IMG/VR virus record: IMGVR_UViG_3300002460_000023
Coordinates: 43,986-74,860 of that record
From: a virus
Direction: 5' to 3' (one strand)
Length of the DNA: 30,875 nt
Position numbers and translations under genes: made by a program. The stretch's first letter is position 1. Every line of letters begins with the position of its first letter. Below, piece after piece: positions 1-30,875 of this stretch. A model generated the notes under the pieces. The model was not told the DNA's origin. It ran no database searches and saw only the letters and a list, made by a program, of their open reading frames with translations.

Positions 1-779
1 CCCCCACCCCGTAGAACAAGCGGGTTTGAGCCTGTGGAGCCGCCGCTCTGGTAGGAATATATGCCTGCCCCCGCGATGCCTGGCCCGACACCAGGTGTCG
101 TTACTTGGACTCCCTGGCCGGTGACCGAGTCGTATGTCACGTCAAGCCCGTCACCAGTCTGGCTCGCATTGTCCGCGTGGATCTTGGCCGTAGGGATCGC
201 ATCCGCCGCGTTGCGGTAGGCGTAGAGGGACCCAGCCGCGCCGGTGGTGGTGCCGATCATCAGCTCGCCATCAGCGGCGAGGAACATATTATCCACCCAC
301 GTTATAGCACCACCGGCTGCCCCAACAACGGCCGTGTTCCACTTGTGAGTCCCATCTACCTGGAGGTATCGCGACGCTTCGTCTGCGATGATATACTTTT
401 CTGTGCCGTCATGAAATATGTTAGCGGTAATGGCAAGAGCGGAACCAGCACCAGCACCATCGGCGTTAGCAAAGATCGTCCCAACCTCTCCGATCTGCAT
501 TGCATCCAGTACGCTCGTCCACGTCTCCGGCGTCACTCCGATTCCGAGCCGCTTGCCTGCGGAAACCACCACGTTGGCCGTGGCGGAAGTTATGATCGGC
601 GTCGTCACGCTCGTCGTGGCCACGAACGTCGGCGCCTTCACCCCGCCCTCGGACCGTATCCCAAGCTGCACCGTCAGGGAGTCGGTGATCGACAGGTGGT
701 AGGCGATCGTCCTCACCTCTGCGGCGGCAGGCCCGGCGAGGCCCAGCAGGAGCAGAAGCACAGCCCATCGTCGTCCCAT
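1..779 (-). CDS. Tail-fibre-like protein with N-terminal signal peptide (partial, runs off window)
   Basis: An open frame starts with ATG at 779 and stays open to the window edge, so the C-terminus is missing (about 259 codons visible). The start is fixed by a GAGGAGGA Shine-Dalgarno about 7 bases upstream and by an in-frame TGA, the stop of the preceding gene, 6 codons before it. Residues 1-20 form a classical signal peptide: RR, a run of Leu, then Pro-Ala-Ala-Ala before Glu21. The rest is low-complexity, rich in Thr, Ala, Gly and Val, with fibre-type segments such as DGTEKYIIADEASRYLQVDG and repeated beta-rich ATTS/ITSAT stretches. I infer a receptor-binding or fibre protein from composition and from its place at the distal end of the tail cluster. 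A secreted or surface-displayed host-modifying protein is the alternative, because virion proteins normally lack signal peptides. The C-terminal domain that would decide this is outside the window. Confidence 0.75.
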   Translation of the reverse strand, partial: MGRRWAVLLLLLGLAGPAAAEVRTIAYHLSITDSLTVQLGIRSEGGVKAPTFVATTSVTTPIITSATANVVVSAGKRLGIGVTPETWTSVLDAMQIGEVGTIFANADGAGAGSALAITANIFHDGTEKYIIADEASRYLQVDGTHKWNTAVVGAAGGAITWVDNMFLAADGELMIGTTTGAAGSLYAYRNAADAIPTAKIHADNASQTGDGLDVTYDSVTGQGVQVTTPGVGPGIAGAGIYSYQSGGSTGSNPLVLRGG

Positions 780-797
780 CGCAATCCTCCTCTCGTA

Positions 798-1160
798 TCA
801 GAATGTCGCCCCGGCCGACGTCGCCCCGGCCACGATCGCGTTGCCGTCAGTCACGCTGGCCGGCGTGGCGTTGACCTTGCTGGTTCCGATCTTCACCCGG
901 AGCGCCACGGGTGTGATCGTGTTGTCGATCCACAACGCCGCAAAGTAGCCGGCGTCGTTCTTCAGGAACATCGAGGCAGTAAAATCTCCTTTGTGATGAC
1001 CGTCAGAACCGTCAACACCCGTATTATTGAACACATGATCAATAGCATAGCGTTCCTTGAGCGCGTCCGTGTTGTTGCTGAGGTTGTTGTGATGCGACGC
1101 CTTCGTGGGGTCACCTACAACAACAGTGAGTCCGTCAGTGAAAGTCTCTGAGAAAGGCAT
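798..1160 (-). CDS. Small tail-fibre-type structural protein
   Basis: 120 residues, ATG start. The N-terminal third (FTDGLTVVVGDPTKASHHNN, then a Leu/Asn/Lys stretch) resembles the opening segment of many phage fibre or tail-tip proteins, in which a short sheet is followed by a helix and a GxDGSDGHHKG turn. The remainder is Thr/Ala/Val-rich beta-type sequence ending in ATF. No catalytic motif or membrane segment is visible. Its TGA stop is in the same frame as the following signal-peptide gene, only 18 bases before that gene's ATG. The Shine-Dalgarno is weak (GGGTACTCGGG). Function is inferred from position after the hub gene and from sequence style, not from a firm family match. Confidence 0.65.
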   Translation of the reverse strand: MPFSETFTDGLTVVVGDPTKASHHNNLSNNTDALKERYAIDHVFNNTGVDGSDGHHKGDFTASMFLKNDAGYFAALWIDNTITPVALRVKIGTSKVNATPASVTDGNAIVAGATSAGATF

Positions 1161-1177
1161 TGCCCGAGTACCCCATT

Positions 1178-1591
1178 TTAGCTATTTGGAAAGCAGTATA
1201 AGTCCCCTACGCTGGTTTCCTCTTTACGCTTTCTGGCACCCATGATCCTATCTAGCTTTTCAGCGGCAGCCCTATCTTCGGCGGAGATCATGCGGACAAC
1301 CGCTGAAGCTATTTCCCTAGAAGCCGCTTGCTGCTCGTACATGCTTACAATTTCTCTGCACGCAGAAACCACCTCTAGAGCGGTAGCTTCTCGCTCTAGA
1401 CCCATCTGCCCTTGGGCCTTCGTTAAGGCTTCCAGGATGTTCTTGGTCTGGTGGGTCACCCCAAGTAGGCCCCCGGTAACCCTATCCCGCTGTATGAAGA
1501 CCACAAACGCCGTGGTGAAGAACGGCGGGTGGCCTTCTCCGTAGCCCACAGCCTCAGCTTCTATTTCCTCACCGTCTTTGTAACGGTTCAC
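1178..1591 (-). CDS. Hypothetical protein in tail-tip cluster
   Basis: I do not recognise this protein. I place the start at GTG 1591, which sits 4 bases after a GGGGG ribosome-binding run and clears the upstream stop. A GTG at 1612 in the same frame would overlap the hub gene by 13 bases and has no Shine-Dalgarno. The protein is 137 residues from 1591. It opens with an acidic stretch (EEIEAEAVGYGEG) and a short beta-type region (PPFFTTAFVVFIQRD). It then becomes strongly helical and charged: ILEALTKAQGQMGLEREATA and a KLDRIMGARKRKEE segment, compatible with a coiled coil. It lies between the tail hub and the fibre-type genes, so a small tail-tip accessory or fibre chaperone role is possible but unproven. 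Confidence 0.6.
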   Translation of the reverse strand: MNRYKDGEEIEAEAVGYGEGHPPFFTTAFVVFIQRDRVTGGLLGVTHQTKNILEALTKAQGQMGLEREATALEVVSACREIVSMYEQQAASREIASAVVRMISAEDRAAAEKLDRIMGARKRKEETSVGDLYCFPNS

Positions 1592-1599
1592 TAAACCCC

Positions 1600-3273
1600 C
1601 TATGGAGACCACTTGCTGATGGCAGTAGTGGCATCCCCAAGAACGACATTACCATCGTCCTCTGTCCACCACCCGTATAAAAACCGCTGTGCATAGGTCG
1701 CGGAAGCCCAAACAGGTGCATCATCCGGAGCCCAAGAGCCGTAGCTAACAATGCGGCTGATATCCCACATCGTCAAAACAACATCAAAGGTCTCAGGGTC
1801 AAGACTGACACCGCGTACCTGGTGTGGAACAACGTCGAAGTAAGCAAGCCCATCCTTACGATTCTGTATGTCAAGATAGCAGCGGTCGGCTATGTAATGA
1901 AGAACAGCTCGGTTCTTGAAAGTGGCTTGGACGTTGATAGGCTCTTTACTGAAAACAAAGAGTAGAGTTTCCTTCCTTGTTGTTGAATCTGCATCCCTGT
2001 AAAGCCAGTTAAACTGAAACTCACGGTGTATAGTAGCTCCAAGGTCGTCTATTGAATCTTGACTCTTAGAATCAGTTGTTTGATACCGACCGGTCTCTGG
2101 ATTGAATTTATAGCCAACAGAAATGCTGTTGAAGAAGTTACCGGACTCGTCATAGCTGACAACGGGGAAAGTGTCTTCAGCTAGATCGGTCTCGTAGAAC
2201 GTCGAGATGCTCGTAAGGTCCTGCTCTACAAGGCTGGTTCTAGCGTGGTACTGCCCATCCTTGATGTAAAAGTCAATGCCAACATCGCGGCATATCTCGT
2301 TGATGAGCTCCGTAGAATCCTGCACTTCAGTAATATGCTTACGGAGCTTGAACGGGGCGTCTGTTTCCAGATCATTGAAGGATGTTACGTTGATACTTGT
2401 CGTTGGGATACCCAAATGCGTTTGCAGGAGGTATTTCAAGATGCGGCTAGGGCTCTCAATCAGTGTGCCGTTAGAAGTCTGAGCCCCTTTAGCGTGCACC
2501 GTAATAACGTCACGGCCAGGATCAAAGGCAACGTCTAGTATAAACGAGCCATCCGTCAAGTTTACACTGCTAAAGCTAACAGCAGTAAACGAAGTAAGAC
2601 CCGCCTGCTTATAGACGTGCCCAATCTGCTGGACACCCCAACCCGATATGCGGAACTTCCTCGTGGTGGTGTTTATGCAGACCGTGCGTATGCGCTGTGA
2701 GCCCGCTGTGCTGGACCAATCCCCAAGAAGCAACTGCTTGGGGTCCGTAAGGAAATTCACATCCAACGTAGGGTATTCAGCAGTCTCGTAACGGGGATAC
2801 GTTGGGGCACCGCTAGACTCGATGGGGAGGGGCTTTGCCTCGTGCGTTCGGCGGTCGTTTACGCTGATGAAAGCTTCCTTGTCGTTCCACCGAACACCGT
2901 TAGGGAAACGGATACGTCCCTCAAACATCTGCGTAAAGTGCGTAGCCAGAACGAGGTTACTGCTAGCCCCCGGTGTCTGGTCGCCCCCAATGTAAATCTT
3001 GACCGTTCGGTTGCCCCACGTCTTCGCACGGAACAATCCAGTGAAGTATTGCGTCGTGTTGTCAACGGTAAGACTTATACCAGCAGAAATCTGCGTTGGA
3101 TCAAGGAGATCGGTAAGCTGAGTGGCAATGCTTGGCGCTTGTCTCAACCGAGCTTGGTAGGGTTGCCCACCAACAACGCACGGCGTGTTCGACAGATAGA
3201 GGGTCTGCCCCGTCAACTCAATGTGAACGAGATATGTCCACCGGCCAGACCGCGCTGTAGTGTTGAAGGCCAT
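1600..3273 (-). CDS. Tail-tip hub / baseplate protein (putative)
   Basis: 557 residues; ATG with AAGGTAG about 6 bases upstream. The first 150 residues (WTYLVHIELTGQTLYLSNTP, then GQPYQARL, DNTTQYFTGLFRAKTWGNRT, VKIYIGG, FEGRI) follow the layout of DUF2163-like tail proteins: a beta domain that takes a cell or air-liquid-type input and ends in a rim of short strands. The middle contains a segment like a gp27-type hub (QDSTELINEICRDVGIDFYI), in which a helix reads against the tail axis. The last 60 residues are aromatic and acidic (YGWWTEDDGNVVLGDA). There is no cysteine cluster, peptidase or lysozyme motif. In siphoviruses the hub lies downstream of the tape measure, as here. The assignment is by position and weak domain resemblance; a structure prediction would separate hub from plain distal tail protein. 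Confidence 0.6.
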   Translation of the reverse strand: MAFNTTARSGRWTYLVHIELTGQTLYLSNTPCVVGGQPYQARLRQAPSIATQLTDLLDPTQISAGISLTVDNTTQYFTGLFRAKTWGNRTVKIYIGGDQTPGASSNLVLATHFTQMFEGRIRFPNGVRWNDKEAFISVNDRRTHEAKPLPIESSGAPTYPRYETAEYPTLDVNFLTDPKQLLLGDWSSTAGSQRIRTVCINTTTRKFRISGWGVQQIGHVYKQAGLTSFTAVSFSSVNLTDGSFILDVAFDPGRDVITVHAKGAQTSNGTLIESPSRILKYLLQTHLGIPTTSINVTSFNDLETDAPFKLRKHITEVQDSTELINEICRDVGIDFYIKDGQYHARTSLVEQDLTSISTFYETDLAEDTFPVVSYDESGNFFNSISVGYKFNPETGRYQTTDSKSQDSIDDLGATIHREFQFNWLYRDADSTTRKETLLFVFSKEPINVQATFKNRAVLHYIADRCYLDIQNRKDGLAYFDVVPHQVRGVSLDPETFDVVLTMWDISRIVSYGSWAPDDAPVWASATYAQRFLYGWWTEDDGNVVLGDATTAISKWSP

Positions 3274-3302
3274 CTAGGCTACCTTAAACACAGGTAAAGT
3301 CT

Positions 3303-4112
3303 TCAAACGCCGTTCCACCCAACGTCCTCGCGAAAGCTAAAGCCTTCCAAACCGTGCAGATCAACAATACCGTGCGTCCGTTGAAGCTGGCTCATTTCAA
3401 AGTTACCGTAAAGAGCCGACAGCGAAGGGTTGTTCAGTGCGTCGTAGACAATAACAATGGGCGTCGTCATACCCTTCGTACGGTAAATGGCCTCCAACAG
3501 CAGACGGTCACTCGTTGACAGCGGGTTACTGCCCGATTGCCAGCCAAAGCTAAGTTGCTCGTAGCTCGGGTAGCTGGCTCCATAGACGCCACCAAACCGA
3601 GCCCTGGATACAATGTCCGGCTTAACAATGTTAGCTGTAAAGCCATTATTGAAGTTGTAAGTCGGGGACACGTAAGTACCCAGCCAGAACCTGCCTACTT
3701 CCACGTAGGTATCCGAGTTACTGCTATCCTGTATTCGCAGCCGCCAGTAACGGTAGGTCTGATCTAGGAAGAAGCCAATCTTCGGGATCACTTGGCTTAG
3801 ACTGTCGCTGACGATCGTCAGGGCTTGCGTGTAAGAGGGGGCACCCCACGAGTCAGCAGCATTAGCTTGCAGGGTTACAGTAGCCCCTGAAGTAAAGTTG
3901 TGCCCGAATATACCACAGAAGGTAACCTGCTTGGCAGAACCCATATCAATGACAACGTTTTCATCGCTGTCACCAGTTGTACGCCAGGGCACCGCTACAA
4001 ACTCATCCTGGAGGTTGTCATCGGGAAAGTTCGTAGCCGCAGAGGACCCGGTTATTACAGAAGCCGTGTCAACCAGATTCGTGTGAAGAATACGTGTAGT
4101 AACGGCGGCCAT
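3303..4112 (-). CDS. Distal tail protein with discoidin-like (F5/8 C-type) domain
   Basis: 269 residues from ATG 4112, which overlaps the tape-measure stop by one base (TAATG), with GGAG 10 bases upstream; a GTG further upstream would run 34 bases into the tape measure and is less likely. The N-terminal half has the discoidin pattern often seen in phage virion proteins: FPDDNLQDEFVAVPWRTTG, NVVIDMGSAKQVTFCGIFGH, NFTSGATVTLQANA, and YRYWRLRIQDSSNSDTYVEV. This galactose-binding-like beta sandwich usually binds carbohydrate or neighbouring virion subunits. The C-terminal half (about 150-269) is less distinctive. Its place between tape measure and hub suits a distal tail or tail-tip collar protein. 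The fold is seen with fair confidence; the exact role is inferred. Confidence 0.65.
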   Translation of the reverse strand: MAAVTTRILHTNLVDTASVITGSSAATNFPDDNLQDEFVAVPWRTTGDSDENVVIDMGSAKQVTFCGIFGHNFTSGATVTLQANAADSWGAPSYTQALTIVSDSLSQVIPKIGFFLDQTYRYWRLRIQDSSNSDTYVEVGRFWLGTYVSPTYNFNNGFTANIVKPDIVSRARFGGVYGASYPSYEQLSFGWQSGSNPLSTSDRLLLEAIYRTKGMTTPIVIVYDALNNPSLSALYGNFEMSQLQRTHGIVDLHGLEGFSFREDVGWNGV

Positions 4113-7100
4113 TAGCTGCGCACTCCAGAGTCGTGCAAGAACCACTGCCCATTCTGAGACTCACTTCTCATGTAGCTCTTCATTGCCTGACCGCCGCCAC
4201 GAGCCCGTAGCCACTCCTCAAAGCTGGCGGCATCTACAGCCTCAATGTAGTAGGTGTCACCACCACCAGAAGCCCGCCCGCCGTTCTGTATGCCTCGCAG
4301 GGTGTCCATGCCCACACGGGCCACTGTATCAGCATCCATCATAAACTCCCCGCGGTGAGCCATTATGGGGCCTGTGCGGCTAACCGGACCGCCAGAGGCC
4401 ATACCCCCCTGCATCGGACGGAATATCGCATAAGCGCCGTCACGCTCGAATATACCCCGCACACCATTGTAGTCATGGATGCCGGTGCCTATCAACCCCT
4501 CAACCCAGGGGTTACTAGAAATGTTGAACCTTTCAAGCCCCGCCGACGCCGGTGTAAACACAGGCGCTTGTATTGGTGCTGGAGTTGGGCTCGCAAAGGC
4601 CACAGGTGAAGGTGGCAGCGCCGGATGTGCGGCCGGGCTAGAACCAGCCATACCGCCCATAGCGTCTTTTCTAATGGCTTCCAGGATGGCCACGATGTTT
4701 TCCAGAGCCGTTAGTTCAGGTGACTTTTCTATAGCGGACTTACCACCCGCAGAAGGACTGAGAACAGTAGGTACACCCCCGAATATGCCTATCGGAGCAG
4801 TCGTGGGTGAACCAAATAGCGCAGTAAGATCCGCCAGTTCGGGAATCTTCAAGCCACGAACGCTAGCAAGAGACTGACCTACCTGATTAGCCCCTTTTAT
4901 CTTAGTGTCTTCAAACTTGCCACCCGAAAGACCCATCTCTTTGCCAGCGTCATAAAGATGGACGTTAAACCCGCTTATAGCATATTTCAGTAGTTCATTT
5001 GCATCTGCTTCTGACGCCACCCCAAACACACCAATCGGGTCTACTTGTGCTTGCCGTATTAGGGCCAAGAGCTGTGCTGCTCCCATACGATCCATCTGGC
5101 GTTTAACTTTCTCAAGCTTGTTTGGAGAATCGTTAAACAAGCTTCCAATAGCTGTTCCAATGATAGAACCACCAAACGCTCCAAGGGTGCTGCCAACACC
5201 CGGAATAGCCGACCCTATAAGGGCACCGAATCCACCGCCGATAGTACCACCGATAGTCCCCTCTTTGCCAGTACCAAGAAATACATCTGATAGGGCTCCA
5301 GTCATTGCTCCAATTCCGGCCCCCTTCATGAAGTCGCTGAAGCCCTTGGAGAAACCGTCACCGAACTTAGAACCCGCCTGTGAACCAACATCATCCAAAA
5401 CCATGCCTGTCTCTCCAGGCAGTAGCTTGTCTGAATCAGGCTTGTTACCGGCAAACAGATTGCTGATGGCACCAGTCAACTTATCGAGGAAACCACGTCC
5501 GGTAAACTGCTGGAGTATAGCCTCAACTATCATTGCTGCCCCACCAACAATGGCAGACGCCAACGGCGAGGCCCCAAACAAGGTGAAAATACCAAACGCC
5601 GAAACGCCAACCCCTGTGTTCTTAAACACCCACTGCATGGCTTCCGTAATCTTGGTGGTCATGCTCTCGGGGAACAACTTCTTAGCCACATCGGCCGCCC
5701 AATTCAAGCCGATTGTTACGAGAATGCTTTCCAGAGGGCTTAGTCCAGCCGCTATAGCTACAAAGAACGGGAAAGCCAAATTGTCAAAGAGGCTAGTTAC
5801 ACGCTCAGTAACAGACACCTCCATAGGCTTTGCGTCGCCCTTCTCGTTACCAGTCGAGATCATGTTCGCCAGCTTGTTCGTAAACGCTCTAATCGTTTCC
5901 CTGGCCAACAAATCGGTGATAACATCCTTGAAGCCTTCTTCTACGGCGTTGGCAAACCCACCGAAGAATCTCTTGATGCGATGGACAAATTCTGTCTGCT
6001 CGGCAAACTCGCCAAACATTTGTTCCACAAGTTTGTTGATGGCCCCCAAGCCAGTAAATTGATTCTTACGTTTGTCAGTAAAGCCAAGCGTTGCGGCCTC
6101 CTCAAGTTTATCTGCCCATTGATCAGCATCGGGCACGCCACTTTGTTTGAATTCACGCAAGGCATCGCGCATGCCTTCCTGCCAATTAATGTTGTAAGCA
6201 TGGATATAATCATCGATAGCCTGCTCGGCATCATGGAACATCTTCTTGTCCGGGAATAGCAGATCCGTGAAGTTCTTGGAAAGGCTCGTCTGTAGCTGTG
6301 TGGCAAAACTTTCACCTGCTTCCGACAGGGAAGCGTAGATATCGGGTACCTGGTTGACAACAGTGAGCATACCGGCGATGAAGGCTCTAGCCCCCTGGAT
6401 GCTGGCATTAAAGAACTTTGCAATGGCCCCTTCCCCGACAGAGCTCTGAAATTTCGTGTCCGCCGCCTCTATCTCCTCACGAACCTTATCCATCTCCTTA
6501 CCGATACCGGCCATAGCTACCTTAATTTCTTGCCAAATCTGATCTATCCCTTTAGCGGCATCACCCTTGGTCAGCAAGTCCAAAGCCGTGGTTAGAGACT
6601 GGAAATGAGGCAACAGGCTTTCTTGCAGGGTATCACCCAAAGCCTCCCAGCCCTCGCCCATATCGCCAACGAAGGCTCGGATCATCGGTAGGGTATTCTG
6701 CATGTCGGTTTGGACGGCTATCGTGATATTCTTCATTGCCTCGCGCAGCCGCGTCCCAATAGCCTCACTAGCCGAGTCGGCGCTAACCGTGCTTTCATCA
6801 ATCTGAAGCTTCATTCCTTTCAAAGCGGCAATGGCACCGTTTGTATTCTCCACAAACTCAGGCCCAAAGCCCAACTTTTCAGAGAACCAAGGAACGCTGG
6901 CTAGTTTGATAAACTGCTCGTGCATCCACACCAACCCATCAATCAAAACGTTGATACCGCTCTTAAGGTCATTAATGAGATCGCCCATAATGGCGTTCCC
7001 AAGATCGCTCAGTGCGGCGTCAATCATGGTGACAATTTCAACCAAACCCCTGCCAAGCACGGAAACCAAAGCCGCTATCAGCGCCAAGCCAGCCGTCGTA

Positions 7101-8506
7101 GCCGCCTTCACAAAGGTGTTCGTCAGTAGGTCCCCAAACAAGCCAAAGACGCCACCCTCAAACATGTCCTTAGGCGTTGACAGAAGAGCCTTTATCGTCA
7201 GCCAGATAGATGCAGCAAACTTGGCTATGTCAGAACCAAGCAGCTTGACAATGCCCCACAGACGCGCCAGAATGGGGATGAGACCCTCTGACTCCTTAGC
7301 CCAACGGCTCAAGCCAGAGACCAGGGGTATAAGCGTCTGCCTCACCAGCCTTGTCAAGCGGCCAATCAAGCTGTTCTCACCGCCTGCGGTGCCCAGCGTT
7401 ATAAGAAGCTGATCCCACGCGCTCTTTAGGATCATAACGCTACCGACAAGGCTATCCAGACGCTGCTGAGCTATCTTCTGGACAGTGCCGGTAACATCCT
7501 CAAGGGCTTTACCATACTTTCGCATAGTTTCAGCCATCGTCTGTGCCGCTGCCTGTGCCACCCGGCCGCCGCGCATCCCAAAGATGTCCAGAGCGGCCCC
7601 TGGATACCTCTTAAGGGCAACCCCTAGCTGGGCCAACGTGTCGGTAAGCGTCTGTGTACCATCAGCAAAGGACCTGAAGTCTATACCCAACCGGAACATC
7701 AAACGTGAGGCTTCCTTGGAAGGCGCCAACAGCGTGCTGATAACACGCTGGAAGCCCACCCCCGCTTGGCTCGCCCTGATACCGGCGTTGGCAACAGCCG
7801 TGAACAGCTTCACCATTTCTTCCAGCGGTATGTTAATACCTTCAGCCGCTGCACCGGCAAATCGGATTGACTCCGCCAACTGGTGAACACTCACGTTGGC
7901 TATAATACTAGCCTGTGCAAGCAAGTCGGCAACGTAGGTCGCCTTCTCTACACCCATTTGGAACTGACCCAACGTGTCAATAACAATCGTAGCCGCCTCG
8001 TCCATAGTCAGCATTTCTGCTGAAGCTAGGTCGAGAACGGCCCCGATGGAAGCCAACTGCTGTTCGGCCGTAAAACCGGCCCTTGCTAGAGTTTCAAAGC
8101 CCTTAGCCGCTTCTGTTGCGGTGAAAATCGTAGTTTCACCCAGATGCTCAGCCATCTTAGTCATTTCAGCAAACTGCTTGTTCGTTACTTCATCCATAAC
8201 AGCACGGACTTGCTGCATTCCGTGCTCAAAAGCACCAGCGGCGTGAACAACCGCCATGAAGCCAGCAGCCAGCGCCCCCACCGAGGCAAACCCTGCTATG
8301 AAGCTACCCCAACCGATAATGAACCCGGCGACGCGGGCCGAGAGCCTTACCAGTGAACCAATTATACTCGTTATAGCGCCACCGAAGCCTCGGAGCAGTG
8401 TGGTCGCAGTCAATCGGGCGATTGTACCCAGGGCCATAAACGTGGCCTTGACTCCCTGGAAGCCCCTCACGCCAAGCGTGACCATCAAGCTGCCGACTGC
8501 GCCCAT
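4112..8506 (-). CDS. Tail tape measure protein (TP901 family)
   Basis: 1464 residues; ATG with CGGAG 4 bases upstream. Residues about 85-400 match the TP901-type tape-measure core: FEHGMQQVRAVMDEVT, ETTIFTATEAAKGFETLARA, LTMDEAATIVIDTLGQF, and LAESIRFAGAAAEGINIPLEEM. Several hydrophobic stretches follow (around 45-90, 470-500, 930-990 and a Gly-zipper at 1110-1180), as expected of a protein that enters the host envelope during DNA delivery. The C-terminus has the usual GxPVSRTGPIMAHRGEFMMD ending. At about 1.5 angstrom per residue a tail near 200 nm is implied. I see no peptidoglycan hydrolase motif in it. It sits directly downstream of the frameshifted chaperone, the normal siphovirus order. 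Confidence 0.96.
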   Translation of the reverse strand: MGAVGSLMVTLGVRGFQGVKATFMALGTIARLTATTLLRGFGGAITSIIGSLVRLSARVAGFIIGWGSFIAGFASVGALAAGFMAVVHAAGAFEHGMQQVRAVMDEVTNKQFAEMTKMAEHLGETTIFTATEAAKGFETLARAGFTAEQQLASIGAVLDLASAEMLTMDEAATIVIDTLGQFQMGVEKATYVADLLAQASIIANVSVHQLAESIRFAGAAAEGINIPLEEMVKLFTAVANAGIRASQAGVGFQRVISTLLAPSKEASRLMFRLGIDFRSFADGTQTLTDTLAQLGVALKRYPGAALDIFGMRGGRVAQAAAQTMAETMRKYGKALEDVTGTVQKIAQQRLDSLVGSVMILKSAWDQLLITLGTAGGENSLIGRLTRLVRQTLIPLVSGLSRWAKESEGLIPILARLWGIVKLLGSDIAKFAASIWLTIKALLSTPKDMFEGGVFGLFGDLLTNTFVKAATTAGLALIAALVSVLGRGLVEIVTMIDAALSDLGNAIMGDLINDLKSGINVLIDGLVWMHEQFIKLASVPWFSEKLGFGPEFVENTNGAIAALKGMKLQIDESTVSADSASEAIGTRLREAMKNITIAVQTDMQNTLPMIRAFVGDMGEGWEALGDTLQESLLPHFQSLTTALDLLTKGDAAKGIDQIWQEIKVAMAGIGKEMDKVREEIEAADTKFQSSVGEGAIAKFFNASIQGARAFIAGMLTVVNQVPDIYASLSEAGESFATQLQTSLSKNFTDLLFPDKKMFHDAEQAIDDYIHAYNINWQEGMRDALREFKQSGVPDADQWADKLEEAATLGFTDKRKNQFTGLGAINKLVEQMFGEFAEQTEFVHRIKRFFGGFANAVEEGFKDVITDLLARETIRAFTNKLANMISTGNEKGDAKPMEVSVTERVTSLFDNLAFPFFVAIAAGLSPLESILVTIGLNWAADVAKKLFPESMTTKITEAMQWVFKNTGVGVSAFGIFTLFGASPLASAIVGGAAMIVEAILQQFTGRGFLDKLTGAISNLFAGNKPDSDKLLPGETGMVLDDVGSQAGSKFGDGFSKGFSDFMKGAGIGAMTGALSDVFLGTGKEGTIGGTIGGGFGALIGSAIPGVGSTLGAFGGSIIGTAIGSLFNDSPNKLEKVKRQMDRMGAAQLLALIRQAQVDPIGVFGVASEADANELLKYAISGFNVHLYDAGKEMGLSGGKFEDTKIKGANQVGQSLASVRGLKIPELADLTALFGSPTTAPIGIFGGVPTVLSPSAGGKSAIEKSPELTALENIVAILEAIRKDAMGGMAGSSPAAHPALPPSPVAFASPTPAPIQAPVFTPASAGLERFNISSNPWVEGLIGTGIHDYNGVRGIFERDGAYAIFRPMQGGMASGGPVSRTGPIMAHRGEFMMDADTVARVGMDTLRGIQNGGRASGGGDTYYIEAVDAASFEEWLRARGGGQAMKSYMRSESQNGQWFLHDSGVRS

Positions 8507-8525
8507 TTTGCTCCGAGGCTCCTAT

Positions 8526-8953
8526 TTACCTTCTACTTGCGTTACTCCAGCTTCGCGGCGGTTGTGGAGCTGGCGGGGCATTGCCTGACCTTGCACTCGC
8601 TTCCCTGATCATCTGGCTAAGCTCACCGTGTATTACTTCAAAGCCCTGCACCACCACGAAGTATTCCTGCATAAACTTGTCAGCGTGTGGCCAGGAGAGC
8701 CGCTCTATCGTTGCCCCGCCAAAGCCCGTTGACCTTATCGCGTGCGAGTTACGGAACAACCAGAGAAGCCAACGGGTTCTACCGGTAAGGTAACTCTCGG
8801 GGCACATGTGGACACTGTAAGGCCCCGCAAAGTGTGGCGGGTTCATCTTCTTGTGAAACCGCCCGTGACAGTTCCGCCCACGGTAGAGCTTCTCTTGTAT
8901 ACAATGCGAGCAAGGCCAGAACTCTCCGCCTAGGACCCAACGAGTGCCAACCT
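8526..8953 (-). CDS. Tail assembly chaperone, -1 frameshift extension (T part of G-T)
   Basis: This frame has no good start of its own; it is open from the slippery site at 8954-8960 to a stop at 8526, in the -1 frame relative to the upstream chaperone. Fusion by a -1 slip gives a 280-residue product, with 142 residues from this part, very close to lambda gpG-T in size and layout. An internal ATG at 8846 lacks a clear Shine-Dalgarno and would discard the Cys-rich start. The extension begins with possible zinc ligands (fusion C153, C156, C167, H168, H172, C189), continues with a Trp-rich helix (RWLLWLFRNS) and a helical SQMIREASARS, and ends in a Pro/Ser-rich tail. In lambda, the T part recruits the tail-tube subunit and the G part binds the tape measure; the same division is likely here. 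Confidence 0.78.
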
Positions 8954-9367
8954 TAAATTTCGGACGTCCCCAGCCGTCAGCACGCTCCAGTTGGCAATAG
9001 CCCGGCCGGTCTCGATGATCAGGTCCTTATAGGGCGTACCCCAGAGCTCGCTGCCGGTGGCAATGTCCTCCCCGTTGAACTTCAGATTCTTGACACCCAC
9101 GATGCCGCCGATGATCTGTTGCTTGGTGATTTCCAGGTTGTTCTCATCATCAGACGGCATATCGTCCTCAGACACACCGCGCGGTTGCTTGAGCTGGAAG
9201 GCCCGGCGACTCCACTCTTCAGAGTCCTGCATGGTGACACACTGAAGACGCATTGTGACTGGGTTAGCGTCAAGCCCCAGCTTGTAGTTGCTCCGCTGCT
9301 TCTCCCACGTCGGAATGAAGTCGATGCACAACCCGTCAGACTGTTTCTCGACCTTGTAGTCGTACAT
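8930..9367 (-). CDS. Tail assembly chaperone, short form (G)
   Basis: 145 residues from ATG 9367, preceded by AGGGGGG 6 bases upstream; an in-frame codon at 9415 would invade the upstream RNA element and lacks a Shine-Dalgarno. Lambda gpG is almost the same length. The N-terminus is beta-type (MYDYKVEKQSDGLCIDFIPT), followed by an acidic linker (SEDDMPSDDENN) and a helix-rich C-terminus ending LRLALVGS. Near its 3' end the in-phase heptamer A AAT TTA allows a -1 slip into the downstream frame. Position between tail tube and tape measure, length, and the slip site define it; sequence similarity alone would not. It should act in the host cytoplasm, coating the tape measure before tube polymerisation. 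Confidence 0.8.
   Translation of the reverse strand: MYDYKVEKQSDGLCIDFIPTWEKQRSNYKLGLDANPVTMRLQCVTMQDSEEWSRRAFQLKQPRGVSEDDMPSDDENNLEITKQQIIGGIVGVKNLKFNGEDIATGSELWGTPYKDLIIETGRAIANWSVLTAGDVRNLRLALVGS
8954..8960 (-). promoter_or_regulatory. Programmed -1 ribosomal frameshift slippery site (A_AAT_TTA)
   Basis: Reading minus strand, codons 136-138 of the short chaperone are CGA AAT TTA, giving the X_XXY_YYZ heptamer in the correct phase. After the slip the tRNAs re-pair on AAA TTT and reading continues AAG GTT GGC with no stop for 142 codons. The zero frame ends only 8 codons later at TAG 8930-8932. The same heptamer is used by Rous sarcoma virus gag-pol. I see only weak downstream pairing (ACTC with GAGT across 17 bases), so the stimulator is uncertain. 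Confidence 0.75.
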
Positions 9368-9421
9368 GTTCAACCCCCCTAACGGAGACGCAAATCGTGG
9401 ACTCCTCCTGAACATTTGTTT

Positions 9422-9472
9422 TATGAAGCAGGACGCCAGGAACGTCTTTTCGGTGATCAGCCTAGCCTCATA
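9422..9472 (-). promoter_or_regulatory. Structured RNA element, copy 2 (downstream of tail-tube gene)
   Basis: In the minus-strand RNA, UAUGAGGC pairs with GCUUCAUA (8 bp with one G-U that can only pair in this strand). The stem continues past a bulged U with AGG/CCU. It encloses the sequence ACCGAAAAG and an inner hairpin GACG-UUCCUGG-CGUC. The element starts about 18 bases after the tail-tube stop. It shares the core motifs and architecture of the element at 19509-19566, with different but still complementary stem bases. There is no U-tract, so it is not a typical terminator. Confidence 0.7.
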
Positions 9473-9490
9473 GACTTAATACCAAGTAGT

Positions 9491-10648
9491 TCAAAATAGC
9501 TCTACGGTTATGTCGTTCTGCCCCGCGCTTGTGCTGAGCGCCCGACCAGAGGCCGACAACGTAACTTCTCCCTCAGCCCCCGGGTCCGTGATAGCGGGCA
9601 CGTCCAACTCGCCCTGGTCCATCAGCACACGCAAACGCTTGGCCGCCGTATCCCCAGCCAACATCGTGATGTCCTGAGCGAGGAACCGTGCCGCCTCGCC
9701 AAAGATGTAGAAATTAGCTCTGGTGAGGTACAGCTCCAGCGTGAGGGACACTTCCCTCCGGCGATCCAGGATGATGGCCGTAGGCGTAGACTGGCCATAT
9801 TCGTCATCCCGAAGCTGGAGGTTGTTGTTCAGCGTAACGGACGCCGAGATTATCGTAACCGCCACGGCGTTCGTCGTGAAGGAACCGGTAATGCCGTGCA
9901 GCGAATCTCCAACCGTGGTAACCGTCGGGGCAAAGGCGGTAACCGTCACACCGCTGGCAACCGTTGTCCGCAATGCCGGGGTGATGTGAATGGTCCCGTT
10001 GCTGCTGATCGACAGGATCTTGTAGCCCGTTGTGGCCGTAGAATCTCCAACCTGGATCAGAATGTCCTGGCTGAAGAAGTCGGCATCGGCGATTTTGATG
10101 TTCGTCACGTCCTTGTTCGCTGTTGCCGACAGAGTTGTCGTACCACCCTGCACGAAGCTCTTGCCAGGACCGCTGAACTCCACCGTGCTGAAGTCCGAGC
10201 CAGACATGTTCAGCACCATCTGGTTACACGCCGCCCCGTAAACACCCTGTACGAAGTGCGCAGCGTGCTTCCAGATGCTCAGGCTGGGCAGATCATCGTC
10301 ATCGGGGGTATACTGCACGGTACTGGTCAAACCGGCCGTAGCGTCCCCCATTGCGGCTTGGTAGAAGTCGGCCATGTCGGGGGCCGTACCAGCCACACCC
10401 GAAGGGGTTATGTAGCCACGGACACGCCAGTCCGCGCTCTTACGCCCGGAGAACCGGTTGTTCTGAAACGACCGGATACCGGTGGTATCGTCTCGCTGCA
10501 ACCTTTCTTGTGCCGGGGTCAGCTCGATTTCCAGAGCTGAAAAGGAACCTGAAGTCGCAGGCATGACCGGAGTACCGTACGTCACCTCCGGCATAACCCA
10601 GCTCTTCCGATTCCATCCAAACGAGCGGTTCGGTACGAAGACAGGCAT
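9491..10648 (-). CDS. Major tail (tube) protein with inserted beta domain
   Basis: 385 residues; ATG with AGGAG about 12 bases upstream, itself preceded by a GGGGGG run. Features of siphovirus tube proteins are visible: an N-terminal arm (FGWNRKSWVMPEVTYGTPV), VRGYITPSGVAGTAPDMADF, and a C-terminal REVSLTLELYLTRANFYIF segment with an alpha helix packed against the tube strand. Residues about 165-255 (from SFVQGGTTTLSATANKD to GVTVTAFAP) look like an added beta domain, likely exposed on the tail surface. Position directly before the chaperone pair supports the assignment. It polymerises around the tape measure to form the tube. No sheath gene is nearby, so the tail is non-contractile. It is one of the two genes followed by the structured RNA element. 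Confidence 0.85.
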   Translation of the reverse strand: MPVFVPNRSFGWNRKSWVMPEVTYGTPVMPATSGSFSALEIELTPAQERLQRDDTTGIRSFQNNRFSGRKSADWRVRGYITPSGVAGTAPDMADFYQAAMGDATAGLTSTVQYTPDDDDLPSLSIWKHAAHFVQGVYGAACNQMVLNMSGSDFSTVEFSGPGKSFVQGGTTTLSATANKDVTNIKIADADFFSQDILIQVGDSTATTGYKILSISSNGTIHITPALRTTVASGVTVTAFAPTVTTVGDSLHGITGSFTTNAVAVTIISASVTLNNNLQLRDDEYGQSTPTAIILDRRREVSLTLELYLTRANFYIFGEAARFLAQDITMLAGDTAAKRLRVLMDQGELDVPAITDPGAEGEVTLSASGRALSTSAGQNDITVELF

Positions 10649-10649
10649 T

Positions 10650-10787
10650 TCAGGTTATCTCCTGACCCCCCAGGATTTTTGCCCTGTTTCTCATGCGACT
10701 ATGTACAGTAGGATGACACACCACACAAATAGACTCTAGGTTTACTGCTCTGTCATCGTGCTTATTGCCATTGATGTGGTGCACATG
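10650..10787 (-). pseudogene. HNH endonuclease remnant (C-terminal half only)
   Basis: Directly after the TAG of the 87-residue protein, the same frame reads HVHHINGNKHDDRAVNLESI followed by CVVCHPTVHSRMRNRA and ends at a TGA two bases before the tail-tube ATG. This is the second half of an HNH nuclease: HH-x-N-G metal-binding core, N-L-x-x-[LI]-C-x-x-C-H and H-S. The first half with the initial CxxC knuckle is absent and no start codon or Shine-Dalgarno precedes it, so it should not be expressed as an enzyme. It is only distantly like the intact HNH gene at 18721-19473. Translation by read-through of the TAG is possible in principle. The tail-tube Shine-Dalgarno lies inside the remnant, showing that the fragment now serves as leader sequence. 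Confidence 0.8.
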
Positions 10788-11051
10788 CTACTTCGTGGGT
10801 GCCTTCCTCTTTGCTACTGCGGGCTCGGGTGGTTCAGAGGGCGGGGCGGCTGGTCGCTGCCCCGGCGTCTTGTCGATCCACATGATCTCCGGTTCCCCGC
10901 GACGCATCATCATGCCGTTCATCGCCAGCAGTTGCCCGGCCGTTGCCTGATCTACCATCACTTCCTGACCGTGCTGGACCCGTGCTACTCCCTGTTCCGC
11001 CTGCACGTTCCTTGTCGCTTTGCCCATGTACTGCAGGATCATCTTCGCCAC
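10788..11051 (-). CDS. Small virion-associated protein overprinting the glycosyltransferase end
   Basis: 87 residues, GTG start, with a full consensus Shine-Dalgarno (AAGGAGGTGA) about 7 bases upstream, stronger than that of almost any other gene here. The ORF begins inside the giant glycosyltransferase gene and overlaps its last 218 bases in another frame. The segment HGQEVMVDQATAGQLLAMNGMMMRRG resembles short phage structural accessory proteins whose form is roughly G-x-V-x-V-[DE]-x-x-x-A-x-x-L-[IL]-x-x-G. The C-terminal third is Pro/Ala/Lys-rich. It precedes the tail-tube gene, with an HNH remnant between them. I cannot assign a firm function. The strong ribosome-binding site and protein-like sequence argue that it is real, and that the overlapping tail of the glycosyltransferase is the secondary frame. 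Confidence 0.7.
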   Translation of the reverse strand: MAKMILQYMGKATRNVQAEQGVARVQHGQEVMVDQATAGQLLAMNGMMMRRGEPEIMWIDKTPGQRPAAPPSEPPEPAVAKRKAPTK

Positions 11052-13440
11052 TCTGACTCACCTCCTTCAGCTCCATGATTTCGTAGATTCTACGCATTTC
11101 TTCTTCGTGGTTGTGGTATCGCTCTACAAACGCCCGGTACTGGTCACTGCGAACAGGCGTTTCACTGATGAGGCTGACAGCATCTGCTATGGTATCAAAC
11201 ACAACAGGCAAGTCCGCAAAGTCCTCCTGGCCTTCATAAATTTCACGGGCTCCAGGCCAAGCGTGCACCACAGGCTTGATACCCTTTGCCATCGCCTCAA
11301 CTACGCTGTAGGGACTACCTTCACAGATAGAGCAGTTGAGCACCTGCCCAATCTTGTGCTTGTCCAACGCCGCGTTTACATCTGTCTGCCAACCAACCCA
11401 ACGAATGTTGTTGCGCAGGCCCATCTGCTCTACCATGTTCATCGCATATTCTTCAAGCTCTTGCCCCTGCCAACGTCCCATAACGGTCAGGGTGTACTTA
11501 CTGTCCAACCGTACCAGTTCCAACAGAATCTGTAACAGCATCGGGATACCTTTCTTCCAGTTCAGGTATCCAATGTACACCAGATTATAGCGGTCATCTT
11601 TCCGCTGCTGGAAGTCCCACCGGTCTAGCTGAACACTGGAAGGAATTACATGCTCCTGACAGTTTCCAGTGATGTTACCAAAGCGGTGAGCCGCCTGCCG
11701 GATATGCTCGCTAGTGAAGATGATGTGGTCAACCTTCTTGAAGTCAACAGCCTGTAGCATCCCTTGGTAGGGTTCGTACCGGTGCACACGGCAGATAACA
11801 CCAGCGTCAGGGTTCTGGCGAGTGGCCTTCACAAGGTTAGCGTCACCCCATTCGAAGAACAGCCAGTCAGCCCCACCAACAAACCGACTGTCGAAAGACT
11901 TGTATACTTCTACTTGGTGACCCCGTGCCACAAAGGCATTGATGATGGGTCCGCTGAAACTGCCAATAGCGTCGAACACGATGATGTTCGCACCGTTGGC
12001 CGCTTTCCTAGCGAGCACCCGGGCTTCAGCCAACCGCCAGAGGGCATGCGCCTCAGCATCTTGCGGCAGGTATTCCAGCCAGCGCTCCGCAGCAGAAAGG
12101 GTCTGCTCCCAGTTCTTCTGCTTCTCGTATAGCTGAGCAAGAAGCTTCCACGGGAGCCAAGTGTAGCACTCCTTCCGGATCGTTAGAATCGTGCTGGTAG
12201 GCAACTTCACGCTGATCGCCTGTTTGAACCAGTGCTCTGCCTCCAGGAGGTCTTCACGGGCCTCTGCGATTTGACCCAACGAAATCAGCGTCTCCGCACG
12301 ATACCAGCAGAGTTTTCTGGCTTCGTGTAGACAAACCAGCACACGCTCCACGACAACAGACTCTTCTTCCCCCCGCTGTGCCCCAAGAGACATTTCCAGT
12401 GTGGCCAACTGCTGCCAACAGTGATACTTGTAAGCCAGCGTTGGCGTTATCTTCGCCAGGTACAGGTACCACGCCTTGGCTGTTTCATACTCGTGGTGGT
12501 CCATGTAAGTGTTAGCAAGGTAGTAGGATGCCCGTTCGTCGAAGGGGTCCCGACCCAGCATCTGCAAGAGGTTAGCGGTATTCATTGTACCCCGCTGCAC
12601 CGCCCGCTCCTGCTCCCGCGCCTCTGGCATCATGTGATAGAAGCGAATGACCGGGGCAAACACTGAAACGTTAGCAGCACCAACAAGCTGATGGTGCGTG
12701 TCATACCGGTAGAAATGGTCCTGAATGTTCCTAAAGAGCCTGGGCTGTGTGAACACCATCCCTTGTTCTTCTTCGCTCTTCGGGTTCATCACAGTGGCCG
12801 CCATAACCACCGAGTAGGGAGCAGGCTCCTCACCCTTCTTGTGGTTTACGGCCCCCTCGGTGTAAACACGTATGAAGGGCAGGCTCGCGTTGTCAAGCTC
12901 CTCGTGCCCATCCAGGATCAGAATCCACTGGCCACGAACCTTGCGCTTGGCATTGTTACGCGCCCAAGCGAAGTCGTTCCGCCACTTGAAGCGAAAAACT
13001 ACATCGCCAGCCACCAGCGCGACCTTCTCAGTGTCATCGGTACAACTATCATCCACGCCAATGACAACTTCGTCAACAACTTCACGGACGCTTTCTATGG
13101 ACCGCGCCAGCGTGCGTCCTTCATTCTTGACAATCATCATCAAGGTAATGAAGGGGGCCACAATAGGCGTGTCCTTGAGAACCTCTCCCTCAAAAGGTAG
13201 AGGCCAGAACTTCATACCGTCGTAGTCAACCTTTGGCCGGGGATCATCGGCATCCAGCTCAGGCTGGAAACGCGGCCGGAGCTCATTGTAACGAGCAAGG
13301 TCTGCTTCTTGCGTTACAAGTTCGCCTGCAAGAAACCTCTTGTGGAGCTGTGAATACTCCACACACTCTTGCGGCAGCGCCACCGCAAGGTCAGCCTTCT
13401 GCTCTTCAGCCCCTTCGTCCTGCTCAATCTCTTCGGACAC
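10834..13440 (-). CDS. GT2-TPR-GT4 double glycosyltransferase
   Basis: 868 residues, GTG start with AGGGGGG 8 bases upstream. Residues about 95-275 form a GT-A (GT2 family) domain: FITLMMIVKNEGRTLARSIE at 98-117, a VDDSCTDDTE motif at 129-138 and DGHEE at 177-181 in the position of the metal-binding DxD. Residues about 300-475 are helical tetratricopeptide-like repeats (ASYYLANTYMDHHEYETAKA, AEHWFKQAI, WEQTLSAAERWLEYLPQDAEA). Residues about 484-795 are a GT-B (GT4-like) domain with VYIGYLNWKKG and EGSPYSVVEAMAKG, carrying the E-x7-E pair E707/E715. The last 72 residues are low complexity, translated across the start of the next gene. No secretion or membrane segment. It should transfer sugars in the cytoplasm, and its place among tail genes suggests a virion protein acceptor. 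Confidence 0.87.
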   Translation of the reverse strand: MSEEIEQDEGAEEQKADLAVALPQECVEYSQLHKRFLAGELVTQEADLARYNELRPRFQPELDADDPRPKVDYDGMKFWPLPFEGEVLKDTPIVAPFITLMMIVKNEGRTLARSIESVREVVDEVVIGVDDSCTDDTEKVALVAGDVVFRFKWRNDFAWARNNAKRKVRGQWILILDGHEELDNASLPFIRVYTEGAVNHKKGEEPAPYSVVMAATVMNPKSEEEQGMVFTQPRLFRNIQDHFYRYDTHHQLVGAANVSVFAPVIRFYHMMPEAREQERAVQRGTMNTANLLQMLGRDPFDERASYYLANTYMDHHEYETAKAWYLYLAKITPTLAYKYHCWQQLATLEMSLGAQRGEEESVVVERVLVCLHEARKLCWYRAETLISLGQIAEAREDLLEAEHWFKQAISVKLPTSTILTIRKECYTWLPWKLLAQLYEKQKNWEQTLSAAERWLEYLPQDAEAHALWRLAEARVLARKAANGANIIVFDAIGSFSGPIINAFVARGHQVEVYKSFDSRFVGGADWLFFEWGDANLVKATRQNPDAGVICRVHRYEPYQGMLQAVDFKKVDHIIFTSEHIRQAAHRFGNITGNCQEHVIPSSVQLDRWDFQQRKDDRYNLVYIGYLNWKKGIPMLLQILLELVRLDSKYTLTVMGRWQGQELEEYAMNMVEQMGLRNNIRWVGWQTDVNAALDKHKIGQVLNCSICEGSPYSVVEAMAKGIKPVVHAWPGAREIYEGQEDFADLPVVFDTIADAVSLISETPVRSDQYRAFVERYHNHEEEMRRIYEIMELKEVSQSGEDDPAVHGQSDKERAGGTGSSTGPARSGSDGRSGNGRATAGDERHDDASRGTGDHVDRQDAGAATSRPAL

Positions 13441-13460
13441 CTTTGTGACCCCCCTACGTG

Positions 13461-13919
13461 TTAGACGTCAGAACTCTCGTGCATTGTTACTTCAAGCACG
13501 ATTTCCACGGTACGCAGTTCCTGTTTCAGATTACCCACTATATCTGTTGAAATGATACGGAAGCTGCCGCAGAGGTTGTTAAGGCTCAAGTCCTTTACCC
13601 CGGCAGAGCGGTGTGTACAGATAGCCTTCTTCATGTCTGCCATGAAGAGCAAAGCTCTCTCGTTGGGGTGCTTTGTATCCTTGGTGTAACCCCACAACAG
13701 GAGTGTCCAGGCGCCCGTCCTATCTTGGTTGCCTATCTGCCCACCAGCGAAACGGTCGGTATCGATGAGAATGTAAACAACTGGAAAGTGATTGTGGTCT
13801 GTTGGCAGCTCAAACTTCTTCCAATGAACTTCCTTCACCACTTCCGTGTAGGACCCGGTGCCGTCAATCTCTTCGAGCCGCAGCTCCAACTCGTCCAGTA
13901 TGGCAGTGTGAACGCTCAC
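13461..13919 (-). CDS. Tail terminator / tail completion protein
   Basis: 152 residues; GTG start overlapping the previous stop as GTGA. The opening helix (SVHTAILDELELRLEEIDG) followed by a beta-rich alpha/beta domain (HFPVVYILIDTD, AWTLLLWGYTKD) and a conserved-looking helix (NERALLFMADMKKAI) is the layout of tail terminator proteins (lambda gpU, SPP1 gp17 group). These cap the tail tube and join it to the head. The order connector, gp10-like, terminator, then tail tube is the usual one, interrupted here by the glycosyltransferase. The family call rests on layout and position. Confidence 0.65.
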   Translation of the reverse strand: MSVHTAILDELELRLEEIDGTGSYTEVVKEVHWKKFELPTDHNHFPVVYILIDTDRFAGGQIGNQDRTGAWTLLLWGYTKDTKHPNERALLFMADMKKAICTHRSAGVKDLSLNNLCGSFRIISTDIVGNLKQELRTVEIVLEVTMHESSDV

Positions 13920-14488
13920 TTGGATAAGCTCGAAACAACGGTGCGGCCGTACACAGCAGCGAGAGTAGCATCAATGGATGCTTTGTTATCTTGCAAAGCC
14001 GGGCCTAGGAAGGGCCGCTTGGGCATGCGTACTTGCTTCACAAGAAGGAAGACAGGCTCACCCGTTTCCCCGTCGATGACAACATACCCGCTACCCGACG
14101 GCTGCACAAAGCTGTTGGTGAGCTCCCTAGGGCTCCTGTAGCCATCTTTGAGGGGTATTGCCAAATAGCTCTGATGCCTAGGGCGGATAACACCACCCTT
14201 TTCGTGAATTGCAGCGTACTTGGAATCCGCGATAACTTCAGCGATCATTCCAGTCGCTGTCATTCGTGGCGGGGGTGTTCTCAGACTGTTGTAAAGCCTT
14301 TTTGTAATGACATCTAGCCGTGTCGGTCTGGGCCCCCGCAGATACCGATGCCGAGCCGTGTAGACAACCTTCTTTTGAATAGCCACTAGGGCAAAAAACA
14401 TGTTAGCACGAAGCCTTACATCCAGCAGCTTCACAAGAGAAGCGTACTGGGGGCCAACCAGATTGCCCCTGATAGTGAGCGTCAGCAC
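13916..14488 (-). CDS. HK97 gp10-like head-tail adaptor protein
   Basis: 190 residues, GTG start in a TAGTG overlap with the connector stop; AAGGG lies 8 bases upstream. It has the helix-first, beta-later layout of gp10/SPP1 gp16.1-like proteins: LDVRLRANMFFALVAIQKKV, SRYAAIHEKGG-like segment (YAAIHEKGGVIRP), a lysine-rich substrate face, and the conserved MPKRPFLGPAL near the C-terminus. In this family the protein joins the connector to the tail terminator or completes the tail. The RPFLGPAL motif with the preceding HEKGG is distinctive, so the family is fairly sure; the exact assembly step is inferred from synteny. Confidence 0.75.
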   Translation of the reverse strand: MLTLTIRGNLVGPQYASLVKLLDVRLRANMFFALVAIQKKVVYTARHRYLRGPRPTRLDVITKRLYNSLRTPPPRMTATGMIAEVIADSKYAAIHEKGGVIRPRHQSYLAIPLKDGYRSPRELTNSFVQPSGSGYVVIDGETGEPVFLLVKQVRMPKRPFLGPALQDNKASIDATLAAVYGRTVVSSLSK

Positions 14489-15492
14489 TAGAGAACCCTT
14501 CCAGCGTAGTCACGGATTACCCGAATAATCCGCTTAGGCACGTCCCCAGCCAGATAGTTGATAGTGCCCGGCTGACCGCTGGTACTGCTGATACCAAACC
14601 GGTTGGAACCACCCCCAGTTCCGCTTGTCTGTTCGTACAGGTAGGCAACCCACTCGCAAGCCGCCCACTTAAGGTCATCGGGAACCGTGCCAGAGGGAGT
14701 GTTCGTTGTATAAGCTAGCGCCCCTGTCTTGTTAGCGGCCGAAGTAGCACCCGTGTCAAAGCCAATGAGAGAGGCAAAATTAGCGTGCGCGGCAACCCAT
14801 CCGGAACCAGCCGTATGGAGCATTACCTCAAAGGTAGAGCCCGCGCTCGTAATCGTGAATTTACGGAGACCGGAGTCGTAGGTTACTGTAAACGTATCTG
14901 GCGTCAACGCCGCTGTCAGGGCCACATCAATGGCCGCTGCCAGTTCTTCCGCTGTATAATCCTGGCCAAAGTCAGGCGGGGGGATTGTTGCATTGACCCA
15001 AGAAGGTGTCACGGCAGTACGGTTAACACGCAACAGGTCGTTGAAGCCGGCTTGCACCTTGTAGAGGGCATAACCACCGACGTAGACACACTTGATATTC
15101 TGCTTGGAAGGGTAGAACATACCCCCACCGATGCGCTGCCCACCACCAAGCAGCTTGACCCAACCGTAAGGCGTGATGACATAGGTGTCTGTAGCGAGGG
15201 CTGTCGAGTAGTCTAGGCCCGGATCATCATACAGGTTTGTCACTGACACAACAGGCTTACCCTTCAACGGGATGCTGTAACGCCACGTCTCCCCGTCGAA
15301 GAATTCGGTGTGTTCCCCACGGATAAACGACCGGCCGGTTATTCTCTCAACCTCGCCAGTCACGATGTTAATGAGCTGCGTAATGGTCGTATCCTTGTCC
15401 TCGTCAGCATCGGCAACCGTAAACCCGCGATGCCTAGAGACTTCGGCGAGGCTACAAAGAGCCCGTGGACTGATTGCGATTGAACTTGCCAT
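14488..15492 (-). CDS. Head-tail connector protein with large inserted domain
   Basis: 334 residues, ATG start, GGGTAGG a few bases upstream. Residues 1-142 and 270-334 together make an ordinary HK97 gp6/SPP1 gp15-like connector: helix TTITQLINIVTGEVERITGR, a small beta hairpin (FDGETWRYSIPLKGKPVVSV), CVYVGGYA, then VPDDLKWAACEWVAYLYEQT. Between YVGGYA (about 142) and VPDDLK (about 270) lies an extra 125-residue block: AEELAAAIDVALTAAL, DTFTVTYDSGLRKFTITSAG and ASLIGFDTGATSA. Such blocks occur in phage virion proteins as surface beta domains. The connector ring sits under the portal; the insertion probably projects outside. Typical family members are 100-120 residues for the core, so the protein is roughly two to three times the normal length. 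Confidence 0.78.
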   Translation of the reverse strand: MASSIAISPRALCSLAEVSRHRGFTVADADEDKDTTITQLINIVTGEVERITGRSFIRGEHTEFFDGETWRYSIPLKGKPVVSVTNLYDDPGLDYSTALATDTYVITPYGWVKLLGGGQRIGGGMFYPSKQNIKCVYVGGYALYKVQAGFNDLLRVNRTAVTPSWVNATIPPPDFGQDYTAEELAAAIDVALTAALTPDTFTVTYDSGLRKFTITSAGSTFEVMLHTAGSGWVAAHANFASLIGFDTGATSAANKTGALAYTTNTPSGTVPDDLKWAACEWVAYLYEQTSGTGGGSNRFGISSTSGQPGTINYLAGDVPKRIIRVIRDYAGRVL

Positions 15493-15522
15493 TGCCTACC
15501 CGACAACCCCCATGCTCTGCTT

Positions 15523-16017
15523 CTACTGAGACGCAGCCACCGCTTTGGCAGCCAGCTTTGCCATGATGAAGTCCACCAGCATTTCCTTACCCCCGGCCGC
15601 CGCAGTACCGCGGGGAACCATTTCACCTTCTCCGGCTTCCTGTGCGGCCATTTTTCTGAGAACGTTCAAGCTCTTCACCAACAGGTCCTCACGGGTAACC
15701 CCTCCTGGCAGGTCCCCGGCGTCAACGACGGACAGTGCTTCGCCGTTTGTTCCGCCGCCTGCGTCCTGACCCACGGTTTCCACACGCGCCGCCTTGTTGC
15801 CAATCCAGAAGTTCTTCGGAAACTTCTGCATGAGGACCCGTGTCTGCTGGGGTGTCAACATCTGGCGGCGAGTAGCTGTGTCGAAGAAAATCCCGGATAC
15901 CCCACCGTTGTAAGCATCCCGGCCGTAGCCCGGCTGGAAGTTCACGGGAACCATACCATCAGGGTCCAGATACATCTGAATCAGCTCTTCCACCGCTTCT
16001 ACGCTCAGATCAGACAT
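15523..16017 (-). CDS. Hypothetical protein of the neck region
   Basis: 164 residues; ATG overlaps the end of the glycosyltransferase gene by 8 bases, with a strong AGGAGGT 9 bases upstream. I do not recognise the family. The N-terminal half (MSDLSVEAVEELIQMYLDPD, GMVPVNFQPGYG, YNGGVSGIFFDTATRRQMLT) is compact alpha/beta; the middle (GQDAGGGTNGEALSVVDA) is flexible; the end is helical and Ala/Lys-rich (MLVDFIMAKLAAKAVAAS). It lies between the glycosyltransferase and the connector and is probably translationally coupled to the former. Similarly placed small genes in other phages encode minor head proteins, but nothing here confirms that. Confidence 0.6.
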   Translation of the reverse strand: MSDLSVEAVEELIQMYLDPDGMVPVNFQPGYGRDAYNGGVSGIFFDTATRRQMLTPQQTRVLMQKFPKNFWIGNKAARVETVGQDAGGGTNGEALSVVDAGDLPGGVTREDLLVKSLNVLRKMAAQEAGEGEMVPRGTAAAGGKEMLVDFIMAKLAAKAVAASQ

Positions 16018-17041
16018 TAACCTCTACCTCCTGATTGGTTTCCTTGTCCTCACGCTTCTCTACGGGTTCTGGCTCCTTGACCCCCAAAGCCGACAGCATG
16101 GCGTGTCGAGCTTGGGCATAGCTAAACGTGCTGTGAACCGCCCTGTAAGCAAACTCGGAAACTTCCTTGTAGAAGGCGGTGTCCATCGCCAGTTGAATTA
16201 GAGCTGAAAACTTGCCTTCAGTGTCTTCCCGGTCGAAGCAAATCCGCGGGAAAAGCCGCCGCATCGCATAGCTGCTCGCGTTGCCTACACAGGGCACGCC
16301 AAGAGCAGCACACTCGCCGACGACACGCCCAAAGATGGAACACGTGTGCGTGTCAAAGACAACCCAGCTCTTGGCAAGGCGGCGAATCCAGGCCGCGTAG
16401 TTTTCCTGGCTCAAAAACCAGTCAAACATGTTGGGCAGGCGGTTTGTCAGTTCTTGGGGTGGCGCCACCATTGCCAGAGACACTCCGTTGCCAACGTGTT
16501 TGCCAAAGCCCTCGCTCAGCCGCTTCTGCACGGCACTCGTTAGAAGCCACGCCTCCGAAATCTGCATATCGTAGCGATGCACTACGGAATGAATGTTACG
16601 CGGGCGCTCGTTATAGCGCACGGCAAATGAAGAAACCGTAGTGCTTATCGGATGGGGAATAACGTGGACGGGCCTGTGCAGTGCTGTTTCCAGCAAGTGA
16701 GCCCCACGCGGCTCAACGTGGAAGATCACGTTGGCCTTATCCAGCTCTCTAAGCCATAAGCGAGCTTGGTCGAAGTGCCTGGACCACGAATCTACCGCGT
16801 AGTCGCAGTTTACTACAAGCTGGCAAGAAGTGCCACGGCAAGCCTCGGATAGCTCGCCAAGAAGCCCAAGGCTTGCCGTGGTCAGGTTCAGATGAACAGC
16901 ATCGAAGTTTGCCGGTACCTGCTTTGGCGGCATCGAGCCTACCTGACCCCGCATGGCGCTAGGCCAGTGAAACAGACCCGATAGAAGCAGTCCCTCATCA
17001 AGGGCAGGCTCGGGCTGGTAGCTGTAGAGCAAGTAGCGCAT
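16010..17041 (-). CDS. GT-B (GT4-like) glycosyltransferase
   Basis: 343 residues, ATG with GGGGG 8 bases upstream. It resembles GT-B glycosyltransferases: an N-terminal Rossmann half with SCQLVVNCDYAVDSW and KANVIFHVEPRGAHLLET, a linker HRPVHVIPHPIS typical of the domain hinge, and a C-terminal nucleotide-sugar domain with WVVFDTHTCSIFGRVVGECA followed by ALGVPCVGN, where the E in VGECAALG corresponds to the second Glu of the E-x7-E motif. The first Glu is not obvious, so substrate retention or inversion cannot be stated. The C-terminal 25 residues are Glu/Lys-rich and disordered. It is inserted between a decoration gene and the connector, without a sugar-nucleotide synthesis operon, which points to modification of the particle rather than of host polysaccharide. 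It may act with the larger GT2-TPR-GT4 enzyme. Confidence 0.75.
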   Translation of the reverse strand: MRYLLYSYQPEPALDEGLLLSGLFHWPSAMRGQVGSMPPKQVPANFDAVHLNLTTASLGLLGELSEACRGTSCQLVVNCDYAVDSWSRHFDQARLWLRELDKANVIFHVEPRGAHLLETALHRPVHVIPHPISTTVSSFAVRYNERPRNIHSVVHRYDMQISEAWLLTSAVQKRLSEGFGKHVGNGVSLAMVAPPQELTNRLPNMFDWFLSQENYAAWIRRLAKSWVVFDTHTCSIFGRVVGECAALGVPCVGNASSYAMRRLFPRICFDREDTEGKFSALIQLAMDTAFYKEVSEFAYRAVHSTFSYAQARHAMLSALGVKEPEPVEKREDKETNQEVEVNV

Positions 17042-17058
17042 TGAATAGACCCCCGTGT

Positions 17059-17105
17059 TCAGTTAGTTAGCGGTAGCTTTACTTTCGCCACCGCTAACTA
17101 ACTGA
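17059..17105 (-). promoter_or_regulatory. 16-bp perfect inverted repeat after the decoration gene
   Basis: TCAGTTAGTTAGCGGT at 17059-17074 is exactly complementary to 17090-17105, with a 15-base loop. In the minus-strand transcript the hairpin begins 9 bases after the stop of the gene at 17115-18209 and ends 17 bases before the glycosyltransferase ATG. It is followed by a GGGGG ribosome-binding run, not by a U-tract. It may stabilise the upstream message or attenuate the glycosyltransferase; it also carries stop codons in several frames. Confidence 0.85.
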
Positions 17106-17114
17106 TACGCGCTA

Positions 17115-18209
17115 TCAGCTCACCAAGCGGGCGCCGTCCTGGATGCGGAAGCCCCACTTGACCAGCACGACCTGATTCTCCGTGTAGGTCGTCCCACCGG
17201 GCATGAAGGCGATGATGCGGAGGTCCTGCGTTGTGGAACCCGCATCGTTCGTCAGCTTGTGCCCAGTGAACCAAATGAGGGCCTTGTCTTCAATGACCGT
17301 GGACCCCAGCGGGAAGTAGCTGTAGCCGTCCACCTGGACCCACGCCACGTCGTAGTCGGCCCCGCCAGTACCCCCGATGGCCACGGGGCCAAGGTGGTTG
17401 GAACCCGCCGCTGAAGCTGCGGCGACAGTGCCACCCGGCTGTGCCAACGCCGCGATGTTTCCACGGCTCAACGTTGAGCCACTGGTGATGACGAACGGCT
17501 GGCAGCGTCCGTAGACCGGGCCATAGCCGTTGCCGAACTTGTAGCGCACGATCTCATCGACGGACATGTCCTCACCAGCAGCCACGTCGGCGTCCACTTC
17601 CAGGCGGATGGCTTCCACCTTGTTGCGCGCGAAGCTGGTGATGGCCACTTCCAGCCGCTGCCAGTTGGTACCGGCGAGCATGGCGGGCACGTTAACAGCC
17701 GTCTGCCACACACCGTCGTTCTTGATGTTCAGCTTCAGATCGCCCGCGGTACCGAAGTCAGCCGTGGTGTCCGACTTGGCCCACCACCCCAGGAAGTCGG
17801 TGTCTTCCCAGTTGGCTGACCCAACTTCCTGAGCCAACCCGGTACCGGCACCCGTCGGAATGGCGGCCCCACCGTCGATGTCGTTCGTTGAGACGTACAC
17901 CGTCCCCTCATCGGCGGCCAGGATCTGGGCCGTGGCCGTGATCTTGAATCCAGCGCCAACGACCGCCGTGGCAACCGTGGCCACGTCCAGCGTACCGCTT
18001 GTCGTTTCATCCCACGTTGCGACCGCCCCGGCGTGCACCAGACGAATAAAGTTGATACCGTTGGCGAGCCGGTGCTCATCCAGAAAGTCCAGCAGCCCTT
18101 CAGCGCGGTCGTTGTCGTTGTCGCTGACCTTGAAAGCATTCCGCAGGCTGCCGACGTGCGACCGAACACGCGCCAACTGGTTGGAAACCCCTGCTTGGCC
18201 GTAGCCCAT
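17115..18209 (-). CDS. Head decoration / head-fibre-like protein (putative)
   Basis: 364 residues; ATG with AAAGGGG 8 bases upstream and a hairpin just before it. The first 50 residues are helical (GVSNQLARVRSHVGSLRNAF, AEGLLDFLDEHR), as in capsid-anchoring segments. The remainder is a Gly/Ala/Thr-rich beta protein. Residues about 75-225 resemble a carbohydrate-binding or concanavalin-type jelly roll: GWWAKSDTTADF, NWQRLEVAITSF, NKVEAIRLEVDADVAA. The rest ends in VLVKWGFRIQDGARLVS. The codons are richer in G and C at third positions than those of the minor genes, like the capsid gene, which suits high expression. Placement after the capsid gene and two small paralogues suggests an outer capsid decoration protein. 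The family is not recognised with certainty. Confidence 0.6.
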   Translation of the reverse strand: MGYGQAGVSNQLARVRSHVGSLRNAFKVSDNDNDRAEGLLDFLDEHRLANGINFIRLVHAGAVATWDETTSGTLDVATVATAVVGAGFKITATAQILAADEGTVYVSTNDIDGGAAIPTGAGTGLAQEVGSANWEDTDFLGWWAKSDTTADFGTAGDLKLNIKNDGVWQTAVNVPAMLAGTNWQRLEVAITSFARNKVEAIRLEVDADVAAGEDMSVDEIVRYKFGNGYGPVYGRCQPFVITSGSTLSRGNIAALAQPGGTVAAASAAGSNHLGPVAIGGTGGADYDVAWVQVDGYSYFPLGSTVIEDKALIWFTGHKLTNDAGSTTQDLRIIAFMPGGTTYTENQVVLVKWGFRIQDGARLVS

Positions 18210-18226
18210 TGTTACTTTCCCCTTTC

Positions 18227-18260
18227 GCGCCTAAATCTCTCTTACGAGAGCCGTGGGCGC
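18227..18260 (-). promoter_or_regulatory. Leader hairpin with GTAA tetraloop
   Basis: In the minus-strand RNA, GCGCC pairs with GGCGC around an inner CUCUC-GUAA-GAGAG hairpin, leaving an internal loop of 5 by 5 bases. GUAA is a GNRA tetraloop. The structure ends 17 bases before the ATG of the gene at 17115-18209, leaving its Shine-Dalgarno free. A second GC-rich stem (18284-18304) precedes it. It may stabilise the 5' end of the message or mark a processing site. Confidence 0.6.
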
Positions 18261-18283
18261 ATTTTGGAGGGTCTAACCTGTTT

Positions 18284-18304
18284 GCCGGGGCAAGCCCGCC
18301 CGGC
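18284..18304 (-). promoter_or_regulatory. GC-rich hairpin after the small paralogue pair
   Basis: GCCGGG at 18284-18289 is complementary to 18299-18304, with a 9-base loop. In the transcript it lies 13 bases after the stop of the 67-residue protein. The following bases are AAACAGG, so there is no U-tract and no simple intrinsic terminator. With the leader hairpin at 18227-18260 it fills most of the 108-base gap 18210-18317. Confidence 0.5.
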
Positions 18305-18317
18305 TTCGGGTTTCCGC

Positions 18318-18521
18318 TTACGCGACGGTAAACGTGTCTGTAGAAGGTGTGTAAGTGCCCGTTGTTGCTGCGGGGTTATCCGGTGGTAACCCGCTGACCA
18401 GCGTGAAGTCAATCGTGCCATCTGTGTTGATGGTGTAAGTGTCGATGTTGTCCGGGTGCGTGTCCAGACGCTTTGCCAAAAACCACTGAGGACGCTTCTG
18501 CAAGGCGGCGATGGCGGACAT
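18318..18521 (-). CDS. Small paralogous structural protein B
   Basis: 67 residues, ATG, AGAGGT 5 bases upstream. It is a paralogue of the gene just upstream (18531-18743): both share the pattern DNI-x-T-x-T, then a short acidic turn, TIDFTL, a Gly/Leu-rich loop and GTY-x-P-x-x-x-T-x-T near the C-terminus. The sequence is all-beta in style apart from an N-terminal helix (IAALQKRPQWFLAKRLD). No Cys, membrane segment or catalytic motif. Tandem duplication immediately downstream of the capsid and HNH genes suggests capsid cement or decoration subunits; the pair may form hetero-oligomers. The role is inferred from context. Confidence 0.65.
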   Translation of the reverse strand: MSAIAALQKRPQWFLAKRLDTHPDNIDTYTINTDGTIDFTLVSGLPPDNPAATTGTYTPSTDTFTVA

Positions 18522-18530
18522 TTCGACCTC

Positions 18531-18743
18531 TTACGGTGCTACCAACGTGTGAGTCTGCTTGTGGGGGTTGTAGGTTCCCACTGTAGCCGTGCCGCCATCC
18601 AGAGCCCCTGTCAGCGTGAAGTCGATCGTATGCCCAGAAGGGTCGGCCGGCAACGTGATGGTAGCGATGTTATCAACCGGAGTGTTGATCGTCCCCGCGA
18701 TGATGCGCTTCCACCGGCGTTCATTGTGGCTGATTGTTGGCAT
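18531..18743 (-). CDS. Small paralogous structural protein A
   Basis: 70 residues; ATG overlaps the 3' end of the HNH gene by 23 bases, with GGGAGG 5 bases upstream. It aligns along its length with the next gene: NERRWKRIIAGTINTPVDNI, then HTIDFTL, GTYNPHKQTHTL. An N-terminal basic helix precedes five or so predicted short strands. It probably continued the capsid operon before the HNH gene inserted. Candidates are decoration or stabilisation proteins; nothing more specific can be read from sequence alone. Confidence 0.65.
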   Translation of the reverse strand: MPTISHNERRWKRIIAGTINTPVDNIATITLPADPSGHTIDFTLTGALDGGTATVGTYNPHKQTHTLVAP

Positions 18744-19473
18744 TGCTGCCTCCCTGTTTCTTCTTCGTTGACCAGAAAACCTTGCTCCTAGCTTCTGAGA
18801 CGCTTTTGCTGATCCGTGCCTTATGCTCCTCTGTCAGAGGCTTACCACCAAAATGGATCCGTGCATGGCAACGACGGCATACGAGCTTTAGCTTGCTTAT
18901 TTCGTTTTTGTTGATGTCACCATCAAGGTGATGAACCTCAAGCCTGCTTTCGCTGCCATCGTGCCCGCACAATTCGCAGCAGCCGCCAGACCGCTCCCAG
19001 ACGTCTTTCCGAATGTAGTGAAATTCCCGAGGATAGTACTTGTGGGACGGGTACCTCTCGGGTGTGACACCGCCTTTCCAGTTGGGATTGCCTTCAGCCA
19101 CGATGCTAACCCTAGGCCCGCGCATGCTGGCGATGTGCTCTTTCGTCTTCGCTCTACCATACAGCGGGTGGTCGGGGCCTTGCCGGCTCCTCATGGGGTC
19201 TTGCCGCATCTTAGCACGGGCTTCTTCGCTATGCTTCTTACCCGCGAAGGGGTTACCCGTACCAGTACAGCCTTTCTTACGACAGGCTGCTGAACAGAAG
19301 CGATAACCCTCAGACTTGATCCGGACCGCTGGGTAAACCCCAGGAAACCCCGCGCCACACACTTCACAGCAGATACGCAGCCTACCATACTTCCTGAAGT
19401 GCATTTCCAACAGTGGCTTCCAGTTGGGATTCTTAGTGCCAGCAACCTTTCGTGCAAACGCGCTATTACCCAT
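18721..19473 (-). CDS. HNH homing endonuclease with NUMOD3-like repeats
   Basis: 250 residues, ATG, GAGGAG 8 bases upstream. Domains in order: a four-Cys zinc knuckle (C35/C36, C39 and C60, C64); two or three NUMOD3-like DNA-binding motifs (GNPFAGKKHSEEARAKM at about 73-89, HPLYGRAKTKEHIASMRG at 102-119, KPLTEEHKARISKSVSEA at 211-228); and an HNH nuclease (about 155-207) with C165/C166 and C169, the VHHLDGD core with H181 and H182, then CRRCH at 199-203 and H207. All metal and catalytic positions appear intact. It is a free-standing gene inserted between the capsid gene and the small decoration genes. Such enzymes cut homologous sites in related phages and spread by repair. I see no intron splice structure around it. 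Confidence 0.9.
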   Translation of the reverse strand: MGNSAFARKVAGTKNPNWKPLLEMHFRKYGRLRICCEVCGAGFPGVYPAVRIKSEGYRFCSAACRKKGCTGTGNPFAGKKHSEEARAKMRQDPMRSRQGPDHPLYGRAKTKEHIASMRGPRVSIVAEGNPNWKGGVTPERYPSHKYYPREFHYIRKDVWERSGGCCELCGHDGSESRLEVHHLDGDINKNEISKLKLVCRRCHARIHFGGKPLTEEHKARISKSVSEARSKVFWSTKKKQGGSNANNQPQ

Positions 19474-19508
19474 TGCGTAGTCTCCTCTGGTAGAGACCTG
19501 GAAGGTTA

Positions 19509-19566
19509 CTGTGAAGGGCAGGCACTCCAGAAAGTGCTTTTCGGTAGCGAACCTAGCCCTTCACAG
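19509..19566 (-). promoter_or_regulatory. Structured RNA element, copy 1 (downstream of capsid gene)
   Basis: In the minus-strand RNA, CUGUGAAGGGC pairs with GCCCUUCACAG (11 bp, perfect), then a bulged U and AGG/CCU. It encloses ACCGAAAAG and an inner hairpin GCACU-UUCUGG-AGUGC. It begins about 25 bases after the capsid stop and ends about 35 bases before the HNH start. The element at 9422-9472, after the tail-tube gene, has the same plan and conserved loop motifs with different stem bases. No U-tract follows. Confidence 0.75.
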
Positions 19567-19590
19567 ACAGCTACCACTAGGTAGCGCCTA

Positions 19591-21141
19591 TCACGATGCG
19601 AAGTCGAAGAGGTATCCGCAGGGAAGGTCTGCGGTCGGCCGGACACCCTTGAAGTCGCGACGGAGCGTCGCGATCATGATGTTCCGCTGCTGCGACGGTC
19701 GGTTCTCCATTTCCACGGTCACGGCACGCTTCTCACCGAAGACGAAGCTGGGCCGGTGCACGAGCAGGCTCTGCGTCTTCGTCAGGGTTGTGCCGTCGTA
19801 GATGCCCGTAGCGTTGAGATCTGACCGCACGAACTCACTGACCACGATGTTCGACCCGTCGAACGATCCCATCGTGCCGCTGAAGATGGTCGCCCGAGAC
19901 CCGAAAACGTCCTGCGTGATGACCTCGGCCAAGCTGAGCATCCGCAGGTACCCAGCCATGGAAACGATCCAGACCAAGTCCTCCGGCCGCATCCCGTAGC
20001 GACCCATCGCCTTGCGGACGTTGCGGTGGTTGACCGTGGTGAAGGCTTCGGTACCAGTGTTGGCGTCGATCTGTGCCGCTGCCCCTGCGAGCTTGCGGAG
20101 GCCACTCCACGCAGCCTTACGCACGTCATCAGGGTTGGCAGCGAAGTGCGCAGCCAGCCCGGTGTCGATGTGCGAAGCCGCTGTGTCCCCGTTGATGACC
20201 GCGTTTTCGATGCCGTCGGCCAGCCCGAGTACGATCTTCTCCCGAACCAGCGGGAGAACGGCGATGATCGAGTCTTCGACGAATTCGTAGGACAGGTTCA
20301 CGCGCACCCCGAACGTCCGGGGGGTCAACGTGATCTGCCCCGTGGTGAAGTCGCTGGACCGCAGCGACCCGGGTTCGTCCGTGGTTGCTTCCTCAACGAT
20401 GTAAGCCGTCGGCCTGCCGGTCGTTGTGGGCAGGATCATCGTCGGGGCCGTACCCATCGGGATGGTTCGGAACAGCCCGGCCACGAGGGTAGCCAGCCGG
20501 ACTTCCTGGATCAGGTCGGCGGAATACTCCGTCGGAATCCACTCTGCGCCGGCCCCGGTGTTGCTCGTCGCAAGAGCCTTGATGGTCCCATCGGTCTTCC
20601 GGTAGCCGAACGCCTTCGTGACGTCCACATCGGCCCGTTTTGCAGCCTCATGCAGGGGCGTCAGAGCCTCCTGGAGACGGTGCCATGCCTTCAGGCCCTT
20701 GGTGCCCTTGATGTACTGCTCCGGAACCTCACCGCTGTTCTCGTCGATCTTGACGTTCTGAAGCTGCTTGCTAGCCCGCATCATCGCCAGCATGGTCACT
20801 TCGTCGTTCAGAGCCTGGATGTCCTTGATGTACGGGTCATCGCTCTGGCTCTGCATGACCTCGTGCACCGTCCCCCCGAACTTCCAGAAGGACTTGGACA
20901 GGTAGTAAGACGTGTCCGGATAGGCCGAAGCCTCTTCCCGGATCGAGCGCCGGTTCATCTCCCGCGCGATCTGCCGCTGGATTGGCATGACGTCTGTGAG
21001 CATGCGCTCACCGGTCTCCCGTGCGCCAGGAGAAAGATCGCCAGGAGCCGCGCCTACGTCTTCATTCTGGCGCTGGATCACCTGCTGCCCGGCCGTTGTC
21101 CCCCCAGCAAGCTCGCTTTGCAGTCTTTCCAACTCGGTCAT
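19591..21141 (-). CDS. Major capsid protein (HK97 fold)
   Basis: 516 residues, ATG with AGAGGA 7 bases upstream. It has an N-terminal delta-like helical region (1-180; MTELERLQSELAGGTTAGQQ, MPIQRQIAREMNRRSIREEA) and then the HK97-like shell domain: AEWIPTEYSADLIQEVR, the E-loop/A-domain segment TPRTFGVRVNLSYEFVEDSI, GLADGIENAVINGDTA, YGMRPEDLVWIVSMAGYL, and a C-terminal VEMENRPSQQRNIMIATLRR strand. The extended N-terminal part is probably processed by the protease encoded upstream, though I cannot mark the cleavage point. It assembles the icosahedral shell with the portal, scaffold and decoration proteins. GC-rich third codon positions suggest strong expression. Confidence 0.95.
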   Translation of the reverse strand: MTELERLQSELAGGTTAGQQVIQRQNEDVGAAPGDLSPGARETGERMLTDVMPIQRQIAREMNRRSIREEASAYPDTSYYLSKSFWKFGGTVHEVMQSQSDDPYIKDIQALNDEVTMLAMMRASKQLQNVKIDENSGEVPEQYIKGTKGLKAWHRLQEALTPLHEAAKRADVDVTKAFGYRKTDGTIKALATSNTGAGAEWIPTEYSADLIQEVRLATLVAGLFRTIPMGTAPTMILPTTTGRPTAYIVEEATTDEPGSLRSSDFTTGQITLTPRTFGVRVNLSYEFVEDSIIAVLPLVREKIVLGLADGIENAVINGDTAASHIDTGLAAHFAANPDDVRKAAWSGLRKLAGAAAQIDANTGTEAFTTVNHRNVRKAMGRYGMRPEDLVWIVSMAGYLRMLSLAEVITQDVFGSRATIFSGTMGSFDGSNIVVSEFVRSDLNATGIYDGTTLTKTQSLLVHRPSFVFGEKRAVTVEMENRPSQQRNIMIATLRRDFKGVRPTADLPCGYLFDFAS

Positions 21142-21166
21142 TGTGTCATTCCTCTTTGGTTGAGTT

Positions 21167-21197
21167 TCTACTGGCGAACAGCCGGTGGTCCAGTAGA
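21167..21197 (-). promoter_or_regulatory. Hairpin between protease/scaffold stop and capsid start
   Basis: TCTACTGG at 21167-21174 is exactly complementary to 21190-21197, with a 15-base loop. In the transcript it begins immediately after the TAA stop of the protease gene and ends 25 bases before the capsid ATG, upstream of its AGAGGA site. No U-tract follows. It may act as a stability or processing element separating scaffold and capsid expression. Confidence 0.6.
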
Positions 21198-21758
21198 TTA
21201 CGCCGCAGCCGCTAGCGGCCTTCCATTCAGGGAGATACCAGCCTTGCTGAGAACGCCCCGAACACGGAGCGCCTCTTCGTTCTTCCTCTCAGGGTCCATC
21301 GTGTCATCAGCGGCAACGGCAGAAAGCCGCTTACGTGCCGACGTGAGGAGGCCCTCCTTCTCGGCCTCCGTGAGCTGGGCCTTGACAACAGGCGTTGCCG
21401 GGGCGGGTTCAGACGTCACAACCGGAGCGATGACGGCTTTAACGGGCTCAGGCTTTGGCGCTTCCGGTGTAGAGATTTCCGCGTTGGCGGTTTCCTCCCC
21501 GGAGATCAGCGTAAGCACCTTTGAGCACGCTGCCGACATGGTGCCGATTGCCTCGGACAGCCCCTTTGTCGCCAGGAGAACATCAGCCTTCTTCTGCTCC
21601 TCTGGCTTTGGGGCCTCATTGAAAGAACGCACCACGCTCACCAGCTCTGTGAGAAGTGCGTCCACGCCCTCTGCGCTCTCCAACTGCACACCGTGCGTAG
21701 AGCAGAGATTGGAAATCGCCTGCTCCGCACTCTTGGGCACAGCGTAGACCTTGAACAT
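21198..21758 (-). CDS. Internally initiated scaffold protein (putative)
   Basis: In frame with the protease gene, ATG 21758 (codon 273 of the protease from its TTG) is preceded by AAGGAGGG, one of the strongest Shine-Dalgarno matches in the window, about 11 bases upstream. Translation from here gives 186 residues that match the scaffold-like part: helical N-terminus (KSAEQAISNLCSTHG), central Pro-rich linker and a charged C-terminal helix. The arrangement copies lambda C/Nu3, in which a scaffold is made from an internal start in the protease gene. The evidence is the ribosome-binding site and domain boundary; the spacing is longer than ideal, so confidence is moderate. Confidence 0.5.
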   Translation of the reverse strand: MFKVYAVPKSAEQAISNLCSTHGVQLESAEGVDALLTELVSVVRSFNEAPKPEEQKKADVLLATKGLSEAIGTMSAACSKVLTLISGEETANAEISTPEAPKPEPVKAVIAPVVTSEPAPATPVVKAQLTEAEKEGLLTSARKRLSAVAADDTMDPERKNEEALRVRGVLSKAGISLNGRPLAAAA

Positions 21759-22574
21759 TTTGGCTCTTCCCTCCTTCCGTACCGGTTGGGCAACCGGTTG
21801 TTTGACCTGCCTCTTTGCGGATGCTACGGGAATCAGAAAGTCCTTTGCGGGGTAGAACACGAATGACTTACCGTCGAGCTCCCTCAGGCCAAACTGCGCC
21901 GCCACGATACGCTGTCTATCGTACGTGCGCACGTGGTCACCTGGGATTTCCTTAAGAGCCTTGGTAAGTCCACGGATGTGGATGGAGCTCTTGGCAAGAG
22001 CCAGCCGGTTGGACGGCACAACCACCGGGGAAATCTCCAGAATCTCCACCTTGGTAAAAGTCCATCCGTCCTGTCCATCTAGGATGGGGTCCTTATCCAA
22101 AGCGATTGTGATCCACCCCGCGCTGAAAGCGTTCATAACACCGTCTTCGTACAAACTGAAGACTTCCAGCGCGAACGGTGTCCGACCGAAGTTGGCCGTG
22201 GCCTCAAACGTGTCGTCTGTGAAAACAAAGTCAGACGCACGGGCTACCGCCGGAAACCAGTAGTTGTGACACCACGGCATCACCGGGTTCTTCTTGTAAA
22301 GGGACAGCCTAGCCTTGAAGGCCTCAGGGACGATAACATCCCCATCACGGTCTACCGTTTTGGTCGAGGCCACAAATGGGAAGGACCGGTTTTCGTGGTC
22401 CACTGCTCGGAAGCTCTTCTCAGAGCACGCCTTCAGGACAACAGGCGCCTTGCTGCCCTTGGTAGGGAGCAGTACAGCCCAGTCATCCGGCCCCAGCGTT
22501 TCACGGCGGACAACACCATGTTCTACCAGCCGGGGTGAGTTGATCCCGTACTCTTCAAGGTTAAGGAGTTCCAA
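21198..22574 (-). CDS. Prohead protease with C-terminal scaffold domain
   Basis: 458 residues from TTG 22574, chosen because GGAGG lies 7 bases upstream; a GTG at 22613 in the same frame has its purine run directly against it. Residues about 60-210 are the caudovirus prohead serine protease domain: FVASTKTVDRDGDVIVPEAF, the catalytic His in MPWCHNYW (H103), the catalytic Ser in MNAFSAGW (S151), and ILEISPVVVPSNRLA. Residues about 260-458 are different: helical, Ala/Glu/Lys/Pro-rich (PEEQKKADVLLATKG; a Pro-rich linker; LTEAEKEGLLTSARKRL), as expected of a scaffold. An internal start at 21758 may yield that part alone. The enzyme should cleave the scaffold and the capsid N-terminal domain during maturation. 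Confidence 0.9.
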   Translation of the reverse strand: MELLNLEEYGINSPRLVEHGVVRRETLGPDDWAVLLPTKGSKAPVVLKACSEKSFRAVDHENRSFPFVASTKTVDRDGDVIVPEAFKARLSLYKKNPVMPWCHNYWFPAVARASDFVFTDDTFEATANFGRTPFALEVFSLYEDGVMNAFSAGWITIALDKDPILDGQDGWTFTKVEILEISPVVVPSNRLALAKSSIHIRGLTKALKEIPGDHVRTYDRQRIVAAQFGLRELDGKSFVFYPAKDFLIPVASAKRQVKQPVAQPVRKEGRAKMFKVYAVPKSAEQAISNLCSTHGVQLESAEGVDALLTELVSVVRSFNEAPKPEEQKKADVLLATKGLSEAIGTMSAACSKVLTLISGEETANAEISTPEAPKPEPVKAVIAPVVTSEPAPATPVVKAQLTEAEKEGLLTSARKRLSAVAADDTMDPERKNEEALRVRGVLSKAGISLNGRPLAAAA

Positions 22575-22693
22575 TGAGCTGCCTCCAAAAGAAAACACCC
22601 GAGCAAAGAACACCCGCCTTGTGCTGAAGCCTAGGCGGCGTGAACCTTGTCCGGGTGCGGTACGCTGTTTACTCGTTACCCGAATCGGGGCTT

Positions 22694-23002
22694 TTACTCT
22701 TGGCCGTATCCCCGCAGGTCTATTGACTCTTCCTCAGAGATTTTCACGGCCTTGACAACTTCACCGTCAGCATTCAATGTAAACTGTATGCTGACGGTAC
22801 CAAAGTCTGGAACGTTAAGGTGGTCGAGCACGTGAGCGTACCCGGCGCACAGCTTGGGGTCTTTGTGAAGACAAGGGTATATAACCTGTAGAGACCTGAC
22901 GAACCCGTCGTGTCGGCACACACGGATAGTGGCTGCCGTGTTATTCTGAAGACCTACTACCCGAAGAAAGGCCGCGAGCTCTTGTAGAGCCTCATTCGGC
23001 AC
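22694..23002 (-). CDS. Hypothetical protein following the mid-operon promoter
   Basis: I do not recognise this family. The frame is open from 23035, where a TTG with GAGGT 9 bases upstream would give 113 residues. I prefer GTG 23002 (102 residues), with GGAAGG about 9 bases upstream, because the promoter just before it would start transcription near the TTG. The protein has a helix (VPNEALQELAAFLRVVGLQN), two Cys-containing strands (TIRVCRHDG, IYPCLHKDPKLCAGY), and a beta end (TVSIQFTLNADGEVVKAVKI). It precedes the protease gene and may be a minor head protein; no more can be said. Confidence 0.55.
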   Translation of the reverse strand: MPNEALQELAAFLRVVGLQNNTAATIRVCRHDGFVRSLQVIYPCLHKDPKLCAGYAHVLDHLNVPDFGTVSIQFTLNADGEVVKAVKISEEESIDLRGYGQE

Positions 23003-23039
23003 AGCCTTCAACCTTCCAGTGTGTGCGCTGCGCAATGGT

Positions 23040-23068
23040 AATATACCTCACCCTAGATTTTTTGACAA
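23040..23068 (-). promoter_or_regulatory. Sigma70-type promoter candidate
   Basis: On the minus strand, TTGTCA (23068-23063) and TATATT (23045-23040) are separated by exactly 17 bases; each differs from consensus in one position. Transcription would start near 23033 and run into the small gene, protease and capsid. The -35 hexamer lies inside the inverted repeat at 23056-23078, so a repressor or activator could control it. It is the best promoter match I noticed in any intergenic gap. Confidence 0.55.
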
Positions 23069-23078
23069 GCAAAAAATC
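23056..23078 (-). promoter_or_regulatory. 9-bp inverted repeat overlapping the -35 box
   Basis: GATTTTTTG (23056-23064) and CAAAAAATC (23070-23078) are exact inverted copies around ACAAG. As DNA this is an operator-like palindrome; as RNA it is an AU-rich stem lying 15 bases after the stop of the minor head gene. The overlap with the promoter -35 hexamer favours the operator reading. Confidence 0.6.
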
Positions 23079-23092
23079 AGGTCGGGATAGCC

Positions 23093-23854
23093 TTAGACAA
23101 AAACGTCGGGGTTAGAACGAGTGGCGTAAGCGGCGAAGCACCTACACATGATCGAGTTTTCAGGGCGGCCGTTTATATCCACGGGATACCGCAAGGGTTC
23201 GCCTGTAGCCATGAAAGGCTGCTCTACGTTCTGTTTCTCCAGGTCAGCATCAGCGTGTGACTTTCTAGCCCCCTGATGAGACAGCCAGCATTTCCTCGTA
23301 ATGAAACCGACCCCAACTTGCCGGACACCAGTGGCGGCACCTAGGTTTGCCCAACCGTTGGCTTCTGTGAAGGCTATAACCCGATTGCGCTTGCCCCCGC
23401 GTAACCCATCATGGAATATAGCAGCCATAGCCTCACGGAGCCACGGATTGTCGTGCCCACCTACAGCAGCCTCCTCCAGCACCGCCTCTGCACGGCTGTA
23501 GGTTGTTCCGGTAATTCGATCAGACGAAACGGCTAATCGCTGTGACCTATCAAATAGCCACAAAGGTTCAACGGCAATACTATAGCTCTTGATTCCGCCT
23601 AGCAGCTCTGCATAGTGTGCCGCCCACAAAGTAGAAATTCGCTGGGCAACTGGCAGCATAACACCCTGCAGAGACTTAGACTCAGTAGTCCTGTCGGGTA
23701 GGTGCACCGCCTCTGACTCTGCTACTGCTCTAACGAACCGGGCTCTTTGGCTAAGGAAGTAGCCGTGCATACGTTGGCTGAACATGGCAGCCACGGACAC
23801 CACACGCGCTGAATGCCGAATCCGCACTATTTCGAGTCTTGCATCTCCGGGCAT
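23093..23854 (-). CDS. Minor head protein (Mu F / SPP1 gp7-like)
   Basis: 253 residues from ATG 23854, preceded by GGTGGGGG about 8 bases upstream; a GTG 15 bases earlier is an alternative. The N-terminal two thirds are helical (RVVSVAAMFSQRMHGYFLSQ, AEAVLEEAAVGG). The C-terminal part carries the hallmark of Mu F/SPP1 gp7 head morphogenesis proteins: R-K-C-W-L-S-H-x-G-A-R-x-S-H-A-D-A-D, then FMATGEPLRYPVD, and the closing ENSIMCRC. In this family a few copies sit inside the capsid close to the portal and may travel with DNA on ejection. Location three genes after the portal fits. The N-terminal domain is shorter than in SPP1 gp7. Confidence 0.75.
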   Translation of the reverse strand: MPGDARLEIVRIRHSARVVSVAAMFSQRMHGYFLSQRARFVRAVAESEAVHLPDRTTESKSLQGVMLPVAQRISTLWAAHYAELLGGIKSYSIAVEPLWLFDRSQRLAVSSDRITGTTYSRAEAVLEEAAVGGHDNPWLREAMAAIFHDGLRGGKRNRVIAFTEANGWANLGAATGVRQVGVGFITRKCWLSHQGARKSHADADLEKQNVEQPFMATGEPLRYPVDINGRPENSIMCRCFAAYATRSNPDVFV

Positions 23855-24135
23855 AGCCAAGGCCCCCACCCCGTTGCCTCAACGATTACCTTTAGGAGTT
23901 GCAGAGCCACCGGTGTTTCTAGAATGAACATTGGAAAGCCACCCGATCCCAGGATCTGAACGGTGCTGTTTACACGGTCAAACCCATAACCAGAAACTTC
24001 ACTGGTATCCCACGTAGCCACCTGTTCCGAGATGGGTACCGCATCGGCATCCTGGGAGGGACCAACAAGAACGGTGACCCAAATGCGGGCGTCCGCAAAC
24101 TTGCAAACACGGAAATTCTCGCACTCGAAGGTCAC
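23827..24135 (-). CDS. Hypothetical protein, portal-proximal
   Basis: 102 residues; ATG overlaps the previous stop as ATGA. No family recognised. It begins with three Cys-containing strands (MTFECENFRVCKFADARIWV) and contains a helix near the end (VALQLLKVIVEATGWGPWLC). Its end overlaps the start of the minor head gene by 28 bases, so the three genes between portal and minor head are tightly coupled. Likely a small head or connector-associated protein, from context only. Confidence 0.6.
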   Translation of the reverse strand: MTFECENFRVCKFADARIWVTVLVGPSQDADAVPISEQVATWDTSEVSGYGFDRVNSTVQILGSGGFPMFILETPVALQLLKVIVEATGWGPWLCPEMQDSK

Positions 24136-24581
24136 TTGGCAACAACCTCCCTAGCCCCTGGAGGGACACCAATCATAAAGTGACAACCGATGCCGAGGTC
24201 AAGCTTCTTCGGGATACACCCTTGTTCCCACACGCTGGCCGCCGCACGCCGAAGTTCGTTAGCAACCTGCCTTCGGAAGTGGTAATCCAAAGCCATCAAA
24301 CGAACGTGCTCGTGTTCCATCGACGCCCAACAGCTCTTTGCAGCTACAACAAGCCGGGGGTTAACCGCCAGAACTTCCATGCTGTTATCCCCAGCCCGGA
24401 AGAATCCAACTGCGACGTTCGTTGTTGAGTCAGACCGAACAAGCTCACGGTTTATAAGCGACACAGCCGCCGCCGTCAGATCCATTTGTGTCACATTGTG
24501 CCCCACCCACAGCAGGAAGGAAGGGTCGTTGATAAACTCAGGCTGTGAAACAAACTCTTTTCCTGGAACCATGTTACGCAT
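24132..24581 (-). CDS. Hypothetical protein, portal-proximal
   Basis: 149 residues; ATG with AAGGGAG 7 bases upstream, overlapping the previous gene by 8 bases. Not recognised. An N-terminal segment (PEFINDPSFLLWVGHNVTQM) leads to a beta-type centre (TTNVAVGFFRAGDNSMEVLA), a helix with a VxLMALDYHFRRQVANELRR pattern and a small C-terminal strand region. The alpha/beta mixture and size do not identify an enzyme. It sits in the portal-minor head gene group and is translationally coupled on both sides. Confidence 0.6.
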   Translation of the reverse strand: MRNMVPGKEFVSQPEFINDPSFLLWVGHNVTQMDLTAAAVSLINRELVRSDSTTNVAVGFFRAGDNSMEVLAVNPRLVVAAKSCWASMEHEHVRLMALDYHFRRQVANELRRAAASVWEQGCIPKKLDLGIGCHFMIGVPPGAREVVAK

Positions 24582-24912
24582 CGGACTCCCTTTCGTCTAC
24601 ATATACCAGTGACGCCCTAACCTTCTCGTGCGATGGAATATCTTCAACTATCTCAAACCCGTAGCGGCTTCCGACGGGGGTTATCACCGTAAACCGTTCA
24701 CCCGCTTGCAGCCGAGTCCCTCTGAGAACCCTGCTGATGGTATCACCAACAAAGGTTGGTCGTAACGCTGGGTTGTTACAGAAAGCAGACAAGCAATCAT
24801 AGGTAAAAGAAAACAGCTTGTCCTTGTCGACTTTGAATTCACAGCGAATAGCCTTTGTAGAAGAACGCTGTGGAATATCAAAGACGATGCAGGTTTCTTG
24901 TTGTCCAAGCAT
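24574..24912 (-). CDS. Hypothetical small beta protein downstream of portal
   Basis: 112 residues from ATG 24912, with CGGAGA 7 bases upstream and directly after the portal stop; the frame is open further upstream, but that part is a shadow of portal codons. Not recognised. It is beta-rich: TCIVFDIPQRSSTKAIRCEF, FTVITPVGSRYGFEIVED, and ASLVYVDERESD at the end, resembling small head-completion or adaptor proteins in style (short strands, one helix). The position after portal would fit a head-tail joining role, but the sequence does not prove it. Confidence 0.6.
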   Translation of the reverse strand: MLGQQETCIVFDIPQRSSTKAIRCEFKVDKDKLFSFTYDCLSAFCNNPALRPTFVGDTISRVLRGTRLQAGERFTVITPVGSRYGFEIVEDIPSHEKVRASLVYVDERESDA

Positions 24913-24925
24913 TGACTGTCTCCGC

Positions 24926-26596
24926 TCAGTAGCCGTGCTTCTTGCTAAACCGTCTCTGCTGATACAAGGCAACCCTACCCGCCGGAGTGTACAAGACGGG
25001 GTTACGCGCCCGCTTCTCCTGGTATTTCGCAGACTTTTCTCGTCGGTGCTCTTCATACTCTGGGAAGAAACCAGGGTCTATTGGGGTACCATCACTAGGT
25101 TGCCTACCTTCAATGAGCTCCTGCGCTACCTTGATCCGTCTTGCTTCCTTGTAAGACTGCATCATGGCAACTCTTGTCTTAACAAGGCTTGAAAGGCGGG
25201 TACGGTTAAGCTCCTTGTCAATACGCTTCAGTATAGTGCTCAGGTAATCGGGGTTCAAATACCGCCCCGTGGTACCCGCCTTTTCGTCGTCGCCACCGCT
25301 GTCACCGGCCGGTTCAGGAACGCGCGGCATTATGATTTCGCTGCCGTTAGTCGTCGCAACTGGTGCCTTATTCAAGTCTTCCCAGATAGTGTCGCCGCCT
25401 GGGAACGCGGTTAGATCAATGGCCGATACAAAGGTATTAACAACTGCTCGTGCCTCGTTGGCCGACAGGATACCCTTGTCCTTAAGGCTGGCAACAAACT
25501 CGCCCATCTCTTTCCACGGGTCCTGCAAAGCGGCGACACCGCTGTAGTCATACTTCCCAAAAGCCTTGACCCCCGGGAAGTTTCTCTTCAAATACTGCTG
25601 ATTGAAGCACCGCTTGAATTGGCGATGCATAGGCTGGACCTTGTTACTCCAGAAGCTAAACCGCTGCTCACGGGCCACAGCATAGTTCATAGTCTCCAAC
25701 CCAACCAGAATAGGGGGGACACGGAAGGCCCCCAGAATCTCAGCCCGGCTCATTTCATTGAGAGGCACAATAGCAAGGTCCTGCGGTTTCACCTGGATGT
25801 CGTGCCATTTGAGGCCAGAAGGAAGAATCATCGGCTGGAAAGCACGGTCAAGACCAACGTAGAGGTTACGGACCTCTTCCCGCAGTGTGTCACGCAGCTC
25901 GGGGGTGATGTTAGGCATGTCGGTTTCCAGCACCGCCGCCGGAATAGCCGCGTTTTCAAAGAATCGTCGGTAGAGCTTACGGCCGTCAAAGTCGCTATCA
26001 ACAGAAAGACGGGCAGGCGCGAGGGGCGCAAGCCCGTAGAAGTCGTGCGTCGGGTTGAAATACTTGAAGTGTACGATGTCCTCTGGTAGGAACCGCTCCT
26101 CAGACTGCCCAATCTTGTAGACGTACTCGCGCACCAGCTTACGGCTGTGCGGAACAATGTGAACTCGATCCGGCCGCAACCAGTAGGCTTCATCGCCTAC
26201 TATTTCCCAGTAGGCATTGCCGATAAGCTCCAGCGCGACGTAGGTAGCCTCCTGGAGATCCTCGAATGACATAAACTCATTCGGCATATCCAGGATTGGA
26301 ACGTTCTGCATCCGCTCGGCTTCGGAGTCTGACTCGTCGTCTACGAGGTAGAAAGGCACGCTAGAAGCATTCGTAGAGGCAATCCACACGCATGCGTAGA
26401 CCCACACGCTGTTGCTGAATACCGCCAGGAACTTCTCGTAGTCACGGGGAAGCGGCAAACCGTACGCCTGTAAAGCCTGAGACCCGTAGGTGTAATTACC
26501 CCCGATGGCAGCCAAGCCACGAGAGTCCTCCGGAGACTTCACAGAAATGCTGGTGCCAACAGGCACGAGTCCTAAGTCACTCGGAAGGAGACTCAT
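24926..26596 (-). CDS. Portal protein (HK97 family)
   Basis: 556 residues, ATG with AGAGGG 8 bases upstream. Features of the HK97 portal family: VYACVWIASTNASSVPFYLV at about 70-90, a membrane-like clip/stem region with LELIGNAYWEIVGDEAYWLR, DIVHFKYFNPTHDFYGLAPL (about 170-190), WHDIQVKPQDLAIVPLNEMS (about 260-280), FRVPPILVGLETMNYAVARE (about 290-310), and a Pro/Gly-rich acidic C-terminal tail followed by a basic end (YQQRRFSKKHGY). Typical portals of this family are 380-450 residues, so the C-terminal extension of about 100 is longer than usual. It forms the dodecameric DNA channel at one capsid vertex and docks the terminase, which is not in the window. Confidence 0.95.
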   Translation of the reverse strand: MSLLPSDLGLVPVGTSISVKSPEDSRGLAAIGGNYTYGSQALQAYGLPLPRDYEKFLAVFSNSVWVYACVWIASTNASSVPFYLVDDESDSEAERMQNVPILDMPNEFMSFEDLQEATYVALELIGNAYWEIVGDEAYWLRPDRVHIVPHSRKLVREYVYKIGQSEERFLPEDIVHFKYFNPTHDFYGLAPLAPARLSVDSDFDGRKLYRRFFENAAIPAAVLETDMPNITPELRDTLREEVRNLYVGLDRAFQPMILPSGLKWHDIQVKPQDLAIVPLNEMSRAEILGAFRVPPILVGLETMNYAVAREQRFSFWSNKVQPMHRQFKRCFNQQYLKRNFPGVKAFGKYDYSGVAALQDPWKEMGEFVASLKDKGILSANEARAVVNTFVSAIDLTAFPGGDTIWEDLNKAPVATTNGSEIIMPRVPEPAGDSGGDDEKAGTTGRYLNPDYLSTILKRIDKELNRTRLSSLVKTRVAMMQSYKEARRIKVAQELIEGRQPSDGTPIDPGFFPEYEEHRREKSAKYQEKRARNPVLYTPAGRVALYQQRRFSKKHGY

Positions 26597-26647
26597 CTAT
26601 GTTCCCTCTGACCCCCGCCAGAGTACAGCGCCGCCCCAAACATAGGG

Positions 26648-27019
26648 CTATATAGTCAGCCCGGCAAGCCGGATGGCACCAAACACAACAATCGTCAAGA
26701 CAACAGAGAGGGCCATAAGTATGATCCACCCAGCCCCGTGCCACCACAGGAGCTTCCCGCCGGCAGTAGTAGACGGCATTATCTTAGAAGTCAAGCAGAC
26801 GTAAACGCTGAAGGCCGTGAAGATAACGTACATGAGCATGTTGGCAGTCACAGGAACTAGAATCAGTTGGTTCGGTGTGATTCTATCCTTCAGCAGCCAC
26901 ACAGCCAGAACACAAACGCCCATCGCCAGTGCCGCCACGATGGAACCAGCAATCAGAAGATGCTTGTGATGCTTTTGAACCAGCCCTTCTTGCTGCACAA
27001 CACGCTCTAGTTCATTCAC
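26648..27019 (-). CDS. Three-helix membrane protein (holin-like, putative)
   Basis: 123 residues, GTG start, weak ribosome-binding site, overlapping the preceding gene by 8 bases. A charged N-terminal region (MNELERVVQQEGLVQKHHKH) precedes three hydrophobic segments at about 20-45 (LLIAGSIVAALAMGVCVLAV), 52-78 (LILVPVTANMLMYVIFTAFS) and 92-120 (WIILMALSVVLTIVVFGAIR). Size and three segments suit a class I holin, but no endolysin gene is adjacent, so an entry-exclusion or anchoring role is equally possible. It lies just upstream of the portal gene. Confidence 0.6.
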   Translation of the reverse strand: MNELERVVQQEGLVQKHHKHLLIAGSIVAALAMGVCVLAVWLLKDRITPNQLILVPVTANMLMYVIFTAFSVYVCLTSKIMPSTTAGGKLLWWHGAGWIILMALSVVLTIVVFGAIRLAGLTI

Positions 27020-27281
27020 GCCAATGCCTGTTTCTTATGGGTGTCAAACACCAGATGAATCCACCCCCGAGCTTCTGTAGCGAGTCATATTCAATCCGAC
27101 TAAGCAACACGGGAGTGAACGTTGTCATAAACGGGCGCCAGCCGCAGGCCGGTATACCGAATTTCTTAAGAACCTGTGCAGAATCCGTATGGGTTGCCGA
27201 CTCTATTAGAGGGGCAACCCAACCGAAATAGACAACCTTGTCGGGCAGAACGCGGGAAACCCAGAAGTCAGGCGGCTCCAT
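27012..27281 (-). CDS. Hypothetical protein
   Basis: 89 residues if ATG 27281 is used; the frame has another ATG at 27326, but that would overlap the acyltransferase by 59 bases. Neither has a clear Shine-Dalgarno, so the start is uncertain. Not recognised. It has a single-domain mixed sequence with DKVVYFGWVAPLIESATHTD, several aromatic residues and a basic end (CLTPIRNRHWRE). It lies between the acyltransferase and the membrane protein and is overlapped by both. Confidence 0.45.
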   Translation of the reverse strand: MEPPDFWVSRVLPDKVVYFGWVAPLIESATHTDSAQVLKKFGIPACGWRPFMTTFTPVLLSRIEYDSLQKLGGGFIWCLTPIRNRHWRE

Positions 27282-27915
27282 CTTCGGCAGGGCCACCGTC
27301 GAGAACCGCTTCGGGAAACCCAACATCGCGTTGTCTCGCGGGGTTCACAGAACGTAGAAAGTACATGCCCGGTTCCGTAATGCTTTTCATCACTTGTTGC
27401 CCAGCCCCAACAAAGACACCGCTAGCAAGCTCAACCCCAGGCCATAGCAGACACATGGCCCCCAGCGTAACACGGTCTTTAAGGACCGGCCCCTTGCGTA
27501 AGGCGACCCGCGTGGCGGCATCCACAGACGGGTGGCCAGCATACCTGTCGTTTGTGAAGCAACACATGGGGCCAACGAAGCAGTCGTCTCCTACCGTGCT
27601 ATACGCACAGATGTACGCGCGTGTCATGACCTTCGTTCGAGCGCCAATGGTGCAGTTGTTCTCAACGACGACGCCAGCCCCTATCACGGTGTCATCCCCT
27701 ATGACAACGTTCTCCCTTACAATGGCCCCATCCCCTACAAACACGTTCTTGCCAAGGCGTGTCCCTCGATACAGAAGAACGTTAGGCCTCACAACGCACC
27801 CGTCTGAAATAGAGGCAGCATTTAGCTCAAGGACGTTGCCATAACTCTGATTTGTCAACCCTGGAGCCACCGGGGAAACATCAATCCGGGCAGCGTTATG
27901 AATATCACTTCCCAT
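27268..27915 (-). CDS. Left-handed beta-helix (hexapeptide) acyltransferase
   Basis: 215 residues from ATG 27915, with GGAGG 9 bases upstream. The middle is a run of hexapeptide repeats, [LIV]-G-x-x-x-x: NVLLYRGTRLGKNVFVGDG, then AIVRENVVIGDDTVIGAGVV, VENNCTIGARTKVMTRAYIC, and VKDRVTLGAMCLLWPGVELA, with an inserted loop FTNDRYAGHPSVDAA. The FTND loop is like that of nucleotide-sugar N-acetyltransferases (WbpD/WlbB/QdtC type), where acetyl-CoA binds in the helix groove. The substrate cannot be read; a sugar fits the glycosyltransferases elsewhere in the window, but they are 10 kb away. It is isolated among small unknown genes. Confidence 0.85.
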   Translation of the reverse strand: MGSDIHNAARIDVSPVAPGLTNQSYGNVLELNAASISDGCVVRPNVLLYRGTRLGKNVFVGDGAIVRENVVIGDDTVIGAGVVVENNCTIGARTKVMTRAYICAYSTVGDDCFVGPMCCFTNDRYAGHPSVDAATRVALRKGPVLKDRVTLGAMCLLWPGVELASGVFVGAGQQVMKSITEPGMYFLRSVNPARQRDVGFPEAVLDGGPAEDGAA

Positions 27916-28312
27916 ACTTAGAAACCTCCGCCGTGCTGGGTGTCTGAATGGAAACGCTAGGGCGAATGATCTGGCTGGGCTTGCCAACGTCAAGCTTCGC
28001 GATTACAAACCGGTCTACACCCGGGAAGTTCTTAGGCTCTTTTTCACGTAGAGATTCCAGTTGGGCAACAGCCCGTTCTGCGTACCGGGGGTTCTTAAAG
28101 ACGGGGTGGGTACCGTCAGTCGGGTCCTTTACAATGACAACGCTCGTCCCCTTCTGGACACCGATGGTCCAATAGGACTCACCCGTAACCCCAACCGCAC
28201 CAACGCGAAAAGCGCCCCGATAGCGGGGGCGCTTGCTGGCCTTCGACTTCGAGATTGTCAGACCGCTGGCCTGTAACTTCTCGTTAAGCTCAGCTAAGCG
28301 GTTCTTTTTCAT
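27905..28312 (-). CDS. Hypothetical basic protein
   Basis: 135 residues; ATG overlaps the upstream stop as ATGA, with GAGGA about 10 bases upstream. Not recognised. It has a basic N-terminus (KKNRLAELNEKLQASG; SKSKASKRPRYRGAF) that may bind nucleic acid, a beta core (GESYWTIGVQKGTSVVIVKD) and a C-terminal segment rich in Ser, Pro and Thr. Its stop lies 11 bases inside the acyltransferase gene. Confidence 0.6.
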   Translation of the reverse strand: MKKNRLAELNEKLQASGLTISKSKASKRPRYRGAFRVGAVGVTGESYWTIGVQKGTSVVIVKDPTDGTHPVFKNPRYAERAVAQLESLREKEPKNFPGVDRFVIAKLDVGKPSQIIRPSVSIQTPSTAEVSKYGK

Positions 28313-29106
28313 TTTGTCCGTTCCTCGGGTGGAACGACAGCGATGTAGTGCGGGTCCTCTTCCCTGAAGACAAACCTCCGGTCGGCCAGCGTGTTAATCC
28401 AGCCCTCGTAAGGGTTAAAGCGGTACACATCCTCGCACAGTCTCTTGAGTTCAGCCTCGTTGGTATCCCCAGTGAAAAGACCCTTCTGTATGCGCACCAA
28501 GCGAAACTCCCGCTGTCGGTTGACGCTCGGGCATGGGCTACGCGAGGTATGGTCCCTACCTGGAACGTACTCGATACCCATTGCCACGATACGATCAATC
28601 AGTTCGTTTACGGTTGGCAGAACCTGCGAATCAACTGGGCTTGTAAGATTCACGGCAAGCCGCCAGTGTTCCCACTCTGCCTTCAACCACACGTCGTCGA
28701 TATCCCCATACTCATAGGCTTGGTGATAACGAACGGCGTCAGCCTTCATCATAGGGGCTCCCTCAGCGGCACAGTAGACAGAGCCATACTTCTGCTCGTA
28801 GTTGTTCATCAAATCCTGGCCACGAGTAAGCATAGCCTTGAAAGCCACCGGCGACATGATGATAAAAGCCGAGGGGCGACGGTTAACCGTCATTGTCGTT
28901 TCCAGCCGATCCGTTGCCACGCCGCCACCATTGATGTACGCTTGCCCGTCAATCCAGGAAAATTCAATCTGGATGTCAAACGGGTTCACATGAAACTCAA
29001 TTAGGTCAGCGTAAACGGGCGTTGGCCGGCGCTGCTGCGAAGCGGCCCCATGCTGAAGACCGGCCTCATAAATCTGCCGTTCCCGATCGCTCTGAAACTC
29101 CATCAT
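28309..29106 (-). CDS. DUF3467-like protein with C-terminal extension
   Basis: 265 residues; ATGATG start with GGAGAGGA about 3-8 bases upstream. Residues about 28-115 fit the DUF3467 pattern: VYADLIEFHVNPFDIQIEFS, TTMTVNRRPSAFIIMSPVAF and KAMLTRGQDLMNNYEQKYGS. DUF3467 proteins are short (about 90-100 residues) and of unknown function. The following 150 residues add a charged region with PSVNRQREFRLVRIQKGLFT, and FNPYEGWINTLADRRFVFRE, which I do not recognise. The gene is coupled by ATGA to the next. It may be an early or regulatory protein, but nothing in the sequence shows which. Confidence 0.65.
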   Translation of the reverse strand: MMEFQSDRERQIYEAGLQHGAASQQRRPTPVYADLIEFHVNPFDIQIEFSWIDGQAYINGGGVATDRLETTMTVNRRPSAFIIMSPVAFKAMLTRGQDLMNNYEQKYGSVYCAAEGAPMMKADAVRYHQAYEYGDIDDVWLKAEWEHWRLAVNLTSPVDSQVLPTVNELIDRIVAMGIEYVPGRDHTSRSPCPSVNRQREFRLVRIQKGLFTGDTNEAELKRLCEDVYRFNPYEGWINTLADRRFVFREEDPHYIAVVPPEERTK

Positions 29107-29120
29107 CTATCCTCTCCAGT

Positions 29121-29318
29121 CTAGCCAGCGTCAAGACGTGCTGCTCGGCCGCTCTTAAGAACATCCCGTAGGTCGCGCACGGGTATGGCGACGGTTACTT
29201 CCATTTCCAGGTCGTCAACATCCTTCAAAGCAGCGAGCCCTTCCGTGATGTCAAAACACAGGTGTATACGCCCGTTGTGACCACGAGCAATAAACGGTTC
29301 AGACACTTGTTCTACCAC
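29121..29318 (-). CDS. Hypothetical small protein
   Basis: 65 residues, GTG start with GGAGG 5 bases upstream. Not recognised. Beta strand PFIARGHNGRIHLCFDITEG, then a helix and VTVAIPVRDLRDVLKSGRAA. The spacing to its neighbours (8 and 14 bases) is that of an operon gene, and the good ribosome-binding site supports it. Confidence 0.6.
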   Translation of the reverse strand: MVEQVSEPFIARGHNGRIHLCFDITEGLAALKDVDDLEMEVTVAIPVRDLRDVLKSGRAARLDAG

Positions 29319-29326
29319 GTTGCCTC

Positions 29327-29863
29327 CTACCCTTTCATATCCCAGTCCACTACTTCTTTGTGCAGCTCCAACATCCTGGATCGAAGCTCCTGTGGCAACA
29401 CCGGCTCGGTGGGGTTTTCCGTATCTTCAGAGTTATTTGCTGTCGTAATCTGCTCGAACACAGCAGGCTCTTCATTTAGCAGCCAGAGAAACCCCTTAGC
29501 ATCAGACAGCCGTTCAAACACACCACAGAGTACACCGTGTTTGTGGTAGACGTAAACCTTCGGCAAAAGCTCGGGGACTGCCGTCCCCAGGTTGTCAAGA
29601 ATTGCGTAACGACCCTCATAGGACTTACAGGGAAGCTTCAGGACGGCCCGCCACATGTCCGTCCCCGACTCTTGCATTACGATGGGCACAACCAGCGTAG
29701 CCGGTTTCTCTGAAAGCTTCCGAAAGCCATGCAGAGCAGCGAGGGAATTACTAGCCTTCCTCAGTAGGGCTCCCTCGGTAGCCTTCCGCTCTATATGAGC
29801 CTTCAAAACCTCAGGGTCACCGAGCAGGGCTCCCAGTTTATCTATCTCAACAGGTGTTTCCAT
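29327..29863 (-). CDS. Hypothetical protein
   Basis: 178 residues, ATG with GAGGGG 9 bases upstream, following the co-chaperonin by 11 bases. Not recognised. It opens with two helices (VEIDKLGALLGDPEVLKAHI; EGALLRKASNSLAALHGFRK), continues with a beta domain (PATLVVPIVMQESGTDMWRA), then a central LLPKVYVYHKHGVLCGVFER, and ends in an acidic linker and a helix with KEVVDWDMKG. No catalytic motif is evident. Expressed with the co-chaperonin, it could be a phage assembly or host-interaction protein. Confidence 0.6.
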   Translation of the reverse strand: METPVEIDKLGALLGDPEVLKAHIERKATEGALLRKASNSLAALHGFRKLSEKPATLVVPIVMQESGTDMWRAVLKLPCKSYEGRYAILDNLGTAVPELLPKVYVYHKHGVLCGVFERLSDAKGFLWLLNEEPAVFEQITTANNSEDTENPTEPVLPQELRSRMLELHKEVVDWDMKG

Positions 29864-29874
29864 CTGGCAGCCCC

Positions 29875-30159
29875 TCAGTCAAAAACGCACACGGCCTCAT
29901 CCTCTAGGATGAACCGGTGCTCCTGACCGTTGTAGTCGTACTGCTGCCCGGCATAGCGTTCGATGAGAATCCACTCGCCAACCTGGAACTCTTGATCCAC
30001 GTCTTCGCCAACGGATACAACTTCTGCGTGTACACCCCGCTGTGTCGGGGTGTTAATTCGATCCTGTCGGACGAACAGCTTGGAGCTCTTGTACTGTTCA
30101 AAGTCATCCTGCCTCTTGACTTTGACAAGAAGCCGTTTGCCAAGAACACGAAACGTCAT
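29875..30159 (-). CDS. GroES-like co-chaperonin
   Basis: 94 residues from ATG 30159; GGGGGG lies about 9 bases upstream and the start overlaps the previous stop as ATGA. It follows the GroES plan: N-terminal strand MTFRVLGKRLLVKVKR like the GroES beta strand, then the mobile loop (QYKSSKLFVRQDRINTPTQR), with LFV in the place of the GroEL-binding IVL, then RGVHAEVVSVG, EFQVGEWILIERYAGQQYDY and a terminal EHRFILEDEAVCVF. GroES is about 97 residues. In T4 (gp31) such a protein replaces host GroES so that capsid protein folds in GroEL. The same role is likely here for the large capsid protein; it acts in the cytoplasm. Confidence 0.85.
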   Translation of the reverse strand: MTFRVLGKRLLVKVKRQDDFEQYKSSKLFVRQDRINTPTQRGVHAEVVSVGEDVDQEFQVGEWILIERYAGQQYDYNGQEHRFILEDEAVCVFD

Positions 30160-30629
30160 GCCGGTATTCCCCCCTCTTTCAGTTGGTAGGCTACGTTTGC
30201 CCGTGTGCACAAATACGTGCCGACGACCATCCAGGTGTCACGGGTCCATTGCCATTTGGTATGCTCTCTCACCTCTCCGTGGAAGGTAAAAGCCCGAGCC
30301 TGAAAGAATATGTCGTCATCGCCGAGGTAGAAGTCGGCATAGGGTTTGGGCTCGTTATTAAGGCCGGGCTCAGTGAAGTTAATGCTGGCTAAATCGAAGT
30401 GCAAGAAGGCACGGTGCTGGTAAAGCCATTCGGTTATTTTCTGGTGATCGCGGCACGACCATATGTGAACTTCATAAGCTGAACAGAGAAGCTTCAGCCA
30501 CTCCAAGGCCCCAGGGATGGGGGCCCCCAGAACGCCCTCACCCTTAAACCCTTCACGGTAATCGGCAAGGACGCCGTCAAAGTCAACGAGCAGTATCTCC
30601 AGGCCGTTCGTTCGATGAACGTATGGCAC
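30156..30629 (-). CDS. HAD-like phosphatase
   Basis: 157 residues; GTG start with GGGAGGTGG about 5 bases upstream. HAD motifs in order: motif I VDFDGVLAD with nucleophile D16 and D18, motif II with the Ser in IWSCRD (S58), motif III Lys in EPKPYADFYL (K95), and motif IV with the acidic pair GDDD (D104-D106). Length and the missing cap domain fit the short phage HAD group, where YLGDDDIFF replaces the usual YIDDRAI. Substrates in such phages are probably nucleotides or 3'-phosphorylated ends, but the substrate cannot be read here. Its TGA overlaps the co-chaperonin ATG, so both should be made together. Confidence 0.8.
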   Translation of the reverse strand: MPYVHRTNGLEILLVDFDGVLADYREGFKGEGVLGAPIPGALEWLKLLCSAYEVHIWSCRDHQKITEWLYQHRAFLHFDLASINFTEPGLNNEPKPYADFYLGDDDIFFQARAFTFHGEVREHTKWQWTRDTWMVVGTYLCTRANVAYQLKEGGIPA

Positions 30630-30789
30630 ACTCCACCTCCCGTATGAGGGCCCTAATCGCTTTAACCTCTTTCCAGGTCATTGTCATCGCAATCTCGTAA
30701 AGCCGGTTCCACTGGTAGTCGCGGTGCTCCTCAATACGTCGGTGCAGCTTCGCGCAGATGCTCAGAATAAGTCGTTCTCGAACTGTCAT
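30583..30789 (-). CDS. Hypothetical basic helical protein
   Basis: 68 residues from ATG 30789, with GGCGGGG a few bases upstream; the frame can extend to 30837 but that part contains a 14-bp tandem repeat. Not recognised. It is almost wholly helical and basic, MTVRERLILSICAKLHRRIE, then NRLYEIAMTMTWKEVKAIRA, and LIREVECAIRSSNERPGDTA, in the style of small DNA-binding or coiled-coil phage proteins. Its end overlaps the HAD gene start by 47 bases. Confidence 0.55.
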   Translation of the reverse strand: MTVRERLILSICAKLHRRIEEHRDYQWNRLYEIAMTMTWKEVKAIRALIREVECAIRSSNERPGDTAR

Positions 30790-30814
30790 TGCCCCGCCTT
30801 TGTATCCTTCGTGT

Positions 30815-30842
30815 GGCACCCAAAACCGGGCACCCAAAACCG
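30815..30842. repeat. 14-bp perfect tandem duplication
   Basis: GGCACCCAAAACCG occurs twice in direct tandem (30815-30828 and 30829-30842). It lies upstream of the right-most gene, near the window edge. Only two copies are present. Confidence 0.85.
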
Positions 30843-30875
30843 ACCCTTCAATCCGGTTGCAGAAAAACCCCCCCG

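Follow-up and report, generated by a model that had tools for sequence, protein, structure and literature searches.

Two copies of an int-alpA (RF02996) type RNA in a phage genome as candidate translational leaders with alternative P3-loop partners and self-complementary P2 loops

The window analyzed here, a 30,875-nt stretch of a virus record (IMG/VR IMGVR_UViG_3300002460_000023, positions 43,986 to 74,860), carried two copies of a structured RNA element on its minus strand, both where the original prediction had placed them (copies A and B, Table 1). The upstream genes were, as predicted, those of the major head protein (copy A) and the tail tube protein (copy B), and the copies began 19-25 nt past their stops. 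The search with the capsid protein returned no close relatives, and that with the tail tube protein returned a single near-identical contig. The gene downstream of copy A matched the PHROG HNH endonuclease family (5.2e-15) and Pfam NUMOD3 (2.3e-10). The gene downstream of copy B had no Pfam or PHROG match of its own; it lay between the tail tube gene and the tape-measure side, where a tail-assembly chaperone is usually encoded, and is putatively tail-chaperone-like. Other members of the family (L102 and L025) lead PHROG tail-assembly chaperones. An alternative longer ORF for the copy B gene, from position 9415, would start inside the downstream pairing site R1 described below. No third copy was found in the whole 74.9-kb record.

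Table 1. Positions of the two elements, their parts, their candidate pairing sites and the neighboring genes in the window
Feature	Position	Strand	Description
Major head protein gene, upstream of copy A	19591..21141	(-)	PHROG 1.4e-21
Copy A	19509..19566	(-)	int-alpA-type three-way junction; RF02996, 36.8 bits
Copy A P1	19556-19566/19509-19519	(-)	11 bp
Copy A junction UA	19554-19555	(-)	
Copy A P2	19551-19553/19543-19545	(-)	loop UCGCU, 19546-19550
Copy A junction GAAAA	19538-19542	(-)	
Copy A P3	19533-19537/19522-19526	(-)	loop UUCUGG, 19527-19532
Copy A junction CU	19520-19521	(-)	
Copy A R1	19497..19503	(-)	UUCCAGG; predicted CUGG:CCAG plus wobble; duplex estimate -7.9 kcal/mol
Copy A R2/Shine-Dalgarno	19482..19490	(-)	CCAGAGGAG; -8.3 kcal/mol
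HNH/NUMOD3 homing-type endonuclease gene, led by copy A	18721..19473	(-)	250 aa
Tail tube protein gene, upstream of copy B	9491..10648	(-)	Pfam Phage_tube_2 2.8e-12
Copy B	9422..9472	(-)	fold as copy A; RF02996, 33.1 bits
Copy B P1	9465-9472/9422-9429	(-)	8 bp; includes a G-U existing in minus-strand RNA only
Copy B P2	9461-9462/9452-9453	(-)	7-nt loop CUGAUCA, 9454-9460
Copy B junction GAAAA	9447-9451	(-)	
Copy B P3	9443-9446/9432-9435	(-)	
Copy B junction CU	9430-9431	(-)	
Copy B R1	9406..9412	(-)	UUCAGGA, complement of P3-loop UCCUG; -8.2 kcal/mol
Copy B Shine-Dalgarno	9374..9382	(-)	UUAGGGGGG; weak, wobble-rich R2 partner only; -5.1 kcal/mol
Gene led by copy B	8930..9367	(-)	145 aa; preferred start ATG 9365-9367

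Both copies folded into a three-way junction of stems P1, P2, and P3 with the letters CUAG, CGAAAAG, and CCUG in common, and their stem sequences differed while the pairing was kept; the strand-specific G-U pair, also predicted, was located in P1 of copy B. The element had been described as unrecognized, but it was found to belong to a known Rfam family, RF02996 (int-alpA), with a gathering score of 35.8 bits. Copy A scored 36.8 bits against the covariance model, whereas copy B, at 33.1 bits (E=1.8e-5 for the 211-nt stretch searched), was just under the cut-off and was therefore filed as a close relative. RF02996 was the sole Rfam family above threshold within the window, and relatives of the element scored up to 57 bits with it. 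The source paper of int-alpA is said to be Weinberg et al. 2017; in the literature searched, the family was merely listed by name and the identifier RF02996 was not found. The window copies were not located between integrase and alpA, the place given in the family name but no part of the covariance model, and the relatives preceded many types of gene.

In a family alignment of 56 sequences, paired cells amounted to 87.0%, compared with 61.6% after shuffling, and the covariation score was 0.620, compared with 0.145 for shuffled and at most 0.14 for slid versions. The stems covaried among the relatives as well, and the two copies are a conserved RNA and not a chance match or a DNA repeat. The predicted inventory of stems was correct for the outer stem and the inner hairpin but lacked the small P2 hairpin and the pairings with downstream sequence, and ACCGAAAAG, taken to be single-stranded, is not so at its ACC, which closes P2 (GG..CC) in the family fold. 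The AGG/CCU pairing was invariant and thus gives no covariation evidence; as an extension of P1 it is neither supported nor excluded. The junction strands UA, GAAAA, and CU hardly varied among phages that infect many different hosts, although this invariance was partly ascertained because the pattern scans fixed part of the core letters. The Mu-gpT-DE motif matched neither copy, permissive E-values included, and terminator, microRNA-like, and other weak Rfam matches were at chance level. The core letters did not fit a hammerhead-like reading of CUAG...GAAAA. As argued originally, the copies were not terminators: the U-tract that directly follows the GC-rich hairpin of an intrinsic terminator was absent at both, and the linker across the family was only moderately U-rich (T 0.4-0.5).

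The copies had been proposed to be 3' elements of structural messages, acting in stability, processing, or translation control. Their position just past the head and tail-tube stops fits this proposal, as does the median of 25 nt from the upstream same-strand stop to CUAG among the relatives. However, the genes upstream of the relatives were diverse, with major head proteins in the minority, and in 16/204 relatives the upstream gene was on the opposite strand. In nearly all of the ~200 non-redundant relatives, the start codon of the next gene was about 30-50 nt (~40) from the end of the element, and this spacing, with the pairing constraint described below, points to the downstream start. A stability or processing role for the upstream messages is hardly tenable, and translation control, the best supported of the three functions, would concern the downstream gene. 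These next genes encoded homing endonucleases, replication initiators, primases, tail chaperones, and antirepressors, with no metabolite or pathway in common.

The P3 loop (L3) had two candidate partners downstream that are absent from the Rfam model, R1 at ~14 nt and R2 over the Shine-Dalgarno sequence. Among a first set of 85 non-redundant elements, an exact 5-mer complement of the P3 loop was present in the R1 zone in 55 (shuffled mean 4.6, max 12 of 500), in the 18 nt immediately ahead of the start codon in 61 (shuffled 9.2, max 19), and at both sites in 43 (shuffled 1.8, max 7), whereas control stretches contained it in 12/85 (upstream) and 15/85 (coding). The test was replicated unchanged on a held-out set of 110 elements, in which R1 and R2 were each found in 70 (shuffled 5.9 and 11.6; max 11 and 23 of 300) and both in 48 (re-paired controls mean 1.9, max 6 of 300); at least one exact 5-mer site was present in 92, and about 16% had neither. 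R1 started 14.3 +/- 1.4 nt past the junction, independent of the length of P1 and at the place where the conserved 3' AgGG of the Rfam model is located, and the R2-paired bases peaked 10-12 nt ahead of the start codon. Loop nucleotides were shared between R1 and R2 in 43/43 first-set elements with both sites, so the two pairings would be mutually exclusive, and the estimated strengths of L3:R1 and L3:R2 were similar on average. In copy A, CCAGA of R2 exactly complements UCUGG of the P3 loop and overlaps the ribosome binding site. The exact R1 and R2 matches of both window copies are only 4-5 nt long, so their own pairings are supported less strongly than those of the family, from which the strength comes.

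Rfam types int-alpA as a small RNA (Gene; sRNA) with an unpaired tail, and the compact fold would suit an RNA acting in trans. Since the P3 loop covaries in cis with the Shine-Dalgarno sequence and the spacing to the start codon is constant, a trans-acting role appears very improbable, and the tail would instead contain R1 and R2 in a cis leader placed before many gene types. Judged from the sequences of the family, the element very probably acts as a leader on translation of the downstream gene and can pair in alternative ways. A related case is that of the T4 homing-endonuclease leaders, whose structure restrains translation by hiding the ribosome binding site, but these are simple hairpins and not a conserved three-way junction family. 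Pairing of a loop with the ribosome binding site is also found in preQ1-class translational riboswitches, but here two partners of near-equal sequence compete and a self-pairing hairpin is added.

This hairpin is P2, and the self-complementarity of its loop is not part of the Rfam model, although the consensus P2 loop of the model (gAcgu) also holds a self-complementary stretch. A palindromic tetramer was located exactly at positions 3-6 in 39 of the 42 distinct loops of the 3-bp/7-nt class (column-shuffled mean 3.7, max 11 of 2000). The second class, with a 4-bp stem and a GANN loop, was scanned without fixing NN, and the terminal dinucleotide was self-complementary in 90/90 copies; all 27 distinct GANN stem-loops ended in this way (GACG, GAUA, and GAAU, mostly GACG). 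The P3 loops had no such excess of palindromes (22/214, compared with 45.5 shuffled). The P2 loop otherwise varied freely. In copy B it contained UGAUCA, with GAUC at positions 3-6, whereas the UCGCU of copy A was not a full palindrome and only its central GC was self-complementary. A DNA-level dyad is disfavored as the origin of the palindromes, because the palindrome of the 7-nt class is half a base off-center in the hairpin and nearly all palindromic tetramers occur.

Similar geometry is known from retroviral kissing loops: the kissing dimer of the Moloney virus has a GACG loop, and the HIV-1 DIS loop has two unpaired bases 5' and one 3' of its palindrome (PMC7357161, PMC4066764). The GANN class shares the GACG tetraloop and 4-bp stem of MoMuLV/MoMuSV, and the 7-nt class resembles HIV-1 DIS in that its palindrome is flanked by two unpaired bases on the 5' side and by one, usually a purine, on the 3' side. 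No homology is implied, as those loops serve packaging of retroviral genomic RNA, whereas the present ones are in dsDNA-phage mRNA leaders, and the 6-nt palindrome there contrasts with the 4-nt palindromes and many loop sequences here. P2-P2 homodimerization is probable on these grounds, although kissing via 4 bp on a 2-3-bp stem needs aid from the remaining fold. Most phage records contained one copy, which would leave a second transcript of that gene as the partner, and because the P2 loops differ between leaders, each could recognize its own kind only. One record (G160) had five paralogous leaders, each preceding its own HNH gene and each with a different palindrome; among co-resident copies overall, the loops were alike in 4/46 pairs, compared with 4.3 expected, with no significant orthogonality.

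The fold, the alternative pairings, the position before the start codon, and the self-complementary P2 loop are statistically supported in the family, and we assign a probability of roughly 60% to their joint reading as a leader with alternative pairings and a self-pairing loop. In the mechanism that we propose, the copies would be 5' leaders controlling translation of the HNH endonuclease (A) and the tail-chaperone-like gene (B). The junction, with its fixed strands, would present the P3 loop either to R1, leaving the Shine-Dalgarno sequence free (presumed ON), or to R2, covering it (presumed OFF), where pairing is inferred to be repressive. The kissing-dimer-type P2 loop would let two transcripts of the same gene pair P2 to P2, and such dimers, if they form in the cell, may tilt the choice between R1 and R2. 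The leader would then respond to how concentrated its own message is, and the output of an abundant message, as in a late phage operon, would be held down. Switching driven by dimers is a tentative proposal, and repression at high concentration would be its preferred sign.

Two other explanations bear on this choice. The leader could be a static brake that senses nothing and limits translation of selfish genes, or of genes in low demand, where operons are strongly transcribed, with R1 only tuning the strength of masking. That the targets include homing endonucleases and tail chaperones located downstream of major head and tail tube genes would agree with a brake, as would the similar mean strengths of L3:R1 and L3:R2. 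A simple hairpin would suffice for a brake, however, which has no need of two competing sites and self-complementary loops; this explanation is quite improbable. Alternatively, a widespread small molecule or host protein bound to the invariant junction, as in an orphan riboswitch or repressor site, could decide between R1 and R2, with the P2 kissing dimer as part of the binding fold. The near-invariant junction strands and the alternative pairing over the Shine-Dalgarno sequence, typical of translational riboswitches, agree with this, and the guanidine-II (mini-ykkC) riboswitch is likewise a leader, one whose loops kiss through two-base palindromes (PMC7357161). Guanidine-II, however, has two hairpins in one RNA, fixed ACGR loops, and a small-molecule ligand, whereas the present element has one P2 per RNA, varied loops, and no known ligand. 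The downstream genes share no pathway, the P2 loop varies unlike a binding pocket, and the invariance of the core is partly ascertained, so a binding leader is unlikely.

Returning to the self-pairing leader, the analysis proposes a concrete, testable function for an orphan Rfam family that occurs commonly in phages from many bacterial phyla, where it precedes homing endonucleases and replication genes. That it is a phage-wide leader class sensing its own transcript concentration, with P2 homodimerization determining whether the P3 loop pairs with a decoy site or with the Shine-Dalgarno sequence, is possible but rather doubtful. No precedent for cis-regulation sensing message abundance was found in the literature searched. 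If the leaders dimerize in cells, the signal of this cis-regulation would be the abundance of the message itself, which would amount to gene-dosage control with the RNA itself as the ligand, and the varied self-complementary loops would form a natural orthogonal set of kissing loops.

Both predicted elements were present, on the minus strand and at the coordinates originally given, and the only Rfam family over threshold anywhere in the window was the int-alpA RNA (RF02996), which matched copy A, the element following the major head protein gene, with 36.8 bits. Copy B, following the tail tube protein gene, scored 33.1 bits, slightly under the cut-off of 35.8. The fold ran from stem P1 through UA, stem P2, GAAAA, stem P3 and CU back to P1, forming a three-way junction. 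The original prediction had recognized P1 and P3 but missed P2, whose 3' strand it described as single-stranded. No third copy was found in the 74.9-kb virus record.

Features of the window
Feature	Position	Strand	Observation
Copy A	19509-19566	minus	
RF02996 match	19497-19563	minus	
Copy B	9422-9472	minus	
ORF after copy B, as listed	8930-9415		Start at 9415 within R1 of copy B, without Shine-Dalgarno
ATG of this ORF	9365-9367		Behind AGGGGGG; more plausible start
868-aa protein	10834-13440		Two glycosyltransferase regions; amid tail genes, between those for the tail tube and the tail terminator
471-aa protein	21198-22613		Adjoins capsid gene; matches head-maturation protease and N-terminal part of capsid PHROG (phrog_617)

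A viral pattern search with fixed core letters and free stems and loops matched at least 120 viral stretches, with the stems paired in nearly all of them, and additional scans gave further viral elements; the elements sampled were among the matches listed and were not a random sample. Named phages with the element included Salmonella BIS08P22, Edwardsiella GF-2, Acinetobacter vB_AbaS_Gln and deep-sea D6E. The commonest form occurred at 40 loci in one bacterial-genome scan, in Alpha-, Beta-, Gamma- and Deltaproteobacteria, Planctomycetota, Bacteroidetes, Clostridia, Streptomyces, Nitrospirae and others, and most of the loci rescored with RF02996 reached 42-57 bits. In 56 diverse sequences, 87.0% of the cells were paired and the covariation score was 0.620 (0.145 when shuffled). 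Core invariance is partly ascertained because the core letters were fixed, whereas the loop, R1 and R2 statistics rest on free positions. The authors of the int-alpA source paper may already have been aware of part of these features.

The elements had been proposed to be a 3' element of the capsid and tail-tube messages. Family statistics from sequence instead support a leader of the gene 3' of the element, as 227 of 256 newly fetched elements had the next start codon 30-49 nt past the junction. The upstream genes were of varied types and lay on the opposite strand in 16 of 204 cases. Downstream products comprised homing endonucleases (HNH, GIY-YIG, NUMOD), DUF1376/primosomal and O-like replication proteins, primases, Rha, integrase, Dam, tail assembly chaperones and small unknowns. 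Copy A precedes an HNH/NUMOD3 gene, and copy B a 145-aa ORF without any database match, located between the genes for tail tube and tape measure, where a tail chaperone is usually encoded. In a group of viral contigs (L018, L020, L059, L074, L107 and others), the leader preceded a large (~950 aa) primase/polymerase-like protein, and R1 seemed shorter or absent in several of these.

The P3 loop had two alternative partners, the proximal R1 and R2 over the Shine-Dalgarno. Exact 5-base complements of the loop were found in the R1 zone in 55 of 85 non-redundant elements (shuffled 4.6) and within the final 18 nt ahead of the start codon in 61 (shuffled 9.2). Both regions contained one in 43 elements (shuffled 1.8, with a maximum of 7 over 500 shuffles), and in all 43 the two sites used overlapping loop bases. 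For 110 held-out elements, the unchanged test yielded 70, 70 and 48, respectively (shuffled 5.9, 11.6 and 1.9). Start codons were picked by a script favouring Shine-Dalgarno-like sequence, a bias also carried by the re-paired controls. R1 began 14 nt past the junction independently of P1 length, and R2-paired bases peaked 10-12 nt ahead of the start codon, where the Shine-Dalgarno lies. The copy A loop UUCUGG could pair with CCAGG (R1, estimated at -7.9 kcal/mol) or CCAGA (R2, inside CCAGAGGAG, -8.3 kcal/mol), which are nearly equal; copy B has an exact R1 (CAGGA, -8.2 kcal/mol) and a weak R2 (AGGGG, -5.1 kcal/mol). Across the family, the P1-R1 linker (core +7 to +15) was U-rich and nearly G-free at +11 and +12, as though it lay along a helix groove.

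The P2 loops were highly variable in sequence and kept self-complementarity, an excess of which was looked for in P3 loops and not found. Among the 42 distinct loops of the class with a 3-bp stem and 7-nt loop, 39 had exactly positions 3-6 occupied by a palindromic tetramer (after column shuffling, the mean was 3.7 and the maximum over 2000 rounds was 11). Of the 16 palindromic tetramers that are possible, 15 were represented. The 2-bp stem class (e.g. GGGUAGCUCCC) had a self-complementary central dinucleotide in 24/26 and is weaker evidence, because the full tetramer was palindromic in just 11/26. For the 4-bp stem with a GA-starting tetraloop, a scan with the final two positions left free yielded 89 GACG loops among 90, the other being GAUA; overall, the final dinucleotide was self-complementary in 27/27 distinct stem-loops. 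The copy B loop CUGAUCA conforms, and UCGCU of copy A is self-complementary at the central GC alone. Since a loop palindrome cannot be used by a single RNA on its own, and most of the records carry one copy each, the natural partner would be another transcript of the same gene. The GACG tetraloops of Moloney viruses make a two-base-pair kissing dimer, and the HIV-1 DIS palindrome is flanked by two purines 5' and one 3' (PMC7357161, PMC4066764, PMC516450), the same arrangement of flanking bases as in the 7-nt P2 loops.

One 122.7-kb phage (record G160) carried five paralogous leaders (L461-L465) before five related HNH genes, with P2-loop palindromes that all differed (CCGG, AGCU, ACGU, CUAG and GUAC), as expected if leaders avoided cross-pairing. 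Over all 29 multi-copy records, the effect of loop difference between co-resident leaders was not significant. The co-resident loop tables, including that of the five paralogues, were compiled by eye from the sequences.

The fold, the alternative pairings, the leader position and the self-complementary loops are statistically supported in the family, at the level of sequence comparison. R2 pairing would repress the downstream gene, and R1 pairing would free the Shine-Dalgarno. The P2 loops may form dimers in cells, and dimerization would shift the R1/R2 balance, making output dependent on mRNA abundance. Repression when the message is abundant is the preferred sign, because many targets (endonucleases, chaperones) lie in strongly transcribed operons.
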